A model generated the notes under the pieces. The model did no database searches. It was not told where the DNA came from and saw only the letters and a program-made list of their open reading frames with translations. The translations under genes and the position numbers were made by a program. Below, one piece after another: positions 1 through 64,000 of a DNA stretch of 64,000 bases (within the stretch, counting starts at the first letter, position 1; each line of letters begins with the position of its first letter). Origin of the DNA: Lachnospiraceae bacterium (GTDB lineage Bacteria > Bacillota > Clostridia > Lachnospirales > Lachnospiraceae); the NCBI GenBank assembly GCA_016286555.1, contig JAEETA010000001.1, positions 62,001-126,000 on the forward strand, read 5' to 3'.

Positions 1-169
1 TGGTGCGTCCCCGCCAGAAATTGCCGCCGCCGATGACAATACCCACCTCGGTGCCCTCATCCACCAGAGTCTTCACCTGGAGCGCCACCTTACGGACGGT
101 CTCCTCGTCAAATCCGGTCTTCTTGGGGCCCGCAAGGGCTTCACCGCTGAGTTTAAGCAATATTCTCAT
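1..169 (-). CDS. pyrH: UMP kinase, N-terminal part, cut by window edge
   Basis: The reverse strand from 169 to the window edge reads MRILLKLSGEALAG, then about 40 further residues including VIGGGNFWRG. These are the nucleotide-binding N-terminus and glycine-rich loop of bacterial PyrH, which phosphorylates UMP to UDP in pyrimidine synthesis in the cytoplasm. About 56 of the usual ~235 residues are visible; the rest lies outside. The start follows the bactofilin stop by 11 bp on the same strand, so the two are probably co-transcribed. The family call is secure from the N-terminal motif alone. Confidence 0.93.
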   Translation of the reverse strand, partial: MRILLKLSGEALAGPKKTGFDEETVRKVALQVKTLVDEGTEVGIVIGGGNFWRGRT

Positions 170-180
170 AATATTTTACC

Positions 181-1371
181 TTATTTGTCTGCCTTCTCTG
201 CCTTCTTCTTCTCGGGCTTGTACTCGTCAAAGAAGGAAGTAGGGCTGACATCCGCATAGCACTGGGAGCAGTTACCTTCCAGAGTAGCACCGTTGTTGAT
301 CTGGACAGACTTGGACTTGATGTTGCCCATGACGATGGCGGTGGCATCCAGGATAACGGGGCCGTGTACATCGATGTCGCCCTTAACTGCGCCTGCGATG
401 GCTGCGCTCAGAGCGGTGATGTTACCGATGATGACGGTGCCGGAGCCGATCTTTACGGAACTCTCGCTGGTGAGGTCGCCGCTGATCTTTGCGTTCTCGG
501 CGTAGATCTCTCTTGCCTTGGAGTTGCCGCAGATGCTGCCGGTGACATTGAGCTTGCCGCCCACTACCAGGTCGCCGTTCACGCCGCCCAGCAGGTCCAG
601 GGAGCCCTGGGTGTTCAGGTTACCGTCAATCTTCATGCCTCCCGTGATCACGGAAGTCTCTTCGGAATAATCCTTCTCGTCTAAAGAATCCATAATAGTC
701 TCTGCTCCTTTGTTGATATTTTCATTCTCCGCGGACAGATCCGCGTTGGTCTCGGTTTCAAAACTGTCGGCTGCCAGATCCTCGTCGGTGACGAACTCCT
801 CGCCGCTCTCCATGGATGCGAAGGCCGCATCGATGGCATCTCCCATGACCTGAACCGCTGCCATGTCCTCAGCCGCGCTGAGGACTGCCTCTGCCGCGCT
901 GTCAAATGCAGGTTCTGCGGGAATCTCCTCTGCGGGAGCTTCCTCAGCAAAAGTCTCTTCTGCAGGGATCTCCTCTGCGGGAGCCTCCTCTGCGAAAGCG
1001 GTCTCGTCAAATGCGCTCAGGTCGGGCACTGCCTCCTCGGCTGCCGGCTCTGCGAAGGTTTCCTCTGCGGGAATCTCCTCCATGGGAACTTCCTCTGTGG
1101 GAACTTCCTCTGCGAGTTCCTCCTCGGGGCCGTCGGGAAGATTTCCCAGGGCCTCCTCCAACAATGCATTCAGATCAATCGACTCGTCTGCGGGAACATC
1201 CTCCGGGGCAACGTCCTCAGCAGAGCTGAGGACAGCGTCGGCCAGAGCTGCGGCTTCTGCCTCCGCGTTAGAAACTTCCTCGGGAATCCCCTCTCCGGAT
1301 TCCTGTCCTTCCGGCAGAAGCTCTTCCACCGCCTGGGACAGATCCTGCTTCAGATCTCCGAAAAATCCCAT
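181..1371 (-). CDS. Bactofilin (polymer-forming cytoskeletal protein) with long acidic N-terminal extension
   Basis: A 396-residue protein. About residues 238-375 form the regular Gly/Val/Ile-rich beta-solenoid pattern of bactofilins (GNLNTQGSLDLLGGVNGDL and similar turns), which self-assemble into filaments without nucleotide and organise envelope machinery. The first ~230 residues are a low-complexity Glu/Ala/Pro region with near-tandem EEIPAEETFAE-like units, probably disordered. Residues 1-20 (MGFFGDLKQDLSQAVEELL) could form an amphipathic helix. A CSQC pair and a lysine-rich tail close the protein. It sits between a polysaccharide deacetylase and pyrH on the same strand, which suggests a cell-wall role. 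Filament formation is family knowledge; the role of the acidic arm is unknown. Confidence 0.85.
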   Translation of the reverse strand: MGFFGDLKQDLSQAVEELLPEGQESGEGIPEEVSNAEAEAAALADAVLSSAEDVAPEDVPADESIDLNALLEEALGNLPDGPEEELAEEVPTEEVPMEEIPAEETFAEPAAEEAVPDLSAFDETAFAEEAPAEEIPAEETFAEEAPAEEIPAEPAFDSAAEAVLSAAEDMAAVQVMGDAIDAAFASMESGEEFVTDEDLAADSFETETNADLSAENENINKGAETIMDSLDEKDYSEETSVITGGMKIDGNLNTQGSLDLLGGVNGDLVVGGKLNVTGSICGNSKAREIYAENAKISGDLTSESSVKIGSGTVIIGNITALSAAIAGAVKGDIDVHGPVILDATAIVMGNIKSKSVQINNGATLEGNCSQCYADVSPTSFFDEYKPEKKKAEKADK

Positions 1372-1402
1372 ACCTTCCTCCTATTGTCTGATTTTCAGGT
1401 CT

Positions 1403-2521
1403 TTAATCGAGGCTTCGCTGCCGGATATCCGGCACTTCCTCGGGCACAAGCGGCAGGATGACCGTATCTTCCCTGTCCAGAATTCCTTCAATGATCTCCG
1501 GGAGGGCAAGTACCGTCGAATATTTGTCGCCTGCGTCATGCATGAGAACAACGGCGGCTCTTTTTCCGTCCAAACCGTTCATCACATTGCTGACGATCTG
1601 CCTGCGGGATACCGTTCCGCCCTCGGCGTCTCCTGCGGAGACGTTCCAGTCGACATAAGATATCCCCTTCCCTTTAAGATACGCCGCGAAGAGCTTCATG
1701 TCCAGTCCACTGACGGAATTTCCGCTGCCGCCGGGAAAACGGTAGATCCATGGAGTGACTCCCGTGGTGTCCTCCAGCAGCGTCTGAAGGGCGGTAAAGT
1801 CCTCATCGAACGCATCCAGGGATTTATAAATCGCGCTGTATTTGTGGGAATAGGAATGCATTCCCAGGGTGTGACCTTCCTCGACGATCCTGCGGTACAT
1901 GGCCAGAGAATCCTCATCGGTCTTACCCACCACAAAGAAGGTGGCCTTCACATCGTACTCCGCCAGAATATCCAGGATGTCATCGGTATAAATGCTGGGA
2001 CCGTCATCAAAGGTCAGATAGATCCGGGTAGTGTCATCATCGTAGGTTACGGCCTCTTCCGATGCTTTGGAAAGTTCTGCCAGGAATGCCTCCTCATCAA
2101 AGCCCTCTCCATCCTCGGAAAAAGCGCCGATGACGGGCTCCGTGCCATCGTTGACTGCCCCGGTCATTTCTCCGAAAAGATCAGCATCTGCGGCATTTTC
2201 CCCACTTCCGGAAGCCCCGTAATGGGCTTCCAGATATTTGGGATCGGGACCTGCCGCCGCACGCAGCAGATCACTCGTGATCCTGGGCTCCAATGCCAGT
2301 CCGAAGGGATCCTCCAGGTCAATCTGCAGGTCTCCCTCGGTGAGCACTGCCAGCCGCAGGGTATCCTCGGTAATGCGCACGTTCTCCGTCAGGAAGGAAA
2401 GCTCCCGGTCGTAGGCCTCCATCCGGTTATTCATCCGCATGAGATAACAGGCGGTGATGATGCTCCCTACGCAGAGAACGATCAGAAATGAAATTATATA
2501 GAATCGTAATTGTTTATTCAC
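1403..2521 (-). CDS. Membrane-anchored polysaccharide (peptidoglycan) deacetylase, NodB family
   Basis: A 372-residue protein with one N-terminal membrane segment (about residues 6-28), a variable stalk to ~160, and a NodB domain. Visible motifs are TFDDGP (170-175, catalytic base and metal Asp), MHSYSH (221-226, metal His pair) and IYRFPGG further on. NodB enzymes remove acetyl groups from N-acetylated amino sugars outside the cell; peptidoglycan is the likely target in a Firmicute. The start appears to be GTG at 2521, inside the last codons of the upstream DAHP synthase gene (8 bp overlap) and without an obvious GGAGG. Translation is therefore probably coupled to that gene. The next ATG would delete the anchor. 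Confidence 0.87.
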   Translation of the reverse strand: MNKQLRFYIISFLIVLCVGSIITACYLMRMNNRMEAYDRELSFLTENVRITEDTLRLAVLTEGDLQIDLEDPFGLALEPRITSDLLRAAAGPDPKYLEAHYGASGSGENAADADLFGEMTGAVNDGTEPVIGAFSEDGEGFDEEAFLAELSKASEEAVTYDDDTTRIYLTFDDGPSIYTDDILDILAEYDVKATFFVVGKTDEDSLAMYRRIVEEGHTLGMHSYSHKYSAIYKSLDAFDEDFTALQTLLEDTTGVTPWIYRFPGGSGNSVSGLDMKLFAAYLKGKGISYVDWNVSAGDAEGGTVSRRQIVSNVMNGLDGKRAAVVLMHDAGDKYSTVLALPEIIEGILDREDTVILPLVPEEVPDIRQRSLD

Positions 2522-3542
2522 TGTCGGCGATATCGTAGATCAACTGCTCCGAAGCTGCCCATCCCAGGCAGGGATCGGTGATGGACTTTCCGTAGATGCC
2601 ACCACCCACCTTCTGATTGCCTTCCTCGATGTAGCTCTCCACCATGACGCCCTTCACAAGGCGGCGGATATCGGGGTTCAGCTTGCGGTTGTGCAGGATC
2701 TCCTTGACGATGCGGATCTGCTGCTCAAACTGCTTGTTGGAGTTGGAATGGTTGGCATCCACCACACAGGCGGGATTGAGCAGATCCATCTTGGAGTACA
2801 TATCCATCAGACGGACCAGGTCTTCGTAATGGTAATTGGGTGTGTTGTTTCCGTGCTTGTTGGTGGCACCGCGGAGTACCGCATGAGCCAGATCGTTGCC
2901 GGAAGTATTGACCTCCCATCCGCGGTAGATGAAGGAATGGGGGTGCTGTGCCGCATAGATGGAGTTGATCATGACGGAAAAATCACCGCTGGTGGGATTT
3001 TTCATGCCGGCAGGCACATCGAAACCGCTGACGGTGAGTCTGTGCTGCTGATCCTCCACGGAACGGGCGCCGATGGCAACATAGGAAAGCAGGTCGGAGA
3101 CGTATCTCCAGTTCTCGGGATAGAGCATCTCGTCCGCAGAGGTGAGTCCGCTCTCCTCCGCAGCGCGGATGTGCATATGGCGCATGGCCATGAGGCCTGC
3201 CTTGAAATCAGTGGACTTCTGGGGATCGGGCTGGTGCACGATTCCCTTGTAGCCCTCGCCGGTGGTGCGGGGCTTGTTGGTGTAGATCCTGGGGATCAGG
3301 ATCAGACGATCCTTCACCTGCTCATTCACTCTGGCCAGGCGATTGACGTAATCACAAACCGCCTCCTCGTTGTCCGCGGAACAGGGTCCGATGATGACCA
3401 GGAACTTATCGCTCTTGCCCGTCAGAACATCGCGGATCTCGGCGTCTCTGGCTTTCTTGATCTCCCGCACCTTCTCGGGAACGGGCAGCTCCTCCCGGAC
3501 CTCGTCGGGGGTAGGCAGCTTTCTGACAAATTCGAAACTCAT
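2514..3542 (-). CDS. 3-deoxy-7-phosphoheptulonate (DAHP) synthase, type I
   Basis: A 342-residue enzyme that condenses phosphoenolpyruvate with erythrose 4-phosphate, the first step of aromatic amino acid synthesis. Visible family motifs are LVIIGPCSADN, KPRTTGEGYKG (substrate phosphate binding), GARSVEDQQHR and VVDANHSNSNKQ, in the order found in AroF/G/H. Length matches the E. coli-type enzymes (~350 residues), with no added ACT or chorismate mutase domain, so feedback sensitivity cannot be predicted. No other aromatic pathway gene is in the window. It heads a minus-strand run with the deacetylase, bactofilin and pyrH. A sigma-A-like promoter lies at 3600-3628. Confidence 0.93.
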   Translation of the reverse strand: MSFEFVRKLPTPDEVREELPVPEKVREIKKARDAEIRDVLTGKSDKFLVIIGPCSADNEEAVCDYVNRLARVNEQVKDRLILIPRIYTNKPRTTGEGYKGIVHQPDPQKSTDFKAGLMAMRHMHIRAAEESGLTSADEMLYPENWRYVSDLLSYVAIGARSVEDQQHRLTVSGFDVPAGMKNPTSGDFSVMINSIYAAQHPHSFIYRGWEVNTSGNDLAHAVLRGATNKHGNNTPNYHYEDLVRLMDMYSKMDLLNPACVVDANHSNSNKQFEQQIRIVKEILHNRKLNPDIRRLVKGVMVESYIEEGNQKVGGGIYGKSITDPCLGWAASEQLIYDIADSE

Positions 3543-3599
3543 GGATACATCCTCATTTCATGTCTTTTACTGACTTCCATAAGCAGAAGCCAACAAATT

Positions 3600-3628
3600 A
3601 TTTTACCCTATTTCAGGGATTCTGGCAA
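3600..3628 (-). promoter_or_regulatory. Putative sigma-A promoter of the DAHP synthase operon
   Basis: On the minus strand TTGCCA (3628-3623) and TAAAAT (3605-3600) are separated by 17 bp, ending 58 bp before the start at 3542. The spacer contains CCCTGAAATAGGG, a short inverted repeat that could be an operator. Confidence 0.55.
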
Positions 3629-3680
3629 ACGCTTAAGCCGCCACCTCTAAGTCTGAATATGCATCTCTGTACGGCGGCGG

Positions 3681-3711
3681 GTAGTGTTTCACGAAGCGAG
3701 TGAAACGCTAC
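3681..3711. repeat. Hairpin overlapping the stop codon of the XerD-like gene
   Basis: Arms GTAGTGTTTCAC (3681-3692) and GTGAAACGCTAC (3700-3711) pair over 12 bp with one G-T wobble around the loop GAAGCGA. The TAG stop (3710-3708) lies inside one arm. No T-run follows, so it is not a standard Rho-independent terminator. Confidence 0.7.
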
Positions 3712-4577
3712 GTACGGGGATGCGCCGCCTCATAAGCGGTGCGCAGATTGTTCTGCCCCAGCTTCGCATAGATCTGGGTGGTGGAAATATCGGAATGGCC
3801 CAGCATCTGAGAGACCACGCGAATGTCAGCGCCTCCCGCCATCATGTGTGCAGCAAAGGAGTGCCGCAGGGTATGGGGCGTGATATCGGTCTCGATGCCC
3901 GCCTGCTTGCCGTAATTTTTCAGGATCTTCCAGAAGCCCTGACGGCTCATGGGCTCGCCCAGGCAGCTGGGAAAGAGCACGTCGGATTCCTTCCCCTTCA
4001 GAAGCTGATCTCTGCCCTCCTCCAGATAGCGGAGCAGTGCAGCTCTGGCATGGAGTCCGTAGGGAATGGTGCGCTCACCGCAGATCAGCAGATCATGGCC
4101 CTGATCCAGCGCATCCACCGTAAGGCCGATAAGCTCGGAAACACGGATCCCGGTGGCATAGAGCAGCTCCAGCATTGCCTTGTCCCGCAGCTCCTTGGGA
4201 TCGTCGCCGGAGGGCTGATCCAGCAGGCGGGTTACCTGCTCCACGGTCAGAACCTCAGGGGGCTTTTTCTCGATCTTCGGCGCCTGAAGGCACTCGGAGA
4301 CATCCTCTTCCACCATATGTTCCTTGTACAGATAATGAAAAAAGCTGTGAATGGTCGCCACATTTCTGGAAATGGTGGCTGCCTTGAAATTTCCTTCTTC
4401 CAGATAGACCAGATAGGCCTTCAGATTGGATGCCGAGATCTGTGTCGGCTCCGTGATGGAGAGAGAACGGCAGAAGTAGTCCAGCTTCTGCAGATCTCTG
4501 CGGTAAGAAAGTAACGTATTTTCCGATACTTTTTTCTCATCGGCCAAATACGAAAAGAAAGTGTCCATAGCGTTCAT
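3708..4577 (-). CDS. xerD: XerC/XerD-type tyrosine recombinase lacking the hairpin lysine
   Basis: From ATG 4577 (GGGGGG just upstream) the protein has 289 residues: a SAM-like core-binding domain to ~95 and a catalytic domain to the end. Catalytic residues seen are R145 (ATGIRVSEL), H235 and R238 (HTLRHS), H261 (LGHSDISTTQIY) and nucleophile Y270. Xer proteins resolve chromosome dimers at dif with FtsK. In most members the beta-hairpin after the first Arg reads like GKGxKER and supplies a catalytic Lys. Here it is LLICGERTIPYG, with no Lys. It may be a divergent XerD partner or a weakened enzyme. No phage genes or attachment-like repeats flank it, so an integrase role is unlikely. Confidence 0.8.
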   Translation of the reverse strand: MNAMDTFFSYLADEKKVSENTLLSYRRDLQKLDYFCRSLSITEPTQISASNLKAYLVYLEEGNFKAATISRNVATIHSFFHYLYKEHMVEEDVSECLQAPKIEKKPPEVLTVEQVTRLLDQPSGDDPKELRDKAMLELLYATGIRVSELIGLTVDALDQGHDLLICGERTIPYGLHARAALLRYLEEGRDQLLKGKESDVLFPSCLGEPMSRQGFWKILKNYGKQAGIETDITPHTLRHSFAAHMMAGGADIRVVSQMLGHSDISTTQIYAKLGQNNLRTAYEAAHPRT

Positions 4578-4867
4578 ATGAGAACCCCCCGCGATTGATC
4601 TTGCCGAGGTTAAGAGACATTTATTCCAAGGAGCAAAACTTTGCCAAAAGGCAGGTGACATAAATCTCTTTTTTAGACGGCAAATAGCATTATAAGTTGC
4701 CCCATTTTGAAATTCAAGTTGTCAAATTGTCCTATATTTTATGAAAATTTTAGGCTCTTTTTGGGAAGCACAAGATGTAGGTAGACATAAAAAATCAGCC
4801 CCCTAAATGTGGTGGGCTGATTGATGTATTTTATGGTGCCTGCAATTAAAAATCGATTGTTTTTTAA
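4578..4867. other. Intergenic region between Nudix and XerD-like genes
   Basis: This 290-bp AT-rich spacer holds the terminator at 4787-4822 and a small inverted repeat GGCAA...TTGCC around 4680-4698. An in-frame upstream extension of the recombinase to 4661 is open but has no family similarity or good ribosome-binding site. I see no further gene. Confidence 0.5.
4787..4822 (-). terminator. Rho-independent terminator after the Nudix gene
   Basis: AATCAGCCC (4793-4801) and GGGCTGATT (4814-4822) form a 9-bp stem. Read on the minus strand a T-run follows. It lies about 45 bp past the Nudix stop codon. Confidence 0.8.
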
Positions 4868-5425
4868 TTATTTTCCCTCCCGGATCCGGTCCGCGTAGGC
4901 CAGAATGGCTGCCACGGTTTTGGAGTCCTGAATTTTACACTGAAAGATCATTTCCTTCAGCTCTTCCAGGGAAAAGTCGCGGTATTCCACATACTCGTCC
5001 TCGTCCAGGTGCTGGGCGCCGGGATCGTGGAGATCCGTAGCCAGATAGATGTCGATCTTCTCATTGCAGAAGGCCACGGTGGTGTAGATGGAAATGAGAA
5101 GCTCCGCATCCTCGGTCTCGTATCCGGTCTCCTCCCAGAGCTCCCGAATGGCTGCAGGCTTGGTGTCCTCAATGGTGCCGTCGGGATTCCGGTTCAGACC
5201 TCCCGCGGGAATCTCCCAGGTCTCGCGCTCCAGGGAATTCCGGTACTGGTGCACCAGGATGATGCGGCCGTCCCTGCGCACGGGAACGATGGCTGCCGCG
5301 CCGCGATGCTCCACATGATCGTAAAATGCGATGCCTCCCCCCGGAAGTCGCATAGTGTCCTTGCAATAGGCGGTGATGGCCCCTCTGGCGATCACTTCTC
5401 TTTTCAGTCTGCGAATCTCATCCAT
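4868..5425 (-). CDS. Nudix hydrolase, ADP-ribose pyrophosphatase-like
   Basis: A 185-residue protein with the order typical of ADP-ribose pyrophosphatases: VPVRRDGRIILVHQYR, then WEIPAGGL, then the Nudix box. The box ends AAIRELWEETGYE, so the metal-binding REUxEExGU core is intact, but the loop between the first Gly and the first Glu (GGLNRNPDGTIED) is a few residues longer than the consensus. The family hydrolyses ADP-ribose or related nucleoside diphosphates in the cytoplasm; the exact substrate cannot be read from sequence. It lies 72 bp after the aminotransferase on the same strand and is followed by a clear terminator, so it ends that transcript. Confidence 0.82.
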   Translation of the reverse strand: MDEIRRLKREVIARGAITAYCKDTMRLPGGGIAFYDHVEHRGAAAIVPVRRDGRIILVHQYRNSLERETWEIPAGGLNRNPDGTIEDTKPAAIRELWEETGYETEDAELLISIYTTVAFCNEKIDIYLATDLHDPGAQHLDEDEYVEYRDFSLEELKEMIFQCKIQDSKTVAAILAYADRIREGK

Positions 5426-5497
5426 GTTTCCAAGCTCATTTCTTTTTGATCCGGCAGCGGCTCTCTTTCCTTTCGAAATGAGGGCCCGCCTACCGCT

Positions 5498-6805
5498 TTA
5501 CGCGGTCTTCTCCGCAGTTTCCTCCAAAAGCTTTTCCACGGTGACCAGCTTCACGCACAGAACGAAGAGGTCGGTGGCCTGAGCCATCTCCTCGGGGGAA
5601 GGGAAGGAAGGAGCGATACGGATGTTGCTGTCGTTGGGGTCCTTCTTATAAGGGAAGGTAGCGCCGGCGCCGGTCAGGACCACGCCTGCCTCCTTGCACT
5701 TTGCCACGATGGCCTTGGCACAGCCCTCCATGGCGTCAAAGGAAATGAAGTAGCCGCCGTTGGGTTTGGTCCAGGAACCGATCTCCAGGCCGCCCAGTTC
5801 TCTTTCCAGAACGGCTTCCACAGCCTCGAACTTGGGCCGCAGGAGCTCTGCATGCTTTTTCATCTGCTCCGCAACTCCTGCCGCATTCTTGAAATAGCGG
5901 ACATGGCGCAGCTGATTGATCTTGTCGTAACCGATGGTCTGGATGGTCATGGACTTGCGGATCCACTCCAGATTCTTCGCAGAGGATGCAACAGCTGCGA
6001 TACCGGCACCTGCCAGACTCACCTTGGAGGTGGAGCAGAACTCAAAGACCATGTCGGGATGTCCCGCATTGTTGCACGCAGAGAGGATCTCCAGGAGCTG
6101 ATCCTGTCTGTCCGCCTCGTCGTAGAGGTGGTGCACCGCATAAGCGTTGTCCCAGTAAATGCGGAAGTCCTCCGCTGCGGGCTGCAGCGCTGCAAATCTG
6201 CGAACGGTCTCATCGCTGTAGGTGTAGCCCTGGGGATTGGAGTACTTGGGAACGCACCAGATACCCTTCACTGCGGGATCGGAATTTACGTATTTTTCCA
6301 CCAGATCCATGTCAGGCCCTGCGGGAGTCATGGGAATGGTGATCATCTCGATGCCGAAATACTCGGTGATGGCAAAATGGCGATCGTAGCCGGGAGCGGG
6401 GCAAAGGAACTTCACCTTGTCCAGCTTGCACCAGGGAGTGCTGCCGCAAACGCCGTGGGTCATGGAACGGGAAACACAATCAAACATAATGGGCAGGGAT
6501 GCATTGCCGCAGACAATGACATTGGCAGCGGACACACCGATGAGCTCTGCCATGAGACGCTTTGCCTCGGGGATGCCGTCCACGATACCGTAGTTGCGGG
6601 TATCCGCACCGTCCTCGGTCTTCATGTTGCTGTCACGGTTCAGCACCTCCAGCATATCCTGGGAGATCTCCAGCTGTGCGGGACTGGGCTTGCCGCGGGA
6701 CATATCCAGCTTCAGTCCCTTGCCCTTTGCGTCCTCGTACTGCTTCACCAGCTCCCCGTGGAGGGTCTCCAGCTCCTGTCTGCTCATCTCACGAAATTTC
6801 TTCAT
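5498..6805 (-). CDS. Aspartate aminotransferase, subgroup Ic (PLP-dependent)
   Basis: Starting at ATG 6805, preceded by a purine-rich GAGGAACAGGGAAG, the protein has 435 residues. It opens with KFREMSRQELETLHGELV and LDMSRGKPSPAQ, characteristic of the Asp_aminotransf (PF12897) family once annotated as MocR-like aminotransferases. PLP-fold signatures include GNASLPIMFD, PKYSNPQGYTYS, YWDNAYAVHHL and FCSTSKVSLAG, the last carrying the Schiff-base Lys. Members characterised in other bacteria convert aspartate and 2-oxoglutarate to oxaloacetate and glutamate. An in-frame extension to 6913 exists but lacks a better start. A promoter lies at 6929-6957 and the Nudix gene follows. Confidence 0.85.
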   Translation of the reverse strand: MKKFREMSRQELETLHGELVKQYEDAKGKGLKLDMSRGKPSPAQLEISQDMLEVLNRDSNMKTEDGADTRNYGIVDGIPEAKRLMAELIGVSAANVIVCGNASLPIMFDCVSRSMTHGVCGSTPWCKLDKVKFLCPAPGYDRHFAITEYFGIEMITIPMTPAGPDMDLVEKYVNSDPAVKGIWCVPKYSNPQGYTYSDETVRRFAALQPAAEDFRIYWDNAYAVHHLYDEADRQDQLLEILSACNNAGHPDMVFEFCSTSKVSLAGAGIAAVASSAKNLEWIRKSMTIQTIGYDKINQLRHVRYFKNAAGVAEQMKKHAELLRPKFEAVEAVLERELGGLEIGSWTKPNGGYFISFDAMEGCAKAIVAKCKEAGVVLTGAGATFPYKKDPNDSNIRIAPSFPSPEEMAQATDLFVLCVKLVTVEKLLEETAEKTA

Positions 6806-6928
6806 CTTCCCTGTTCCTCGTTTATTCTTCATGATTGGCTTTTTGATCGATGCAAAATGCCTCAAAGCGCCCTGTTTACGGGCTTTTTGCAGCAGTTGGA
6901 TAATTGCATACAATCATACATCCCGTTT

Positions 6929-6957
6929 ATAGTACACGATAAACGCCGGATAGACAA
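6929..6957 (-). promoter_or_regulatory. Putative promoter of the aminotransferase-Nudix transcript
   Basis: Minus strand TTGTCT (6957-6952), 17-bp spacer, TACTAT (6934-6929). The site lies in the 291-bp spacer between the divergent aminotransferase and rqcH genes, which also carries a short CCCTA...TAGGG inverted repeat near 6968-6988. Confidence 0.5.
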
Positions 6958-7096
6958 GTAGGCAAACCCTACAAAAGAATAGGGAAATTTGCGTTTTTTC
7001 TGTGCAGAGGTACTTTGAGGTGTTACAATGGTCGGGAACCTGCGGCGGCCAATGGGCCGGGACGGGGTTTGCTATCATCTTTTTCGGAGTATTTTT

Positions 7097-8851
7097 ATGG
7101 CATTTGACGGAATTACCGTGGCGGCCATGGCGAAGAGTCTCTCGGAGGAGCTGACGGGAGGGCGCATCAGCAAGATTGCCCAGCCCGAAGCCGACGAGCT
7201 GATCCTCACTGTCAAGGCCGGCGGAGAAAACAAAAGACTGCTGTTGTCGGCGGACCCTTCCCTGCCCCTGGTCTACCTGACGGAAGAAAACAAACAAAGC
7301 CCCATGACGGCGCCGAATTTCTGCATGCTGCTGCGAAAGCACCTGTCAAGCGGCCGCATCCTCTCCATCACCCAGCCGGGGCTGGAGCGCGCTCTGCGGT
7401 TTGAGATCGAGCACCTGGACGAGATGGGGGATCTGTGCAGGAAATACCTGATCCTGGAGCTGATGGGCAAGCACAGCAACCTGATCTTTACGGATGATAA
7501 AGACGTGATCATCGACAGCATTCACCGGGTCAGCGCCATGGTGAGCTCTGTCCGTGAGGTCCTTCCCGGGAAGCCCTATTTTCTCCCTGGGATCCAGGAA
7601 AAAGCGGACCTGCTGAGCGAGACGAAGGAAGGCTTTACGGCCTGCATCCGAAGCAAGGCAAGGCCCGTGTTTAAGGCCATCTACGAAAGCTACACCGGCC
7701 TCTCTCCCGTTATGGCTCAGGAACTATGCCATGAAGCGGGGATTGAAAGCGACATGCCCGCAGGGAGCCTCCCGGAAGAGGAACTGCAGCGCCTGGCGGA
7801 GGTGGTGTTCCGGATGGCTGAGCGGGTTAAGAAAGGGGATTTTGCTCCCGTGCTGGTGTATCAAAACGGCGCACCCACGGAGTATGCGGCCCTGCCCCTG
7901 CGGATCTATTCGGATTTCCCGGACCGTTTCACCACGGAGGAAGTGCCGGACATTTCCACCGTGCTGTTCCGGTACTATCAGGAGAAAAACATCATCACCA
8001 GGATCCGGCAGCGTTCCGCGGACCTGCGGCACATTGTCCAGACCGCTCTGGAGCGCACGGTGAAAAAATACGACCTGCAGTTAAAACAGCTGAAGGATAC
8101 GGAAAAACGGGACGAATACCGGGTCTACGGAGAACTGCTGAACACCTACGGTTACAGTGCCGAGCCCGGGGCCAAATCCCTGACCTGTCAGAACTATTAC
8201 ACCGGGGAGGATGTGACCATTCCCCTGGATCCGGACCTGTCTCCCACGGAAAACGCCAAGCGGTATTTCGATCGCTACGGAAAGCTGAAGCGCACCTATG
8301 AAGCTCTGAGCGAACTGACGGTGACCTCCGCGGAGCAGATCGAGCATCTGGAGTCCATCCTGGAGAGTCTGGACATTGCACGGAGCGAGGAGGACCTGGC
8401 CCAGATCCGGCAGGAGCTCTTCGAGAGCGGCTACATCAAAAAAGCGCCGGAAAAGCGCAAGGGCAGAGTCCTTTCCAAGCCCTTCCACTATGTGAGCTCC
8501 GACGGCTACGATATCTATGTGGGCAAGAACAACCTGCAAAACGACGAGCTCACCTTTAAGGTGGCGAAGGGCGGAGACTGGTGGTTCCATGCCAAGAAGA
8601 TTCCCGGCTCCCATGTGATCCTGAAGGTAAAGGGCACGGAGGACGTTCCGGACCGGGCCTTCGAGGAGGCAGCGCGCCTGGCTGCCTACTATTCCAAGGG
8701 ACGTGAGCAGGAAAAAGTAGAGATCGACTACGTCCTCCGGAAGGAGGTCAAGAAGCCCGCAGGCGCCAAGCCCGGCTTCGTGGTGTACTACACCAATTAT
8801 TCCATGGCCATTCCGGGAGATATTTCCGGGATCCGGGAAGTGAAGGATTAA
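7097..8851 (+). CDS. rqcH: RqcH / NFACT family ribosome quality control protein
   Basis: The likely start is ATG 7097 (GGAG at 7085-7088), giving 584 residues that begin MAFDGITVAAMAKSLSEEL, the usual NFACT-N opening. Domains in order: NFACT-N (about 1-270), a helical coiled-coil middle (about 300-450), and the NFACT-R domain with GGDWWFHAKKIPGSHVILK and a following AAYYSKGREQ. RqcH, the bacterial Rqc2 homologue, binds obstructed 50S subunits and recruits tRNA-Ala to add alanine tails that mark stalled peptides for degradation. Older annotation calls the family fibronectin-binding (FbpA). The open frame extends upstream to 7028, but that part does not resemble the family. A terminator follows at 8871-8910. 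Confidence 0.9.
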   Translation: MAFDGITVAAMAKSLSEELTGGRISKIAQPEADELILTVKAGGENKRLLLSADPSLPLVYLTEENKQSPMTAPNFCMLLRKHLSSGRILSITQPGLERALRFEIEHLDEMGDLCRKYLILELMGKHSNLIFTDDKDVIIDSIHRVSAMVSSVREVLPGKPYFLPGIQEKADLLSETKEGFTACIRSKARPVFKAIYESYTGLSPVMAQELCHEAGIESDMPAGSLPEEELQRLAEVVFRMAERVKKGDFAPVLVYQNGAPTEYAALPLRIYSDFPDRFTTEEVPDISTVLFRYYQEKNIITRIRQRSADLRHIVQTALERTVKKYDLQLKQLKDTEKRDEYRVYGELLNTYGYSAEPGAKSLTCQNYYTGEDVTIPLDPDLSPTENAKRYFDRYGKLKRTYEALSELTVTSAEQIEHLESILESLDIARSEEDLAQIRQELFESGYIKKAPEKRKGRVLSKPFHYVSSDGYDIYVGKNNLQNDELTFKVAKGGDWWFHAKKIPGSHVILKVKGTEDVPDRAFEEAARLAAYYSKGREQEKVEIDYVLRKEVKKPAGAKPGFVVYYTNYSMAIPGDISGIREVKD

Positions 8852-8870
8852 AGAAGCATGCAAAAAGGTA

Positions 8871-8910
8871 CCCCGAAGAATGGGCCGAAATGGCTGTTCT
8901 TCGGGGTTTT
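8871..8910 (+). terminator. Rho-independent terminator after rqcH
   Basis: CCCCGAAGAA (8871-8880) pairs with TTCTTCGGGG (8897-8906), followed by TTTT. It lies 19 bp past the rqcH stop. Confidence 0.85.
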
Positions 8911-8975
8911 ACATTGAAAGGCTATTTCAACGTCTACTTTACTGTTTGCTGAACGTCCCGGGATCCGTATATGAG

Positions 8976-10709
8976 CTACTCCGTTTTCAGGAGCCTCATT
9001 TTTTTCGCCACCTTCACGATGAAAGCGCCCTTGGGCAGCGCCAGCAGTTCGTGCTCTCCCACCGCCTGCAACAGCAGCAGGAAAACGAAATACAACACCG
9101 CAGCCAGAGCGATGGCGGGAAGCACGCTGATCCGTGGAGACTTGGTCAGTGCCAGGACCACGCGGTAGAAGCCGTAAGCACCCAGTCCCATCATAAGGGA
9201 TGCCACGAAGGGCAGGAAGAAGGTCTTGCGCACCTCCTGGGAGTAGCGGATCGCTTTATGAACGGAGCGCTGGTTCAGGTAAGCGATGAGACCGGAATAC
9301 ACCGTGTTTGCCACGGCGATGCTGTATACATCAAGAGGCGTAAAGAGCAGCAGCAGGAAGGCCAGGATCGTCTGCACAATGAGGGCGATGCCGGCATTCC
9401 ACATGGGAGTATTTACCTTCCCCAGGCCCTGCAGAATGGAGCTGTTCAGGGTGGAGACGGAGTAAAAGATCACGGACAGGGACAGGGCCATCAGGGAGTG
9501 CTGAGGCACCGCCAGGTTTGCGGCGGAGCTGGGAAAGAGCAGCAACGTGATGGGGCCGGAGAACACGAAAAGTCCCACGGCACAGGGGATGGCGATAAGC
9601 ATGGTAACCTTCATGGCCAGACGGATCTTGCTCCTGCAGGCGGAACGCTCCTTCGCGGCAGCCAGCTGGGCAATGGAAGGGATCATGGCAGATGCCATGG
9701 CGGAAGCAAAACGGATGGGGATGTTGGAAATGATCTGGGCCTTGGAGGAAAATGCGCCCCAACGCTCCATGATACTGATGTGATCCGTAGGGAGGAGTCT
9801 GATTTTTCCCAAAAAGCCCTCCATCTTACCGGCCTCCGCAAAACGATCCAGAAGGGTGGGAAACAGATCGGTGTAAAGCTTGGTATTGATGGAAGCGGAC
9901 AGGTTGTAGATGGCGGTGCTGAGGATGAAAGGGGTCACCGTCAGGGTGATGGTGCGGAAAATGAGGCCGTAGCCTTCCGTCCGCTCATGGGTGTCGGATG
10001 CCACTCTCCCCAGGATCTCCTGCCGGCTCACATAGTAGGCGATGAGCATGAAGATCAGGGCCACCAGCACACCGGCGCCGGTACCCAGTGCACTTCCCAT
10101 GGCACCGTAAACGGCTCTGGTGATCTGACCGCCCTCGTCCGCAGGCACCTCCATGGTGCCCATGAAATGCTTGATGAGGAGCACGGCTGCGCCCACGGAG
10201 ACCACGGCATTGGCTACCTGCTCGATGATCTGGGAGCAGGAGGTCTGCAGCATGGAACGGTGGGCCTGGAAATAGCCCCGCAGGACTCCCAGGATGCCGT
10301 AGAAAAAGATGGTGGGAGCAAAGACCCGCAACACGGGAATGGCGGTATCCTCCACGAAAAGCCCCGCTCCGAAGAAGAGCAGGAGACTGGCCAGGAAGCC
10401 CACCACCAGGACATAGTAAAGAGAGCCCATGAACATCTTATGGGCGTTTCGGTATTCCTTCACCGCCAGACGCTGGGCGATGACCTTGGAAATGGCCGAG
10501 GGAATGCTGTAGGAAGAGATCAGCAGAATGATAGTGTAGAAGGTATAGGCAGACTGATAGTACCCCAGACCCAGATCACCAATGACACCGGACAAAGGCC
10601 CCCTGTACAGGAGCCCGATGACACTGCTGATGATGCCGGCTGCGGCCAGAATCCCCGCCTGAAATATGAAATTGCTGTTTTTGCCTTCCGTCAGGCCTCT
10701 GCGCGGCAT
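8976..10709 (-). CDS. SpoVB/MurJ-type polysaccharide or lipid-linked precursor flippase (MOP superfamily)
   Basis: A 577-residue protein with about 14 hydrophobic segments along its whole length. It opens NFIFQAGILAAAGIISSVIG, then LGYYQSAYTFYTIILLISSYSIPSAISK, the pattern of Clostridial SpoVB/YtgP/Wzx-like flippases that move undecaprenyl-linked wall precursors across the membrane. The start has GGAG 8 bp upstream. It is a single-gene unit between convergent rqcH and the upstream aldo/keto reductase. The family contains several Firmicute paralogues, and I cannot tell whether this copy serves sporulation, peptidoglycan or another polymer. Confidence 0.82.
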   Translation of the reverse strand: MPRRGLTEGKNSNFIFQAGILAAAGIISSVIGLLYRGPLSGVIGDLGLGYYQSAYTFYTIILLISSYSIPSAISKVIAQRLAVKEYRNAHKMFMGSLYYVLVVGFLASLLLFFGAGLFVEDTAIPVLRVFAPTIFFYGILGVLRGYFQAHRSMLQTSCSQIIEQVANAVVSVGAAVLLIKHFMGTMEVPADEGGQITRAVYGAMGSALGTGAGVLVALIFMLIAYYVSRQEILGRVASDTHERTEGYGLIFRTITLTVTPFILSTAIYNLSASINTKLYTDLFPTLLDRFAEAGKMEGFLGKIRLLPTDHISIMERWGAFSSKAQIISNIPIRFASAMASAMIPSIAQLAAAKERSACRSKIRLAMKVTMLIAIPCAVGLFVFSGPITLLLFPSSAANLAVPQHSLMALSLSVIFYSVSTLNSSILQGLGKVNTPMWNAGIALIVQTILAFLLLLFTPLDVYSIAVANTVYSGLIAYLNQRSVHKAIRYSQEVRKTFFLPFVASLMMGLGAYGFYRVVLALTKSPRISVLPAIALAAVLYFVFLLLLQAVGEHELLALPKGAFIVKVAKKMRLLKTE

Positions 10710-10820
10710 GCTCTATGCTCCGTGTCCTTTGATTTTTCCGATCTGCGGTGGTAGCACCGCATCTTTCATCATCTCACGCAAAGGGCGATTTTGTAAAGAG
10801 GAAAGGGGGCAGGGGCTCTC

Positions 10821-10883
10821 TTATTGACTCGCTTCTCTCCTCAATAAGCATCGCATGAAGAAGCCCGTGGGGCTTCTTCATGC
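10821..10883. repeat. Two adjacent hairpins downstream of the aldo/keto reductase
   Basis: TTATTGA (10821-10827) pairs with TCAATAA (10841-10847). Six bases later GCATGAAGAAGCCC (10853-10866) pairs perfectly with GGGCTTCTTCATGC (10870-10883) around a 3-base loop. The second ends just past the reductase stop at 10885 and may act as its transcript end, though no strong T-run follows on the minus strand. Confidence 0.65.
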
Positions 10884-10884
10884 T

Positions 10885-11922
10885 CTATTGTACTTTGCGA
10901 TGTCCCGCCAGGACCTCCCGGTAGTCCTCATAGTTTTTCTTAAGGAGGCCGGGAATGTCCAGGCCGTAGGGGCACTTGGGCAGGCAGGCGCCGCACTCGA
11001 TGCACTCCTTCGTCCGCTCCATCTCCTGCTGCCAATGCTCGCTCAGCCAGCCCTGGCTGGGGGCACGGCGCAGCATCAGGGACATGCGGTTGCACTGGTT
11101 GATCTGGATCCCCATGGTACAGGGCATGCAATACCCGCAACCGCGGCAGAATTCTCCCTTCAGCTCCTCCTGTTCGGAAGCGATGAAGGCACTGATCTCC
11201 CCGTCCATCACCGGGGTCTCTGCCATGTAGGAGAGCCACTCCTCCAGCTCCGTCTCCTTCTGGATCCCCCAGATGGGCACGATGCCGTCATACTGCGTGA
11301 TGAAGGCCATGGCCGCTTTGGAATTGGTGATGAGTCCGCCGGCCAGGCCCTTCATGGCGATGAGGCCCACATTTTTCTCGTTGCACAGACGGATGAGCTC
11401 CAGCTCCTTCTCGTCTGCCAGATAGCTGATCGGGTACTGGAGAGTGTCATAAAGGCCGGACTCCGCGATCTCCCGGGCCACGCCAAGCTTGTGGGCGGTG
11501 CCGCCGATGAAGCGGATCTTGCCCTGCTCCCTTGCCTGCAGCATGCACTCGTACATGCCGTTCTCCTGGCCGGGCTTCCAGCACTCTCCCATCATGTGGA
11601 ACTGGTAGATGTCGATGTAGTCGGTCTTCAGCTTCGTCAGGGAGGTGTCCAGATCCTTCCAAAAATCCTCCGGGGTCTTGGCCGGCGTCTTGGTGGCGAT
11701 GATGATGTCCTCACGCTTTAAGTACCCGTCGCCGAAGGCCACCCCCAGCTTTTCCTCACTGTCGCTGTAGGCTCTGGCGGTGTCAAAGAAGCGCATGCCG
11801 CCTTCGTAAGCCTTCCGCAGTAAATGCGCCGCATCCTCCACGGGAATGCGCTGGATGGGCAGTGCGCCGAAGCCGTTTTGTGGGACCGTGATCCCGGTTC
11901 TTCCCAATGTAATGTTTTTCAT
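10885..11922 (-). CDS. Aldo/keto reductase with C-terminal 4Fe-4S domain
   Basis: A 345-residue protein. The N-terminal ~260 residues form an AKR barrel with the catalytic tetrad visible as Asp and Tyr in FFDTARAYSDSEEKLG, Lys in IIATKTPAKT and His in IYQFHMMG. The last ~90 residues carry two cysteine clusters, CRGCGYCMPC and CIECGACLPKCP, as in ferredoxin-like AKRs of anaerobes that may pass electrons between NAD(P)H and Fe-S carriers. The substrate is unknown. It stands between the flippase and a GNAT gene on the same strand, with a 118-bp gap upstream. Confidence 0.85.
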   Translation of the reverse strand: MKNITLGRTGITVPQNGFGALPIQRIPVEDAAHLLRKAYEGGMRFFDTARAYSDSEEKLGVAFGDGYLKREDIIIATKTPAKTPEDFWKDLDTSLTKLKTDYIDIYQFHMMGECWKPGQENGMYECMLQAREQGKIRFIGGTAHKLGVAREIAESGLYDTLQYPISYLADEKELELIRLCNEKNVGLIAMKGLAGGLITNSKAAMAFITQYDGIVPIWGIQKETELEEWLSYMAETPVMDGEISAFIASEQEELKGEFCRGCGYCMPCTMGIQINQCNRMSLMLRRAPSQGWLSEHWQQEMERTKECIECGACLPKCPYGLDIPGLLKKNYEDYREVLAGHRKVQ

Positions 11923-12040
11923 GCAAAATCCTCCGTCTTTCCTGCAGGTCCGTTTTCGTTACGGCCCCGCTTCCCTGCGATCCTGTTATCGGTACAGTCC
12001 GCTTCCCTTGCAATTTTGCTCGGCACTGTCCCGCTTTCCC

Positions 12041-12517
12041 CTAAAGTTCCTTGAGATAAAAACGGTCCATGGCGGAATGGACCACGGCAGCGGGCTTTTC
12101 GATCTCCCGGTAGCCGCATTTTTCGTAGAGGTGGATGGCGGCTTCCAGGCAGGAGGTCGTCTCCAAATACATACGTTTGTAGCCCAGGGCCCGGGCGCTG
12201 TTCTCGATGCGCGCCATCAGTTCATAGCTGCGCCCGCCGCCCTTTACAGCATCTGTCAGGTAGAGCTTCTGCAGCTCGGCGCAGTCCTCGAAAAAGGAGA
12301 GCTCCGCCAGTCCCACACCTCCTGCCACGGCACCCTCCTCCTCCGCAATAAGGTAATAGCGCTTGGCGGGATCTGCCAGGTAGTACGTGCTTAAGTGATC
12401 CAGGTGCGGGTCAAAATAGGCGGTGCCGGGGATGTCCAAATGATGGGCTTTTAAATTGGCCCGGATGATGGATGCAATCGATGCGTCATCCGCAGGAGTG
12501 ATCTCTCGGTAGATCAT
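12041..12517 (-). CDS. GNAT-family N-acetyltransferase
   Basis: A 158-residue single-domain protein opening MIYREITPADDASIASII. The acetyl-CoA loop region reads LTDAVKGGGRSYELM, a slightly unusual G-rich form of the R/Q-x-x-G-x-G/A motif. The final helix-strand has LYEKCGYREI, the common GNAT ending where Tyr serves as general acid. Its substrate cannot be predicted. The gene is about 120 bp upstream of the aldo/keto reductase in the same direction and divergent from the CmpB-like gene. The 159 bp between the two starts hold only likely promoters. Confidence 0.78.
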   Translation of the reverse strand: MIYREITPADDASIASIIRANLKAHHLDIPGTAYFDPHLDHLSTYYLADPAKRYYLIAEEEGAVAGGVGLAELSFFEDCAELQKLYLTDAVKGGGRSYELMARIENSARALGYKRMYLETTSCLEAAIHLYEKCGYREIEKPAAVVHSAMDRFYLKEL

Positions 12518-12676
12518 TTTTCCGATCCTCTCATTAGAACGATTGTCTTGCCGGCGCGCCGTCAGTGCCTGCTTCGGAGCCCGTGCGATTTTCTTATGAA
12601 TCTGTCCCCTGAAAATGGTATGATAGAGGTCGTGGACCGGCCTGCCGGACCAAAATCCCGAGGGAGGAATGAACCT

Positions 12677-13228
12677 ATGAGACCCGATTTTTTCAAATCA
12701 AGGCCCTGGAACCTGTTCCGGGATTACATGGAATATTTCCTGACCTACTGCCTCTTCGGCTGGGTCTATGAGTCCGTATGGTGCTGCATGATCTACCACC
12801 GCAGAGGCTTCATCAACCGGGGCTTTCTCTTCGGCCCCTGGCTGCCCATCTACGGCATCGGATTTTTCATCATCCTGGGCGTATTTACCCTGCTGAAGAT
12901 CAAGAAGCCGCTGCTCGTGTTCCTGGCGGGCGGCGCCATCGCCACCGCGGCGGAGCTCGTCGCCAGCTACATCATCGAAGCCACCGGCGGAGCCCCCATG
13001 TGGGATTATACCGGATACTTCCTGAACTTTGACGGGCGCATCGCACTGGTGCCGGGGCTCATGTTCGGCCTTCTGATCTGGGTGGCCATCTGCCTGATCC
13101 AGCCCGCCATCATCCGCCTCCAGGAAAAATACCGGGATTCCGGGGTGCACAACATCTGCTTCCTCATCGTGGCAGCCCTGTTTTTCATCGACCTCCTGGC
13201 CCGTATCCCTCTGGGGAGCAACATCTGA
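12677..13228 (+). CDS. CmpB-like integral membrane protein (putative ABC transporter permease, PF06541)
   Basis: The start at ATG 12677 follows a strong GGGAGG (12662-12667) and gives 183 residues. Four to five hydrophobic segments carry family motifs: CLFGWVYESVWCCM, RGFINRGFLFGPWLPIYG and a C-terminal LDLLARIP-like helix (here FFIDLLARIPL). The family is common in Clostridia and labelled ABC_trans_CmpB, but no ATPase is nearby and transport has not been shown. The gene stands alone on the plus strand and is followed by a bidirectional terminator. Confidence 0.78.
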   Translation: MRPDFFKSRPWNLFRDYMEYFLTYCLFGWVYESVWCCMIYHRRGFINRGFLFGPWLPIYGIGFFIILGVFTLLKIKKPLLVFLAGGAIATAAELVASYIIEATGGAPMWDYTGYFLNFDGRIALVPGLMFGLLIWVAICLIQPAIIRLQEKYRDSGVHNICFLIVAALFFIDLLARIPLGSNI

Positions 13229-13288
13229 ATTAAGCATATCATATTTCCGGGAACTGATTACAGGAACCTCGCAAGATTTTCACGAAAA

Positions 13289-13326
13289 AGCCGTAACCAC
13301 ACAAGTGTGCAGTTACGGCTCTTTTT
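13289..13326. terminator. Bidirectional Rho-independent terminator
   Basis: AGCCGTAAC (13289-13297) pairs with GTTACGGCT (13312-13320), with an inner CACAC/GTGTG pair. CTTTTT follows on the plus strand and CTTTTTC on the minus strand. It serves the convergent CmpB-like gene and the downstream minus-strand operon. Confidence 0.85.
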
Positions 13327-13351
13327 ATCATTTTTGGGGAAAAGTACGCAC

Positions 13352-13843
13352 TCACTCTCCCGGGCCCGTTTTGCGCCCATCTTCCGACAGCTGTGCCAAT
13401 GCGGCGATGATCGCCTCGGCTTCCGCACTCCCGGGCGTTACGGTATAAGACCGCTCCCGCAGGGCCTCCGCGCCGTCGTATTTTCTAAGGCAGCGGAGCA
13501 AAGGGGCCATGTCGTAGTACCCGCGATTTTGAAAGCAGTCCCAGATAAAGTCCTCCGCTTCCTCCCGTTCCCAGTCCTCCAGTCCATCCAGAAGTGTCGG
13601 AGAAAATCCCTGATAGGAACGTAAGTATCCGGAATCAGCGATCCGCATCAGCTCCCGATAGGAGGCGCTGTGCTTTGCTTCTTCCTGCTCCTCCCGAAGA
13701 CAACGGAGGAACATGAACAGATTACAGACAGAGCCTACGGCACAGATCACGGCCAGGGGCGTGCTCTTTAGCAGGAAGGCAAGGGCAAAAGCAGGCACGA
13801 ACAGAATTGTTGTGATCAGATAATATTGTTTTCCTCGTCTCAT
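13352..13843 (-). CDS. Hypothetical membrane protein
   Basis: From ATG 13843 the protein has 163 residues. It opens with MRRGKQYYLITTILFVPAF, followed by two closely spaced hydrophobic segments (about residues 8-46) and a charged cytoplasmic tail rich in Glu and Arg. Motifs such as ADSGYLRSYQGFSPTLLDG are not ones I recognise. The start lies 4 bp past the stop of the upstream lipoprotein gene, with a GGAAG inside that gene's end, so the two are probably translated together. No function is proposed. Confidence 0.65.
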   Translation of the reverse strand: MRRGKQYYLITTILFVPAFALAFLLKSTPLAVICAVGSVCNLFMFLRCLREEQEEAKHSASYRELMRIADSGYLRSYQGFSPTLLDGLEDWEREEAEDFIWDCFQNRGYYDMAPLLRCLRKYDGAEALRERSYTVTPGSAEAEAIIAALAQLSEDGRKTGPGE

Positions 13844-13847
13844 TCGC

Positions 13848-14894
13848 TTACTTCCAGGTGTATTCACAATACACTTCTTCAAAAGGGATGTAATCTCCCA
13901 TCTGACTGCTGAGCATTCCGTGTTCCAGGTCTTCCCATGTGACACTGTTGTCATTTACGAGCACATATTTATCATATGCACTGAACAGTGAAAACTCATA
14001 AGGTGCTTCACCCGCATAGTGCATCAGGTACTTCCACTCCGTCACCGGATTATCATATCCGGGAAGGTAAGAGATGGTGTATTCATTCCCGTCATAGTGC
14101 ACGGGACTGACCTTATAGACTGTGCCATCAAAACTCAGTTCCGTGATAAAGATGGAAGGATAATCGGCTTTGACTGCTTCGTAATATTCCGGAGAGCATC
14201 GCTCGGGATCCAGGGTATGGATCTTCGCAATCCTGACGGTTGCGGATTTCCCGGAGGAAGCCTTTTCGTAAAAATCCGTCCAAACATCTTCCCCACCGGT
14301 CACGCTGCCGTCTTCCAGGATCAAATATCCACTCTCTGCAATCCTGTCCAGATCTTCTGCTGATACACCGATCGCAGGGCTGTATTCGATGTAGATTTCA
14401 TTTAGAAGATTCCCTTCGGCATCCCTGCACTCGTTATACAGCAGTTCATGATCCGGGTACTCTTCCAGTGCATAAATGGAGTGGGCGTAATTCTCCGTGA
14501 CGCTTTCCTCAATGCACTCGTAAAGCAGTTCCCCTTTTGTGAGGCCCTCATAGTGGTCGGATGCAGGATAAAACCGATAGATTTCATCGCCCAGAGGAAT
14601 GAAGATATATCCTCCGTAAACACCTGCTGTTTCGGTATCGTAGGGGATCATGCCGACGTCTTCTCCACTCTCATAGAGAGGGATCTGTATGTCCGCTTTG
14701 TCGGGACTCCCCGAGATCACCGGGCTCTGTGTATCAGCGTCGTCAGGGCTCTCTGCGATTGCCTGGCTTTGCAGATTGGATGTGCTCCCCGGTGTATTGC
14801 CGGGTGTGGTTACATCAACTTCCTGCGCACTCCCACAACCCACCAGGCAGAGCACAAGGAGCAGCCCTGTTATGATTATTTTTCCGTTTCTCAT
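13848..14894 (-). CDS. Hypothetical lipoprotein
   Basis: From ATG 14894 (GGAGG 7 bp upstream) the protein has 348 residues. A type II signal peptide is clear: MRNGKIIITGLLLVLCLVGC with the lipobox Cys at residue 20. A Ser/Thr/Pro/Asp-rich spacer follows (to ~65), then an acidic domain with many Tyr residues and no family motif I recognise. It should be tethered outside the membrane. It is the second gene of a run of small membrane proteins (15703-16023, 14932-15696, this gene, 13352-13843), all minus strand with gaps under 40 bp. Confidence 0.7.
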   Translation of the reverse strand: MRNGKIIITGLLLVLCLVGCGSAQEVDVTTPGNTPGSTSNLQSQAIAESPDDADTQSPVISGSPDKADIQIPLYESGEDVGMIPYDTETAGVYGGYIFIPLGDEIYRFYPASDHYEGLTKGELLYECIEESVTENYAHSIYALEEYPDHELLYNECRDAEGNLLNEIYIEYSPAIGVSAEDLDRIAESGYLILEDGSVTGGEDVWTDFYEKASSGKSATVRIAKIHTLDPERCSPEYYEAVKADYPSIFITELSFDGTVYKVSPVHYDGNEYTISYLPGYDNPVTEWKYLMHYAGEAPYEFSLFSAYDKYVLVNDNSVTWEDLEHGMLSSQMGDYIPFEEVYCEYTWK

Positions 14895-14931
14895 GATTGC
14901 CTCCGGAAAATGTATAGCCATCAAATCATCC

Positions 14932-15696
14932 CTATTCCGGTCTACCGGAATCCTTCCGGGATCGCATCACCAAGTAGAGTACTCCATAGACCAGCAGCAT
15001 CACCGCAATCGCCAGAAATGCATATCCGATCAGATAACCCGGATTCCCCAGAACCCCCGCCATCCACTCCAGGGGTGTGCCGGGTTCAGGGCGGTTCACA
15101 AAGAAATAATTGCAATGAAAATGTTTGTCAAATACGTAGATCGGAGGAACCACCACGCACAAAAACAGGATCTCGTACCAGATGTGTTTTAAGGAAGGAC
15201 GAACCTCTCCGCAAATCAGCAGCAGCACCGGGTAGAGCACCAACAGCCCATGCCAGAGAAAGCTGTGAAGATTGAAGAAGTTCAGCACCGGGTATAAAAC
15301 CGTCCAGTCGGGAAAGATCAGAGCAGTAAGTGCACTCGGCATGATGAGGATCACGCTGACCTCTCCGAAGAATGCTTTCCCCTTTTCGTAAGGGAGGAGC
15401 TCCCGCAGCAAAAATACAAAGATGCCGATGCTGCAGATGTGCAGCGGCAGATAGCCCACCCCAAATTTTTGCATGGAGACCAGAAACAAGTCCTTCCAAA
15501 CCTCCAACAGGATCATCAAAACAGGAATCCCTTTCAACACCCTGCGCTGTGTTTTGTCCTCCGCTCTGCGGAATAAAACAGCCAGCAAAACGACTGCAGC
15601 CAGTGTCCCACAGGTACTGATGATATGATCTTTTCCGAAAAGAGGATACCCCATGTCGGATGGGATATCATCCTGCTGATACCAGAAGTATTCCAT
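14932..15696 (-). CDS. YwaF/TIGR02206-type integral membrane protein
   Basis: A 254-residue protein with six or seven hydrophobic helices. The signature region reads GVGYLPLHICSIGIFVF, and later NFFNLHSFLWHGLLVLYP and HCNYFFVNRPEPGTPLEWM, which match the YwaF family (related to eukaryotic TMEM164). Conserved His and Cys inside helices suggest a lipid or acyl-transfer active site, but the bacterial function is not established. It lies between a small membrane gene (6 bp gap upstream) and the lipoprotein gene in one transcript. Confidence 0.78.
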   Translation of the reverse strand: MEYFWYQQDDIPSDMGYPLFGKDHIISTCGTLAAVVLLAVLFRRAEDKTQRRVLKGIPVLMILLEVWKDLFLVSMQKFGVGYLPLHICSIGIFVFLLRELLPYEKGKAFFGEVSVILIMPSALTALIFPDWTVLYPVLNFFNLHSFLWHGLLVLYPVLLLICGEVRPSLKHIWYEILFLCVVVPPIYVFDKHFHCNYFFVNRPEPGTPLEWMAGVLGNPGYLIGYAFLAIAVMLLVYGVLYLVMRSRKDSGRPE

Positions 15697-15702
15697 GCCT
15701 CA

Positions 15703-16023
15703 TCACTTCCGACGATATTTTTCCAGGATAAAATTGTATGCCACCACAAATGCAATGGTGCAGAAAACAGTTCCCAGGATCAGAAAGACAAATCCCGCGG
15801 AGTTCTGCTTCAGAAACATGAGGGGGACACCGCAAAGTTCAAAGACACCCGCATAAACAAACCACAGGATTCCGACGGAATGGTTGTACTTTACCGTATC
15901 CGTCACCTCCGGAGGCTTGACTCCCGAGTAAAATCCTGCAGGCGTTTTGGAATTCCACGAAATGATCCCAATCACAACGAGAACGATACAAACAATACTC
16001 CAGATGATAAATCCCATGATCAT
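15703..16023 (-). CDS. Small membrane protein, unknown function
   Basis: A 106-residue protein with about three hydrophobic segments: residues 3-22, 48-68 and 75-98. The middle reads PEVTDTVKYNHSVGILWFVYAG, a pattern I have seen in uncharacterised Firmicute proteins near SdpI-like genes, but I cannot assign it. The start has GGGGAGG with 7-bp spacing. It is the first gene of the four-gene minus-strand unit ending at the terminator at 13289-13326. Confidence 0.68.
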   Translation of the reverse strand: MIMGFIIWSIVCIVLVVIGIISWNSKTPAGFYSGVKPPEVTDTVKYNHSVGILWFVYAGVFELCGVPLMFLKQNSAGFVFLILGTVFCTIAFVVAYNFILEKYRRK

Positions 16024-16169
16024 ATGACCACCTCCCCCGAATTCCCGGTGCCGAAAAACATTTCCTGCCTTTACTTTATCACAGATACTTATGCCTTGAA
16101 ATCAGGATTTAAAAGATGGTACGCTAGAGGTGTACAGACACCTGTATTCGCTTGTCCGGAGGGGACACC

Positions 16170-17273
16170 ATGCCTGAAGAAACCGAAATGAAAAATGCAG
16201 AAACAAAAGATACAGCGACCGGGAAAAAGAAGCGAAAGCTCTCCATGCCAAAGATCATACTCATCAGTGCGATCTTCGCCGTAGCCGTCACACTCCTCTG
16301 GTTTGTCATCGAGGGAAGTATGGTGAAAAAAACAGGGCACATGCCCTTTGAACGGGTGCAGTCCGGCGGAGAATGCATTGAATATATGGGGATTTTCTGG
16401 GGCCGCACCATTCTGACTCCCATGACAAGCATCGACGAGCCGGTAGTAGCGCAGCCGGATATCATCGGATACAGACGCCCGATGGTATTTTGGGCCATAG
16501 GGATCCTTTTTGCCTGCTGCTGGACGATCCTGACTCTTCTGACCGGAAGATGGAAAGTGATTCTGATCATCTTTGGATCTGCAGGGATACTCTTCCTGCT
16601 GGTCACCGGCATCAAAAAGGCAAAGCAGGCCTGGGATGAGACCCCCATGTCCATTTCCAATGTCAGGGTCTATACCACGGATGTGCGCTCGGGGGAATGT
16701 GTTTCCGTGGACTATCCGTGGAACTCGGTTTCTTTCGTGAAGGCAAGAGAGGAAGGGCCTTATGGAAAGTATAAAACGACGCACCTGTCACAAATGATCA
16801 AACCGGAGGACGTGACCAAAGAACAGTTCAAGGCTCTGCTGAAGGCCGGGCAAACCGTGAAGGAAAACAGCAACCGGAACTGGCGGGAGGATTTTACCTA
16901 CCGTGTGGAGATTGTTTACAAAACCCGCACCGGTTACGGAGAGATCAGGGTAAACGGCTACGGCGGAACCTATCCGGAAGGCTGGGCGGACCTGGTGGCC
17001 ATCGTCAATGAACTGGCAGGGGGAGAGTACCTGCGACCGGATCCCGGCACCTTTGACCTCACTCCGGAATGGTTCACGGAGAATTTCGGCGTTACCGATG
17101 AAGATCTTCCCGGAGCACTGACTGTGGAAGATTATCTGAACAATCATGATTTCCGGAGGGAACTGTTCTCCGGATTATCCAGCTCCGGCACCACCTATCC
17201 CTATGATGCGGAGAAAGGACTGCAGGCATATCTATCGCGATTTGAAGAGGAAACGGGAACGAATGGTCAGTGA
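16170..17273 (+). CDS. Hypothetical membrane protein
   Basis: ATG 16170, preceded by GGAGGGG (16158-16164), gives 367 residues. A Lys-rich N-terminus is followed by a membrane helix (about 22-44), an extracellular stretch, two more helices (about 105-150), then a soluble C-terminal half with a pleckstrin-like feel (SNVRVYTTDVRSGECVSVDYPWNSVSFVKA) ending in a Glu-rich tail. I do not recognise a family. Its last 11 bp overlap the start of the ankyrin-GH43 gene, so the two are translationally coupled, the only hint to its role. Confidence 0.65.
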   Translation: MPEETEMKNAETKDTATGKKKRKLSMPKIILISAIFAVAVTLLWFVIEGSMVKKTGHMPFERVQSGGECIEYMGIFWGRTILTPMTSIDEPVVAQPDIIGYRRPMVFWAIGILFACCWTILTLLTGRWKVILIIFGSAGILFLLVTGIKKAKQAWDETPMSISNVRVYTTDVRSGECVSVDYPWNSVSFVKAREEGPYGKYKTTHLSQMIKPEDVTKEQFKALLKAGQTVKENSNRNWREDFTYRVEIVYKTRTGYGEIRVNGYGGTYPEGWADLVAIVNELAGGEYLRPDPGTFDLTPEWFTENFGVTDEDLPGALTVEDYLNNHDFRRELFSGLSSSGTTYPYDAEKGLQAYLSRFEEETGTNGQ

Positions 17274-19167
17274 TGTGCATTTGCTTCAGACAATTGAATT
17301 GGGCGAATTATCGTCCGTTAAGGAAATTCTGGTCAGGGATCCTGCGATTGTCAGCAGAGAAGCGCTGTTTCTTGCTGCGCGTAAGGGAGATCTGCAGATC
17401 CTGAAATATCTGGTGGAGTACTCCAGGATCAGCTTAAATGAGTACGATGATCGTCATCGGAACGTGCTGCATTATGCCGCAGAGTCCGGTGATCTCGCAG
17501 TATTTCGCTACCTGGTGGAAAAATGCGGCATGGATTCTTTGGGCGGCGACCGGAATCTGGTGACGCCCTGGGATATTGTGCATGAAGCGGCTGCAGAGGA
17601 GATTGACGCTTATCTGCAGGAAAAATACGGGCACCCCTACGAGTGCTTCTACAGGAACCCCATCCGGACCGGTTTTTTCCCGGATCCTTCCATTTGCAGA
17701 GTTGGAGAGGACTACTACATGGTCAACTCCTCTTTCATCTTCTTCCCATGCATTCCCATCTCTCACTCCCGGGACCTGGTGCATTGGGAGATCATCGGCC
17801 ATGCCATCACGGACCCCGCCTGGGCACGGCTGGAGGACCTGGAGGGCGGCAGAGGCTATTGGGCACCGGATATCTCCTACTGCAACGGCCGTTTTTACAT
17901 CACTGCCACCTACCGGTTAAACGACGTGCCTCCCACCTACCGGCGACAGATCGTGGTCTCTTCCGACCGACCGGAAGGGCCTTACACGGAGCCTGTTTTC
18001 ATCGATGAAGACGGGATCGATCCCGGCCTGTTTCATGACGATGACGGCAGGCATTATATGCTCCTCAACCGCGGCGCCAGGATCCTGGAACTGGACGAGA
18101 CCTGCACGAAGCAGATCTCCGAGGCGACTTTGCTTTTTTACGGCGATCACAAGCGGGCGCCGGAAGGGCCGCACCTCTACAAAAAAGACGGCTACTATTA
18201 TCTCCTGGAAGCGGAGGGCGGCACGGGACTCGGGCACCGTGTGACCGTCTCCAGATCCCGGGAGCTCTTCGGCGAATACGAGCCCTGTCCTTACAATCCC
18301 ATTCTGCGGCAAAAGGACCCGGAGGCCGCCATCCAGCGGTGCGGCCATGGTGATCTGGTAGAAACCCCGGACGGGCGCTGGTACATGGTGTACCTCTGCG
18401 GGCGCACCATCGGCGACGGGTACAGCATTCTGGGCAGAGAGACAGCGCTGGATCCCGTGACCTGGACCCCGGACGGCTGGCCCATCGTGAACGGGCTGAA
18501 AGGGCCCTCCGCCATGCAGATCAAGCCCCTGCCGGATGCCATCCCCGCAGAAAAAAGGACCCTTTCTCCCTGCGGCCTGCCCCTGGAATACATGACCCCC
18601 AGAGCCTTTGCTGCAGGAAACGTTTCCTACGATCCGAAGGACGGAAAGTTTACCCTCAAAGGGAGCCGTGCGCCCCTTTCCTCCGTGGACAGCAGAAATA
18701 TCGTCCTGCGGCGGCAGACGGACTTTGCCTTCCGTTATGCGGCGGTCCTGGAGATCCCGGATCTGCAGGATGGCCAGACTGCCGGCATCACGGGATATTA
18801 CGATGAAAACACCTTCCTGGAGTTTGGCCTCCTGGGCCGCGACGGGGAGAAGTATCTCTACGTGAACGAGCATGTGGGGGAGGAAGACCGCAGGCAGATC
18901 GCTGCATCGCCGGTCCCTGCTTCCGCATCCCGGATCCGCCTGGTGATGGACACGGACCACCTGACCCGCAGACTGTCCTATGGTTGTTTCGGGGCCGCTG
19001 AGAATGCATCCGAAGCCACCACGGAATTTGCCGTCCTGGAAAATGTATATTACCTCTGCGACGAAGGCCTGAAGAAAGGCAAGCGTTTTACCGGTGCCAT
19101 GGCAGGCATGTATGCCTACGCAGGGGAACGGGAACTGACGGCTGTTTTTTACGAAGATGTGACGTAA
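17263..19167 (+). CDS. Ankyrin-repeat / glycoside hydrolase family 43 fusion protein
   Basis: ATG 17263 opens 634 residues. Residues ~5-120 contain two to three ankyrin repeats (REALFLAARKGDLQILKYL, then RNVLHYAAESGDLAVFRYL). From ~130 a complete GH43 beta-propeller follows with catalytic Asp141 in FFPDPSICR, the pKa-modulating Asp253 in DGIDPGLFHDDDG and general acid Glu301 in APEGPHLY. A C-terminal beta-sandwich (about 450-634) resembles the GH43 C2 domain of beta-xylosidases. There is no signal peptide, so it should act inside the cell on imported xylo- or arabino-oligosaccharides. The upstream gene overlaps by 11 bp. The join is in one frame with no sign of frameshift. No sugar transporter is adjacent. 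Confidence 0.85.
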   Translation: MVSDVHLLQTIELGELSSVKEILVRDPAIVSREALFLAARKGDLQILKYLVEYSRISLNEYDDRHRNVLHYAAESGDLAVFRYLVEKCGMDSLGGDRNLVTPWDIVHEAAAEEIDAYLQEKYGHPYECFYRNPIRTGFFPDPSICRVGEDYYMVNSSFIFFPCIPISHSRDLVHWEIIGHAITDPAWARLEDLEGGRGYWAPDISYCNGRFYITATYRLNDVPPTYRRQIVVSSDRPEGPYTEPVFIDEDGIDPGLFHDDDGRHYMLLNRGARILELDETCTKQISEATLLFYGDHKRAPEGPHLYKKDGYYYLLEAEGGTGLGHRVTVSRSRELFGEYEPCPYNPILRQKDPEAAIQRCGHGDLVETPDGRWYMVYLCGRTIGDGYSILGRETALDPVTWTPDGWPIVNGLKGPSAMQIKPLPDAIPAEKRTLSPCGLPLEYMTPRAFAAGNVSYDPKDGKFTLKGSRAPLSSVDSRNIVLRRQTDFAFRYAAVLEIPDLQDGQTAGITGYYDENTFLEFGLLGRDGEKYLYVNEHVGEEDRRQIAASPVPASASRIRLVMDTDHLTRRLSYGCFGAAENASEATTEFAVLENVYYLCDEGLKKGKRFTGAMAGMYAYAGERELTAVFYEDVT

Positions 19168-19224
19168 GCCGGAGTGCGCCTTTTGCGAGGGCGTTTTCCT
19201 GCTTCGCCCCCTTACGCTTTTCCC

Positions 19225-19254
19225 TTGCATCCCCTTCCTTTTGCAATATATAAT
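19225..19254 (+). promoter_or_regulatory. Putative promoter of the FIST-chemoreceptor pair
   Basis: TTGCAT (19225-19230), 18-bp spacer, TATAAT (19249-19254), leaving a leader of about 130 bp before the FIST start. The rest of the 220-bp spacer shows no gene. Confidence 0.6.
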
Positions 19255-19387
19255 GGAGGTGCGGTTGCTTTTGCTCGCTATGTGAAAATGCCTCTTTCCG
19301 ATGATCCGTTATCCGTCCGTTTCATGGGTCCCCGTCCGGATCTTTATGGCACGGAGAGATATCGAATGATTAAAGGAGGTATTTCAC

Positions 19388-20443
19388 ATGAAAGTGCAAT
19401 ATGGAGCATCTGAAACAGGGTCCCTGTCCGAAGCGCTGAAGGGCATCACAAATCCGAAGCTGCTCATCCTGCTAAGCGCGGGTGATCGCTTTGAGGAGAA
19501 CGTGAAACAGCTGGAGGAAGCCTTCCCCGGCGTGCCCAGCATCGGCTGCATCGCCATGGGGTATTCCGGCAAGGTCACCGAGAAGGGCGTTGTGATCACC
19601 GCCTTCACCGAGGGTGTGACGGTGGCGACAGGGGTGCTGGAGTCCGTCTCCACCATGCCCGCCAGACATATCGAGCGCCTGGAGAAGGATGTGGACCGGG
19701 TCCGTCCAGGCAAAGAAAACACCGCCATCATCGACCTCTGTGCCGGCAACGATGCCTGCGTGCTCTCCACCATCCTTCCCATCCTGGAAAAACACGGGAT
19801 CCAGCTCATGGGCGGCACGGGAGACGCCGGAAAAGTCTCCTGCAACGGTAAGGTCTATCCCGACGCCATGGCCTACGCCATCGTCAAAAACGAGACGGGA
19901 AAGGTGAAGACCTACAAGGAGAACATCTATGTTCCCAAGGAGGGCGTGCGCCTCGTCGCCTCCAAAACCAACCGCTCCGACTACTACATCGGCGAGTTAA
20001 ACGGACGCAGTGCAAAACAGGTCTACATGGAACTGCTGAACATCAAAGAGTCCGATATCGCCACCCAGACCTTTAAAAATCCGCTGGGCAAGATGATTGG
20101 AAATGACATCTGTATCATTTCTCTGAAGGAAGTAAAAGGCTCCGGTCTGTGCTGCTTCCGCCAGGTAAACGATTCCGATATCCTGACGCTGCTGGAAGCG
20201 CGGGATATGGATGAGGTCGCCCAGCACACCATCGACCAGATCCGGTCCGATTTTAATCGCATCTCCGCAGTATTTTCCGTGAACTGCCTCTTCCGGTACC
20301 TCATGTTTACCGACAACGGAACCCTGGCACCCTATCTGAAAAAGATGAGCGGACTGGGCATGCATTGCGGCCTGGTGGGTTACGGGGAGCATTACAACGG
20401 ACAGTTTGTCAATCAGACCATGACCTGCGTGGTGTTTGAATAA
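19388..20443 (+). CDS. FIST domain sensory protein
   Basis: A 351-residue soluble protein with an AAAGGAGG 9 bp before its start. Residues ~25-215 match the FIST N domain ([43 protein letters not shown]) and ~220-345 the FIST C domain ([12 protein letters not shown], ending [20 protein letters not shown]). FIST proteins are intracellular sensors proposed to bind small ligands such as amino acids and feed signal transduction. The gene ends 11 bp before a soluble chemoreceptor gene, so the pair probably forms one sensory unit. Confidence 0.87.
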
Positions 20444-20454
20444 AGGAGGGGCTT

Positions 20455-21408
20455 ATGTTCGGATTTGGAAAAAAGAATGCAGAAAGTATCCCTGCGGCAG
20501 CACCGGTGCAACAGGATGATGAGAAGGGCAGACTCCACTCTGTCAAATACCTGGTGGGTGCCGTCCAGCAGTGCCAGAAGCAGCTGGTGGAAAATGAGGT
20601 GGATTCCCTCACGGAGCTCCACGGTGTGGAGGAGACCTTCGATGACGTGATGGAGAAAAACGAGCAGATCAAGGCCAGACTCTCCGGGTATGAGGAGGTC
20701 TTTGCCGGGGTCAACGAATCCGCCGCCAAGTATGAGGATGTGCAGAAAGACATCGTGGCCAGCGTGCAGAAGGCACAGACCACCGTGGGAGAGCTGCGGG
20801 AGACCTCCGGTCAGGTGAAGGACCGTTTCGCTGACATGCAGCAGGGGTTTGAAACCTTTAAGAGCTCTGTGGACCAGATCTCCGACTACATGAAGGAGAT
20901 CGTGGGCATCGCTTCCCAGACCAATCTCCTGGCGCTGAACGCATCCATCGAGGCTGCCCGCGCGGGAGAGGCCGGCAGAGGCTTCGCCGTGGTGGCAGAG
21001 GAAGTGGGCAAGCTGGCCAGAGAGATCAACGACCTTATCGGTCAGGTGAACCAGTCCATCGATGCCGCAGGCAGCGAATCCCAGAAGCTCACCGAGAGCG
21101 TCAACGGCTCCATCGCTGCGCTGGACCGGAGCATGGAGGGCGTGGAAGCAACCTATGCCACCTTTGACGAGATCATCGAGTCCGCGAAAGGCTCCGACGC
21201 CGTGCAGCAGGAGATCGAGGAAGCCTCCGAGGCCGCAGCCCGGGAACTGGACGGCATCAGCAGAGACTTTGATTCCATCAATGCCGAGTACGGGCGCCTG
21301 CTGGGACACATCAAAAATGCCAACGAGCTGGGGACCAGAAAGAGCGGCATGTTTGAGAACATCACCAACCTCCTGACACAGATCATGCCGGTGCTGGAGG
21401 ATAAGTAA
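20455..21408 (+). CDS. Soluble methyl-accepting chemotaxis-type signalling protein
   Basis: A 317-residue protein with no membrane helix or HAMP domain. Residues ~60-300 form a long coiled coil containing the receptor tip [20 protein letters not shown] with the following [15 protein letters not shown], the highly conserved site that contacts CheA and CheW. The N-terminal ~60 residues carry no sensor domain, so input probably comes from the co-transcribed FIST protein 11 bp upstream. No che genes lie in the window. A terminator follows within 15 bp. Confidence 0.88.
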
Positions 21409-21420
21409 GATGCAAGAAGA

Positions 21421-21453
21421 AGCCTGCGGGGCCGAGCCCGCAGGCTTTTTTAT
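21421..21453 (+). terminator. Rho-independent terminator, probably shared by convergent operons
   Basis: AGCCTGCGGG (21421-21430) pairs with CCCGCAGGCT (21437-21446), followed by T6 on the plus strand. On the minus strand a weaker T-rich stretch follows, so it may also end the sulfur operon. Confidence 0.88.
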
Positions 21454-21461
21454 TTTCCGTC

Positions 21462-21896
21462 CTATGCATCCTCCAGAATGATCAGCTCCTCCTTTTCGGA
21501 GACCCGCGCCTCCGCAGGACCCTCCACATGAAAGGAGTTCAGCACCGGATGCCCCTCCTCCGCCAGAGACAGGATCAGATAGCTGGCGTTGCTGTCATTG
21601 GCCAGACGCTTATCCTCCTCCGAAGGACGGGATGGTGTCTCCGGATGCGAATGCCAGTTTCCCAGGGGCTGCAGTCCGTTGGCACGCATATCCTTCACGG
21701 ATGCCAGATGTTCTCTGGGATCGATGGAAAAATGCTCATTGGTATGATCGATGTTGGTCAGAAGGTACACCTTTTCTATGCGCCTGACGCCGTCCTCCTC
21801 GACTCCCGCGATGAGTCCACAGGCCTCGTCAGGCCGCTGCTCCAGGGCATATTCGTACATTCTGTCAAAATCTGATCTTTTGATGGTGATCTTCAT
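21462..21896 (-). CDS. hcyD: JAMM/MPN+ metalloprotease, HcyD-like sulfur-carrier processing protease
   Basis: From ATG 21896 the protein has 144 residues and a complete JAMM zinc site: Glu24 (PDEACGL), His82 and His84 (WHSHPETP) and Asp95 (SEED). The family includes Mec and HcyD, which trim or release C-terminal adducts from ubiquitin-like sulfur carriers. Here the neighbouring carrier has a residue after its Gly-Gly, so a trimming protease is required, matching HcyD of Wolinella. The same enzyme is expected to release homocysteine from the carrier after MetY acts. It lies 1 bp past the activator's stop and is the last gene of the operon. The match to HcyD rests on motif and context. Confidence 0.82.
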   Translation of the reverse strand: MKITIKRSDFDRMYEYALEQRPDEACGLIAGVEEDGVRRIEKVYLLTNIDHTNEHFSIDPREHLASVKDMRANGLQPLGNWHSHPETPSRPSEEDKRLANDSNASYLILSLAEEGHPVLNSFHVEGPAEARVSEKEELIILEDA

Positions 21897-21897
21897 A

Positions 21898-22716
21898 TTA
21901 CTTTTCTCCCGGATGCAGGTCGCAGACTGCCTGCTCATAATCGATCAGTTCGGTGATGGTGGGCTCGTCGGAGCAGACCGCACATCCCTTTCCTCTGGGG
22001 GGCAGCTTGATCTTATGGAATTCCATCTTCAGGGCATCGTAGGTCAGCAGATAACCTACCAGAAGTTCTCCCACACCGGTGATGTACTTGATTGCTTCCA
22101 TAGCCTGCAGGGATCCGATGACACCGCCCATGGCGCCGATCACGCCTGCCTGCTTACAGGTGGGAACAGCATCCTTCGGCGGCGGATCCTTGAAGATACA
22201 TCTGTAGCAGGGGCCTTCTCCGGGAAGGATGGTGGTGAGCTGTCCTTTAAACCGGATGATGCCTGCGTGGGACAGAGGCTTCTTTGACATGACACATGCG
22301 TCATTTATCAGAAATTTTGCGGGGAAATTATCGGTTCCGTCAATGACGAAATCATAGTCACGGATCAGATCCATGATATTGGCGCTGCTGACAAAATCGT
22401 AGTAGGTGTTCACCTGAACGTCGGGATTGATGGCGCGCATGGTCTCTGCGGCGGATTCCACCTTCTTTTTCCCGATATCATTCGTGGTATGGATGACCTG
22501 GCGCTGCAGATTCGACAAATCCACCACATCCGCATCCACGATGCCGATGGTACCCACGCCTGCGGCAGCCAGGTACAGTGCAGCGGGAGCCCCCAGTCCG
22601 CCGGCGCCGATGATCAGCACTTTGGCATTCAGGAGTTTTTTCTGTCCCTTGGCGCCGATCTCCTTCAAAATGATGTGTCTTGAGTAACGCTCAAGCTGTT
22701 CGTTGGTAAAGGCCAT
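21898..22716 (-). CDS. hcyF: E1-like adenylyltransferase (MoeB/ThiF/HesA family), HcyF-like
   Basis: A 272-residue protein with a Rossmann nucleotide loop GAGGLG (37-42), the VDADVVDLSNLQRQ stretch, two zinc-binding Cys pairs (CYRC and CAVC) and a PTCKQAGVIG segment near the presumed catalytic Cys. MoeB-like enzymes adenylate the C-terminal Gly of sulfur carriers so that sulfide can form a thiocarboxylate. The next gene upstream encodes that carrier: its TAA and this ATG share a base. Context points to homocysteine synthesis rather than thiamine or molybdopterin, since no thi or moa genes are near. Confidence 0.87.
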   Translation of the reverse strand: MAFTNEQLERYSRHIILKEIGAKGQKKLLNAKVLIIGAGGLGAPAALYLAAAGVGTIGIVDADVVDLSNLQRQVIHTTNDIGKKKVESAAETMRAINPDVQVNTYYDFVSSANIMDLIRDYDFVIDGTDNFPAKFLINDACVMSKKPLSHAGIIRFKGQLTTILPGEGPCYRCIFKDPPPKDAVPTCKQAGVIGAMGGVIGSLQAMEAIKYITGVGELLVGYLLTYDALKMEFHKIKLPPRGKGCAVCSDEPTITELIDYEQAVCDLHPGEK

Positions 22717-22928
22717 TATCTTCCACCTCCCATGAAATACAGGAATTCCACCTCGTCTCCTTCGTGAAGCTCATATCCTTCAAAGGCTCCGGAGTCAACG
22801 AACTCCTCGTTCACGGACACGGTGACATACTGAGGGGTCTCCACATTTTCCAGCTCGATGAGTTTTGCCACGGTCAGTCCCTCATCAAATTCCTTCTTCG
22901 TTCCTGCAACAGTGATCTTCATTTTCAT
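22716..22928 (-). CDS. hcyS: Ubiquitin-like sulfur carrier protein with C-terminal Gly-Gly-Gly-Arg (HcyS-like)
   Basis: A 70-residue ThiS/MoaD-fold protein: MKITVAGTKKEFDEG at the N-terminus, ELHEGDEVEFLYFMGGGR at the end. Unlike ThiS or MoaD, whose last residues are Gly-Gly, it carries a terminal Arg and so needs processing before adenylation. The partner JAMM protease lies two genes downstream. In Wolinella, HcyS has a terminal Ala removed by HcyD. The start may be ATG 22928 or the second ATG at 22922, which has better spacing from AAGGAG. Translation of the activator begins within this gene's stop. Confidence 0.85.
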   Translation of the reverse strand: MKMKITVAGTKKEFDEGLTVAKLIELENVETPQYVTVSVNEEFVDSGAFEGYELHEGDEVEFLYFMGGGR

Positions 22929-22942
22929 AATCTCCTTTTCTT

Positions 22943-24190
22943 TTATTCTTCACGGCTTGCTCTTACCGCATTGATGAAATCCGCTACGAGATCTTCCTTG
23001 TCCTCGATCCCGACGCTGACTCTTACCGTATCTTCAAATACACCGGCCGCCTCCGTGCCTTCCTTCCCCGAATGAACGTACAGGGTGGATGCCGGATGGA
23101 TCACCAGAGTCCGAAGGTCTCCGATGTTGCTGGCGATCAGGGCGTATTTCAGATGGTTGATGATCCGGAAAGCCCGCTCCTTGCTGCCTGCCCGGAAGGT
23201 CAATATCCCACCGCCGTACCCACGGAGCTGTTTCTCCACATAGGCATGACAGGGGTGATCCGGCAGCGTCAGGTAGCTCACGGTGATACCCTCTTCCTCG
23301 TTCAGCGCTCTGGCCAGGGCATCGGCATTTTCGCAGATCCGCTCCATCCGAAGTCCCAGGGTATCTGCTCCGATGAAGGAAAGGAAAGCATTCATGGGAG
23401 CCATACAGCCTCCCAGATTCTCCCAGAGGTCGGCCCGCAGCCGGAGAAGAAATGCCATCCGGCCGTATTTCCGGAACTCGGAAAGGGCAGTATGTTTTTC
23501 AAAATTCCAGGGGAAATGTCCGCTGTCGATAATGATCCCGCCGATGGCATTTCCGCCGCCGTTGATGTATTTGGAGGTGGAATGGATCACGATATCTGCT
23601 CCCATCCGCAGAGGATTGGCCAGATAGGGCGTGGCCGTGGTGGAATCCACCAGAAGGGGAATCCCTGCCTCATGGGCCGCCTCCGAAGCCTCTTCCAGGT
23701 CCAGGACCGTGAGGGAAGGATTACTGATGAGCTCCCCAAAGACCGCTCTGGTCCTTTCCGTCACCAGACTTCCGATGGTCTCCCGGTCCAGCCTGTCGGC
23801 AAATCTGGTGTGGATCCCCAGTTTTTCCAGATCGTGAAACAGATCGATGGATCCGCCGTACAGTCCGCTCCCGGCGATGATCTCATCACCACTCTCGCAG
23901 ATGGCCAACAGCGCAGAGGAAATGGCCGACATGCCGCTGCTACAGCTGACGGCTCCCATCCCACCTTCCAGCTCACAGATCTTCTGTTCAAAGGCAGAAA
24001 GGGTCGGATTGCCGATCCGGGAGTAGGCGTATCCCATGCTCTTATGGGCGAACACCTTCTCCAGTTCCTCCATGCTCTCATAGGAAAATGCGGTGACCTG
24101 AGAAATGGGTGGGAGGATCTCCCGCTGGGCATATCGCTGTGCACCGCTTCCGTGCAGTAATTTTGTACAGAATCCGATTTTATCTTCCAT
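22943..24190 (-). CDS. metY: O-acetylhomoserine sulfhydrylase (MetY-like), Cys/Met metabolism PLP enzyme
   Basis: A 415-residue PLP enzyme of the cystathionine gamma-synthase fold. Landmarks are YSRIGNPT, SGMSAISSAL, VDSTTATPYLANPL and the Schiff-base Lys207 in IHSTSKYINGGG. The C-terminus has a conserved Ser-Val-Gly-Ile-Glu segment (RVSVGIEDKEDL). Family members make homocysteine from O-acetyl- or O-succinylhomoserine with sulfide or a carrier thiocarboxylate, or make cystathionine. Its position directly before the carrier, activator and JAMM genes argues for the carrier-dependent MetY role. Acyl-homoserine specificity cannot be read here. Confidence 0.82.
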   Translation of the reverse strand: MEDKIGFCTKLLHGSGAQRYAQREILPPISQVTAFSYESMEELEKVFAHKSMGYAYSRIGNPTLSAFEQKICELEGGMGAVSCSSGMSAISSALLAICESGDEIIAGSGLYGGSIDLFHDLEKLGIHTRFADRLDRETIGSLVTERTRAVFGELISNPSLTVLDLEEASEAAHEAGIPLLVDSTTATPYLANPLRMGADIVIHSTSKYINGGGNAIGGIIIDSGHFPWNFEKHTALSEFRKYGRMAFLLRLRADLWENLGGCMAPMNAFLSFIGADTLGLRMERICENADALARALNEEEGITVSYLTLPDHPCHAYVEKQLRGYGGGILTFRAGSKERAFRIINHLKYALIASNIGDLRTLVIHPASTLYVHSGKEGTEAAGVFEDTVRVSVGIEDKEDLVADFINAVRASREE

Positions 24191-24214
24191 GGCTCTTACT
24201 CCGTTTCGCCCTGT

Positions 24215-25117
24215 CTATTTCCTGTATTTTTCCAGCTCTTCCGTGTAAAGCTTTCCGAAATCGCTCATCACATGTTTTTTCTTGGTAATGTAGCCGATGG
24301 TCAGCGGATCCTCTTCCTTCAGTTTGATGGAAACGAAGGAATCCTTCACAGCGGAATTCTCCGTCATGATCCCGGTGCCGATGGCAAATCCCTGCAGCTT
24401 CTGGATCATTTCGCAGGAAGTTGCCCTGTCATTGGTCCGGATCAGCTTCCCGAAAGAGTACCCGGACAGAGCTTCCTCCGACAGATAGAATTCCTTCTCA
24501 TTGGACTGGTCAAAGGTCACGCAGGGGTAATCCTTCAGCTCTTCGACGGACAGTTCCTTCTTCCCTGCCAGGGGATGATCCTTGCTGAGGTAAGCGAAAG
24601 TGTCACAGACCATCAGCGGATGGAATTCCAGGTCATACTCTCTGAGCAGCTTAAAAATGATATTCCTGTTCGCTTCGGAATAGGACAGGATGCCGATCTC
24701 ACTCACATAGTCCCGGACATTCTGAAGCACTTCATCCGTTTTCGTTTCTTTGATCAGATAGGAGTAATTGTCCGCTTTCCGCTTCGGAATAGCGTCAACA
24801 AAAGCGTGAATGGCAAAGACATAATGCTGCATGGAGATGGAGTAATAATCCTTACCCGCTTCGGAGACCAGGTATTTGTGCTCCACCAGCTCGTACTGGC
24901 TCACCGCCTGCTTTGCGAAATTCAGAAATTCCGTCCCCTCCTGGGTAAGGCTGATCCCCTTATTGGTGCGCTCAAAAATCCGGATCCCGATCTCTTCCTC
25001 CAGATCCTTCACCGTGGTGGACAAGGCAGGCTGCGAGACCAGAAGTTTACCGGATGCTTCCCGCATGGAAGAGGAAGTCGATATCATTACCACATACTTC
25101 AGCTGTAAGATTGTCAT
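24215..25117 (-). CDS. LysR-family transcriptional regulator of the sulfur operon
   Basis: A 300-residue protein with an N-terminal winged helix-turn-helix (residues ~1-60: LQLKYVVMIS, REASGKLLVSQPALSTTVKDLEEEIG, FERTNKGISLTQEG) and a periplasmic-binding-like effector domain (90-300). It lies inside the operon it probably controls, between metY and the ABC ATPase, with gaps of 24 and 12 bp. Sulfur metabolism regulators such as CysB, Cbl and CysL/YtlI belong to this family; O-acetylserine or a sulfur metabolite is a plausible but unproven effector. An inverted repeat at 29100-29127 is a candidate site. Confidence 0.85.
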   Translation of the reverse strand: MTILQLKYVVMISTSSSMREASGKLLVSQPALSTTVKDLEEEIGIRIFERTNKGISLTQEGTEFLNFAKQAVSQYELVEHKYLVSEAGKDYYSISMQHYVFAIHAFVDAIPKRKADNYSYLIKETKTDEVLQNVRDYVSEIGILSYSEANRNIIFKLLREYDLEFHPLMVCDTFAYLSKDHPLAGKKELSVEELKDYPCVTFDQSNEKEFYLSEEALSGYSFGKLIRTNDRATSCEMIQKLQGFAIGTGIMTENSAVKDSFVSIKLKEEDPLTIGYITKKKHVMSDFGKLYTEELEKYRK

Positions 25118-25129
25118 CCATTCTCTCCT

Positions 25130-25888
25130 TTACTCGACCAGATAGCGGATCCCTTCCTCCGTCTCCACCGGCCGGATCCTGCAGTCAAATACCCTCTGCA
25201 GAAGTCCGCTTTCCGGGAGTTCCCGGGGCGTTCCGGATCCCACTATCTTCCTTCGATCCATGACAACGATGCTGTCAGAAATCCGGAGTGCCTTACTCAG
25301 ATCATGGATCACAACGATTACTGTTTTTCCTTCCTCCTTCAGACAGAGGATCAAACGTTCCAGTTCCCTCTGTCCGGGGAGATCCAGATAATTCCCGGGC
25401 TCGTCCATCACCATATAGGGACAGTCCTGGGCAAGCTGCATGGCCAGATAGGCCCTTTGCTGCATACCGCCGGAGAGCTCACTGACCTGCCGGTCCGCCT
25501 CCGCGGTAAGGCCGGTAAATTCCATGGCCCGGTCCATGGCCTCCCGGTCCTCAGCGCTCAGATGTCTGGAAAATCCCATGTAGGGAAATCTTCCGTGCTC
25601 CACCAATCCCCGCACGGAGATATTGGGAGCACCTCCCCGCAGCTGAGAAAAAAAGGAAAGGCTTTGGGCTCGTTCCTTCGGAGGGAGCGCCAGATAGTCC
25701 TTACCCTCCAGCAGGATCTCTCCGCCTTTGACACAGCTGAGTCCGTTCAGGCTTTGCAGCAAGGTGGTCTTGCCGCTTCCGTTGGGTCCCACCAGAGAAG
25801 TGATCTTTCCTTTTTCGAAGGAGACATTGATATCCTCCAAAATCCCAGTCCTGCCCACGGAAATATCCGCATTTCGAAATTCAAGCAT
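25130..25888 (-). CDS. FecE/BtuD-type ABC transporter ATP-binding protein
   Basis: A 252-residue ATPase with Walker A GPNGSGKTT, Q-loop, signature LSGGMQQRAYLAMQ, Walker B YMVMDEPGNYLDLPG and an H-loop His in VVIHD. The sequence belongs with ATPases of iron-siderophore, haem and cobalamin importers. Its start overlaps the permease stop by 8 bp, so the two are made together. The tail (VFDCRIRPVETEEGIRYLV) is a typical accessory extension. Presence in a sulfite reductase operon suggests iron, siroheme precursor or another chelate as cargo; the true substrate is unknown. Confidence 0.9.
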   Translation of the reverse strand: MLEFRNADISVGRTGILEDINVSFEKGKITSLVGPNGSGKTTLLQSLNGLSCVKGGEILLEGKDYLALPPKERAQSLSFFSQLRGGAPNISVRGLVEHGRFPYMGFSRHLSAEDREAMDRAMEFTGLTAEADRQVSELSGGMQQRAYLAMQLAQDCPYMVMDEPGNYLDLPGQRELERLILCLKEEGKTVIVVIHDLSKALRISDSIVVMDRRKIVGSGTPRELPESGLLQRVFDCRIRPVETEEGIRYLVE

Positions 25889-26888
25889 TGACCCGTCTCC
25901 CTCCTTTCTTCAGCAGAAGGTACAGGAAGAAGGGAGCGCCCGAAAGGGACAGGATGATCCCCACGGGAAGCTCATACGGAGCAAAAAGCACCCGACCCGC
26001 CAGATCCGCAGTCAGCACAAACACCGATCCCAGAAGAGCGGATGCGGGGATCAGCACCCTCGCATCATGCCCCACGAAATATCTGCACACATGAGGAACG
26101 ATCAGTCCCACAAACCCGATGAGTCCGGAGTAGCTGACCACACATCCCGCCAGCAGACTGGCAAGAAGGACGTAGATGATCCGGAAAAATCCTGCATTCA
26201 GTCCCAGGGACATGGCCGTCCCGTCTCCCAGATTCATGATGTTCAGTGCTTTCCCCAGAAGGGATGCGATCAGGATCGCCAGCAGGATCCCCGGTGCGGG
26301 ATATGCGATACTGCTCATGGTGACTCCCGCCAGAGATCCGATGGAAAAGGACAGGGAGTTTATGACAATACTGTCATCCAACGTTTTGATCAGATTCATG
26401 GCAGCGGTCAGAAAGCTGGATACCGTGATGCCTGCCAGAATGATGGTCACTCTGGACCTCTCTGCGTAATACGCCAGACAGAGGATGAACAGTACCGTGA
26501 CCAGGGCTCCCAGAAATGCCATGAAGGATTTGGCAGCCGGATTTTTCGGGAAGATCAGCATGGAAAGCATCACGAAAAATCCCGCTCCGGAATTGACACC
26601 GATGGTATTGGAACTCGCCAGAGAATTGTTCAGCACTGCCTGCAGGATGGCTCCCGCTGCGCCCAGCCCCGCTCCCGTCAGGAGCCCTGCCAGGACCCTG
26701 GGAAGTCTGACGGAACGGATGATCACATCATTTGCGGTCTGCGCATTTGGATCAGACAATGCATGAAGGATCTCCCGCAGGGATACGCTGACGCTTCCCA
26801 GTGCCAGTCCCAGGAAGAGCAGGAGGATCAGCAACAGCGCCGTCAGCAGAAAAAATATGCGACTGTTTTCCGATGCTCCTTTTTTCAT
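25881..26888 (-). CDS. FecCD/BtuC-type ABC transporter permease
   Basis: Starting at ATG 26888, 21 bases past the binding-protein stop, the protein has 335 residues and about ten hydrophobic helices. Family motifs include RLPRVLAGLLTGAGLGAAG, NSLASSNTIGVNSGAGFFV and the C-terminal GLIGFVGLIVPHVCRYFVGHD, the coupling helix that contacts the ATPase. It forms a homodimer in related importers. The longer frame to 26954 would overlap the upstream gene and has no better start. The unit (binding protein, permease, ATPase) is complete. Confidence 0.9.
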   Translation of the reverse strand: MKKGASENSRIFFLLTALLLILLLFLGLALGSVSVSLREILHALSDPNAQTANDVIIRSVRLPRVLAGLLTGAGLGAAGAILQAVLNNSLASSNTIGVNSGAGFFVMLSMLIFPKNPAAKSFMAFLGALVTVLFILCLAYYAERSRVTIILAGITVSSFLTAAMNLIKTLDDSIVINSLSFSIGSLAGVTMSSIAYPAPGILLAILIASLLGKALNIMNLGDGTAMSLGLNAGFFRIIYVLLASLLAGCVVSYSGLIGFVGLIVPHVCRYFVGHDARVLIPASALLGSVFVLTADLAGRVLFAPYELPVGIILSLSGAPFFLYLLLKKGGRRVNA

Positions 26889-26908
26889 CTCCCGGTCCTG
26901 TCCTTTCT

Positions 26909-27919
26909 CTACGGATACAGGATATCCGCCAGTTTTTGATAGGCCTCTCCCCATCTGGCATTAGGCTTGGAGTTGTACAGTTCCTTCTCCAGCACGTAAT
27001 AGTTCCCGTTTTGCACGGCTCTCAAGGTCTGCCATGCAGGATTGCTGATCAGGAGTTCATCCACATTAGCCAGGGCTGCCTCGGTATCGGATCCCATGGT
27101 CGTAACGAAGATAAAATCGGGATCGTCCGCAATGATGGCTTCCAGGCTCAGATCCTCCAGAAGGAAATCGGAGTCTGCGATGTTCACCGTATCCAGATCT
27201 GCCAGGATCTCCCCCGCAACCGTTCCTTTGCTGCCCTTCACCTTGACGGAGGAGGAAGATGCTCTGAGGAACAGCACCTTCGGCTGCGTTCCGTCGATCC
27301 GCTCTTTCGTCTCTGCGATCTGCTGCTCCACGGCGCTGCCGTACTGCTCATACAGATCCTCTCTGCCCGTGATATCCGTGAAGATCCGAAGAGAATTCAG
27401 ATAATCGTCAAAGCCCTTCACATCAAAGTAAGCAACCGCGGCTCCTGCACTCTCCAGGGTCTCAGCCAGGGCAATCTGCTCATCAAAGGAAGAGGATGCG
27501 ATCACCAGGTCAGGCTCCAGAGACAGGATCACTTCCAGGTTCGGCTCGCTGTGTTCTCCCACATCTACTACCGAATCCTCCAGATTCAGATCAAAGGAGG
27601 TAAAGCTGTCGCTTCCGGTTCCAACGACGCTGCCTCCTGCCAGAAGCCACTCATCACAGAAACTTCCCAGGAGCGTCACCACACGGTCATGACTTTTCAC
27701 CGTTACTTCTCTTCCCAGATCATCCGTAAAGACATATTCACTCTCTGTGAGAACCTCCGCCGCTTCCGCCGGAGCCTCGCTCTCAAATGCAACGGTCTCC
27801 ACCAGGGTTTCACTCGCCGCTTCTTCCGCAGGGGACTCTACCACCGGATTTGCGGCAATCCCGCAGCCCACCAAAAGCAGCCCCAGGGAGATCAATAATC
27901 CCAACTGTTTTTTTCTCAT
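26909..27919 (-). CDS. Lipoprotein substrate-binding protein for the FecCD-type importer
   Basis: A 336-residue protein with a lipoprotein signal (MRKKQLGLLISLGLLLVGCG, lipobox Cys near residue 19), a Glu/Ala-rich linker to ~60, and a class III periplasmic-binding fold (TDDLGREVTV, VVDVGEHSEPNLEVILSLEPDLVIASS). Such proteins bind metal chelates, haem or cobalamin. The start overlaps the tusA-like stop by ATGA. The ligand is not predictable from motifs. Its unusual place between a sulfurtransferase and the permease suggests cargo needed for sulfur assimilation. Confidence 0.87.
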   Translation of the reverse strand: MRKKQLGLLISLGLLLVGCGIAANPVVESPAEEAASETLVETVAFESEAPAEAAEVLTESEYVFTDDLGREVTVKSHDRVVTLLGSFCDEWLLAGGSVVGTGSDSFTSFDLNLEDSVVDVGEHSEPNLEVILSLEPDLVIASSSFDEQIALAETLESAGAAVAYFDVKGFDDYLNSLRIFTDITGREDLYEQYGSAVEQQIAETKERIDGTQPKVLFLRASSSSVKVKGSKGTVAGEILADLDTVNIADSDFLLEDLSLEAIIADDPDFIFVTTMGSDTEAALANVDELLISNPAWQTLRAVQNGNYYVLEKELYNSKPNARWGEAYQKLADILYP

Positions 27920-28170
27920 GCTTCTTCCACCTTCCTGACATAGAGGGTGTAGGTTCCATCCTCATTGTCCGCCAGTTTCAGGATCTGATGCCCCTCCTCC
28001 TTGATGCTGCGGGGGACATTCTGCACAGGCTCTCCGTCGTTCATTCTGACGGCGATCACCTGTCCGTCATCCAGCTCCTCCAGGGCCACCTTGGCCTTCA
28101 CAAAGGTAACGGGGCAAACCACATCCGTAATATCGATCTCTTCGTCAAACAGGATCTCATTTTCTGCCAT
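27916..28170 (-). CDS. TusA-family sulfur-transfer protein
   Basis: From ATG 28170, with AGGAG 6 bp upstream, the protein has 84 residues. The family signature is ITDVVCPVTFVKAK, with the persulfide-carrying Cys19 followed by Pro, then a beta-alpha-beta fold. TusA-like proteins hand sulfane sulfur to acceptors. Here it is encoded 2 bp after the sulfite reductase, an arrangement seen in several anaerobes where it may be a sulfur relay partner. A GTG two codons upstream is an alternative start. Its 3' end overlaps the binding protein gene by 4 bp. Confidence 0.85.
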   Translation of the reverse strand: MAENEILFDEEIDITDVVCPVTFVKAKVALEELDDGQVIAVRMNDGEPVQNVPRSIKEEGHQILKLADNEDGTYTLYVRKVEEA

Positions 28171-28172
28171 GA

Positions 28173-29048
28173 TCACTCCTCTCCGCCCTCATAGGCTTTG
28201 CGGACCTTCTCCTTCAGACCGTCTGCACCGAGTCTTTCGATGGTCTTCCGGAACCGCTCGCCGGGCTTTGCATTTTCTTCAAAATATTCGATGGCTGCAT
28301 CGGTAACCCGGAACAGGGTTTCCTTGTCCTCAATGATGGGAACCAGTTCCTCTCCCTGATAAATGAAATTACCGAAGGTACCTCCGAAGGAAACGATGTA
28401 CCCCGGAGTGCCGATCCATGCATTTGCGGGACAGCTCTTCACGCATCTGCCGCAGTTGTTGCACTTCGAACTGTCCAGGATCACCTTGCCATCCACCAGG
28501 GAAAGGGCTCCGGTCCTGCAGGCCTTGATGCAGACACCGCAGGAAAAACAAAGGTCGTCCTTGTACTCGAGACTCAGTCCTCCCTTGATGCCCACGTCAT
28601 TTTCCTCGGCCTTCAGGCAGTTGTTCTGGCAGCCTGTCACGCCGAATTTGAACTTGTGAGGAAGCTCTCTTCCGAAGTAACGCTCATCCAGTTCCTTCGC
28701 CAGGGTATAGGTATCGATACATCCGCTGGGACAGATCTCGGATCCCTGACAGGCTGTTACGGTTCTGACTCTGGGGCCGCAGACACCGGTCTGTACGCCA
28801 CCCTTTGCCAGGGCCTCTTTCACCTCAGCCAGCTGCTCTACATTGATAAAAGGGATCTCCACGCCCTGTCTCGATGTCATGTGAACGTATCCGCGTCCGT
28901 ATTTTTCCGCCACCTCGGAGATGACTTTGATATTCTCAGCGGTGAGATTTCCTCCGATCACCTTCAGTCGTAAGGAACCGAAGCCCTTCTGCTTCTGCTT
29001 CATAAAACCGCCCTTTTTTAATTCCGCATAATTGATCTCGTCAGCCAT
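28173..29048 (-). CDS. Siroheme/4Fe-4S sulfite (or nitrite) reductase with built-in ferredoxin domain
   Basis: A 291-residue protein. The siroheme-4Fe-4S ligands fit the CX5C...CX3C rule: C100 and C106 (TACQGSEIC), C140 and C144 (TGCQNNC). An inserted ferredoxin domain carries two 4Fe-4S motifs: C167, C170, C173, C177 and C196, C199, C202, C206. The architecture is like AsrC and other small anaerobic sulfite reductases, which reduce sulfite to sulfide using ferredoxin-type electrons. Nitrite reduction cannot be excluded by sequence, but the TusA, carrier and MetY genes behind it argue for sulfite. It is the first gene of the operon. No AsrA or AsrB partner is adjacent. Confidence 0.85.
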   Translation of the reverse strand: MADEINYAELKKGGFMKQKQKGFGSLRLKVIGGNLTAENIKVISEVAEKYGRGYVHMTSRQGVEIPFINVEQLAEVKEALAKGGVQTGVCGPRVRTVTACQGSEICPSGCIDTYTLAKELDERYFGRELPHKFKFGVTGCQNNCLKAEENDVGIKGGLSLEYKDDLCFSCGVCIKACRTGALSLVDGKVILDSSKCNNCGRCVKSCPANAWIGTPGYIVSFGGTFGNFIYQGEELVPIIEDKETLFRVTDAAIEYFEENAKPGERFRKTIERLGADGLKEKVRKAYEGGEE

Positions 29049-29099
29049 ATCTCAAACTCCTTTCCGAATCATTGCGATCCCCCTTGCGGGAAGCGCTTC

Positions 29100-29127
29100 A
29101 TAAGTATCTCTTATCGCCCGTACTTAT
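29100..29127. promoter_or_regulatory. Inverted repeat in the sulfur-operon leader, possible regulator site
   Basis: ATAAGTA (29100-29106) and TACTTAT (29121-29127) form a perfect 7-bp inverted repeat with a 14-bp gap, and ATAAG/CTTAT (29100-29104/29110-29114) nests in it. It sits between the putative promoter and the reductase start. Confidence 0.45.
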
Positions 29128-29160
29128 TGAGTTAATGATACAGATATGTGCGCATCTACG

Positions 29161-29188
29161 CTAATATGTATCCTTAATGACGGGTAAA
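29161..29188 (-). promoter_or_regulatory. Putative promoter of the sulfite reductase-carrier operon
   Basis: Minus strand TTTACC (29188-29183), 16-bp spacer, TATTAG (29166-29161). It lies about 115 bp upstream of the reductase start, in the 222-bp spacer after the amidohydrolase terminator. Confidence 0.4.
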
Positions 29189-29215
29189 AAGTAAAAGTTA
29201 TAACAAAACCCGAAG

Positions 29216-29246
29216 GCAAAAAAACAGAGCGATGATGCGCTCTGTT
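29216..29246 (-). terminator. Rho-independent terminator of the radical SAM-amidohydrolase operon
   Basis: AACAGAGCG (29223-29231) pairs with CGCTCTGTT (29238-29246). On the minus strand a T-run follows at 29222-29216. It lies 25 bp past the amidohydrolase stop and separates the two sulfur-related operons. Confidence 0.85.
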
Positions 29247-29270
29247 TCTTCTGTCTTCTTATGATGCCGA

Positions 29271-30530
29271 TCACAGAGTATTTTTGTAGATCTCCCCACC
29301 CTTCATGATAACGCGAAGGTTCTCTGTGTTGCTCAGAACGGAAAGACTCCCGATGGGATCTCCGTCCACGATGAGCAGATCTGCGAAGGATCCCTGTTCC
29401 AGCAGGCCGATCTTGCCTTGCGGATAGGGATTCTGGTAGGTGGTCAGCTTGATGAGGTCGTTTGCGGCGCCCGTTGCGGACACCAGGCCACGGAAGCTGC
29501 CGAAGCGTTTTTCGTACACCGCCAGATCCCTGCTCTGGGCATTGGGATTGGAGTCTGCGATAAACTCCACATAATCCGTTCCGAAGATGATGGGCAGATC
29601 GTATTTCAGGATCATCTCCGTCTGGACATCCTCATGATCGATGATCTCCTGGGCTGCGGGCTTCCGCTTTCTGGGAGGCAGGCCCCTGGCTGCATTGAAT
29701 TCTTCATCCGCTCTGGGCTGCGGGCATACACAGAGGAAAATACCCTCGTCTCTTACGATTTTCGCCAGCTCTTCATCCAGCATCTGGCCGTGTTCAAAAC
29801 TCTTTACACCGGCTCTGGCCGCGCGGAGCATGGACTCTTTGGTGTAGAGATGAGCCATGACATAGGTGCCGTAATCGGCAGCCGCTTCCACGGCGGCTCT
29901 CATCTCGTGCTCGGTGAACTGGATGGTCTGGATGGGGTCATACTGAGACGACATCCCGCCCCCCGCCATGATCTTGATCTGGGACGCCCCGAGAAAAAGC
30001 TGTTCTCTCGTTGCCCGGAGCACTTCATCATAGCCGTCGGCGATAACAGTTTCACCGCAGGTTAATGCCGGGGAGGTAAAGCTCCCGTCACTCAGTCGGA
30101 CATGGGCTCTGCTCTCTCTTTTGTCGCCGTGTCCGCAGGTCTGGGAAATATAGGCATTGGAGGGAAAAACTCTGGGACCGGGGACCCTTCCGTCATCGAT
30201 CCCCTTCTTGATCCCGTAAACGATCCCGCCGGCATCCCTGACGGTGGTAAAGCCGTTTAGCAGCATGCGCTTTGCATGTGCCACGCCGTGGACCACCGCT
30301 TCATCCACACGCATGTCCTTCCCGGGCATTCCCAGGTGGACATGATGATCCACCAGTCCCGGGATCACGATACGGTTTCCGGCATCCGTTACCTGTCCGA
30401 AGCTTTCCTCCGGCAGGGTTTCCTGTGTGATCTCTTCCACCAGGTCCCCGTCTATGACAATGCTCGCGTGCTCTGTGAGGATCTCATGACGACCGTCAAA
30501 TACACGGGCATTTTTTACCAGTTTTTTCAT
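29271..30530 (-). CDS. Metal-dependent amidohydrolase (imidazolonepropionase/prolidase-like)
   Basis: A 419-residue TIM-barrel amidohydrolase. Metal ligands are visible as H63 and H65 (VDHHVHLG), K186 (SQIKIMAGGG, the likely carboxylated Lys), H227 (AHLYTK), H247 (FEHGQM) and D319 (FGTDYVE). N- and C-terminal strands form the flanking beta-sandwich (GSFADLLIVDGDP). The subfamily acts on amide or cyclic amide bonds of small molecules, including Xaa-Pro dipeptides and imidazolone rings. It is the last gene of the eight-gene operon and presumably hydrolyses the imported compound or an intermediate. No signal peptide is seen, so it is cytoplasmic. Confidence 0.85.
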   Translation of the reverse strand: MKKLVKNARVFDGRHEILTEHASIVIDGDLVEEITQETLPEESFGQVTDAGNRIVIPGLVDHHVHLGMPGKDMRVDEAVVHGVAHAKRMLLNGFTTVRDAGGIVYGIKKGIDDGRVPGPRVFPSNAYISQTCGHGDKRESRAHVRLSDGSFTSPALTCGETVIADGYDEVLRATREQLFLGASQIKIMAGGGMSSQYDPIQTIQFTEHEMRAAVEAAADYGTYVMAHLYTKESMLRAARAGVKSFEHGQMLDEELAKIVRDEGIFLCVCPQPRADEEFNAARGLPPRKRKPAAQEIIDHEDVQTEMILKYDLPIIFGTDYVEFIADSNPNAQSRDLAVYEKRFGSFRGLVSATGAANDLIKLTTYQNPYPQGKIGLLEQGSFADLLIVDGDPIGSLSVLSNTENLRVIMKGGEIYKNTL

Positions 30531-30558
30531 ATCGTGATCCTCCGGAAAAAATCATTTC

Positions 30559-31461
30559 TTAGTTGTATGCCTCGTAAGGAGTCAGGTCTTCACCGATGTA
30601 CTTCTCGGAGATGGCCTTCAGAGTTCCGTCAGCCACCAGCTCTGCAAGAACGGCGTCGAAGTCCTCCTGCAGCTGCTCCTGACCCTTTGCAAACAGGAAG
30701 TAGGAGTAGACGGGACCCTTGCCCCAATCCAGGATCGCATAGTTGAGATCCAGACCCAGCTGATCCTTATAAGCACCGAAATACATGGGCTTTGCGGTGG
30801 AGAAGAGCTCATACTTTCCGGACTGCACATTGGTCAGAATGGTAGGAACGTCCTCCTCTGTGTAATTGATGGTGATCTGGTTGTCGGGATGCTCGTCGTT
30901 GTACTTCTCAGCCTCGGTGGTATGTGCGGAGCCGGGCTCTGCGGTATAAACGTACTGGGTCAGCTCATCCAGGGTATACCGATCCTTGGTAAATTCGATG
31001 GTGCTGGACAGCAGGACCTCCTCACTGATGACCTTGGGAGTGGAGAAGAGATACTTGGCCTTTCTCTCTTCGTTCATGGAGAAGTTGTTGGCACCCATCT
31101 GGAAATTGCCGGCATCCATTCCGGTGAAGATGGAAGCAAATTCAATAATCTCAAACTCCACCTCGTACTGAGGGAGGCGGTTAAATACCTCCTTTACGAT
31201 CTCAATGTCGTAGCCGATCAGCTCATCGTTATCATCGGTATAGGTCCAGGGTCTGGTATGTCCGCCGGTACCGCAGTGGATCACGGTCACCTCAGGTGCC
31301 GCATCCGTGCTTGCAGCGGTGTCGGTTGCCTCGGTTTGAGCAGCCGGTGCAGGTGCTGCGGATGCAGTACTGCCGGAAGCGCTGCCTGCGGATCCGCATC
31401 CCGCAAGCAGCAGGGCTCCTGCGGAAATCACTCCAAGTACACTGATCAATCTCTTCTTCAT
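30559..31461 (-). CDS. Amino-acid-type ABC transporter substrate-binding lipoprotein
   Basis: A 300-residue lipoprotein: MKKRLISVLGVISAGALLLA followed by the lipobox Gly-Cys, then a Ser/Ala/Thr linker to ~55. The solute-binding type 3 domain includes RPWTYTDDNDELIGYDIEIV, QMGANNFSMNEERKAKYLF and a C-terminal LKAISEKYIGEDL. Related proteins bind polar amino acids, cystine, or small sulfur amino acid derivatives. The permease and ATPase are three to five genes upstream in the same operon. A ligand such as a sulfur-containing amino acid derivative fits the context but is inferred. Confidence 0.88.
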   Translation of the reverse strand: MKKRLISVLGVISAGALLLAGCGSAGSASGSTASAAPAPAAQTEATDTAASTDAAPEVTVIHCGTGGHTRPWTYTDDNDELIGYDIEIVKEVFNRLPQYEVEFEIIEFASIFTGMDAGNFQMGANNFSMNEERKAKYLFSTPKVISEEVLLSSTIEFTKDRYTLDELTQYVYTAEPGSAHTTEAEKYNDEHPDNQITINYTEEDVPTILTNVQSGKYELFSTAKPMYFGAYKDQLGLDLNYAILDWGKGPVYSYFLFAKGQEQLQEDFDAVLAELVADGTLKAISEKYIGEDLTPYEAYN

Positions 31462-31476
31462 TTTTTCATTCTCCTT

Positions 31477-32544
31477 TTATGCTTTATTTAATTGGCGAAA
31501 ACGTTCCTTTGCTTCCTCCAGAAAGCTTTCGTCAATCCATTCACTTAAATCAAAATCCTGTTCGATGATGCCCTTTTCCAGCAAAAACCTTTTTTGCTCG
31601 GCAAGGGCTGCTACCAGCTCCTCATCGAAGGAAGGAGCCAGCTTGGTGTACCAGGTCTTTTCTCTGGTCTCTTTCTGTTCTTCCACGGTGACACCGAACT
31701 GCGCCTTTACCGTGAGAACTTCATAGTTTTCCGGATCTGCGGCTGCCGTCTTTGCCATCAAAAGCAACCGGTACAGATATTCGACAACGATGTCCCTGTT
31801 GGCTTTTGCAAAACCCGCATCCACCGTGATCACGGTAGGGTAGATGTTGTTCACCTGCGGCAGATCCGTCTGCGCGATATCGATCAGGACACGCCCGATG
31901 CCTTTGTGAACGATCTGGCTCACCAGCGCTCTGTGGGAGAAAAATGCATCGATCCTGCCTTCCCGCAGCGCCTTGATCTCCTCCACATGATGGGACACAA
32001 AATCCTTGTCCGAAACGCCTTCCCGATTGCCGATCAGATTTCCCTTGGCGTCTACATGGGCACTGTTGGCCCGGCCGTCAACAGGGGTATCTACAAATAC
32101 CACTTCGGAAGGATCGATCCCCGCTCCCTTCAGGATCGTGTCATACCCTCGCAGCGTCATGGCCCGCATGGGATCGATGACTTTGCCGCCGTGGTCCGGC
32201 ACCGACAGGCGCTTTCCCCGCAGGTCCTGCACCGTTCTTATCTCCGAGTCCGGTGCCACGATGATGGCGTGGGACTGGATGATGCCGTTTAATCCGATCA
32301 CCAGGGTCGGCGTTCCTTTGGAGTGGCTCCAGATGGGAGGAACATTTCCGCCGTCCCGGAAGGCCAGGGGCGCTTCCTGAGTTAGGTGCTTTATATGTTC
32401 CTGCTCCGGTAGGGACTGCAGCAGGACCACCTCCGCTCCTTTTTCCGCAAAGGCTTCCTCCACGGTTCCGGTTTCAAACAGGAGCTCCGTGGAGCCTCCC
32501 AGAGGACACCTGGTCATGATGACCTGTCTCGTGCTCTCACTCAT
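31477..32544 (-). CDS. DszB-like putative sulfinate desulfinase (NMT1/SsuA-like fold, cytoplasmic)
   Basis: A 355-residue protein of the nitrate/sulfonate-binding fold but with no signal peptide or lipobox. It starts MSESTRQVIMTRCPLGGST. In the desulfinase DszB the catalytic residues are Cys27, His60 and Arg70. Here Cys13 lies in TRCPLGG, and H53 and R63 in HLTQEAPLAFRDGGNVPPIW, with the same 10-residue His-to-Arg spacing and the same downstream Gly-Gly-x-x-Pro-Pro. The end (QKRFLLEKGIIEQDFDLSEW) also resembles DszB. DszB cleaves an aryl sulfinate to sulfite. This copy may do the same to another sulfinate, or be a soluble binding protein. The ATGA start overlaps the enolase-family gene. Confidence 0.62.
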   Translation of the reverse strand: MSESTRQVIMTRCPLGGSTELLFETGTVEEAFAEKGAEVVLLQSLPEQEHIKHLTQEAPLAFRDGGNVPPIWSHSKGTPTLVIGLNGIIQSHAIIVAPDSEIRTVQDLRGKRLSVPDHGGKVIDPMRAMTLRGYDTILKGAGIDPSEVVFVDTPVDGRANSAHVDAKGNLIGNREGVSDKDFVSHHVEEIKALREGRIDAFFSHRALVSQIVHKGIGRVLIDIAQTDLPQVNNIYPTVITVDAGFAKANRDIVVEYLYRLLLMAKTAAADPENYEVLTVKAQFGVTVEEQKETREKTWYTKLAPSFDEELVAALAEQKRFLLEKGIIEQDFDLSEWIDESFLEEAKERFRQLNKA

Positions 32545-33722
32545 TCCTTCACCTCCCCCACCGTAAACACATCAAATCTGTCCAGCACATCCGGGGAGAT
32601 GTCCTGCCCCAGTCCCGGCAGTTCCGGAACCTCCAGCAGGCCGTCTGTCGCGTCGTATTTGTACAGACCGTATTTGAAGTTGTAATCATTCAGGGTGTGT
32701 ACGTGATGCTCATGAAGCAGGAAATTGGGGATCACCGCGCCGAGGTGGATGGAAGCCGCCTGGTTGATAGGGCCGCCGCAGGTGTGGCTGGAAATGGATG
32801 CGCCGAAGCTCTCCGCCAGGTCCGCCACCTTTTTGAACTCGGTAATGCCACCCGTGTTACACACATCCGGCATGAGCACTTTTGTGGATCTGTTCTCCAG
32901 GAAGGGCAGGATACCCGTTCTGCCGGGGATCCGTTCTCCCGTTGCCAGAGGGAAGGGGCTCTTCTCCGCCACCAGTTTCATCTGGTGCGGATCCGGCTCT
33001 ACCGGTTCCTCAAAGAAGAGGATGTTGGTGCCTCGGGCCGCCTCGATGGTGCGGTAGGCGTCCTCCAGTCCCGTCATGGCGTTGTTCTCGATGATGATCT
33101 CACCGTCGCTTCCCAGTCCCTGTTGCACCGCAAGCATGCGCTCCCGGATCAGCTTGTAGAAATCCTGATCAAAAGGATGATAGCGATCCACCCGGGTCAC
33201 ATTCCCCGCTGCGTCGTAGCGGAAGAAGTTTGCCTTCACGTATTGGTATCCCTTATCCCGGGCTCTCCTTGCCACCGTTTCGAATTCCTCGGGAGTGATG
33301 GGCGGCTGATCCGTGTCAGGATAGCCGAACTCAATGTGGCTCAGGTACACGGGAACCTTCTCCCGCACCTTTCCTCCCAACAGTTTGTACACCGGGACTC
33401 CCAGAGCCTTGCCCTTAATGTCCCAGAGAGCGATATCGATGGCACTGATGGCGGAAATGGTAAGGGGGCCGCCCAGGGCTTCCCAGCCGCCGCGAAATCT
33501 GTGCCAGATGGCCTCGGTCTCAAAAGGATCTCTGCCGATCAGGAGACCGGCCAGCTCTTTGATGTACTCCGCCACTGCGGGGATGCCCACGCCGTAGACG
33601 ATGGGCTCGCCGACACCGTAGATCCCTTCGTCGGTGTAGAGCCTGACGAAAACCATATGATGTTTGCCCACTTTGAAGGGCCCGTTGTTGTCGATATAGA
33701 TTTTTGCACCCGTGATCTTCAT
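32541..33722 (-). CDS. Enolase-superfamily enzyme, mandelate racemase subgroup (dehydratase/racemase-like)
   Basis: A 393-residue protein with an alpha+beta capping domain (1-125) and a (beta/alpha)7-beta barrel. Magnesium ligands are E212 (IIENN, replacing the usual Asp), E238 (FFEEP) and E263 (ATGERI). A D286/H313 dyad (LMPDVCNTGG, SSHTCGGP) is the base typical of the mandelate racemase and acid-sugar dehydratase subgroup. The second-strand motif is KAN (K163-N165) rather than KxK. The substrate is a carboxylate, but the sulfur-operon context argues against an ordinary sugar acid. The start overlaps the ATPase stop by ATGA and its end overlaps the DszB-like gene by 4 bp. Confidence 0.82.
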   Translation of the reverse strand: MKITGAKIYIDNNGPFKVGKHHMVFVRLYTDEGIYGVGEPIVYGVGIPAVAEYIKELAGLLIGRDPFETEAIWHRFRGGWEALGGPLTISAISAIDIALWDIKGKALGVPVYKLLGGKVREKVPVYLSHIEFGYPDTDQPPITPEEFETVARRARDKGYQYVKANFFRYDAAGNVTRVDRYHPFDQDFYKLIRERMLAVQQGLGSDGEIIIENNAMTGLEDAYRTIEAARGTNILFFEEPVEPDPHQMKLVAEKSPFPLATGERIPGRTGILPFLENRSTKVLMPDVCNTGGITEFKKVADLAESFGASISSHTCGGPINQAASIHLGAVIPNFLLHEHHVHTLNDYNFKYGLYKYDATDGLLEVPELPGLGQDISPDVLDRFDVFTVGEVKE

Positions 33723-34483
33723 ATGTTGTACTCCGATCCCTCAAGCATTTTTACCTTTACCAGGAACTGCCTGAGTCTTTCGTTGGACGGCTTGTCAAAG
33801 ATCTCCTTTGCGGTGCCGTCCGCTACGATCTTGCCGTTCTCCAGGAAAATGACCCTGTCTGCCACTTTCCGGACAAAATCCATCTCGTGAGTCACCAGCA
33901 GGATGGTATTTCCTTCCTGAGCGATGGTTTTGATGGTAAGGAGCACCTCTCCCACCAGCTCCGGATCCAGTGCCGATGTGGGCTCGTCCATCAGGAGGAG
34001 TTCAGGATCCATGGACAGTGCTCTGGCGATGGCCACACGCTGCTGCTGGCCACCGGAAAGATGTGCGGGATAATGATTGATCCTGTCCAGCATTCCCACC
34101 TTGTCGATCTCCCGAAGGGCGATCTCCCGGGCCTCTTCTTTTCCCAGTTTTTTTACCGTCACGAGTCCTTCCATGATGTTTTCCAGCGCGTTTTTGTTCT
34201 TCAGGAGATTGAACTGCTGGAACACCATCTCCGTATGCTGCCGCAGGGAAAGAATCTCTTTGTGGTTTTTGGTGGTAAGGTCGTATTTCTGATCATGGAA
34301 AGAGATGCTGCCGGATTCCGGTTTTTCCAGACGGTTCAGACATCTGATCAGGGTGGATTTTCCCGTTCCGGAAGGACCGATGATGGCCACCACCTGACCC
34401 TTTTCAATGTCCAGATCGATGTGATCCAGCACCTGGTTGTCACCGAATTTTTTGGACAGATCTCTGATCTCAACAAACGCCAT
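33719..34483 (-). CDS. Amino-acid-type ABC transporter ATP-binding protein (GlnQ-like)
   Basis: From ATG 34483 (AAGGTG upstream) the protein has 254 residues: Walker A GPSGTGKST, Q-loop MVFQQFNLL, signature LSGGQQQRVAIARALS, Walker B LLLMDEPTSALDPE and H-loop VTHEM. It groups with polar amino acid importers, matching the type 3 binding protein and HisM-like permease of the same operon. The start lies 14 bp inside the permease gene end, so translation is coupled. A GTG three codons upstream is an alternative start. Confidence 0.92.
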   Translation of the reverse strand: MAFVEIRDLSKKFGDNQVLDHIDLDIEKGQVVAIIGPSGTGKSTLIRCLNRLEKPESGSISFHDQKYDLTTKNHKEILSLRQHTEMVFQQFNLLKNKNALENIMEGLVTVKKLGKEEAREIALREIDKVGMLDRINHYPAHLSGGQQQRVAIARALSMDPELLLMDEPTSALDPELVGEVLLTIKTIAQEGNTILLVTHEMDFVRKVADRVIFLENGKIVADGTAKEIFDKPSNERLRQFLVKVKMLEGSEYNI

Positions 34484-35276
34484 TTGCAACACCTTCTTTC
34501 ACGGGGCGGGCAGCGGATACAGTCTGCAGATTCTTTCTGAGCGCCTCCAGTTCCTCTGCTTTCAGCTCGGGAGCTTCCTTGGGTACTCGCACCTTTTTCT
34601 CCAGCCGCTTGATGATAAATTCCAGTACCAGGGTGATGACCCAATAGATGATCCCCAGGGAGACGTAGACTTCAAAGTAGCGGTAATTCCTTCCTGCCAG
34701 AATCTTGCCCACCGCCGTCATCTCCACGACGCCGCAGGAAAATGCCAGGGAGGTTCCCTTGATGAGACCGATAATGGAATTGCCCAGAGGCAGGAGTGCT
34801 ACCTCGCCGGCCTGGGGGAAGATGATCCGACGGAACACCTGGAAATTGCTCATACCCAGCGCTTTTCCCGCTTCGATCTGGCCCTTGTCCACGGAAAGGA
34901 TGGCGGAACGGATGGTCTCGGAATCAAATGCCGAGTGGTTCAGGCCCAGGGCGATGATGGCAAACACGATCCCCGGAATGCCGTTCACGTTGTACTCCGT
35001 TCCCCGGTAATAATTCACGTACCGGAGGAAAATGGGAATGCCGAAGTAGGTGGCATAAAGCTGCACAATGATGGGAGTTCCTCTCATGAGGGACACAAAG
35101 GCCACCGCAATTTTAGAAAGCACCGGGACATTGGCAACCCGGATCAGGGCGATGACCACACCCAGCAGGAAGCTGATGATCAGTGCAAAGAACACCAGTT
35201 CCAGAGTTACGGGCAGTTCCTCCAACAGTTTGGGTATTTGGGTAAATACCAGTTTCAGATCAAATAAGTTTGGCAT
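34470..35276 (-). CDS. Amino-acid-type ABC transporter permease (HisM/GlnP-like)
   Basis: From ATG 35276 the protein has 268 residues: a periplasmic N-terminal stretch, then about five membrane helices. The EAA coupling loop reads GQIEAGKALGMSNFQVFRRIIFPQA, and RGTPIIVQLYATYFGIP is the standard entry motif of this family. A charged C-terminal tail (about 30 residues) is longer than usual. It overlaps the ATPase by 14 bp. The in-frame extension to 35375 would overlap the upstream FMN-protein gene and shows no similarity. Only one permease is encoded, so it should act as a homodimer. Confidence 0.9.
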   Translation of the reverse strand: MPNLFDLKLVFTQIPKLLEELPVTLELVFFALIISFLLGVVIALIRVANVPVLSKIAVAFVSLMRGTPIIVQLYATYFGIPIFLRYVNYYRGTEYNVNGIPGIVFAIIALGLNHSAFDSETIRSAILSVDKGQIEAGKALGMSNFQVFRRIIFPQAGEVALLPLGNSIIGLIKGTSLAFSCGVVEMTAVGKILAGRNYRYFEVYVSLGIIYWVITLVLEFIIKRLEKKVRVPKEAPELKAEELEALRKNLQTVSAARPVKEGVANGVC

Positions 35277-35289
35277 TTTTTCTACCTCG

Positions 35290-35754
35290 CTATCCGATAA
35301 AGTCTTTGTCGAGATGGCCCAGTTCCGGGAACTGTTCTCTTTCCAGCCTTCTCCGTACGGTAAGTGTGTCCTCATAGATATCCGTGGGATCCACGATCCA
35401 GATGCCGGCCAGCTCGCTTTCCGGATCTGCAGCCGTCAGTTCCCTGTATTTTTCCTCAAAAGCGGGACCAACGATGATATCTCTGTACGGGATCCCTTTG
35501 ATCACGAAGCTCTCGCCGATCTCGGAGAGGAGGGTCAACGCGACCTTTTTGCCAAACCAGAGAGCATAGGTCAGATCTCTGGTAGCTTGTGAGGTTTCCA
35601 GCTGTTCGTACAGGACCAGCCTTCCTTCCTCATCCACACCCGCTTCCGGCAGGACGGTGGAGCTTACCTCCCCTTTCGCGTCCACGGTGGAAAGGGTAAG
35701 GATCGTATTCTTACTGCCGATCAGTGCGATCAGCTTTTCATCCAATTTTGCCAA
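35290..35754 (-). CDS. Pyridoxamine 5'-phosphate oxidase-family FMN-binding split-barrel protein
   Basis: A 154-residue single-domain protein with the split-barrel pattern: LIGSKNTILTLSTVDAKGEV (strands 1-2), GRLVLYEQLETSQATRDL (FMN phosphate region) and KKVALTLLSEIGESFVIKG. It lacks the C-terminal substrate region of true PdxH. Family members reduce flavins, haem or F420-linked substrates. It overlaps the radical SAM gene's end by 17 bp, so the two are made together, and an electron-supplying role for that enzyme is plausible. No substrate is evident. Confidence 0.78.
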   Translation of the reverse strand: MAKLDEKLIALIGSKNTILTLSTVDAKGEVSSTVLPEAGVDEEGRLVLYEQLETSQATRDLTYALWFGKKVALTLLSEIGESFVIKGIPYRDIIVGPAFEEKYRELTAADPESELAGIWIVDPTDIYEDTLTVRRRLEREQFPELGHLDKDFIG

Positions 35755-37033
35755 GTTCCGACCTCCTGCGTATTCTGTCCAGATCTCCCGAGGGCTGGTT
35801 TCCGCTTCTCGCGTAATCTCTGGAGTAGTTGTTCAGTCCGTATGCATCATGCAGAGCGCTGATGCCCTGTGACAGCCTGACGTAGTAGTCAAGGGAGGGG
35901 GATACCTGATTTTTGAAGATGGTGTTCTGGTACACTCTCCAGACAAAATCCACTACCTGTATCCCCTTTTGGGAAAGTAAGTCTGCTTCCTTCAGCACCG
36001 ACTCCAGCGCCTCGTCCTCGGTTTTGAATCCGTGGGGCGTTGCCAGCTCCAATCCGCCGATGATGTCGGTGTAGACATTTCCCTTTCCGAAGATGGACAC
36101 GGCCTCCTCCAGTCTGCCTTTCCATCCGTCATAACCGATGTGACGGGCCTTGCCGGGACAGATCCATTGGAAGAGCTCTTTGTTCAACACTTCGATGTTG
36201 GCGGTGTAGATCCCGATGCCTCCCTCATCTCTCAGCCGCTCCAGCTGCTGTCCGTCCAGTGCGGTGGTGACCAGGGAAGCTTTTAAGGGAAATCTGCTGA
36301 AAAGTTTTTTGATCCGCACCAGACTGTCCAGGCACAGCTCCAGCTCGTCATCCAGAAGCTTTGCACCTCCCAGAAGGGAACCTTGCGTTGCGTTGAATTG
36401 AAGGAAACGGCCTTTCTGTTTCAGGGCTTCCTGCAGGGTCTCCGCCAGATCGTCCGGGTCGACTCTGAGCTGATGTCCGCATTTTTTCTCCTGAACGCCG
36501 TAGACGCCGATGCCGCAATACTTACATCCGTCTCCCGGAGTGTCCCAGAACTCACAGTACTTGTTCAGCTCCGAATCGATGCGCTTTCCTCTGACATTGG
36601 CTACCTTCCACATGGGAGTGCCTTTGCTTGTCACCTTGTCGTAATAGTCCGGCTTCCTCCAGAACTCTGCTTCCTCGTAGATCCTTCCCTGATCAGTTAT
36701 GACGATTCTGTCATTTTCATCCACATCGATGAGGTAGGGATCTCGAAGGACTACCTCGTCATCGGAGACACATCCGTTACAGACGAGGGTTCCGTCTCTG
36801 AGAACCAGTCCTTCCACTGTGGTGGAATCCGATTCTCCGGTGAGATGAATGCCGTTGGTGTGATGAATGTTTACATCGATTTTCGCTCTGGCTGCTGCGG
36901 AGAGCACATATCCTCTTCTGTGCAGGTCCGTTTTCAGGATTGTAAAGATCGGAACATCCGGATGATGCTCTATCACTTTTTCGATGCTGTCCTCCCGCTC
37001 TCTCCAGTCGGGTATCTTGATCTGAATCGCCAT
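35738..37033 (-). CDS. Radical SAM protein with non-standard CX9CX2C cluster motif
   Basis: A 431-residue protein. Instead of CX3CX2C, the likely 4Fe-4S ligands are C160, C170 and C173 (NKYCEFWDTPGDGCKYCGIG), spaced CX9CX2C as in Elp3, though nothing else resembles Elp3. An aromatic/Gly segment follows and later GGLELATPHGFKTEDEA fits SAM-barrel strands. Residues 1-150 form an extra N-terminal domain with CNGC (85-88), and a lone C185 lies close to the cluster. GGGAGAGGG precedes the start. It is the first gene of the eight-gene operon. The reaction is unknown; C-S bond cleavage or rearrangement of the imported compound is inference from neighbours. Confidence 0.78.
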   Translation of the reverse strand: MAIQIKIPDWREREDSIEKVIEHHPDVPIFTILKTDLHRRGYVLSAAARAKIDVNIHHTNGIHLTGESDSTTVEGLVLRDGTLVCNGCVSDDEVVLRDPYLIDVDENDRIVITDQGRIYEEAEFWRKPDYYDKVTSKGTPMWKVANVRGKRIDSELNKYCEFWDTPGDGCKYCGIGVYGVQEKKCGHQLRVDPDDLAETLQEALKQKGRFLQFNATQGSLLGGAKLLDDELELCLDSLVRIKKLFSRFPLKASLVTTALDGQQLERLRDEGGIGIYTANIEVLNKELFQWICPGKARHIGYDGWKGRLEEAVSIFGKGNVYTDIIGGLELATPHGFKTEDEALESVLKEADLLSQKGIQVVDFVWRVYQNTIFKNQVSPSLDYYVRLSQGISALHDAYGLNNYSRDYARSGNQPSGDLDRIRRRSELGKIG

Positions 37034-37098
37034 TCCGTAACCCTCTCCCTCATAATCTTCTTTGCTTTATTGTTTCCCGGTGGTTTGTAATTGAGAGA

Positions 37099-37127
37099 AT
37101 ATTATCATTTTGTTTCGGGCCGGAAAA
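37099..37127 (-). promoter_or_regulatory. Weak putative promoter of the radical SAM operon
   Basis: Minus strand TTTTCC (37127-37122), 17-bp spacer, TAATAT (37104-37099), 66 bp before the start. The -35 box is a poor match, which would suit an activated promoter. Confidence 0.32.
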
Positions 37128-37138
37128 TTACGGGGTTG

Positions 37139-37154
37139 TTATCATCCGAGATAA
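37139..37154. promoter_or_regulatory. Operator-like inverted repeat upstream of the radical SAM operon
   Basis: TTATC (37139-37143) and GATAA (37150-37154) flank a 6-bp centre, 12 bp upstream of the putative -35, the usual place for a LysR-type activator. Confidence 0.35.
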
Positions 37155-37199
37155 GGAAAACTTATTACAGCAGGACGATTAACCGAACTTCGCCTATTT

Positions 37200-37264
37200 C
37201 GCCTATTATAGAAGGCTTCGCTTCGCCTATTACAGAAAGCTTCGCTTCGCTCGCTTTCTGTAAT
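37200..37264. repeat. 24-bp tandem repeat running into a hairpin
   Basis: Two copies of a 24-bp unit (37200-37223 and 37224-37247, starting CGCCTATTA and ending GCTTCGCTT) differ at two positions. The second copy contributes ATTACAGAAAGC (37229-37240), which pairs perfectly with GCTTTCTGTAAT (37253-37264). Confidence 0.75.
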
Positions 37265-37290
37265 CGTCATGCTGTCGCACGACGATTACA

Positions 37291-37350
37291 CGAATAAAAA
37301 GGGACCCGGGAGCTGGTGCAAGCACCGCTTCCGGGTCCCTTTTTTATTCG
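37291..37350. terminator. Bidirectional Rho-independent terminator downstream of glgA
   Basis: CGAATAAAAAGGGACCCGG (37291-37309) pairs with the arm at 37331-37350, with an inner GGTGC/GCACC pair. T-runs occur on both strands. On the minus strand it ends the glgA transcript. Confidence 0.88.
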
Positions 37351-37365
37351 TAAATAGACTTGCTC

Positions 37366-38811
37366 CTAGCCTATGAGCCAGTCGTACATCTCCTGATATT
37401 TATTCGCGGACACGGCCCAGGAATAGTCCACGGCCATGGCGCGGTCCACGATCTTGTTCCACTCTCTGCGGCGGTCGTAGTAGACCTGCTCGGCGTAACG
37501 GATGGTGCGGAGCAGCTCGTGGGCGTTGTAGTTCACGAAGGAGAATCCGGTGCCGGTCCCCTCGTACTCGTTGTAGGGAATAACGGTGTCCTTCAGACCG
37601 CCGGTCTCGCGGACGATGGGCACGGTGCCGTAATGCAGGGCGATGAGCTGGCTCAAGCCGCAGGGCTCAAAGAGAGAGGGCATAAGGTATGCATCACAGG
37701 CTGCGTAGATCTTGTGGGAAAGACCGTCGGAGTAGTAAATGTTCGCGGACACCTTCCCGGAATACTTCCAGTCGAAGTGGCGGAACATGTTCTCGTACCG
37801 CTCCTCGCCGGTGCCCAGCACCACCAGCTGAATGTCATCCTGACAGAGCTCGTCCATGATGTAGGCCACCAGATCCAGACCCTTCTGATCCGTAAGGCGG
37901 GAGACGATACCGATCATCATCTTCTTCTCATCCACGGTGAGCCCCAGTTCCTCCTGGAGGGCACGCTTGTTTTTCACCTTCTCCTTGCGGAAGTTCACGG
38001 CGTTGTATTTTTTCACGATCTGATGATCCGTGGAAGGATCGAAATCACTGTAGTCGATGCCGTTCACGATACCCCGGAGGGAATTGGCCCGGGCACGTAG
38101 CAGCCCGTCCAGACCCTCGCCGTAGAAGGGCATTTTGATCTCCTCGGCATAAGTGTCGGACACGGTAGTCACCGCATCGGCAAAGACGATACCGCCCTTT
38201 AAGAGGTTGGCGTCCTTGTAGGACTCCAGCTTATCGGGAGTGAAATAGTAATCGGGAAGTCCGGTGAGATCCTTCACGGTCTTCACATCCCATTTTCCCT
38301 GGAACTTCAGGTTGTGGATGGTGATGACGGTCTTGATCCCGTGGTAGAATTCGCCGCCGGCAAAACGCTCCTTCAGATAAACGGGAATGAGGCCGGTCTG
38401 CCAGTCGTGGCAGTGGATCAGGTCAGGGCGAAAATCGATGACGGGCAGTGCGGAAAGCACGGCCTTACAGAAATATGCATAGCGCTCAATCTCGTAGCGG
38501 GGATCGTCGTTGTAGACCTTGGGCCCGCTGAAATAGAACTCATTGTCGATGAAATAGTAATGCACGCCGTCGATCTGGGCGTGGAAAATACCCACATAGA
38601 CATTCTGCCAGTTGTAGTCCATATAGAAATGGTCCACATAGGTGAGCTTGTCCTTCATCTCCTGCTTCATACAGGCGTATTTCGGAAGAAAAACACGAAC
38701 GTCGAAGTATTTCCGGTCAATGTACTTCGGAAGGCTGCCCACAACGTCTGCCAGGCCGCCCGTCTTTACAAAAGGAACTCCCTCCGATGCCACAAACAAA
38801 ACCTTTTTCAT
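37366..38811 (-). CDS. glgA: Glycogen synthase (ADP-glucose starch synthase, GT5)
   Basis: From ATG 38811 (GGAGG 10 bp upstream) the protein has 481 residues. The N-terminal ADP-glucose loop KVLFVASEGVPFVKTGGLAD is diagnostic of GT5 GlgA. Further motifs are HCHDWQTGLIPVYL, TIHNLKFQGKW, SRLTDQKGLDLV and the C-terminal PSLFEPCGLSQL. The enzyme extends alpha-1,4-glucan chains in the cytoplasm. No glgB, glgC, glgD or glgP is adjacent, so the gene stands apart from a glycogen operon. An earlier ATG at 38820 sits too close to the ribosome-binding site. Confidence 0.94.
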   Translation of the reverse strand: MKKVLFVASEGVPFVKTGGLADVVGSLPKYIDRKYFDVRVFLPKYACMKQEMKDKLTYVDHFYMDYNWQNVYVGIFHAQIDGVHYYFIDNEFYFSGPKVYNDDPRYEIERYAYFCKAVLSALPVIDFRPDLIHCHDWQTGLIPVYLKERFAGGEFYHGIKTVITIHNLKFQGKWDVKTVKDLTGLPDYYFTPDKLESYKDANLLKGGIVFADAVTTVSDTYAEEIKMPFYGEGLDGLLRARANSLRGIVNGIDYSDFDPSTDHQIVKKYNAVNFRKEKVKNKRALQEELGLTVDEKKMMIGIVSRLTDQKGLDLVAYIMDELCQDDIQLVVLGTGEERYENMFRHFDWKYSGKVSANIYYSDGLSHKIYAACDAYLMPSLFEPCGLSQLIALHYGTVPIVRETGGLKDTVIPYNEYEGTGTGFSFVNYNAHELLRTIRYAEQVYYDRRREWNKIVDRAMAVDYSWAVSANKYQEMYDWLIG

Positions 38812-38880
38812 GAACTGCATACCTCCGGATTTTTATCGTAACGCTCTGCTGCTTATGAAAAAACCTTCTCTGATGCTTTA

Positions 38881-39807
38881 TTACCTTGCGTCCAGCGCGG
38901 ACTGAATGTCTTCCTTCATAGCCAGGACCGCTGCGCGGGATGCGTCCGCATAGCCCTCTTCCCCGTAGTAGGCATAGCTTTCCTGCTTGTATGCCGCGAT
39001 GATTCCGCGGGAGGAATTGATGATGGCACCCAGGCCGTCCTCGTTGAAGAAATAGGCCAGGTCTGCGCCCTTACCGCCCTGTGCGCCGTAGCCGGGCACC
39101 AGGATAAAGGCCTTGGGCATAATCTTCCGCAGGAGCTTTCCCTGCTCGGGATAGGTGGCTCCCACCACGGCACCCACATTGCTGTAATCGCCGTCCATGC
39201 AGTCAGCGCCCCATTCTACGACCTTCTCGCCCACCAGCTCATACAGGGGCTTGCCGTCTACGATCCGATCCTGGAACTCTCCGCTGGAAGGGTTGGAAGT
39301 CTTCACCAGAACGAAGATACCCTTATCCTCCTGCTTGCAGATATCCACGAAGGGCTTCACACCGTCGCTGCCCAGGTAAGGATTCACGGTGACAAAATCT
39401 TCGTCAAATCCCGCAAAGGAATTGCTGCCCACCTGCACCTTGCCGATGTGCCCCACAGCGTATGCCTGGGAAGTGGAACCGATGTCACCGCGCTTGATAT
39501 CGCCGATGACGATAAGACCCTTGCTCTTGCAATACTCCACGGTACGGTGGAAAGCCATCAGACCGGAAATACCGAACTGCTCATACATGGCGATCTGGGG
39601 CTTCACGGCGGGGATCAGATCACAGGTTGCATCCACGATGCCCTTGTTGTACTGCCAGATAGCCTCTGCTGCGCCCTCCAGGGTCTCTCCGAATTCTTTG
39701 AAGGCCTTCTTCTGAATGTGGGAAGGCACGTAGGAAAGCATGGGATCCAGGCCCACTACGATAGGTGCGTTCTTTTTCTGAATTTCCTGAATTAACTTAC
39801 TGATCAT
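38881..39807 (-). CDS. pyrF: Orotidine 5'-phosphate decarboxylase, long (type 2) form
   Basis: A 308-residue protein with the catalytic Asp-Lys-Asp region IVIGDIKRGDIGSTSQAYA and the phosphate-binding FILVPGYGAQGGKGADL. The N-terminal VVGLDPMLSYVP and overall length fit the PyrF_2 group found in many Clostridia rather than the short ~235-residue enzyme. It makes UMP from OMP, the last step of de novo pyrimidine synthesis; its product is the substrate of PyrH at the window's left end. Its start shares a base with the stop of the upstream TPR lipoprotein gene. Confidence 0.93.
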   Translation of the reverse strand: MISKLIQEIQKKNAPIVVGLDPMLSYVPSHIQKKAFKEFGETLEGAAEAIWQYNKGIVDATCDLIPAVKPQIAMYEQFGISGLMAFHRTVEYCKSKGLIVIGDIKRGDIGSTSQAYAVGHIGKVQVGSNSFAGFDEDFVTVNPYLGSDGVKPFVDICKQEDKGIFVLVKTSNPSSGEFQDRIVDGKPLYELVGEKVVEWGADCMDGDYSNVGAVVGATYPEQGKLLRKIMPKAFILVPGYGAQGGKGADLAYFFNEDGLGAIINSSRGIIAAYKQESYAYYGEEGYADASRAAVLAMKEDIQSALDAR

Positions 39808-40847
39808 TATCTTGTCTCCAAAAAGATTGCTTCTCTGGCGGCCGCTTCATCGTCGGGATAGCTGCGGAGATAATCCTCCATCAGCACCGCCGCCTCACGA
39901 AACTTTCCCAGGTATTCGTTTGCCACGATCTCGTTGTAAGCCAGGGACTGGGCCACGGAGGAATCGCCGATCTGGCGGCCTCTGGTAAAGGCGCCCAGCG
40001 CCTCACTGTAGCGTCCCATCTTCATGTAGCAAAGCCCCTGCTGGTTACAGATCATGGCGTTGTCACCGCATTGAGAAATGCAGCTCTCGTAGACATTGGA
40101 AGCGTAGTTATACTCTCCCAGGGCTTCGTAGGAAAGGCCCAGATACAGGAAGCTGTCCACCTCGATGCTCTCCGTGCGGGCTTCTTCCAGGTTGGCCGCA
40201 GCATTGCTGTAATCGCCCATGTAGTAGTAGATCTTACCCTTTTCCAGGGTGGAAAGCTTATCGGCGCCGCGGTTCAGGATGGACTGCAGATAGTCCATGC
40301 CCGCCTCTCTGTATCCTGCTGCGGTAAGCTCCGTAAAGATTTCCGTGATCCGGGCGTAATTGTCGGGATCCAGCTCCACCACACGGTCAAAGTCCTGCTT
40401 TGCCTCTTCAAAATTCCCCTGGGCCAGTCTGGCATTTCCCCGGAGGAACAAGGCGTCCTTTTCTTCCCGCAGGTTCAAAATGGCGGTGTAGCTCTCCTCC
40501 GCCTCGGCGTAGTTCCCCAGCTTACTGTCCGCTGCCGCCAGGTAGTAGTTCAGGTCATAATCGACGGGCTGCAGGTAGCCGTCACTGAGCTGCAGGCTCT
40601 GCAGGAAGTATTCTCTGGCGGTCTCGTAATCGGACTGTCCCATGGCTGCGATGCCGCAACCTCTGGTGATGAGCCGCTCATTCTCGCCACTCTCCCGGGC
40701 CTTTGCAAAATCGGCCATGGCCTTCTCGTAATCCAGGTCCCGGATGGCCTGCATGCCGGCTTCCGTATATTCATTTTTCTGAGAGCAGCCCGTGAGAAGT
40801 CCCGCCGTCAGCAGGAGCGCGCAGGCTGCGATCCATCGTTTCGTCAC
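39807..40847 (-). CDS. TPR-repeat lipoprotein
   Basis: The start is best placed at GTG 40847, with AAGGAG 7 bp upstream, giving 346 residues. A lipoprotein signal follows: WIAACALLLTAGLLTGCS. Then come about eight to nine tetratricopeptide-like helical pairs (for example NYAEAEESYTAILNLREEKDALFLRGN and GNFEEAKQDFDRVVELDPDN). It should be an extracellular, membrane-tethered scaffold for protein contacts; the partner is unknown. Translation of pyrF begins at its stop codon, so the two are coupled. Confidence 0.8.
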   Translation of the reverse strand: MTKRWIAACALLLTAGLLTGCSQKNEYTEAGMQAIRDLDYEKAMADFAKARESGENERLITRGCGIAAMGQSDYETAREYFLQSLQLSDGYLQPVDYDLNYYLAAADSKLGNYAEAEESYTAILNLREEKDALFLRGNARLAQGNFEEAKQDFDRVVELDPDNYARITEIFTELTAAGYREAGMDYLQSILNRGADKLSTLEKGKIYYYMGDYSNAAANLEEARTESIEVDSFLYLGLSYEALGEYNYASNVYESCISQCGDNAMICNQQGLCYMKMGRYSEALGAFTRGRQIGDSSVAQSLAYNEIVANEYLGKFREAAVLMEDYLRSYPDDEAAAREAIFLETR

Positions 40848-40927
40848 GCGGATCTCCTTACAACGTTTTTTCTGTCGCTTCGCTCCGGATCGCACATCGC
40901 TTCGGGTGCAAAGGGAGCTGTGCGGGA

Positions 40928-41392
40928 TCACTTGTCCAGCGTGGAAGTGCAATGAGGGCATCTGGTGGCTTCGATGGCAATCTCACTGCGGCAGAATGGG
41001 CAGATCTTGGTGGTAGGTGCAGCGGCCTCTTCTTTCTTTTTGCCCAGATTCACCAGCTTGTTGATGGCGCGGACCATGAGGAAGATGCACAGCGCCATGA
41101 TGACAAAGTTGATGATGGCAGTGATGAAGTCACCGTAATTCAGGGAAAGAGCTGCTGCCGCCTCGGAATCCAGCCCGGTGTAGTCCACCCAGGGGAGCTT
41201 GATCATGCCGGCCACCTCTGCGCCGCCGATGGAATTGATCAGCGGATTGATAAAATCAGAGGTAAGTGCTGTGACGATGTTGCCGAAGGCTGCGCCGATG
41301 ATGACACCGACTGCCATATCCATCACGTTACCCTTTAATGCAAACTCTTTGAACTCTTTGAAAAATCCCTTTGCTTTCTCACCCTTGCTCAT
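40928..41392 (-). CDS. mscL: Large-conductance mechanosensitive channel with C-terminal zinc ribbon
   Basis: A 154-residue protein. Residues 1-115 are MscL: FKEFALKGNVMDMAVGVIIGAAFGNIV (helices S1/TM1), a periplasmic loop, and TM2 YGDFITAIINFVIMALCIFLMV. MscL opens under membrane tension to release solutes in osmotic downshock. The usual C-terminal helix is followed by an added zinc ribbon: C131, C134, C145 and C148 (ICPFC...CPHC), spaced CX2CX10CX2C. A pentamer would carry five such ribbons on the cytoplasmic side. The gene stands alone upstream of the TPR lipoprotein gene. Confidence 0.9.
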   Translation of the reverse strand: MSKGEKAKGFFKEFKEFALKGNVMDMAVGVIIGAAFGNIVTALTSDFINPLINSIGGAEVAGMIKLPWVDYTGLDSEAAAALSLNYGDFITAIINFVIMALCIFLMVRAINKLVNLGKKKEEAAAPTTKICPFCRSEIAIEATRCPHCTSTLDK

Positions 41393-41430
41393 AACCGACC
41401 TCCATAGAATGTGTTTTCACGGATTTCGGG

Positions 41431-41635
41431 CTGCGGATCGGGCCCTGACCTCAGGGCAGAATGCCGCAGTCTCAAACATGACACGAATTGCTCCGTTTCT
41501 TCGAAACTCTCGCAATTCTACGACCATTCGGAATCCGCTAATTTACTGCGTAAATTGCTTCTTCCTCATGTTCGTGCGGGTCATAAATCCTCAAAGCGAT
41601 TCATGCAAGTATGATCGCTTTTCGGCTTATGACCC
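41431..41635. repeat. Run of four nested intergenic palindromes
   Basis: Four consecutive structures occupy most of the 264-bp spacer between comEC and mscL. (1) CTGCGG/CCGCAG (41431-36/41464-69) around GCCCTGA/TCAGGGC. (2) GAATTGC/GCAATTC (41485-91/41512-18) around GTTTC/GAAAC. (3) AATTTAC/GTAAATT (41540-46/41550-56). (4) GGGTCATAA/TTATGACCC (41578-86/41627-35) around AAAGCGAT/ATCGCTTT. None is followed by a terminator T-run. I see no gene here. Confidence 0.75.
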
Positions 41636-41656
41636 TATCATCATATTATAACGATT

Positions 41657-44296
41657 TTATGGCGCAGATACAAGGATTTGCGGGGAATTATACGATGTAA
41701 TCGTAATGGCTCCATGGCGGTCGGTGCGCAGGATCACGGCGCCGAAATCCTCCAGGCGCTGCAATAGTTCTTTATGGGGATGGCCATAAATACTGCGGGT
41801 CGGGGCACTGATAACGGCAAGATTCGGATGAATTAGGTCCAGGAATTCCTCCGGAGTGGAGTATTTGCTGCCATGGTGAGCCACCTTCAGGATCAGATGT
41901 GGGGCAGCACTCGCACCGACCTCTTCGGAAGCCGGGGTGGAAAATACCGGGAGTGCCTCCAGCGCCTCCATGAGCCGCTGCTCTCCTGCCCCCTGGATGT
42001 CTCCGGTGAGCAGTACGAGAGGGCCCGCGTCTCGCAAGGAAATGAGCAGACACATGGAGGTCTCGTTGGGGTCCGTCCCACAGAAATCAGCGGAAGGATG
42101 AAGGCAGGAAAGGGTGGTTTCACCGCTGTGCCAGGCGTCTTCCGCAGTGATGGTGTGCACCGGAATCTGCCGCCGGAAGCTCTCATCCGACGCATTTTTC
42201 AGAAACATCTCCATGAGTTCCGAATCATCCTCGAGAGCCTGGGGCGTCACATAAATGCCGTCCATCCGCAGGTTCCAGGTATCTCTCCCTGCCACCAGCT
42301 CCCCCAGACCGTTCATGTGATCCGCGTCGGGATGGGACAAAAAGATCCCGTCAATGCGGCTGCAGCCCATGTATTTCAGGAAGGGCTTCAGCACATACTC
42401 TCCCACCTGTTCCCGGGAGGTGGAGCCTCCGTCCACCAGATAGATTTCCCGTGCCTCCGTCACCAGAAAGATCGCATCCCCCTGGCCCACGGACAGGAAA
42501 GTGACGGAACCGGGGACGGTGCGGGGAAGTGCAAACAGGGCGATGGATACGATGCCCAGCGCTGCTGCCGCTGCGTATGCAATTCTCCCGGGCCGCAGGG
42601 TCTTTTCCAAGGTTCCGCTACCGGTCTTTCCACGGAGCCTTCCCGAAGTGTTCCTGTCGAGACTCCCCCGGATATTCCCACCAAACCTCTCCGGGGTGTT
42701 CCCGCCGAGACTCCCCCGGATATTTCCGTTGAGCCTTCCCCGGATCATTTTGCGGAGCCTCCCGAAGAACTTCTTTGCAAACCTCTCCCCCTCCTCCGAA
42801 CACAGTCCGGCGATGAGGAGCCAGATCACCACATAACAGACCACCATCCAGGGCTTCGGACGCCCCGGATTCCAGCTGCGGCCCGGGAGTCTGTCCCACA
42901 GCCCGCAGAGCCATTCCATGAGCCGCAGGATCTGGTAGGACACGGTACCAATGATGCCCAGGCCCGGCAACAGCGCCAGAAATCCCGCCACCAACAGCAG
43001 GGTCATAAAGGGCAGCACCAGCAGATTCAGAAACAGGGCATACCGGGGCACCTCATAGTAGAACCATAACGTAGCTGGAAGGGTGGCCAGCTGCAGTCCC
43101 AGACTGATGCGAAGGGTATTCAGAAGCGCTCCCGGCAGAGGCGCAGCCAGCTTCCTTACCCCCTCCCAAAGGGGATGTCCGGAGTCCTCCCGCAGAAAAC
43201 GCACCTTCTCCTTTTTTGGAAAGATCCGTTCCCATAAAACCTGCAGTGTCGGAGCAATGAGCAGGATCCCCGTCACGGCGCCGAAGGACAGGAGAAAGGA
43301 AGCGGAGCGAAGGGCAGCGGGAGAGCGCAGCAACAGGAGAAATGCCAGCAATGCAAGGGAAGTAGGCGGATCCGGTGTCCTGCCGATGGCCTGGGCCAGG
43401 AGCATGAGGATCACGGTGCCTGCTGCCCGCACCGCGGAAATGCTCCCTCCGGTAAGGATCACATAGAGCCCCAGGATCCCCATGGGAATAACGCAACAGA
43501 CAGGCACCGGCAGGTAGGTCTTTCGCAGCAGCCGAAAAATCGTAAGGCCGATGATGGAAATGTGAAGTCCGGAGATGGAGAGGATGTGTGCGATGCCGTT
43601 TTCCCGGAAGAGGCTCTTTACCTCCCGGTCCAGGCCCTCCCGCTCTCCCATGAGAAGGTCTGCCATCACGGAAGCCTCCCGGGCGGGGTACACTCGGTAG
43701 ATCCTACGGACGCAGGCCTCCCGGAAGAGAGCAAGGGCGTTTCGGACACGCCAAAACAGGGCATGTTCTTCCGCCTCCTCGGTCCCCAGCACTTCCGGAT
43801 CCCGCAGGGTGCCGATGTAGTCCAAATCTCCGTAATAGGACGCAGCGTCAAACTCCCCCGGATTTTCCCCGTGGGAGTAGGGACGAAAGGTGCCGGACAG
43901 CTCCACCCGGGATCCCAGAGGGATCTCAGTCAGCCAGGCATTCCCCGAGGCCTCTTCCGCCCCGCCCAAAACAACTTTCCCGGCCTCATCATTCGCGTCC
44001 TTCTCTTCCGCCCTGCCCAAAACAGTGTCCGCCTCTTCCGGCAGGAGCACCTGCAGTCTGTATTTTTCCGGATAATCATACGCTCCAAAATCTCCCGAGA
44101 TCCGCAGCGCGGAGATTTCCGGCCCCTTTCCGGTGCGCCCCGTAAGGCACCCGGAAACCGTCACATTTTCCCGGTCTCCCGGCAGCGTCATACGTTCGAT
44201 CGCAGCCTGCCCGGCCACCAGAATACCGGCAGCCTGCAGCAGCCAGATCAGCAAAATTCCGCACAAACAGACGCAAAGAAGCGGTCTTCGCAACAT
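41657..44296 (-). CDS. comEC: ComEC/Rec2 DNA-uptake channel with metallo-beta-lactamase domain
   Basis: From ATG 44296 (GGAGG with 6-bp spacing) the protein has 879 residues. An N-terminal membrane pair and OB-like domain (to ~190) is followed by the competence domain with about eight helices (VMADLLMGEREGLDREVKSLFRENGIAHILSISGLH at its start). A linker at ~511-560 contains short NIRGSL-type repeats. The C-terminal domain (601-879) carries SVGQGDA, LSHPDADHMNG and VAHHGSKYS, the ComEC-type nuclease-like site. ComEC transports single-stranded DNA into the cytoplasm. The open frame extends a further 138 codons upstream without similarity. ComEA and HolA are encoded nearby on the same strand. 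Confidence 0.93.
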   Translation of the reverse strand: MLRRPLLCVCLCGILLIWLLQAAGILVAGQAAIERMTLPGDRENVTVSGCLTGRTGKGPEISALRISGDFGAYDYPEKYRLQVLLPEEADTVLGRAEEKDANDEAGKVVLGGAEEASGNAWLTEIPLGSRVELSGTFRPYSHGENPGEFDAASYYGDLDYIGTLRDPEVLGTEEAEEHALFWRVRNALALFREACVRRIYRVYPAREASVMADLLMGEREGLDREVKSLFRENGIAHILSISGLHISIIGLTIFRLLRKTYLPVPVCCVIPMGILGLYVILTGGSISAVRAAGTVILMLLAQAIGRTPDPPTSLALLAFLLLLRSPAALRSASFLLSFGAVTGILLIAPTLQVLWERIFPKKEKVRFLREDSGHPLWEGVRKLAAPLPGALLNTLRISLGLQLATLPATLWFYYEVPRYALFLNLLVLPFMTLLLVAGFLALLPGLGIIGTVSYQILRLMEWLCGLWDRLPGRSWNPGRPKPWMVVCYVVIWLLIAGLCSEEGERFAKKFFGRLRKMIRGRLNGNIRGSLGGNTPERFGGNIRGSLDRNTSGRLRGKTGSGTLEKTLRPGRIAYAAAAALGIVSIALFALPRTVPGSVTFLSVGQGDAIFLVTEAREIYLVDGGSTSREQVGEYVLKPFLKYMGCSRIDGIFLSHPDADHMNGLGELVAGRDTWNLRMDGIYVTPQALEDDSELMEMFLKNASDESFRRQIPVHTITAEDAWHSGETTLSCLHPSADFCGTDPNETSMCLLISLRDAGPLVLLTGDIQGAGEQRLMEALEALPVFSTPASEEVGASAAPHLILKVAHHGSKYSTPEEFLDLIHPNLAVISAPTRSIYGHPHKELLQRLEDFGAVILRTDRHGAITITSYNSPQILVSAP

Positions 44297-44368
44297 AAAA
44301 TACCTCCAAAAATACGAAAACGAGAAAAAGGGCACGAGATGTGCCGAGAAATTTAGAATGCAGGCTTC

Positions 44369-44397
44369 AGTATAACGATTTCCGCCGCAGAAAGCAA
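44369..44397 (-). promoter_or_regulatory. Putative sigma-A promoter of comEC
   Basis: Minus strand TTGCTT (44397-44392), exact 17-bp spacer, TATACT (44374-44369), 73 bp before the start. It lies between the interleaved repeats and the gene. Confidence 0.65.
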
Positions 44398-44400
44398 GAC

Positions 44401-44464
44401 AAAGCGGATCCTTTGCCGGGAAAGGCATCAAAAATCCGCTTTCCTCACAATTTTGATGCCTTTT
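44401..44464. repeat. Two interleaved inverted repeats upstream of the comEC promoter
   Basis: AAAGCGGAT (44401-44409) pairs with ATCCGCTTT (44434-44442), with inner CCTTT/AAAGG. AAAGGCATCAAAA (44421-44433) pairs with the arm at 44451-44463. The four arms alternate a-b-a'-b', so the two stems are either mutually exclusive or form a pseudoknot. Confidence 0.7.
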
Positions 44465-44513
44465 GTCCGCCTCCGGGCGGCGCAGGGGCCGCCCGCAAGC
44501 CTCCGCAGGCAAC

Positions 44514-44542
44514 AAAAAAGGAAGCATGTCTGCTTCCTTTTT
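44514..44542 (-). terminator. Rho-independent terminator of the comEA-holA-glycosyltransferase run
   Basis: AAAAAAGGAAGCA (44514-44526) pairs with TGCTTCCTTTTT (44531-44542) around TGTC. On the minus strand T6 follows, 2 bp past the glycosyltransferase stop. Confidence 0.87.
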
Positions 44543-44543
44543 C

Positions 44544-45737
44544 TCACTCCCCGGCAAGGCGCCGGAAAAACTCCGTATACTTCCGCACGATGGCATCCCA
44601 GGCAAAGTTCTCCAGCACAAATTCCCGGCCCCTCGCTCCCATTTCGGAAGCCTCCTGAGGATGGGAGGTGAGATACTCCACCGCCTTGGCAAATTCAAAA
44701 TAATCCTCAAAATACAGACCGCCGCCGGAGCGCAGGGTAAATTCCTTCGTCACGGCGCAGTCTCCGTGGACCAGCACGGGCCGTCCGCAAAGCCAGCTTT
44801 CCATGATGACGATGCTGAAGCTTTCCATGCGGGAAGGCTGCACCAGAAGGTCCGCCGCCGCATAGGCGTCGTATTTGTCCGTGGCATCCACAAAGCCCAG
44901 CTCCAGCACATGCCCCTCCAGGGAATCGGGCAGGATGATGTCACCGCCGCCGATGAGCACCAGCTTCAGATCACTGTCCGGATGCTCCTGCAGGTACCGC
45001 TCAAAGGAGTACAGAAGGGTGTAGACATTTTTGCCCCGGCTCTTCCGTCCCGCGTAGAGGAGGAAGGGCTCCCGGATCCCGTATTTTTCCCGGAACCGCG
45101 CAGCGTCCGGGGTAAAATCCGTATCCACGCCGGCGCCGAGGACTGCCTTCTCCACACGGCTTAAGTCAAAGGCAGACTCTGCCACGGCCCGTTCCGCATC
45201 TGCCAGAAAGGCCATGCCCCGCACCTTGGAAAAACGCTCCTTAAAATACCGGAGACGGATGTAGTTTTCCTCGTGGAGACAGGGGATCACCACGCTTTTT
45301 TCGGGAGCTACCGCCACTCCGTTTGCCGTGGTACCGAAGAGGTAGGGCAGGAAGACGTAGAGGGCGTACTCCTCCCGGTGGGTGTCCATATAGTCATAGA
45401 GAGCTTTGGAATTCACGGAACCTGCCAGATAATCCGCCTCTTCCCTGTCGGACAGGGGCAGTTCTCCCGCCAGGATCTTCGTGAAGGCGTTCCGAAAGGC
45501 CTCCCTGTTCCGGTGATCGGGCAGGAATCTGCGGATCACGATGCCGCGCTCCGTCACGGCTCCCTGCTTATATGCTGCTTTGCCCCAATCGGACCGAAAC
45601 TCCCGGACACAGGTGGTCAGGACCTCACAGGGAAGTCCGCTTGCCGCCAGATGCGTCACCAGACCACGGAGCTCCGCTTCCGCGCCGCCGGGGATATTCC
45701 ATCCGAACCAGGGACATACAAATCCAATCTTTTTCAT
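44544..45737 (-). CDS. Glycosyltransferase family 4 (GT-B fold)
   Basis: A 397-residue GT-B protein. The N-terminal acceptor domain begins KKIGFVCPWFGWNIPGGAEAEL, a common GT4 opening. The C-terminal donor domain has AGRKSRGKNVYTLLYSF, a VLIGGGD strand and PSRMESFSIVIMESWLCGRPVLV, where the EX7E-type Glu pair (E in SRMESFS and E in IMESW) binds the nucleotide sugar. The acceptor is unknown; rhamnan, teichoic or exopolysaccharide glycans are possible. It overlaps the next gene upstream by ATGA, so both proteins probably work together, and it ends at a strong terminator. Confidence 0.85.
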   Translation of the reverse strand: MKKIGFVCPWFGWNIPGGAEAELRGLVTHLAASGLPCEVLTTCVREFRSDWGKAAYKQGAVTERGIVIRRFLPDHRNREAFRNAFTKILAGELPLSDREEADYLAGSVNSKALYDYMDTHREEYALYVFLPYLFGTTANGVAVAPEKSVVIPCLHEENYIRLRYFKERFSKVRGMAFLADAERAVAESAFDLSRVEKAVLGAGVDTDFTPDAARFREKYGIREPFLLYAGRKSRGKNVYTLLYSFERYLQEHPDSDLKLVLIGGGDIILPDSLEGHVLELGFVDATDKYDAYAAADLLVQPSRMESFSIVIMESWLCGRPVLVHGDCAVTKEFTLRSGGGLYFEDYFEFAKAVEYLTSHPQEASEMGARGREFVLENFAWDAIVRKYTEFFRRLAGE

Positions 45738-46165
45738 TCTGCCTTACCCTTCAGCTGTGCTTCCAGCCGCTCCACCTGCTCCCGCAGAGCGGCATTTTCC
45801 TTCTCCTGCATCCGGATAAAGGCCGTCAGCTCCTCTACGGTGCCCGCCACCTCCTTGTTGAAGGCGTTCTGATGGCGGAAGGCACGGAAATAGGTGAAGC
45901 CCACCGTCTTTAGGATCAGCTTCTGCAGCGCCACCTTCACGGGATTGCCCTCGGGCGCAAAAAGGATCGGGTTCTCGTAATGGGTATCCAGGTAACGGGC
46001 CTTGGCCGCCAGCTCCGGATAGAAGAATTCCGGTCCCTTATCGGAGCCGTCCAGGTAAGCCAGCTTACGTGCTTCCTCCAGCTCTTTTTCGGTATGGCCC
46101 TCCGCAGCGATCTGCCCCCGCAGATCCTGCATCAGCTCTTCCACATCCTGTTTGTTCCCGCTCAT
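45734..46165 (-). CDS. Coiled-coil protein of unknown function, coupled to the glycosyltransferase
   Basis: A 143-residue soluble protein. Residues ~1-50 are acidic helices (VEELMQDLRGQIAAEGHTEKELEEARKL), ~50-110 include LDTHYENPILFAPEGNPVKVALQKLILKTVGFTYF, and the last ~35 form a coiled coil (IRMQEKENAALREQVERLEAQLKG). Proteins with this middle segment occur beside glycan-synthesis transferases in Clostridia, but I cannot name the family. The 4-bp overlap with the glycosyltransferase gene suggests a stable partnership. It starts 11 bp after holA. Confidence 0.62.
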   Translation of the reverse strand: MSGNKQDVEELMQDLRGQIAAEGHTEKELEEARKLAYLDGSDKGPEFFYPELAAKARYLDTHYENPILFAPEGNPVKVALQKLILKTVGFTYFRAFRHQNAFNKEVAGTVEELTAFIRMQEKENAALREQVERLEAQLKGKAE

Positions 46166-46176
46166 AGGCTCTCCTT

Positions 46177-47277
46177 TTAATCTCTCTGCGTCATCCGCAA
46201 CAGCAACATCTCCAGTGCAATCTGATCATCCATGCGGCCGCTCTTAAAATCCTGCTCCGCCACCGTCATCATGGCGATGTCCCGCTGCAGGAGTTCTGCG
46301 CTGCAACGACCCGCCTGCTCCACCATTTTCTCCAGGCGATAGGCATGGTACTTCGGCTCCGGGCCAAAGCCCAGGTTGCTCTCTTTATCCTTCTCTTCCC
46401 TGATCTTGCGGGCTTCGGAATCCTTGGGCAGATTCTGGTAGCTCATCTCCCGCACAATGGCACTGACGGGATGGCCTTCATTTCGCATGGTCTTGATCCG
46501 CAGCAGTGCCAGGAACTGGCCGGCCAGCATTTTCAGGATCTTCGCCGGCGCCTCTTTCAATGCCAGCAGATCGTAGTAGGTGTCCATGGTGGTCTTCTGG
46601 TCGCAGACCGTGATGGCCTCCATCATTCGGAAGATCTGGTCATCGATGACACGGATACAGATGGCGTCCACATCCTCCATGGTGATCTCGTTCCGGTCTC
46701 CCACATAGGCGATGAGCTTGTCCAGCTCGTTGCTGAGGACATACATGGAGTCGCCGGTGCGTTCCAGCAGGTAATCCACCGCATTGCCGGTCATGGCTTT
46801 CGACACGTTTTTCAGACGTCCCGCCACATTCATCCGGAGATAGTCCCTGCCCTGCTTTTTGCATTCCAGCAAGACGCCGGTGTTCTGGATCACCTGGGCA
46901 AGCTTGCATTTTTCATCCACATCCTCCTCCATCATGACGATGACGGAGGTATCTGCGGGCTCTTCCAGATATTTTGCCAGGGCCAGTCCTCCGGCCTTCG
47001 CCAGACCCGTGTTCCGCAGCAGGATCACCCGGCGCTCCGCAAAAAAGGGCATGGTCTGGGCGGCATCGATGATCTGATCCACGTTTACGTCCTTCCCCTC
47101 AAAGAGCTGGGTGTTCATATCCGACAGATCCGCCCCCAGAAGTTCTTTCAGCTTGCGGAAATAATAGCGCACCATAAAATCCTCCGGCCCGTACAGCAGG
47201 TAGACGGGGTGGAAGGTTTTTTCCCGCAGGTCTTTTTTCAGGCGTGTTTCCTGTTCTTTGCTCAGTTTTGGGTTCAT
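46177..47277 (-). CDS. holA: DNA polymerase III delta subunit
   Basis: A 366-residue protein with the HolA landmarks: FHPVYLLYGPEDFMVRYYFRKLKEL at the N-terminus (a degenerate P-loop), TMPFFAERRVILLRNTGL, TSVIVMMEEDVDEKCKLA, and the C-terminal AEQDFKSGRMDDQIALEMLLLRM. The delta subunit opens the beta clamp in the clamp loader. Length matches the family (about 340 residues). It overlaps the GerMN lipoprotein gene by 4 bp and belongs to the minus-strand run from the two-component system to the glycosyltransferase. Confidence 0.92.
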   Translation of the reverse strand: MNPKLSKEQETRLKKDLREKTFHPVYLLYGPEDFMVRYYFRKLKELLGADLSDMNTQLFEGKDVNVDQIIDAAQTMPFFAERRVILLRNTGLAKAGGLALAKYLEEPADTSVIVMMEEDVDEKCKLAQVIQNTGVLLECKKQGRDYLRMNVAGRLKNVSKAMTGNAVDYLLERTGDSMYVLSNELDKLIAYVGDRNEITMEDVDAICIRVIDDQIFRMMEAITVCDQKTTMDTYYDLLALKEAPAKILKMLAGQFLALLRIKTMRNEGHPVSAIVREMSYQNLPKDSEARKIREEKDKESNLGFGPEPKYHAYRLEKMVEQAGRCSAELLQRDIAMMTVAEQDFKSGRMDDQIALEMLLLRMTQRD

Positions 47278-48221
47278 GAATCTTCCTGCTCCAGTGTGGT
47301 CACCAGATCCTCCCGCTTTTCGTAGGATGTGGAGGGGAAATTCTCCAGGATCTTACCATCCACCAGGATCTGCACCTTATCGACGCCGGAAAGCTCCGTA
47401 AGGCTGTTGACGATGGAATAGATGGCGATCTCCGTACTGACATTCTCGGGGGTGGTAAGGAAATTGTTGTCCAGGTTTACATAACATATTCCATCACGGG
47501 TGCTGACGGACAAAATGCCGGTGGCAGCATTGACGGTGGGATAAAGCCCCGGCACCTGGCCGCTGGGCCCCTTGATCACTTCCTCCACCACAAAACGCTC
47601 CAGAGGGATACTGGTGAGGTAGAATTTCTCACGGTCCGCACCGATGAGGCCGGAACCGGTCTCGTTGGTGAAGTACAGACGGACCTTCACCTCCTCATAG
47701 GTGTTGATCTCGTTGCCGTCGTTGCTGATAAAGGTGGCGCTGTCCATCCAACCCACTTCGCTGCCCAGGGCATCCGTGAGAGGCTCGCCCTCCACTTTAA
47801 AGAGTACCTTCCGGACGGAATTCTCCTGAAGCAGGGTACGGACGATGGCTGCCCGGACCAGCACCTCCTCGGCGGGCTGCAGTGATTTGTATTCCACCGT
47901 AAAGTCCAGGGTCAGAAAGCCGTTGTCCATGGCATGAGACTTCAGCGTAAAGCCCATGTTCAGGGGAGCCTTGTACTCCAGGCGCTCCGGAGTCTCCGAC
48001 AGATAGGTCAGGAGGGATGCCAGACGGGCCTCCGCATCCTGGTGGGCCACCTCGCGGTACCGCAGTTCCAGACCGGTCATGTCATTGGTCAGGTAGTAGA
48101 CGGTCACCGCATTTTCCGGGATCTCGTTCCGGGGGCTGCAGCCGGTAAAAAACAGCGTGATCAGCAACACCGGAAGGAAAGCGATGCAGTTTTTCTTCAT
48201 ACGATTCAGGATCGATCTCAT
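47274..48221 (-). CDS. GerMN-domain lipoprotein
   Basis: A 315-residue lipoprotein: signal residues ~8-30 (MKKNCIAFLPVLLITLFFTG then the lipobox Cys). Two GerMN-like domains follow, one at about 40-160 (VTVYYLTNDMTGLELRYREV) and one at about 175-305 (VKVRLYFTNETGSGLIGADRE, then TGILSVSTRDGICYVNLDNNFL). GerM is a spore-envelope germination and cortex lipoprotein in Bacillus; the domain also pairs with two-component sensors in Actinobacteria. Here it overlaps the histidine kinase gene by ATGA, so it may modulate that kinase from outside. The stop overlaps holA by 4 bp. Confidence 0.83.
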   Translation of the reverse strand: MRSILNRMKKNCIAFLPVLLITLFFTGCSPRNEIPENAVTVYYLTNDMTGLELRYREVAHQDAEARLASLLTYLSETPERLEYKAPLNMGFTLKSHAMDNGFLTLDFTVEYKSLQPAEEVLVRAAIVRTLLQENSVRKVLFKVEGEPLTDALGSEVGWMDSATFISNDGNEINTYEEVKVRLYFTNETGSGLIGADREKFYLTSIPLERFVVEEVIKGPSGQVPGLYPTVNAATGILSVSTRDGICYVNLDNNFLTTPENVSTEIAIYSIVNSLTELSGVDKVQILVDGKILENFPSTSYEKREDLVTTLEQEDS

Positions 48222-49696
48222 AGTTCTTTCCCCTGGATAAAGTTCAGCGGAATCTCCACGCGGAAGGTACTGCCCTCTCCCTCCGTACTCTTGACGGAGA
48301 TGGAACCGCGGTGCATCAGCACCACGCTGCGGCAGATGGCCAGTCCCAGACCGGTACCGCCGATCTCTCTGGAGTGGGATTTGTCCACGCGATAGAAACG
48401 GTCATAGATAAAGGGCAGGGCATCCTCGGGGATACCGATACCGGTGTCGATGACATCCACGGAAAAATTCCGATGGTCCGCATCCAGGATCACCCGCACG
48501 GTGCCGTGGTCCTGGTTGTACTTGATGGCGTTTTCCACCAGGTTGGTGAGGAGCAGGGTCATCTTGACCTCGTCCACCTCCGCCACCACTTCGCGCTCGC
48601 TCTCGAAGATCAGCTCCACGTCCTTCTTCCGGGCGATGGGGCGCAGGCGCTTCAGGATCAGCTCCGTCAGCTCGTTCATGTTGACGGAGGAAGGATGTAC
48701 GTCCTGAGCGGATTTTTCATCCATTTTGACCAGCGCCAGCAGGTCGGTGATAACGCGGTTTTCGCGGTCCACCTCGGATACGATGTCCTGCAGGAAGTCC
48801 CGGTAGAGCTCGATGGGGGCATCCGGCGTAGAAAGCAGGGTGTCGGAAAGGACCTTGATGGAGGTCATGGGAGTCTTCAGCTCATGGGAGACATTGGCCA
48901 CGAAGTCCTCTCTGGAGCGGTCCACCACGGACATTTTGCTCAGGAGCTCGTTGAAAGCGTCCACGATATGGACGGTCTCCGCATAGTCCGGAACGGAAAT
49001 GGGATCGGCGGAATACCCCGCGCGCACCTCACGGATGGCTGCGGTGACTCGGTCCAGGGGACGGACCAGAAAATAGGACAGGACAAATGCCAGCACCGAC
49101 ACCACCAGCAGAATGATGGTTGCCATGATCCAGGCGTTCCGGTTCAGGACGGCAGTCATGGAAGTAATGCTTTCATTGGAAACGGAGGTCAGGAGCACGC
49201 CCTGGGGGACGGCAGCCGAGTCGGTGGTGTCCACGATGGGCACCGTCAGCTCGATGTAGCCGTTGTCCTCGTCATAGTAGGCGGTACTCTCGCCGCGGAA
49301 ACAGCGGATCACCTCCTGGGAGATCATGGTCTTGCCCTGGTGGATGCCGAAGGTATCCTTCACCACCTTGAAGTTCCCGCCCACGATCATGACACGGCCC
49401 TCGTAGATGTTGGAGAGCATCTCCAGCTCCGCGTCGATGACCTCGTTGGAGGTCCTGCTGCCGCTCTGGATCCCATTCATGTAATCGTTGGAGATCAGAT
49501 GGTTGGAAACAATGCGCATCTGGGTCTGCAGGGCAGAAATACGACGTTCCACGGCCCGGGCCTCGTAGTTGGATACGATGGCCGCCCGGGAAAGGAGACA
49601 GGGAACGCTGCCCACGATCAATATGATAAAAAAAAGTCTGGCCCGCAGGCTTCGCATGCGGACCATATCTTTTGCTCTTGTAAAGAACTGCTTCAT
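48218..49696 (-). CDS. Sensor histidine kinase, WalK/PhoR-like
   Basis: A 492-residue membrane kinase. TM1 is at about 20-42, an extracellular sensor domain at 43-185, and TM2 at about 188-210. A HAMP domain (~211-262), HisKA with phospho-acceptor His271 (FVANVSHELKTPMTSIK) and a HATPase with N-box LLTNLVENAIKYNQ and G-boxes DTGIGIPED and GGTGLGLAICRS follow. It resembles the WalK/PhoR group but lacks the PAS domain of WalK. The response regulator gene is 6 bp upstream and a GerMN lipoprotein gene overlaps its end. The signal is probably envelope-related; this is inferred from neighbours. Confidence 0.92.
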   Translation of the reverse strand: MKQFFTRAKDMVRMRSLRARLFFIILIVGSVPCLLSRAAIVSNYEARAVERRISALQTQMRIVSNHLISNDYMNGIQSGSRTSNEVIDAELEMLSNIYEGRVMIVGGNFKVVKDTFGIHQGKTMISQEVIRCFRGESTAYYDEDNGYIELTVPIVDTTDSAAVPQGVLLTSVSNESITSMTAVLNRNAWIMATIILLVVSVLAFVLSYFLVRPLDRVTAAIREVRAGYSADPISVPDYAETVHIVDAFNELLSKMSVVDRSREDFVANVSHELKTPMTSIKVLSDTLLSTPDAPIELYRDFLQDIVSEVDRENRVITDLLALVKMDEKSAQDVHPSSVNMNELTELILKRLRPIARKKDVELIFESEREVVAEVDEVKMTLLLTNLVENAIKYNQDHGTVRVILDADHRNFSVDVIDTGIGIPEDALPFIYDRFYRVDKSHSREIGGTGLGLAICRSVVLMHRGSISVKSTEGEGSTFRVEIPLNFIQGKEL

Positions 49697-49702
49697 AAGC
49701 TC

Positions 49703-50404
49703 TTACTCTTTATTCAGAAAATAGTATCCGACACCCCATTTGGTATGTACATAGACCGGATTTCCGGAATCGGCTTCGATCTTCTCCCGGAGTCTCCGGA
49801 TGTGGACATCCACGGTCCGCACGTCGCCGGGATAATCGCTGCCCCACACCAGATCCAGAAGATTTTCTCTGGTATAGACCTTGTCCGGGGTCTTCATCAA
49901 GATCTCCAGTACCTCGAACTCCTTGGAAGTAAGGGGTACCTCTCTGCCGTCCAGGAAAGTGCGGTGGCCGTCCAGATCCAGCCGCAGTCTGCCGCTCTCA
50001 AGCAACGAATTGCCGGCAGGGCTGCCGGATTTCCGGTTCTCGGTACGGCGCATGATGGCTTTGATCCGGGCCTTGACCTCCAGAATGTTGAAGGGCTTCG
50101 TCACATAATCGTCGGCACCGGCATCCAGTCCCAGGATCTTGTCCATGTCATCACCCTTGGCAGTGAGCATGATGATGGGCACGGAGGAGAACTCCCGGAT
50201 CATCTGGCAGACCTCATATCCGCCGATCTTGGGCAGCATCAGGTCCAGCAGAATGATGTCGTAATCTCCGGCCTTCGCCATGCGGACGGCTTCCTCGCCG
50301 TCGTATGCGCAGTCCACCTTCATATCGTCCTGCTCCAGGCTGAATTTCACGCCCTTCACAATGAGTTTTTCATCATCCACCACCAAAACCTTATGCGCTG
50401 CCAT
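49703..50404 (-). CDS. OmpR/PhoB-family response regulator
   Basis: A 233-residue regulator with a receiver domain (acidic pair D10-D11, phospho-acceptor D54 in ILLDLMLPK, Lys in VTKPFN) and a winged-helix DNA-binding domain (about 130-230: REVPLTSKEFEVLEILM, VRTVDVHIRRLREKIE). It is the cognate partner of the histidine kinase 6 bp downstream. The sequence is close to the WalR/YycF type, but without the other walRK locus genes (yycHIJ) I do not assign that name. The comEA gene lies 24 bp upstream in the same direction. Confidence 0.93.
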   Translation of the reverse strand: MAAHKVLVVDDEKLIVKGVKFSLEQDDMKVDCAYDGEEAVRMAKAGDYDIILLDLMLPKIGGYEVCQMIREFSSVPIIMLTAKGDDMDKILGLDAGADDYVTKPFNILEVKARIKAIMRRTENRKSGSPAGNSLLESGRLRLDLDGHRTFLDGREVPLTSKEFEVLEILMKTPDKVYTRENLLDLVWGSDYPGDVRTVDVHIRRLREKIEADSGNPVYVHTKWGVGYYFLNKE

Positions 50405-50428
50405 GTACTCTCCTCATATTCTCCGCCG

Positions 50429-51115
50429 CTAGGGCCCGACGGTAACAAAATCCTTCAGGTTCTCATAAGTGCTCTCGCCGATGCCGGAGACCTTCATGAG
50501 ATCCTCCGTGGTGCGAAAGCTGCCGTTTTTCTCCCGGTAATTCAAAATGGCCGCTGCTTTGGTCGCTCCCACTCCGGGGAGTGTCTGAAGCGCCGCCGCA
50601 TCCGCGGTGTTGATGTTCACGAGGCTCCCGCTGCCGCTTTCCGGTCCGCCGGGAAACATCTGCCCGGAAACCTCTGCCACCGTGGGAAAATACAGTTCCT
50701 GTCCGTCCGTTACCGGTGCCGCCAGGTTCAGATACCCTTCCGCCGCATCGGGGCGCATGCCCCCTGCAGCTTCCAGTGCATCGCAGATCCGGGCCCCTTC
50801 GGGCAGCCGGTATACGCCGGAATGCTCCACCGCGCCGCAGACATAGACCATGAGTTCCCCGCTTTCCGCAACCGTGTCTGCCGGCAGTTCGGTGCTGCCG
50901 GATCCCGCGTCCGCAGAGATATCTTCCAAAACAGTTTCATCGGAGCGCTCCCCGTTAAGGGCTTCCTCCGCAGTCTCCCCGGCGTTTTCCTGCCGGGACA
51001 GATCCTCCAGGGTCAGTGCCCGGTCCGTACCGCAACCGGTAAGCAATGCCTGAAGCATCAAAAGAGCGCAGATCCCGAGGATCCGCGAATAAATAACAGA
51101 TGTTTTAAAATTCAT
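50429..51115 (-). CDS. comEA: ComEA-like DNA-binding lipoprotein (SLBB + helix-hairpin-helix)
   Basis: From ATG 51115 (GGAGGG upstream) the protein has 228 residues. It opens with a probable lipoprotein signal (LGICALLMLQALLTGCG) instead of the usual plain ComEA anchor. An SLBB domain (about 90-150: MVYVCGAVEHSGVYRLPEG) and two helix-hairpin-helix motifs (NINTADAAALQTLPGVGATKAAAI and MKVSGIGESTYENLKDF) follow. ComEA captures incoming double-stranded DNA at the surface and delivers it to ComEC, encoded 6 kb downstream on the same strand. The lipid anchor is what I see; its effect is not known. Confidence 0.88.
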   Translation of the reverse strand: MNFKTSVIYSRILGICALLMLQALLTGCGTDRALTLEDLSRQENAGETAEEALNGERSDETVLEDISADAGSGSTELPADTVAESGELMVYVCGAVEHSGVYRLPEGARICDALEAAGGMRPDAAEGYLNLAAPVTDGQELYFPTVAEVSGQMFPGGPESGSGSLVNINTADAAALQTLPGVGATKAAAILNYREKNGSFRTTEDLMKVSGIGESTYENLKDFVTVGP

Positions 51116-51169
51116 TTTCCCTCCTTCTGCCGCAGTTGCGGCGTTACAGAGGGTGCCTTCCGTCGTGTG

Positions 51170-51232
51170 CAATAGAATGCAACGCATTCTATTGTCGTAT
51201 GAAAACAGAATGCTTTGCTTCTGTTTTCATAC
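51170..51232. repeat. Twin perfect palindromes between comEA and a solute-binding protein gene
   Basis: CAATAGAATGC (51170-51180) pairs with GCATTCTATTG (51184-51194). Two bases later GTATGAAAACAGAA (51197-51210) pairs with TTCTGTTTTCATAC (51219-51232). Both are perfect and share an AGAATGC core. No T-run follows on either strand. Confidence 0.75.
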
Positions 51233-51264
51233 ATTACTGTATCGAAATTGCCCGGTTTCGTCAA

Positions 51265-52701
51265 TCATTCAATCGCGCCTGCACGGGTGCCGCTCTCCAG
51301 TTTTTCCTGCAGGGCATCCAGCGTCTCCGCAGGGTCTCCTCCGTCCCAGACACCGGTGAAGGCAGCCTCCAGCTCCAGCCAAAAACTCTGAGTTTCCATC
51401 AGTTTGGGCAGAGCAATGGCTTTTTCCGTCTGCCGGAAGAAAATCTCCAACTCCGGGTGTTCGGTCACAACGCTGCGGGCCGCAGGGACCACGCCGTCTC
51501 TGGTGTAGAGCATCTCCCCGCACTCTGCGGTGAGATATTCCGCAAAACGGACTGCCAGATCCCCGTGCTCACTGTAGCCGTTCACCACAACGCCGTCCAC
51601 AATGCAGAGAGCCTTGCTCTCGTAGGTATCGCTGATGTCGGGAAGCAGGGCAAAGGCATAGTCAAATTCCAGCGTGCCCGCATCCTTCGCCGCCTGCAGG
51701 CGCTGCAGGATATCGGTGCTGCCCACGGTAAAGACGTATTTTCCCGCCAGAAAATCTTCCACACAGGAATCGTAGGTGATCTGCTCACTGTCGATGGAGA
51801 AAAATTCCCGCAGATTCCGGTATGTCTCCAGACATTCCACGGCGTGGATATTGTTCACGCGGACGCTGCTGCGATCGTCGCCGCAGGGGCCGCAGAGGTC
51901 GATGACGCCCCCCAGGAACCAGTAGTTGTAGAGAATGTCGTTCACATCCCATTCCAGGATTCCCTCGGTACCTGCAGGGACATCATAGGTGCCTGCAAAG
52001 TTCAGAAGGTCTGGGATCGTTGCGGGGACCGCATTCTCCAGGTACTCCGCTTCCTTGTCCGCCAGCACCTGCGGATCCAGGTCATCCTCCGTCAGGATCA
52101 TTTCCGCGATCTGTGCCGCAACGGCCTCATCCGTGATGCCGTCCGCAATCTCCATGTCAATGGCGGTAAGCTCACTGACTGCCGCCTGATGGGCCCAGCG
52201 GACCGGATCCTCGGTGCGGTACACCAGCACGGTGGTATCAAAAGTAAGAGGGAGCATCAGAAGCTTTCCCTCATAGGTTCCCGCATCCAGAAGGGTTCCG
52301 GGATACAGAGAGGTGTCGGGGGCAGTCCCCTCCCCTGCTTTCAGATCCCGGGCCATGCCGGAAAGATATGCTTTTTCCAGGAGATTGGAAGGAAGGAGGT
52401 ATGCGTCGGGACAGCGCTCGCCGGAGACGGAAGCTGCATAAAGCTGCTCCGTATATTCATTCTCCTCCGCCAGCACCGGGATCACCCGGACGCCGTTTTC
52501 CTGTCCGAAACTCACCGCGGCGCTGCCGATGACATCCGACAGCTCTTCCCGGGTATACCAGAAATAGATGGTCTCACTCCCCTTTGCGGTTTCCCGCAGT
52601 TCCCCGTTTTGCACGGGGTAAGGGCAGTGAGCACCGTAATACAGAAAGGTTACCAGCAGGGCAACCGAAATGACAGATACCAGTTTCAAGCCGAATCTCA
52701 T
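51265..52701 (-). CDS. Extracellular solute-binding protein (family 1-like), orphan
   Basis: A 478-residue protein with an uncleaved-looking N-terminal anchor (MRFGLKLVSVISVALLVTFL). A family 1 binding fold follows: TIYFWYTREELSDVIG, CPDAYLLPSNLLEKAYLSG, GKLLMLPLTFDTTVLVYR, FTVGSTDILQRL and a C-terminal MYTRDGVVPAARSVV. These bind sugars or peptides for ABC importers, but no permease or ATPase is encoded nearby. It starts 16 bp after argD and may be a sensor partner or use a distant transporter. A second, related orphan binding protein lies at the right edge. Confidence 0.78.
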   Translation of the reverse strand: MRFGLKLVSVISVALLVTFLYYGAHCPYPVQNGELRETAKGSETIYFWYTREELSDVIGSAAVSFGQENGVRVIPVLAEENEYTEQLYAASVSGERCPDAYLLPSNLLEKAYLSGMARDLKAGEGTAPDTSLYPGTLLDAGTYEGKLLMLPLTFDTTVLVYRTEDPVRWAHQAAVSELTAIDMEIADGITDEAVAAQIAEMILTEDDLDPQVLADKEAEYLENAVPATIPDLLNFAGTYDVPAGTEGILEWDVNDILYNYWFLGGVIDLCGPCGDDRSSVRVNNIHAVECLETYRNLREFFSIDSEQITYDSCVEDFLAGKYVFTVGSTDILQRLQAAKDAGTLEFDYAFALLPDISDTYESKALCIVDGVVVNGYSEHGDLAVRFAEYLTAECGEMLYTRDGVVPAARSVVTEHPELEIFFRQTEKAIALPKLMETQSFWLELEAAFTGVWDGGDPAETLDALQEKLESGTRAGAIE

Positions 52702-52717
52702 TGATTACTGTTTTCCT

Positions 52718-53911
52718 TTACTGCAGGCAGGATTCGAGAATGCCGATCATCTCGTCCACATGCTGCTTTTCGATGACCAAAGGAGGCACGAAACGCAAAA
52801 TATTCGGACCTGCGTTGATGAGGATCAGGCCCTTTTCCAACGCTGCGTTAATGGTGGCAGCTACGGGATGATCCAGAACCAGTCCCTGCATGAGGCCGGT
52901 TCCTCTGCGCTCCGTGATGAAGTCGTAGCGATCCACCAGCTCGTTTAAGCGCTGCTCCAGGTAAGGAGCCACCTCACGGACATGTGCCGTCAGATCCAGG
53001 GCTTCATACTGATCCAGAACCGCGCCGATGGCAGTGCAGGCCAGTGGATTGCCGCCGTAGGTGGTGCCGTGGTCGCCGGCCACCAGACTGTGCTGTCCCA
53101 CTTCTTCGGTCATAAGGAATGCACCCACGGGAACGCCGCATCCCAGCGCCTTTGCACAAGTCATCACATCGGGCTTTACGCCGTAGCGCTGCCATGCAAA
53201 ATTGTAACCGGTACGACCCATGCCGCACTGGATCTCATCCAGGATCAGGAGCAGTCCCTTCTCGTCGCAAAGGGCACGGACCCTCTTCAGGAAGTCTTCG
53301 TTTGCGGGGGTAAGGCCGCCTTCGCCCTGAACCGTCTCCATGAGGATGGCAATGGTCTTGTCATTCACCAGCGCCTCCACAGAATCGTAGTCGTTGTAGG
53401 TGGCAAAGCGGATGTTGCCGATACCGGGCTCAAAAGCCTCACGGTAGTGGGGATTACCGGTAACGGACAGAGCGCCCATGGTGCGTCCGTGGAAGGAATG
53501 TTCCATGGCGATGATCTCATGATCCGTGCTGCCGTCCTTGAGGAACCCGTATTTCCGGGCAGTCTTGATGGCGCCCTCCACGGCTTCGGCGCCGGAATTG
53601 GTAAAGAAGACCCGATCCATGCCGGAAAATGCCTTCAGCTTCCGTGCCGCTTCCACGGCGGGAACGTTGTAATAGTAATTGGAGGTGTGCAGGAGTTTGT
53701 CCACCTGACCCTTCAAAGCGTCGTTATAGGCCTTGTTGCCGTAGCCCAGCGCGAAAACGGCGATACCTGCCACGAAGTCCAGGTATTTTTTCCCTTCGAT
53801 GTCATAGAGGTAGACGCCCTCGCCCCGGTCCAGCACCAGGTGGTAACGATTATAGGTGTGGAGCAGATCCCGCTCCGCCTGTTCGATGTATTCTTCGGAT
53901 ATTTTTCCCAT
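52718..53911 (-). CDS. argD: Acetylornithine aminotransferase
   Basis: A 397-residue class III aminotransferase: NRYHLVLDRGEGVYLYDIEGKKYLDFVAGIA at the N-terminus, NSGAEAVEGAIKTARKYGF, DEIQCGMGRTG and Schiff-base Lys in VMTCAKALGCGVPVGA. It converts N-acetylglutamate semialdehyde to N-acetylornithine with glutamate. It lies downstream of argJ and argB. Its 132-bp spacer from argB is filled by three hairpins, so its expression may be set separately from argB. argC and argF are not in the window. Confidence 0.92.
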   Translation of the reverse strand: MGKISEEYIEQAERDLLHTYNRYHLVLDRGEGVYLYDIEGKKYLDFVAGIAVFALGYGNKAYNDALKGQVDKLLHTSNYYYNVPAVEAARKLKAFSGMDRVFFTNSGAEAVEGAIKTARKYGFLKDGSTDHEIIAMEHSFHGRTMGALSVTGNPHYREAFEPGIGNIRFATYNDYDSVEALVNDKTIAILMETVQGEGGLTPANEDFLKRVRALCDEKGLLLILDEIQCGMGRTGYNFAWQRYGVKPDVMTCAKALGCGVPVGAFLMTEEVGQHSLVAGDHGTTYGGNPLACTAIGAVLDQYEALDLTAHVREVAPYLEQRLNELVDRYDFITERRGTGLMQGLVLDHPVAATINAALEKGLILINAGPNILRFVPPLVIEKQHVDEMIGILESCLQ

Positions 53912-53937
53912 ATTTTTTCTCCAGTTTAATCTCGTAA

Positions 53938-54036
53938 GCAGGAAATTCGCGCAGGCGATTTCCTGCGGCCCAACTGTGCAGTTTGCGTTTTTTTTGCAAA
54001 CTGCGCGTAAAAAATCGGCATATCAATGCGATTTTT
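53938..54036. repeat. Three consecutive hairpins between argB and argD
   Basis: GCAGGAAAT/ATTTCCTGC (53938-46/53958-66), GCAGTTTGC/GCAAACTGC (53978-86/53996-54004, with a T-rich loop), and AAAAATCG/CGATTTTT (54010-17/54029-36). They fill nearly the whole 131-bp spacer. On the minus strand none is followed by a clear terminator T-run, except weakly the third. Confidence 0.75.
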
Positions 54037-54042
54037 CGAACA

Positions 54043-54942
54043 TCAGCCTGTAACGAGAACATCATCATCTGCCAAAATCGCGGTTCCGATACCATCCTTG
54101 GTAAAGATCTCCAGCAGCAGGCAGTGCAGCACGCGGCCGTCCAGGATATGGACTCTGTTGACGCCGCCGCGGATGGCGGAGGTGCAGTTGCTCAGCTTCG
54201 GCAGCATGCCGCCGCCGATGATACCGCCATCAATGAGCTCATCCGCTTCGGAAGCGGTGAGTCTGCTGATGAAGGAGGATTTGTCATTGATATCACGGTA
54301 CAGTCCCTCGATGTCGGTGAGGAACACCAGCTTGTCGGCGCCCACTGCCTTGGCGATGGCGCAGGCTGCATCGTCGGCATTGATGTTGTAGCTGTGGTAG
54401 GAATCATCGGTACCGATGGGCGCCACGATGGGAAGGAAATCATTCTCCAGCAGATCGTAGAGGATCTTGGGATTCACGTCGGTGATGTTGCCCACATAGC
54501 CGATGTCCTGGCCGTTTGCGTACTTTTTCTCCACATGGAGCATACCGCCGTCCTTGCCGGTGACTCCCACCGCATGAACACCCAGCTCCTCCACCATGGT
54601 CACCAGATCCTTGTTGATGCGTCCCAGCACCATCTCTGCGATCTCCATGGTCTCCTCGTCGGTCACCCGCAGGCCTCCGACAAACTCTGCTTCCTTGCCG
54701 ACCTTGCCCACCCAGCGGGAGATCTCCTTGCCGCCGCCGTGGACGATGATAGGCTTAAAGCCTACCAGTTTCAGCAAAGTCACATCCTTGATCACGTTCT
54801 TCTGCAGCTCGGGATCCACCATGGCGCTGCCGCCGTATTTGACCACAATGATCTTGCGGTTAAAACGCTGGATATAGGGGAGTGCCTCGATGAGGGTCTC
54901 CGCTTTTTTCATGACTTCTTCCATGTTCTGATTCAGTGCCAT
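54043..54942 (-). CDS. argB: Acetylglutamate kinase
   Basis: A 299-residue amino acid kinase: [12 protein letters not shown] near the N-terminus, [14 protein letters not shown], and [25 protein letters not shown]. It phosphorylates N-acetylglutamate. The N-terminal helix before the Lys strand (about 30 residues, [16 protein letters not shown]) is the feature linked with arginine-inhibited hexameric enzymes, so feedback control by arginine is likely. GGAAG lies 8 bp before the start, 36 bp after argJ. Confidence 0.93.
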
Positions 54943-54978
54943 TTTGGATTGCTTCCTTTCTCTTTCTTTTTCGTTTCC

Positions 54979-56205
54979 TTAGCTGCGGTAGTCCGCATTG
55001 ATCTTTACATAATCGTAGGTGAGGTCGCAGCCCCAGGCCACAGCCTCTTCGCTGCCTTCGTGCATGTCCACGAAAACGGTAACCTCCGGTGCCTGGAGGA
55101 TCTTCACTGCCAGGTCCTCGTCAAAGGCAAGGGGCGTGCCGTGGTCAAAGACCTGTAGTCTCCCTGCGGCACTCTCAAAGAAGAGCTCCACATCGTTCTG
55201 GTCGAACTGTGCTCCGGAGTAACCCATGGCGCACAGGAATCTTCCGAAATTGGCATCGCATCCGTAGATGGCTGCTTTGGAAAGGTTGGAGCCAACGATG
55301 GCTCTGGAAAGGGTCCGTGCATCCTCCTTGGAAGAGGCGTTTACCACTTTTGCCTCGAAGAGTTTCGTTGCGCCCTCTCCGTCTCCTGCCATACGACGGG
55401 CCAGATAACGGCATACGGTAAAGAGTGCCTCGTAAAACAGGTCGTATGCGGGGCCGTGCTCGGCAATGACTACATTCCCGGCCTCGCCGTTTGCCATGAT
55501 CAGCAGGGTATCGTTGGTGGAGGTATCGCCGTCCACGGTGATCATATTGAAGGTGTCCAGGATCACGGCGCTCAAAGCCTCCTGCAGCAGGGACTTTTCG
55601 ATGGCCAGGTCCGTGGTCAGGAAGCCCAGCATGGTGCACATGTTGGGATGGATCATGCCGGAGCCTTTGCTCATGCCGCCCAGGGTCACGGTTTTTCCTT
55701 CCAGCTCGAAGGTAACGGCGATTTCCTTATTGATGGTGTCGGTGGTCATGATGGCCTTGGAGGCATCGGTGCCCGCCTGCAGGGAATCGGAAAGGGTGGT
55801 GCTCATGGTCTTTACACCGGCGGTCAGCTTGTCCACGGGAAGCTGCATGCCGATGACACCGGTGGATGCCACGGCTACGCTGCCTGCGGGGATATTTAGC
55901 GCTTCGGAAGCTGCCACGGCGGTAGCGTCGCAGGCATCCCAGCCCTCCTGACCAGTGCAGGCGTTGGCAATACCGGAATTCACCACCACTGCGTGCAGGG
56001 CTTCGCCGGAATCCACCAGCTTCTTATCCCACTGTACGCAGGCTGCCTTCACTACATTGGAAGTAAACGTGCCGGCGCTGACGCAGGGCTTCTCGGAAAA
56101 GACCATTGCCATGTCCGTCCTTCCCACATATTTGATGCCTGCCGCACAGCAGGCTGCCTTGAATCCTTTGGGGGCGGTGACGCCGCCTTCGATCTGCTTA
56201 ACCAT
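54979..56205 (-). CDS. argJ: Bifunctional glutamate N-acetyltransferase / N-acetylornithine acetyltransferase
   Basis: From ATG 56205, with AGAGGA upstream, the protein has 408 residues. The ArgJ self-cleavage and nucleophile site is NMCTMLGFLTTD, where the Thr becomes the N-terminus of the beta chain. Other landmarks are GGVTAPKGFKAACCAAGIKY and DANFGRFLCAMGYSG. It recycles the acetyl group from acetylornithine to glutamate. The open frame continues upstream to 56340, but that part overlaps the GNAT gene and has no similarity. Whether it also uses acetyl-CoA cannot be seen from sequence. Confidence 0.93.
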   Translation of the reverse strand: MVKQIEGGVTAPKGFKAACCAAGIKYVGRTDMAMVFSEKPCVSAGTFTSNVVKAACVQWDKKLVDSGEALHAVVVNSGIANACTGQEGWDACDATAVAASEALNIPAGSVAVASTGVIGMQLPVDKLTAGVKTMSTTLSDSLQAGTDASKAIMTTDTINKEIAVTFELEGKTVTLGGMSKGSGMIHPNMCTMLGFLTTDLAIEKSLLQEALSAVILDTFNMITVDGDTSTNDTLLIMANGEAGNVVIAEHGPAYDLFYEALFTVCRYLARRMAGDGEGATKLFEAKVVNASSKEDARTLSRAIVGSNLSKAAIYGCDANFGRFLCAMGYSGAQFDQNDVELFFESAAGRLQVFDHGTPLAFDEDLAVKILQAPEVTVFVDMHEGSEEAVAWGCDLTYDYVKINADYRS

Positions 56206-56308
56206 ATCTTCCTCTTTCTGCCGGATGCTCCCGGCTGCCAACCCTTCTCTTTTTGCCCGCCTGCTGCCGCATCCGGGATCCGTGCAGAGCCGGCGCAGCT
56301 GGGCCGGT

Positions 56309-56767
56309 TTATTTGTTGAATGCGGTGATGTTTGCCTCATTTAAGGTAAAATCGTAATAGTTCAGGTCCATGCGCTGGGTCCAGCCGATGCGGTGCCAGA
56401 AGGCATTTCCCACATCGTTGGAGGTAAAGGCGATGAGGCTGACCTTGTTGATCTGCTCCTTCCGGAGGGCCTCCATGCAATGCACCACCATTGCGGTGCC
56501 GATGCCCATCCTTCTGTGGTCCTCCCGGACACATACATGGTACAGGCACCCCCGTCTGCCGTCATGTCCGCAGAGGATGGCGCCCACGATCTCGCCTTCC
56601 TTCGATACGGCCACCACGGAGAATCCCGGGTTTCTGTTTAAAAATCTCTCCACGCCCTCTCTGGAATCGTCAATGCTGCGGATACCGAAGCCCTTAATGG
56701 TCATCCAAAGGGCCCGCAGTCCGTCGTAATCGGCTTTTTCCATGGCGCGTACGGTAAAATCAGACAT
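56309..56767 (-). CDS. GNAT acetyltransferase at the head of the arginine operon
   Basis: A 152-residue GNAT: VRAMEKADYDGLRALWMTIKG, then VVAVSKEGEIVGAILCGHDGRRGCLYHVCVREDHRRMGIGTAMV, where RRMGIGTA is the acetyl-CoA loop, and NAFWHRIGWTQR near the end. It lies 103 bp upstream of argJ in the same direction, behind its own promoter. Short GNATs in this position may serve as N-acetylglutamate synthase to prime the acetyl cycle. That is inference; a generic acetyltransferase role is equally possible. Confidence 0.75.
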   Translation of the reverse strand: MSDFTVRAMEKADYDGLRALWMTIKGFGIRSIDDSREGVERFLNRNPGFSVVAVSKEGEIVGAILCGHDGRRGCLYHVCVREDHRRMGIGTAMVVHCMEALRKEQINKVSLIAFTSNDVGNAFWHRIGWTQRMDLNYYDFTLNEANITAFNK

Positions 56768-56791
56768 ACTTCCTCCTCACCGCTTATATAA

Positions 56792-56810
56792 GGAAAAGGG
56801 GCACTTTTCC
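56792..56810 (-). promoter_or_regulatory. 5' leader hairpin of the GNAT-argJBD transcript
   Basis: GGAAAAG (56792-56798) and CTTTTCC (56804-56810) pair perfectly around 5 bases between the promoter and the GNAT start. It may be a leader structure; no T-run follows. Confidence 0.4.
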
Positions 56811-56825
56811 TGCAGTGTCTGTACC

Positions 56826-56853
56826 ATCATAACACTTTTTTCGGAAATGGCAA
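56826..56853 (-). promoter_or_regulatory. Putative promoter of the GNAT-argJ-argB-argD operon
   Basis: Minus strand TTGCCA (56853-56848), 16-bp spacer, TATGAT (56831-56826). It is divergent from the argG promoter and starts next to an AT-rich GAAT...ATTC element (56856-56873). Confidence 0.6.
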
Positions 56854-56863
56854 ACGAATTTTT

Positions 56864-56906
56864 ATTTTTATTCAAATATTTCCTGTTTGGTTGTATTTTT
56901 ATACAA
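56864..56906. promoter_or_regulatory. Candidate ARG boxes between the divergent arginine promoters
   Basis: TTGTAT-TTTT-ATACAA (56891-56906) is a perfect 6-bp inverted repeat with the spacing of the ArgR/AhrC consensus TGAAT-N4-ATTCA, symmetric at one changed position. ATTTTTATTCA (56864-56874) is the complement of TGAATAAAAAT, a consensus half-site, and TTGAAT follows at ~56913. Together they fit arginine-dependent repression of both operons. Confidence 0.5.
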
Positions 56907-56967
56907 ACATAATTGAATATATGCAGATTTCCGTCGCATATTTATTCTGTTTTTTTGGATTTTGGTA

Positions 56968-56995
56968 TTGCTTTTTGACCGAAAGGGGATATAAT
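56968..56995 (+). promoter_or_regulatory. Putative sigma-A promoter of argG
   Basis: TTGCTT (56968-56973), 16-bp spacer, perfect TATAAT (56990-56995), 42 bp before the ATG at 57038. AGGAGG stands at 57026-57031. Confidence 0.65.
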
Positions 56996-57037
56996 GGTCA
57001 TTGTTTCAGGAAAACGAAATCAATCAGGAGGTCCCCT

Positions 57038-58276
57038 ATGGCAAAAGAAAAAGTAGTTCTGGCATATTCCGGCGGATTGGATACCACCGCCATCATTCCC
57101 TGGCTGAAGGAGAATTTCGATTACGAAGTCATCTGCTGCTGCGTTGACTGCGGTCAGGAAGAGGAACTGGACGGCCTTGAGGAGCGTGCGAAGAGCTGCG
57201 GCGCTTCCAAGCTTTACATCGAGGATGTGACCGACGAGTTCTGTGACAAGTACATCGTTCCCTGCGTACAGGCAGGCGCTGTCTATGAGAATAAGTATCT
57301 GCTGGGCACTTCCATGGCAAGACCTCTGATCGCTAAGCGTCTGGTAGAGATCGCCCGCAAGGAGGGCGCTACCGCCATCTGCCACGGTGCAACCGGTAAG
57401 GGCAACGACCAGATCCGTTTCGAGCTGGGCATCAAGGCTCTGGCTCCCGATCTGAAGATCATCGCAGCCTGGAGAAACGAGAAGTGGACCATGGATTCCC
57501 GTGAGTCCGAGATCGCATACTGCCAGGCGCACGGCATCCATCTTCCCTTCAAGGCAGATTCCTCCTACAGCCGTGACCGCAACATCTGGCACATCTCCCA
57601 CGAGGGACTGGAGCTGGAGGATCCCGCAAACGAGCCCAATTACGACCACCTGCTGGTGCTGGGCACCACTCCCGAGAAGGCTCCCGACCAGGGCGAGTAC
57701 GTGACCATGACCTTTGAGAAGGGCGTTCCCGTATCCCTGAACGGCAAGAAGATGAAGGTTTCCGACATCATCCGCGAGCTGAACAAGCTGGGCGGCAAGC
57801 ACGGTATCGGCATCATCGACATCGTGGAGAACCGTGTGGTCGGTATGAAGAGCCGCGGCGTCTATGAGACTCCCGGCGGTACCATCCTCATGGAAGCACA
57901 TGACCAGCTGGAAGAGCTGATCCTGGACCGCGATACCTACGCATTCAAGAAGGAGATGGGCGGCAAGTTCGCAAGCCTGGTCTACGAAGGAAAGTGGTTC
58001 ACCCCTCTGCGTGAGGCAGAGCAGGCCTTCATCGAGAAGACCCAGGAGTATGTCACCGGCGAAGTGAAGTTCAAGCTCTACAAGGGCAACATCATCAAGG
58101 CCGGCACCACCTCTCCCTACTCTCTCTACAACGAGAGCATCGCAAGCTTCACCACCGGCGATCTCTACGATCACCACGACGCCGAGGGCTTCATCAACCT
58201 CTTCGGTCTGTCCGCAAAGGTGCGTGCAATGAAGCAGCAGGAGGCAGGCATCGATCCTCTGAAGATCTCCTACTAA
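57038..58276 (+). CDS. argG: Argininosuccinate synthase
   Basis: ATG 57038 follows AGGAGG and gives 412 residues. The N-terminal PP-loop is [17 protein letters not shown], then [15 protein letters not shown] and [21 protein letters not shown], all classic ArgG motifs. It joins citrulline and aspartate with ATP, the step before argininosuccinate lyase. The codon use is notably more biased toward a few codons than in neighbouring genes, as expected for high expression. argH is not adjacent. A strong terminator follows at 58285-58318. Confidence 0.95.
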
Positions 58277-58284
58277 GATCCTCC

Positions 58285-58318
58285 CTCCCCCGTATCTTCG
58301 GAGCGGGGGAGTTTTTTT
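58285..58318 (+). terminator. Rho-independent terminator after argG
   Basis: CTCCCCCG (58285-58292) pairs with CGGGGGAG (58304-58311), followed by T7. It lies 8 bp after the argG stop. Confidence 0.9.
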
Positions 58319-58354
58319 CCCATTTTCTCAATCTGCCCCCCGGAGGGATATCAC

Positions 58355-59068
58355 ATGCATATCGCCATCTGTGACGACAATGTAGCGGACAGGAAGCAGC
58401 TGGAGCGTCTCCTGGGCCGGGAATCCGACCGCGTGAAGGATACCGCAGGGATTTTTTACATCGATTCCTACGGAAATCCTGAGTCCCTGCTCTCCCATCC
58501 CATGCAATACGATGTTTTTTTCATCGATATCTGCCACACCGTGGGCTTAAGCGGCCTGGAGGTAGCGAAAGCCCTGACGGAAAAAGGGGTCTCCGCGCCC
58601 TTTGTCATGTGCAGCTCCGATGTGGACTACACCGCCCAGGACATTCCGGGGCATGTGATCCACCTGGAAAAACCTATTCCGGTGGCAAAGCTCCGGGAGA
58701 CGCTGGAGATCGCACAGCACCTGTCGGATACGGCGGAGAAAAAGATCGAGCTCCGGGAGGACTGGGCTTCCCATTATGTCAGTGCGGAGGAGATCCTCTA
58801 CGCCTTTGCAAAAGGCAACCGCACCCATGTATATCTGACGGAGGGGCGGATCTTTAAGATCTTCGGGAGGCCCTATCTCCTGTATGATTCCATAGAAAAA
58901 GAGCATCCCTCGTTCGTGATGCCCTCTTTCGGTACCATTGTGAATTGTGACCATATCCGGGAAGTGAAATTCCCCTGCAGAGCCGTTATGGACGACGGAC
59001 GAAAGATCTTCCTTCATCCCCGGATCATGAATTACGTACGGGAATCGCTGCGACATTCGGATTCATAA
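58355..59068 (+). CDS. LytTR-family response regulator without adjacent kinase
   Basis: A 237-residue protein with a receiver domain (acidic CDD at 6-8, phospho-acceptor D58 in FFIDICH, Lys in HLEKPIP) and a C-terminal LytTR DNA-binding domain (about 135-235: YVSAEEILYAFAKGNRTHVYL, PSFVMPSFGTIVNCDHIREV). Such proteins (AgrA, LytR, VirR type) usually pair with a membrane sensor and a peptide signal, but none is next to it. Its final 44 bp overlap the 3' end of the degV gene on the opposite strand. Confidence 0.87.
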   Translation: MHIAICDDNVADRKQLERLLGRESDRVKDTAGIFYIDSYGNPESLLSHPMQYDVFFIDICHTVGLSGLEVAKALTEKGVSAPFVMCSSDVDYTAQDIPGHVIHLEKPIPVAKLRETLEIAQHLSDTAEKKIELREDWASHYVSAEEILYAFAKGNRTHVYLTEGRIFKIFGRPYLLYDSIEKEHPSFVMPSFGTIVNCDHIREVKFPCRAVMDDGRKIFLHPRIMNYVRESLRHSDS

Positions 59069-59936
59069 GATCGCTGACGCTGTCCAGGAGATTTGCCGCG
59101 ATGGTAACGATGACGCCGCCGTCGCTGGCGTACAGGGAGCTGACGCCTCTGGTATCCATGATGGACACCCGCACAAATTCCATTTTTTCCTGGATCATCC
59201 TGCGTACCTGCTCAGCCCGCTCTGGAGCGTTGCAATGGGTGATCATGAGACTGTATCCTCCCGCCCTGGGCACAGCTGCCACCACTTCCTCGGCCAGCTT
59301 GCTCAGGGCTTTTTTCATGCCGATGCACTGGGCCTTCTGGATGATGATACCCTTGCAGCCCGCCATGATGGGCTTAATGGAAAGGGTACTGGCTACCAGA
59401 GCCTTTACCGCGCTGAGTCTGCCGTTTTTCCGCAGGGCCTCCAGGCTGTCCAGCACAAAGAAGGTCCGGATATTGCTGCGATAGTTGGAGATTTTACGGG
59501 TGATCTCCTCAAAGGAAAGTCCCTGTGCCTCCAGCTCCATGAGCTTCATGGCAATCTGGGTCTCGCCGCAGGAAGCGGACTCGGAGTCGATGACGAAGAT
59601 GTCCTTATGCTCATGCTCCTCCAGGTAGAGATCTCTGCCCAGCACAGCGCTGTTGTAGCTGCCGGAGAGATGGGAGGACAGGGTGATGATATAAACATGC
59701 TCCGCGTCGCAATCGCAGGCCTCGGCGTAAAGCGCCGGGGAAGGGCATGCGGATCTGGGGCATTCGGGAGAGGATGCCACCGCCTGCAGAAAGGCCTTCT
59801 GGTCGAAGGAGTCGTCATCCAGAGTACGATAATCCCCTCCCACCTCCAGGGTCAGAGGGATCCGCTGGAAACGGGGATCCTGTAAGTACTCTTCCGGCAG
59901 CTCACAGCAGCTGTCCACCACAATCTTGTATTGCAT
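59025..59936 (-). CDS. DegV-family fatty-acid-binding protein
   Basis: A 303-residue protein with the DegV opening KIVVDSCCELPEEYLQ, the ligand-loop ITLSSHLSGSYNSAVLG, and a second domain with FFVLDSLEALRKNGRLSAVKALVASTLSIKPIM. DegV/FakB proteins bind a fatty acid for phosphorylation by FakA. The gene converges on the LytTR gene with a 44-bp overlap and diverges from the DUF5721-type gene across a spacer with a near-perfect operator-like repeat. No FakA homologue is in the window. Confidence 0.88.
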   Translation of the reverse strand: MQYKIVVDSCCELPEEYLQDPRFQRIPLTLEVGGDYRTLDDDSFDQKAFLQAVASSPECPRSACPSPALYAEACDCDAEHVYIITLSSHLSGSYNSAVLGRDLYLEEHEHKDIFVIDSESASCGETQIAMKLMELEAQGLSFEEITRKISNYRSNIRTFFVLDSLEALRKNGRLSAVKALVASTLSIKPIMAGCKGIIIQKAQCIGMKKALSKLAEEVVAAVPRAGGYSLMITHCNAPERAEQVRRMIQEKMEFVRVSIMDTRGVSSLYASDGGVIVTIAANLLDSVSDLMNPNVAAIPVRNS

Positions 59937-59980
59937 GGGTTTTCCTCACTTTTTTACCGTAGTCGTATCAGGAAACTGCT

Positions 59981-60003
59981 CATGTAGTTTTGAATACTAC
60001 ATG
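59981..60003. promoter_or_regulatory. Perfect 8-bp inverted repeat between degV-like and DUF5721-type genes
   Basis: CATGTAGT (59981-59988) and ACTACATG (59996-60003) flank the 7-bp centre TTTGAAT. No terminator features are present and both flanking genes point away, so an operator is likely. The regulator is unknown. Confidence 0.55.
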
Positions 60004-60069
60004 TGATACTATAGCATAGAAAACGGATTTTGTACAGTATTTACGGGATTTTTGGGAAAGGCGTCAGGC

Positions 60070-60564
60070 ATGATCGCACTTGGAATTTCCTCGGCCAGGG
60101 CCCTGATGGGACCCCTTCTGACGGGAGATGCCTTCGACAGCTTTCTGTTGCAGGAAGCTACCGTACGGGCAGCCGTCTCCTATCAGATCGACGGCCGGGT
60201 AAGAAACACATATTTTTCGGAGGATGATCCGGAGAAGCCGGATTACGAATGGATGCCCTGGTCCCGGATGCGGGAAGTGATCTACGGGCTGATCCGCGGA
60301 CAGCACACCCCGGAATATCTGCGGTTTATCCTGCAGCTGAAGCCGGAAAGCGCACTGGAGATGCTGCAGCGCAACGATCCCGAGAGTGATTTTTCCCAGG
60401 TGCACGCTCTGGTCATCGGCATTACCTTCGAAGAGGGAAAAGCGGTCATCACCACCGGCACCTCCTACGCCACCTTCGTTCCGGACAAAAGCGCGGACCG
60501 GATCTGGGACAAACAATTCCCCAGATTTCTGGAGATGAAGGGGATTCCCTTTGAAGTGATGTAA
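60070..60564 (+). CDS. DUF5721-type protein, unknown function
   Basis: From ATG 60070 (AAAGG upstream; a TTG six codons earlier is possible) the protein has 164 residues. It reads IALGISSARALMGPLLTGDAFDSFLLQEATV, then RNTYFSEDDPEKPDYEWMPWSRMREVIYGLIRG, and ends with a beta-rich region. I recognise the DUF5721 pattern of Lachnospiraceae proteins, but no function is known to me. It stands alone, divergent from the degV-like gene. Confidence 0.7.
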   Translation: MIALGISSARALMGPLLTGDAFDSFLLQEATVRAAVSYQIDGRVRNTYFSEDDPEKPDYEWMPWSRMREVIYGLIRGQHTPEYLRFILQLKPESALEMLQRNDPESDFSQVHALVIGITFEEGKAVITTGTSYATFVPDKSADRIWDKQFPRFLEMKGIPFEVM

Positions 60565-60596
60565 AAAATCAGAGCCCCGCGCGATGCGAGGCTCTG
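60563..60596 (-). terminator. Rho-independent terminator after the downstream GNAT gene
   Basis: CAGAGCC (60570-60576) pairs with GGCTCTG (60590-60596) with inner CGC/GCG pairing. On the minus strand ATTTTTT follows. It lies 4 bp past the GNAT stop and is convergent with the DUF5721-type gene. Confidence 0.82.
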
Positions 60597-60600
60597 TCTA

Positions 60601-61197
60601 TCAGTTTTCCAGAAGCTCTGCTTCTCCCTCATAGAGAGGGGGCAGGGCTTTTTTGTTTGCTTCTTCGGATCCTGCAGGAGCAGTGGCGGTCAGGTCCTTC
60701 ACCATCACATCCCGGATGAGACCGCCGTATTTTTCCTCACTGTGATCATAAACAAACCCGGAACGCAGCAGGTTGTCCCGGCTGTGGGGGTTTTGGGGAG
60801 AGACGGTAGCCAGGATGTGGGTATAGCCGCGACGCGCCGCCATACGGGAAAAAATCCGGCCGATGCGCTGCTGGAAACCCTGTCCGCGGTATTCCTCCCG
60901 GATCATCGCCAGCTTAAAATTCCCCGCTTTTTCCACGGAGAAATGCTCCAGATGGGTGGCCAGACTCTCCGCTCCGTCTCCGGGATCCACAAAGATCCCG
61001 ATGCCGGCCAGGAGATCCCCGTCAAAAAGCCCCAATGTCAGGTTGGGCTCCCGGGTGCATTCCGCAAACATCTCCGCCGTATTCCGGCGCAGAAGATCCG
61101 AATGCTCCCCCAGGGTGGCGAAAACCGCATCCTGAAGTGCCAGGATATCCTGCAGGTCGCTTTCCGTGCATTTTCTCAGAAGCAATCCGTTCCCCAT
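60601..61197 (-). CDS. GNAT-family acetyltransferase
   Basis: A 198-residue protein. It opens LLLRKCTESDLQDILALQDAVF, has the acetyl-CoA loop IREEYRGQGFQQRIG and ends the core with NLLRSGFVYDHSEEKYGG. A 30-residue acidic tail (GSEEANKKALPPLYEGEAELLEN) extends past the usual fold. The substrate is unknown. It is the last gene of a short minus-strand run with the hypothetical membrane protein and RidA. Confidence 0.78.
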   Translation of the reverse strand: MGNGLLLRKCTESDLQDILALQDAVFATLGEHSDLLRRNTAEMFAECTREPNLTLGLFDGDLLAGIGIFVDPGDGAESLATHLEHFSVEKAGNFKLAMIREEYRGQGFQQRIGRIFSRMAARRGYTHILATVSPQNPHSRDNLLRSGFVYDHSEEKYGGLIRDVMVKDLTATAPAGSEEANKKALPPLYEGEAELLEN

Positions 61198-61214
61198 CCA
61201 CAGTCCTCCGAAAC

Positions 61215-61982
61215 TTACTTACCGGCTTTCTTGCCGGTCTGTTTTTTCTCCTTTGCGACGGTATACCCCTCCATAATGGCATCGTATTCCGCTTTTTTAC
61301 CGCAGCGCTCACAAGCCGCCTCCAGGCGGTTGGCATAGCGGTACACATGCAGGCCCCGGGCGAGGCGATAGTCCATCCAACGGCGCTCCAGCCAGTAGAT
61401 GTTCTTAAAGTTCCCCGGCTGCAGCACCAGCTTTTCCCTCTGGAACAGCTCGCTGTGTGCCGCCAGGAAAAAGCGGTAGGAAAAGAGGTCATTGAGCATT
61501 TCCATCTGGATCGCCCCCTTCTCCAGCAGCAGGTAAATGCACTCAAAGAAGGTGAGGTAATTGGAGATCTGGAACCGGCTCAGCTTCAGCTCTTCCGTAT
61601 CCCCCGCATAAGGATTCGCGTCATCATCCGGGTGCAGTTTCCTGTACTCGGGAGAAGTAAAATACTCCTTCTCCAGGGCAGTGTAGACCACGGCGTAATC
61701 TCCGGTCTCCACAAAGGACTGGTTAAGGTTCAGGATAAACTCCGCTTCCTGAAGTTTGTGGGATTCGCGCATCTGCAGAAAAAGGCTTACAGCAGCACCC
61801 ACCAGGGAAAATCCCGTAAACAGTGTCTCCAGATAGGACACATGGACATCGTTCTGAAACCAGGGAAGATTTCCCAGACTCAGCATCAGGCCGAAGACCG
61901 CCAGCAGGATAAACAGAACCAGGATCGTTCGCCAGATGGCGACATTCCGCTTCATATTTTTGGTAGCTATCTTTCCTCCCAT
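61215..61982 (-). CDS. Hypothetical protein with two N-terminal membrane helices
   Basis: A 255-residue protein. Hydrophobic segments at about 17-38 and 52-68 are followed by a mostly helical soluble region of ~180 residues (LQEAEFILNLNQSFVETGDYAVVYTALEKEYF; LKLSRFQISNYLTFFECIYLLLEKGAI) and a Lys-rich tail. The pattern recalls DUF4760-like proteins, but I am not sure. Its ATG shares a base with the RidA stop, so expression is coupled. Confidence 0.6.
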   Translation of the reverse strand: MGGKIATKNMKRNVAIWRTILVLFILLAVFGLMLSLGNLPWFQNDVHVSYLETLFTGFSLVGAAVSLFLQMRESHKLQEAEFILNLNQSFVETGDYAVVYTALEKEYFTSPEYRKLHPDDDANPYAGDTEELKLSRFQISNYLTFFECIYLLLEKGAIQMEMLNDLFSYRFFLAAHSELFQREKLVLQPGNFKNIYWLERRWMDYRLARGLHVYRYANRLEAACERCGKKAEYDAIMEGYTVAKEKKQTGKKAGK

Positions 61983-62353
61983 CAGATCTCCGCGATGACC
62001 TCGATTTCACACAAAACGTTCTTGGGCAGGTCCTTTACCGCCACGCAGCTCCGGGCGGGCTTTTCGGTAAAGTACTGGGCATAGACGCCGTTAAACGCGG
62101 CAAAATCTCCCATATCTGCCAGGAAGCAGGTGGTCTTCACCACCCTGGAATAATCGGTGCCGGCGGCCTTCAGGATGGCGCCCACATTCTTGCAGGCCTG
62201 ATGGGTCTGCTCCTCGATGGTGCCCTGGAGCACCTCGCCGGTGGCCGGAACGATGGGGATCTGACCTGATGCAAAGAGCAGATTCCCGGTAACAATGCCC
62301 TGGGAATAAGGGCCGATGGCTGCAGGTGCCTGATCTGTGGAAATAAACTTCAT
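61982..62353 (-). CDS. RidA/YjgF-family enamine/imine deaminase
   Basis: A 123-residue protein with family features PAAIGPYSQGIVTGNLLFASGQIP, Arg in YSRVVKTTCFLADM and the C-terminal PARSCVAVKDLPKNVLCEIEVIAEI. RidA trimers hydrolyse reactive enamines or imines such as 2-aminoacrylate from PLP enzymes, protecting metabolism. Length is exact for the family. It is the first gene of the run ending at 60601. Confidence 0.9.
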   Translation of the reverse strand: MKFISTDQAPAAIGPYSQGIVTGNLLFASGQIPIVPATGEVLQGTIEEQTHQACKNVGAILKAAGTDYSRVVKTTCFLADMGDFAAFNGVYAQYFTEKPARSCVAVKDLPKNVLCEIEVIAEI

Positions 62354-62425
62354 AATGACCTCCTCATGGTTTTATTGAACCTATCGGTTTTATTGGTTAT
62401 CCAGTTTTTCGTGATTCCGAGGGCT

Positions 62426-62683
62426 TCAGTCTTCGGGCTCATCCTCGTCGAACTGTGCTTTCACGTAGGAGCCTCTGGGGGTGGTCTCGATGTCAGCTAC
62501 CACGCCTTCTTTGGACAGGAGACGCTTCGTGAAGGGAATATTGGCGGACATGGCCAGGGAAGGATCCTCCGGCACGCCGATGGTGTAGTAATAGTTGCTG
62601 GGGAGCACGCCCTCGTTTACGATGACGCTCTGGCCGATCTCCAGCTTGCCGGGGCGTTCCATTTTGAATTCCATTTCCCGCAT
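62426..62683 (-). CDS. Small protein of unknown function
   Basis: ATG 62683 with GGAGG at 6-bp spacing gives 85 residues: EMEFKMERPGKLEIGQSVIV, NEGVLPSNYYYTIGVPEDPS and an acidic end DEDEPED. The strong ribosome-binding site and clean start support a real gene. It is beta-rich and soluble. I do not know the family. It lies 73 bp upstream of RidA. Confidence 0.6.
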   Translation of the reverse strand: MREMEFKMERPGKLEIGQSVIVNEGVLPSNYYYTIGVPEDPSLAMSANIPFTKRLLSKEGVVADIETTPRGSYVKAQFDEDEPED

Positions 62684-62823
62684 GATGATCCTCCTGCTGA
62701 CTGATTTCACTTTCATTAGTTTAGCACAAAACATCCTATGCCGGGGAGATATTACAGTACAAATCCGGGAACGGTCTTTTTTGCCCGGGAGCGGGCGCCA
62801 GACAAGGGGCACCGACGAAGACG

Positions 62824-62840
62824 CCTGAGGTGTGCTCAGG
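62824..62840. repeat. Small hairpin downstream of the edge solute-binding protein gene
   Basis: CCTGAG (62824-62829) and CTCAGG (62835-62840) pair around GTGTG just past the stop at 62853; an outer AAGACG/CGTCTT pair encloses it. No T-run adjoins it, so termination is uncertain. Confidence 0.45.
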
Positions 62841-62852
62841 AAAACGCCCGTC

Positions 62853-64000
62853 TTAGCGGCTCTCCGACAGGTAGAGCTGCACCCGGCTGTCGATGATCCG
62901 TGCCGTCTCCTCGGCGGATTTCTGTCCCGCCAGGAAGGGGCCCATCTCCTCCTCTACAATGATGCAGATGGGATCCAGCTCCGACGGAACGGGCCTGGCC
63001 TCCCGGATCAGGCGCAGGTAGGTCTCGCCCTGCTCCTCCGTCAGCGACTGCACCGTCACATCCAGGAGTCCGGTCTGTGAGTTATAGGTGATATTGCCGC
63101 CGGCGTTTTTTTCCTGATAGAGCTCAAACTCTTCCTGCAGCTGGTCCGGACGGACCGGAAGGACACAGAAGGTGTCCGACATTCCTACCAGGTTACCGCC
63201 CATGGAATGGCTGGAGCGCAGATACTGACGCTGTCCCTCCTCCGAGATCAGCCAGCGGAGGAAATCCTTTGCCGCCTCCGCATTGGGAGAATCCGCATTG
63301 ACCACAAATCCGAAGGCCTCGATGTAGCCGCCGCTGCCCTGCTGCCGGGGAAATCCCAGGAAAGAGGGCTGTCCTTGGAAATACACCTCCGCCCGGTTCA
63401 TCAGCGTAAAGGAATCCGGCATATTGCTGACATCTCCGGCGATCCTGCCGTCATAGATCCCCTGCTCCCATTCTCTGCCGAAATTCTCTCCGTCCACTTT
63501 TCCGTATTTTTTCGCAAACTCCAAGACCCGGACAAAAGGTGCTTCCTCCAGGTGGCTCTCCCCGGCCCCCCAGTCGATGTAATCGCTGCAGGCCGTGTCA
63601 TAGAGCGCAAAATACTCTGCCAGATAGGCAGGAGGCGCCATCAGAGCCAGCTCCGCGCCAGAGCCCTCGATCCGCTCCATGAAATCCTCCGTATTCCAGG
63701 TCTCCAGATCCCCGGCGATCCGCCGGGAGGTCACATAGGTTTGCAGCCGGATCTCGTAGGGGAGCATGTACTGAGTCCCATCCACCTGACCGCAGGCCAG
63801 CGCAGAGGCAAACACCCCGTCTCTCGCTTCCTCTGCCAGGTCATCCAGCGAAAGGAAAGCTCCCTTCACGGCCAGGGCAGGCACATCCACCATTTCGGTC
63901 TCGATGAGATCCGGGGCTTCTCCGGCAGCCAGCTGCTTTTCCAGACGCTCCATATAGTCCAGTCCCGTCTGCTCCTGCAGCACGATCCGGTAGTCCTCGC
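62853..64000 (-). CDS. Extracellular solute-binding protein, C-terminal part, cut by window edge
   Basis: The frame is open to the right edge; about 382 residues are visible without an N-terminus. Features are typical of family 1 ABC binding proteins: RLEKQLAAGEAPDLIETEM, TQYMLPYEIRLQTYVTSR, LMNRAEVYFQGQPSFLGFPRQ and AEAAKDFLRWLISEEGQRQYLRSS. The ligand is probably a sugar. The upstream end and any permease lie outside. An internal GTG at 63983 is unlikely to be the start because the frame continues with matching sequence (EDYRIVLQEQ). Confidence 0.78.
   Translation of the reverse strand, partial: EDYRIVLQEQTGLDYMERLEKQLAAGEAPDLIETEMVDVPALAVKGAFLSLDDLAEEARDGVFASALACGQVDGTQYMLPYEIRLQTYVTSRRIAGDLETWNTEDFMERIEGSGAELALMAPPAYLAEYFALYDTACSDYIDWGAGESHLEEAPFVRVLEFAKKYGKVDGENFGREWEQGIYDGRIAGDVSNMPDSFTLMNRAEVYFQGQPSFLGFPRQQGSGGYIEAFGFVVNADSPNAEAAKDFLRWLISEEGQRQYLRSSHSMGGNLVGMSDTFCVLPVRPDQLQEEFELYQEKNAGGNITYNSQTGLLDVTVQSLTEEQGETYLRLIREARPVPSELDPICIIVEEEMGPFLAGQKSAEETARIIDSRVQLYLSESR

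Follow-up and report, generated by a model that had tools for sequence, protein, structure and literature searches.

A putative oxygen-independent organosulfur operon with a DszB-family protein and a radical SAM protein in a Lachnospiraceae genome

Described systems and the layout of operon A

To our knowledge, the scavenging of organosulfur compounds by oxygen-free fermenters is a largely unsolved problem. The SsuEADCB and Tau systems of aerobic sulfonate assimilation join a transporter to C–S cleavage with sulfite as the product. DszB, the 2'-hydroxybiphenyl-2-sulfinate desulfinase of the 4S pathway, has the active-site residues Cys27, His60, Arg70 and Gly73 (excerpt of PMC12168087). The isethionate reductase IsrBHDK of Rhodobacter capsulatus supports oxygen-independent sulfonate assimilation with a radical SAM protein and SsuCAB, releases sulfite and requires its nitrogenase-like HDK subunits (excerpt of PMC11423573). 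The glycyl-radical sulfite-lyases (IslAB) cleave the C–S bond by radical chemistry without oxygen, again releasing sulfite (excerpts of PMC6453916 and PMC6386719). Operon class 4e of Iyer et al. (2006) contains ThiS, JAB, E1-like, SirA, sulfite reductase and OAH sulfhydrylase genes (excerpt of PMC1779556).

The eight-gene operon A described here lies in the window, which is the whole 64 000-nucleotide stretch that was analysed. We consider it probable that this is a LysR-controlled operon with which an anaerobic member of the Lachnospiraceae uses an organic sulfinate or sulfonate as its sulfur source, independently of oxygen and with sulfite as the product. The sulfur role is well supported by the DszB family, a second operon (operon B), a common palindrome and the sulfur contexts of relatives; this part of an earlier note, which read the locus as importing and desulfurising an organosulfur compound, therefore stands, while conservation of the whole gene set did not hold up. 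Like IsrBHDK, as excerpted, operon A would use a radical SAM protein in oxygen-independent organosulfur metabolism, but there are no nitrogenase-like H, D or K proteins among its eight products and it was not assigned to that system. It differs from IslAB in having no glycyl radical enzyme; the radical SAM protein itself would act directly. Relatives of this protein are encoded beside Ssu-type transporters and, in Campylobacterota, also beside SsuD, whereas operons A and B have neither an Ssu-type transporter nor an oxygenase (no SsuD or TauD in operon A or in the scanned operon B proteins) and have the radical SAM/FMN pair in that place. Ssu membership was rejected, as the importer is of the polar-amino-acid type and not of the SsuABC type.

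All eight open reading frames are present on the minus strand at the coordinates noted earlier, and the gaps from the radical SAM gene to the amidohydrolase gene are −17, 13, −14, −4, −4, 15 and 28 bp, so that the operon is likely to be one transcription unit, in agreement with the earlier note. The starts of the permease (35276) and ATPase (34483) genes were set by reading the sequence and lie inside longer mechanically called ORFs. The single closing terminator also noted earlier is borne out: the region 29205–29270 folds with −22.3 kcal/mol (z = −3.62, equalled in 0 of 200 shuffles), with the intrinsic terminator at 29222–29247 (−), its stem taken from the scan (listed there for the plus strand) and its T run on the minus strand. 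The terminator consensus scan as a whole is not enriched (nine sites versus a shuffle mean of 8.4); the promoter scan gave eight sites (shuffle mean 5.3, s.d. 2.5), and no Rfam family was above threshold in 20000–40000. Pfam agrees with the family calls for the permease (BPD_transp_1), ATPase (ABC_tran), enolase-superfamily enzyme (MR_MLE_N and MR_MLE_C), DszB-like protein (NMT1), binding lipoprotein (SBP_bac_3) and amidohydrolase (Amidohydro_1), but no Pfam model matches the radical SAM and FMN-type proteins of the window at E = 0.001.

The DszB-family protein, importer and accompanying enzymes

The DszB-like protein (31477–32544, −), in which no signal peptide is seen, is a candidate sulfinate desulfinase. 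Its residues C13, H53, R63 and G66 align with all four active-site residues of DszB. The best solved match is 2de2 (E = 3.4e-11), and a profile of ten sequences, including that of the window, matches DszB with E = 2.5e-41 over positions 21–363 of 365; the same profile matches SsuA with E = 4.3e-8. In a tree that does not include Rhodococcus DszB itself, the 13 proteins with these four residues form one clade (100/100), and the residues occur in none of the 25 other binding-type proteins. These results support true membership of the DszB family and uphold the earlier assignment. One protein labelled as a solute-binding protein (L024) carries the four residues and sits in the DszB clade. The window protein is ∼30% identical to proteobacterial relatives. 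Flavin monooxygenases are annotated beside the relatives L024 and L025; there is none among the eight operon A proteins that could serve as the sulfinate-making partner, and this, the anaerobic host and the amino-acid-type importer set the protein apart from DszB.

DszB-like proteins are even rarer than the radical SAM protein described below. Counting the genome of the window in every case, they were found in three of 397 family genomes, in two of 398 phylum genomes (E = 1e-40) and in six of 30 chosen genomes, with three of the six already known; the 30 were drawn from 29 of the 51 radical SAM loci plus three genomes, with L070 left out. The pair of enolase-superfamily and DszB-like genes recurs in one rumen Lachnospiraceae genome (L083), where the enolase partner is 55% identical to that of the window and an importer of the oligopeptide/nickel/glutathione type (below cut-offs) lies alongside. 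In L085 and L086 DszB relatives are in one run with Ssu-type ABC, MetY, sulfite reductase-like, TusA, ThiS, ThiF and JAMM genes.

Members of the enolase superfamily and of the amidohydrolase family often act on sugar acids and peptides, respectively. In acid-sugar dehydratases of the galactonate type, the first metal ligand is followed two positions later by a His. The enolase-superfamily enzyme (32541–33722, −), with E212, E238 (or E239), E263, D286 and H313, has N214 in place of the His of the solved relatives 2o56 and 2ox4 (both only putative enzymes), and its best equivalog scores 217.6 bits against a cut-off of 311; this identity is not supported. In the amidohydrolase (29271–30530, −), which is Xaa-Pro dipeptidase/prolidase-like, H63, H65, K186, H227, H247 and D319 presumably have metal roles. 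MetalloBSH amidohydrolases belong to PF07969 (excerpt of PMC13081902), and this candidate was dropped because PF01979 fits the window protein best and PF07969 more weakly.

The importer has a permease of the polar-amino-acid (cystine) type (34470–35276, −), an ATPase of the TcyN/GlnQ type (33719–34483, −) and a binding lipoprotein (30559–31461, −). The best NCBIfam matches, the cystine permease PRK15100 (165 bits, cut-off 300) and TcyN (310 bits, cut-off 406), are below their cut-offs, and the cystine importer (TcyBC/TcyN) equivalog was not assigned. The closest solved binding proteins are 4c0r and 4eq9 (the best), 4gvo, 2o1m (YtmK) and 2yln, whose ligands we take to be glutathione or cystine, 4c0r and 4eq9 presumably being the glutathione-binding GshT. 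The importer type fits the nitrogen- and sulfur-containing molecule proposed earlier but is not proof of such a substrate. A search of PMC9769658 for 4EQ9 gave no hit.

The ytmI pathway of B. subtilis is an S-alkylcysteine pathway. Operon A could be an anaerobic counterpart for the salvage of cysteine or glutathione with a modified sulfur (as thioether, sulfoxide or sulfinate adducts), with the radical SAM protein dealkylating the sulfur, which we regard as unlikely but worth keeping in mind, and to the same degree the amidohydrolase and enolase-superfamily enzyme might work on the amino-acid part. The cystine-type permease and ATPase, the solved relatives of the lipoprotein and the L083 importer, sub-threshold as the ABC matches are, all point this way, but operon A contains no acetyltransferase or recognised thiol-releasing enzyme, and the relatives of the radical SAM protein favour sulfonate-type transporters.

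The radical SAM protein and its FMN-type partner

The radical SAM protein (35738–37033, −) has the CX9CX2C motif (C160/C170/C173) given in the earlier note, and all 50 aligned sequences (50 of 59 candidates, the window included) share it in place of the canonical CX3CX2C motif; C292 is a further invariant cysteine. The assignment is based on NCBIfam NF045502 (variant_rSAM), passed with 156.9 bits against a cut-off of 125, on residue counts and on a tree; Pfam Radical_SAM is matched by 23 of the 50. The C-terminal residues 410 and 413 are Ser and Gln in the window copy, where 46 of 50 have Cys410 and 46 of 50 have His413, and its function may thus have changed relative to these relatives. The probable FMN split-barrel partner (35290–35754, −) is recognised from weak family matches and its adjacency to the radical SAM gene. 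The matches are mixed: among 36 aligned sequences (of 41 listed candidates) nine match PNPOx_N (best E = 7e-5, weak) and five match an unrelated IDH model (E down to 2.6e-5), and the profile matches HupZ weakly (E = 0.004), so that the split-barrel assignment is tentative.

The radical SAM protein is rare, occurring in nine of 397 family genomes with the window's own included, and in the class sample only in the window's own genome (1/291). A single-protein search of genome contigs found no relatives; the search with an alignment found them. Across several phyla, relatives of the radical SAM and FMN-type genes adjoin Ssu-type (sulfonate) ABC transporters. Of 46 full-ORF loci, 42 have an NMT1-type solute-binding protein within five genes of the radical SAM gene, 40 an Ssu-type permease and 38 an FMN partner; among 182 genes at least eight genes away there are six, one and none, respectively. 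The FMN gene is immediately beside the radical SAM gene in 36 of the 46 and not immediately adjacent in ten. In the ORF calling, a gene can lose its place to an ORF on the opposite strand, as happened to the window enolase, and the counts were therefore repeated with tblastn over 51 loci, five of which (L040, L044, L048, L076 and L077) lacked the full radical SAM ORF in ORF calling; this gave 45 with an FMN relative, 45 with an Ssu-type permease, ten with SsuD, four with sulfite reductase and five with TusA. SsuD is present in nine of 16 full Campylobacterota loci, with a score of 545.7 (cut-off 518.2) in the one member tested. In L030 the transporter and MetY neighbours are below equivalog cut-offs, SsuD and TauE excepted. 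Three divergent relatives (31–36% identity, alignment-based) adjoin an ECF transporter and have no match to the sulfur clusters used.

These ECF-linked relatives and a distant relationship to the MSMEG_0568 family (TIGR04043), for which we know of no reaction, fit a scheme in which the pair cleaves no C–S bond and instead supplies or restores a cofactor of the desulfurising enzymes, or alters the imported molecule at some other site. We think this rather improbable, since the recurrent pairing of the radical SAM gene with Ssu-type transporters and with metK (19 of 46 loci) fits the stoichiometric use of SAM on an imported substrate. Membership of the MSMEG_0568 family or Nit1C was itself rejected (56.5 bits, cut-off 303.7). 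A broader proposal, which is quite possible if short of probable, is that the pair is a general, direct, SAM-consuming and oxygen-independent desulfonating enzyme that replaces SsuDE in Bacillota, Synergistota, Spirochaetota, Campylobacterota and some Desulfovibrio, and that operon A represents a derived form of this system, combined with an enolase–DszB desulfination module for amino-acid-like organosulfur compounds.

The co-occurrence with sulfite reductase that had been put forward as a check is seen: a close sulfite reductase (E = 1e-100) is present in six of six family genomes with a close radical SAM protein (at least 42% identity) versus 36 of 391 others (Fisher p = 1e-6). With all nine radical SAM genomes it is present in six (p = 7e-5), and a looser sulfite reductase set gives seven of nine (p = 1e-3); none of these values is corrected for kinship. 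The expected conservation of the eight-gene set is not seen, the full set being present in none of the loci examined. By tblastn, relatives of the window enolase or amidohydrolase are found in 0 of the 51 radical SAM loci, and relatives of its permease and binding protein only in L068 and L069. The conserved units are the radical SAM–FMN pair and, in one other genome, the enolase–DszB pair; the eight-gene set is thus a mosaic of conserved modules.

Operon B, the shared palindrome and a possible pathway

A second sulfur operon, which is absent from the earlier note, lies 222 bp downstream of operon A. Operon B (29048–21462) begins with a siroheme sulfite reductase-like (AsrC-like) gene (28173–29048, −; NIR_SIR; TIGR02912 166 bits, below the cut-off of 324) and a TusA sulfur carrier (27916–28176, −; PF01206), followed by a Peripla_BP_2 binding protein of the iron/haem type (26909–27919, −; PF01497), a FecCD permease (25881–26954, −; PF01032), an ABC ATPase (25130–25888, −; PF00005) and a LysR-type regulator (24215–25117, −; PF00126 and PF03466), which clusters with LysR genes after the radical SAM operons in L043 and L051. 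The remaining genes encode a MetY-type O-acetylhomoserine sulfhydrylase (22943–24190, −; PF01053; TIGR01326 397 bits, below the cut-off of 495), a ThiS-like sulfur carrier with C-terminal Gly residues that clusters with the ThiS-like protein of L023 (22716–22928, −), a ThiF/E1-like protein (21898–22716, −; PF00899) and a JAMM/JAB metalloprotease-like protein that falls in one cluster with Prok-JAB of L030 (21462–21938, −). All six gene kinds of class 4e, as excerpted, are present, but operon B has no sulfate-activation gene, and operon A alongside is the likely sulfite source. No PAPS-reductase family member (PF01507) was found in this genome (completeness 89.8%); one is present in six of 12 genomes searched, several of them with the radical SAM protein. 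In a same-genus genome neither operon A nor operon B follows glgA.

The palindrome ATAAG-N5-CTTAT, of the LysR-type T-N11-A form, lies 118 bp upstream of operon A (37151–37165) and ∼50 bp upstream of operon B (29100–29114), and the operon B regulator is its candidate reader and may bind it. There are two exact copies in the window and none in each of 100 shuffles; the two are not independent because the palindrome was first spotted by eye in those promoters. Allowing one mismatch adds no window site, and 19 of 100 shuffles then reach two. The 2.93 Mb genome has four exact copies, of which three are intergenic and precede sulfur operons, the third preceding a MetQNI importer; the fourth is inside an ORF. 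A control pattern has two genomic sites, and it is thus the position and not the number of sites that is informative. That operon A breaks down a common sulfur-free type of nutrient (a sugar acid, an amino acid or a peptide) for carbon and nitrogen, with a stray cytosolic NMT1 binder and operon B a neighbour by chance, is improbable in spite of the galactonate/mannonate dehydratase matches of the enolase, the prolidase-like amidohydrolase and the usually sulfur-free families of both, because of the DszB residues and clade, the palindrome common to operon A, operon B and the MetQNI locus, and operon B itself, with the recurrent enolase–DszB pair and the joint absence of both operons at the same place in the same-genus genome also against it.

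For the preferred reading, in which operon A draws on an organic sulfinate or sulfonate for sulfur, the substrate, the order of reactions and each reaction are predictions from the sequences. The cystine/glutathione-type ABC importer would take up an amino-acid- or peptide-like organosulfur compound, in which the amidohydrolase would open an amide and the enolase-superfamily enzyme would abstract the α-proton beside a carboxylate, leading to elimination or rearrangement. The radical SAM/FMN pair would cleave, or prepare, the C–S bond by radical chemistry, a step at which aerobes use a flavin monooxygenase, and the DszB-family protein would free sulfite from a sulfinate via Cys13 while His53 and Arg63 keep the SO2 group in place. 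The sulfite would pass to operon B and, through the sulfite reductase-like protein, TusA, ThiS/ThiF/JAMM and MetY, reach homocysteine. If true, the bacteria of rumen and gut, habitats in which sulfide can form from organic sulfur, would have further sulfur routes in a radical SAM/FMN system and in DszB-family desulfinases of anaerobes, linked to sulfite reductase. Relatives for testing that are not labelled as MAGs occur in Pseudobutyrivibrio sp. OR37, Roseburia hominis An869, Blautia sp. MSJ-19 and Cellulosilyticum ruminicola JCM 14822.

Upstream of relatives' operons, seven near-sites of the palindrome occur in 13 windows and six of the 13 have none (mononucleotide-shuffle mean 0.34, with 0 of 2000 shuffles reaching as many); the 13 are from 15 listed windows, L034 and L042 lacking coordinates, and one (the first gene of L086) was picked after its site had been seen. 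Exact palindromes away from sulfur operons are found in L028, inside the radical SAM gene, and in L049, before a non-sulfur gene. The exact palindrome of L023 lies 364 bp upstream of its radical SAM gene, outside the 300 bp window used for the upstream test.

The eight-gene operon and its DszB-like protein

The eight minus-strand genes claimed in the earlier note at 37033-29271 (operon A) are present as stated, with intergenic gaps of -17 to 28 bp, and a strong terminator, also claimed, was found 3' of the last gene. The genome comprises 2.93 Mb in 83 contigs. The closest solved structure to the DszB-like protein is DszB (PDB entry 2de2; E = 3.4e-11). A profile of ten DszB-like sequences, the window's included, matches DszB with an E value of 2.5e-41 over residues 21-363 of 365; the same profile matches SsuA with only 4.3e-8. 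C13, H53, R63 and G66 are invariant in the family alignment and correspond to the DszB active-site residues Cys27, His60, Arg70 and Gly73 (as given in an excerpt of PMC12168087), the His, Arg and Gly being read from the HMMER alignment and the Cys from our own placement. The 13 proteins carrying this set form a single clade (100/100), and the set occurs in 0/25 of the other binding-type proteins of the tree. Residues, clade and full-length profile match agree with the DszB-like identity proposed earlier.

DszB-like genes elsewhere stand in sulfur contexts. The DszB-like proteins of the window and of locus L083 are sisters in the tree (98/92), and in L083 the gene (50% identical) is immediately preceded on its 5' side by an enolase gene (55% identical to that of the window), the pair being accompanied by an oligopeptide/nickel/glutathione-type importer. 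The Sphingobium relative is found with annotated ssu genes and monooxygenases, and the Sinorhizobium relative with an FAD monooxygenase and an acyl-CoA dehydrogenase-like gene. In loci L085 and L086 the relative lies in a single run with a binding protein, permease, ATPase, MetY, sulfite reductase-like protein, TusA, ThiS, ThiF and JAMM. Two annotated ABC substrate-binding proteins on a Sinorhizobium plasmid (L024:7702-8742 and 9998-11032) bear the DszB catalytic residues and are probably misannotated enzymes. Among the titles and abstract beginnings of the open-access matches listed, we found neither an anaerobic role for DszB homologues nor a described pathway with the gene set of operon A.

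The enolase keeps the three acidic positions that align with its solved relatives, plus an Asp286/His313 pair. Asn214, shared with the L083 partner, replaces a His found in 2o56 and 2ox4. The role of this His in acid-sugar dehydratases is to protonate the departing hydroxyl; an enzyme lacking it would be suited to leaving groups that require no proton, such as sulfite or sulfinate. The amidohydrolase resembles prolidase-like enzymes; H63, H65, K186, H227, H247 and D319 fall in motifs expected to hold metal, and we take them to have metal-site roles. The closest solved structures to the binding protein are 4c0r and 4eq9, followed by 4gvo, 2o1m (YtmK) and 2yln, all presumably glutathione and cystine binders. 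A GshT/TcyBC link is described in an excerpt of PMC10355420.

A neighbouring sulfur operon and the proposed route

Operon B, overlooked in the earlier note, runs from 29048 to 21462 on the minus strand, starting 222 bp downstream of operon A. It encodes, in order, a sulfite reductase-like protein, TusA, a Peripla_BP_2/FecCD/ATPase importer, LysR, MetY, ThiS, ThiF and JAMM. Its type matches the sulfur-carrier operon class 4e of Iyer et al. (excerpt of PMC1779556), except that operon B lacks the sulfate-activation genes. A search of the window's genome (completeness 89.8%) returned no PAPS_reduct family member; the family is present in 6/12 genomes searched, several of them bearing the radical SAM gene. 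Genome G116, from the same genus and 99% complete, shares the window's gene order as far as glgA; beyond this gene both operons are missing there, and radical SAM, DszB and sulfite reductase searches of it were empty at the limits used.

Co-occurrence with sulfite reductase, a check put forward earlier, was counted: within the window's family, a close reductase (E 1e-100) is present in 6/6 genomes with a close radical SAM protein (at least 42% identity, cut at a natural gap) versus 36/391 others (p 1e-6, kinship not corrected). Counting all nine radical SAM genomes gives 6/9 (p 7e-5), and a looser reductase set 7/9 (p 1e-3), likewise uncorrected for kinship. Four loci (L032, L039, L040 and L054) have a gene 65-76% identical to the sulfite reductase-like gene of the window inside the stretch retrieved around the radical SAM gene.

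Gene content, residues, co-location and palindromes are what was observed; every reaction of the following route is inferred. An organosulfur substrate would be imported first and its amide then hydrolysed; alpha-proton chemistry would take place on the carboxylate, the DszB-family enzyme would free sulfite and the radical SAM protein would carry out radical C-S chemistry with electrons from FMN. The sulfite would be reduced and loaded onto TusA/ThiS, and MetY would make homocysteine. The system is best read as a variant of organosulfur-sulfur assimilation and not as a separate kind of system.

A palindrome shared by the promoters

The palindrome ATAAG-N5-CTTAT, first spotted by eye, is present in the promoters of both operons and has the T-N11-A form of LysR-type sites. 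The exact form occurs at 2 sites in the 64 kb window versus 0 in each of 100 shuffles; with one mismatch allowed there is no further site, and two are reached by 19/100 shuffles. The argument rests on the location of the sites, because the whole genome holds four versus two for a reversed control pattern. The two genome sites outside the window served as an independent test: the third lies ~290 bp upstream of a MetQ-type/MetN/MetI importer, directly after MetY and CysK, and the fourth within an ORF. Behind the third site, preceding MetN/MetI, is a 570-residue lipoprotein fusing SBP_bac_3-type and MetQ-type halves (L095:4360-6072).

Among relatives, 7/13 upstream windows contain the palindrome with no more than one mismatch, and in two of these the match is exact (mononucleotide-shuffle mean 0.34; 7 reached in 0/2000 shuffles). 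These belong to the metK-radical SAM operons of L043 and L051, the DszB operons of L084, L085 and L086 (two windows) and the L023 sulfite reductase; windows of L030, L054 (two), L028, L083 and the L023 radical SAM gene have none at this limit. Exact palindromes inside the radical SAM gene of L028 and before a non-sulfur gene in L049 are counter-examples.

The radical SAM/FMN pair in other genomes

An alignment scan of genome contigs gave 51 loci with relatives of the radical SAM gene (35738-37033, minus strand), most of them in MAGs, from Lachnospiraceae, other Clostridia, Synergistaceae, Spirochaetia, Desulfovibrio, an Accumulibacter bin and Campylobacteraceae/Helicobacteraceae bins. The eight-gene set sought elsewhere was not recovered, window-type enolase and amidohydrolase being found in 0/51 loci (tblastn). 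Within five genes of the 46 full radical SAM ORFs we counted an NMT1-type binding protein in 42, an Ssu-type permease in 40, the FMN partner (35290-35754, minus strand, in the window) in 38 and metK in 19; the 182 background genes at least eight genes away include 6, 1 and 0 of the first three. When all 51 loci were recounted with tblastn, 45 had the FMN partner and 45 an Ssu-type permease; SsuD was present in 10, TusA in 5 and the sulfite reductase in 4. SsuD is present in 9/16 full Campylobacterota loci. Representative neighbours above cut-off are SsuD in L058 and TauE in L030 (Pfam cut-off); SsuA-, SsuC/TauC- and MetY-type assignments in L030 are best matches, yet under the equivalog cut-offs.

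The nearest relative of the window's radical SAM protein by identity (48%) is in the genome behind L028, which also has the enolase-DszB pair and two more DszB-like genes adjoining an Ssu-type transporter. The window protein has Ser and Gln where Cys and His are each found in 46/50 sequences, which speaks against carrying function over directly from the relatives.

BadF-type activator and HGD-D/double-cubane-like reductase genes adjoin the radical SAM-FMN pair in L028:14699-18844 and L045:6294-8327 (families tested in L028 only, where double_cubane is under cut-off) and might supply low-potential electrons. Divergent relatives in L016, L017 and L018 accompany an ECF-type transporter (PF09819, tested in L018 only) and not an Ssu-type ABC transporter. 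A second subfamily, 19-21% identical to the window protein (L023:663-1934, L027:777-1970 and L052:6908-8095), adjoins binding-protein or Ssu-type ABC genes and, like the window copy, has no Cys at column 410. In the Campylobacterota loci L057, L059, L068, L069 and L070 a threonine synthase-like PLP enzyme gene recurs nearby; the L068 enzyme, the sole one tested, exceeds the threonine synthase cut-off and matches TIGR03844 cysteate synthase weakly. Three flanking gene clusters are common to L043:14505-21242, L051:14471-20875 and the window (38881-44710), with pyrF also seen by eye in L043; the radical SAM gene may therefore have kept an old syntenic position while the transporter and enzymes there were replaced.
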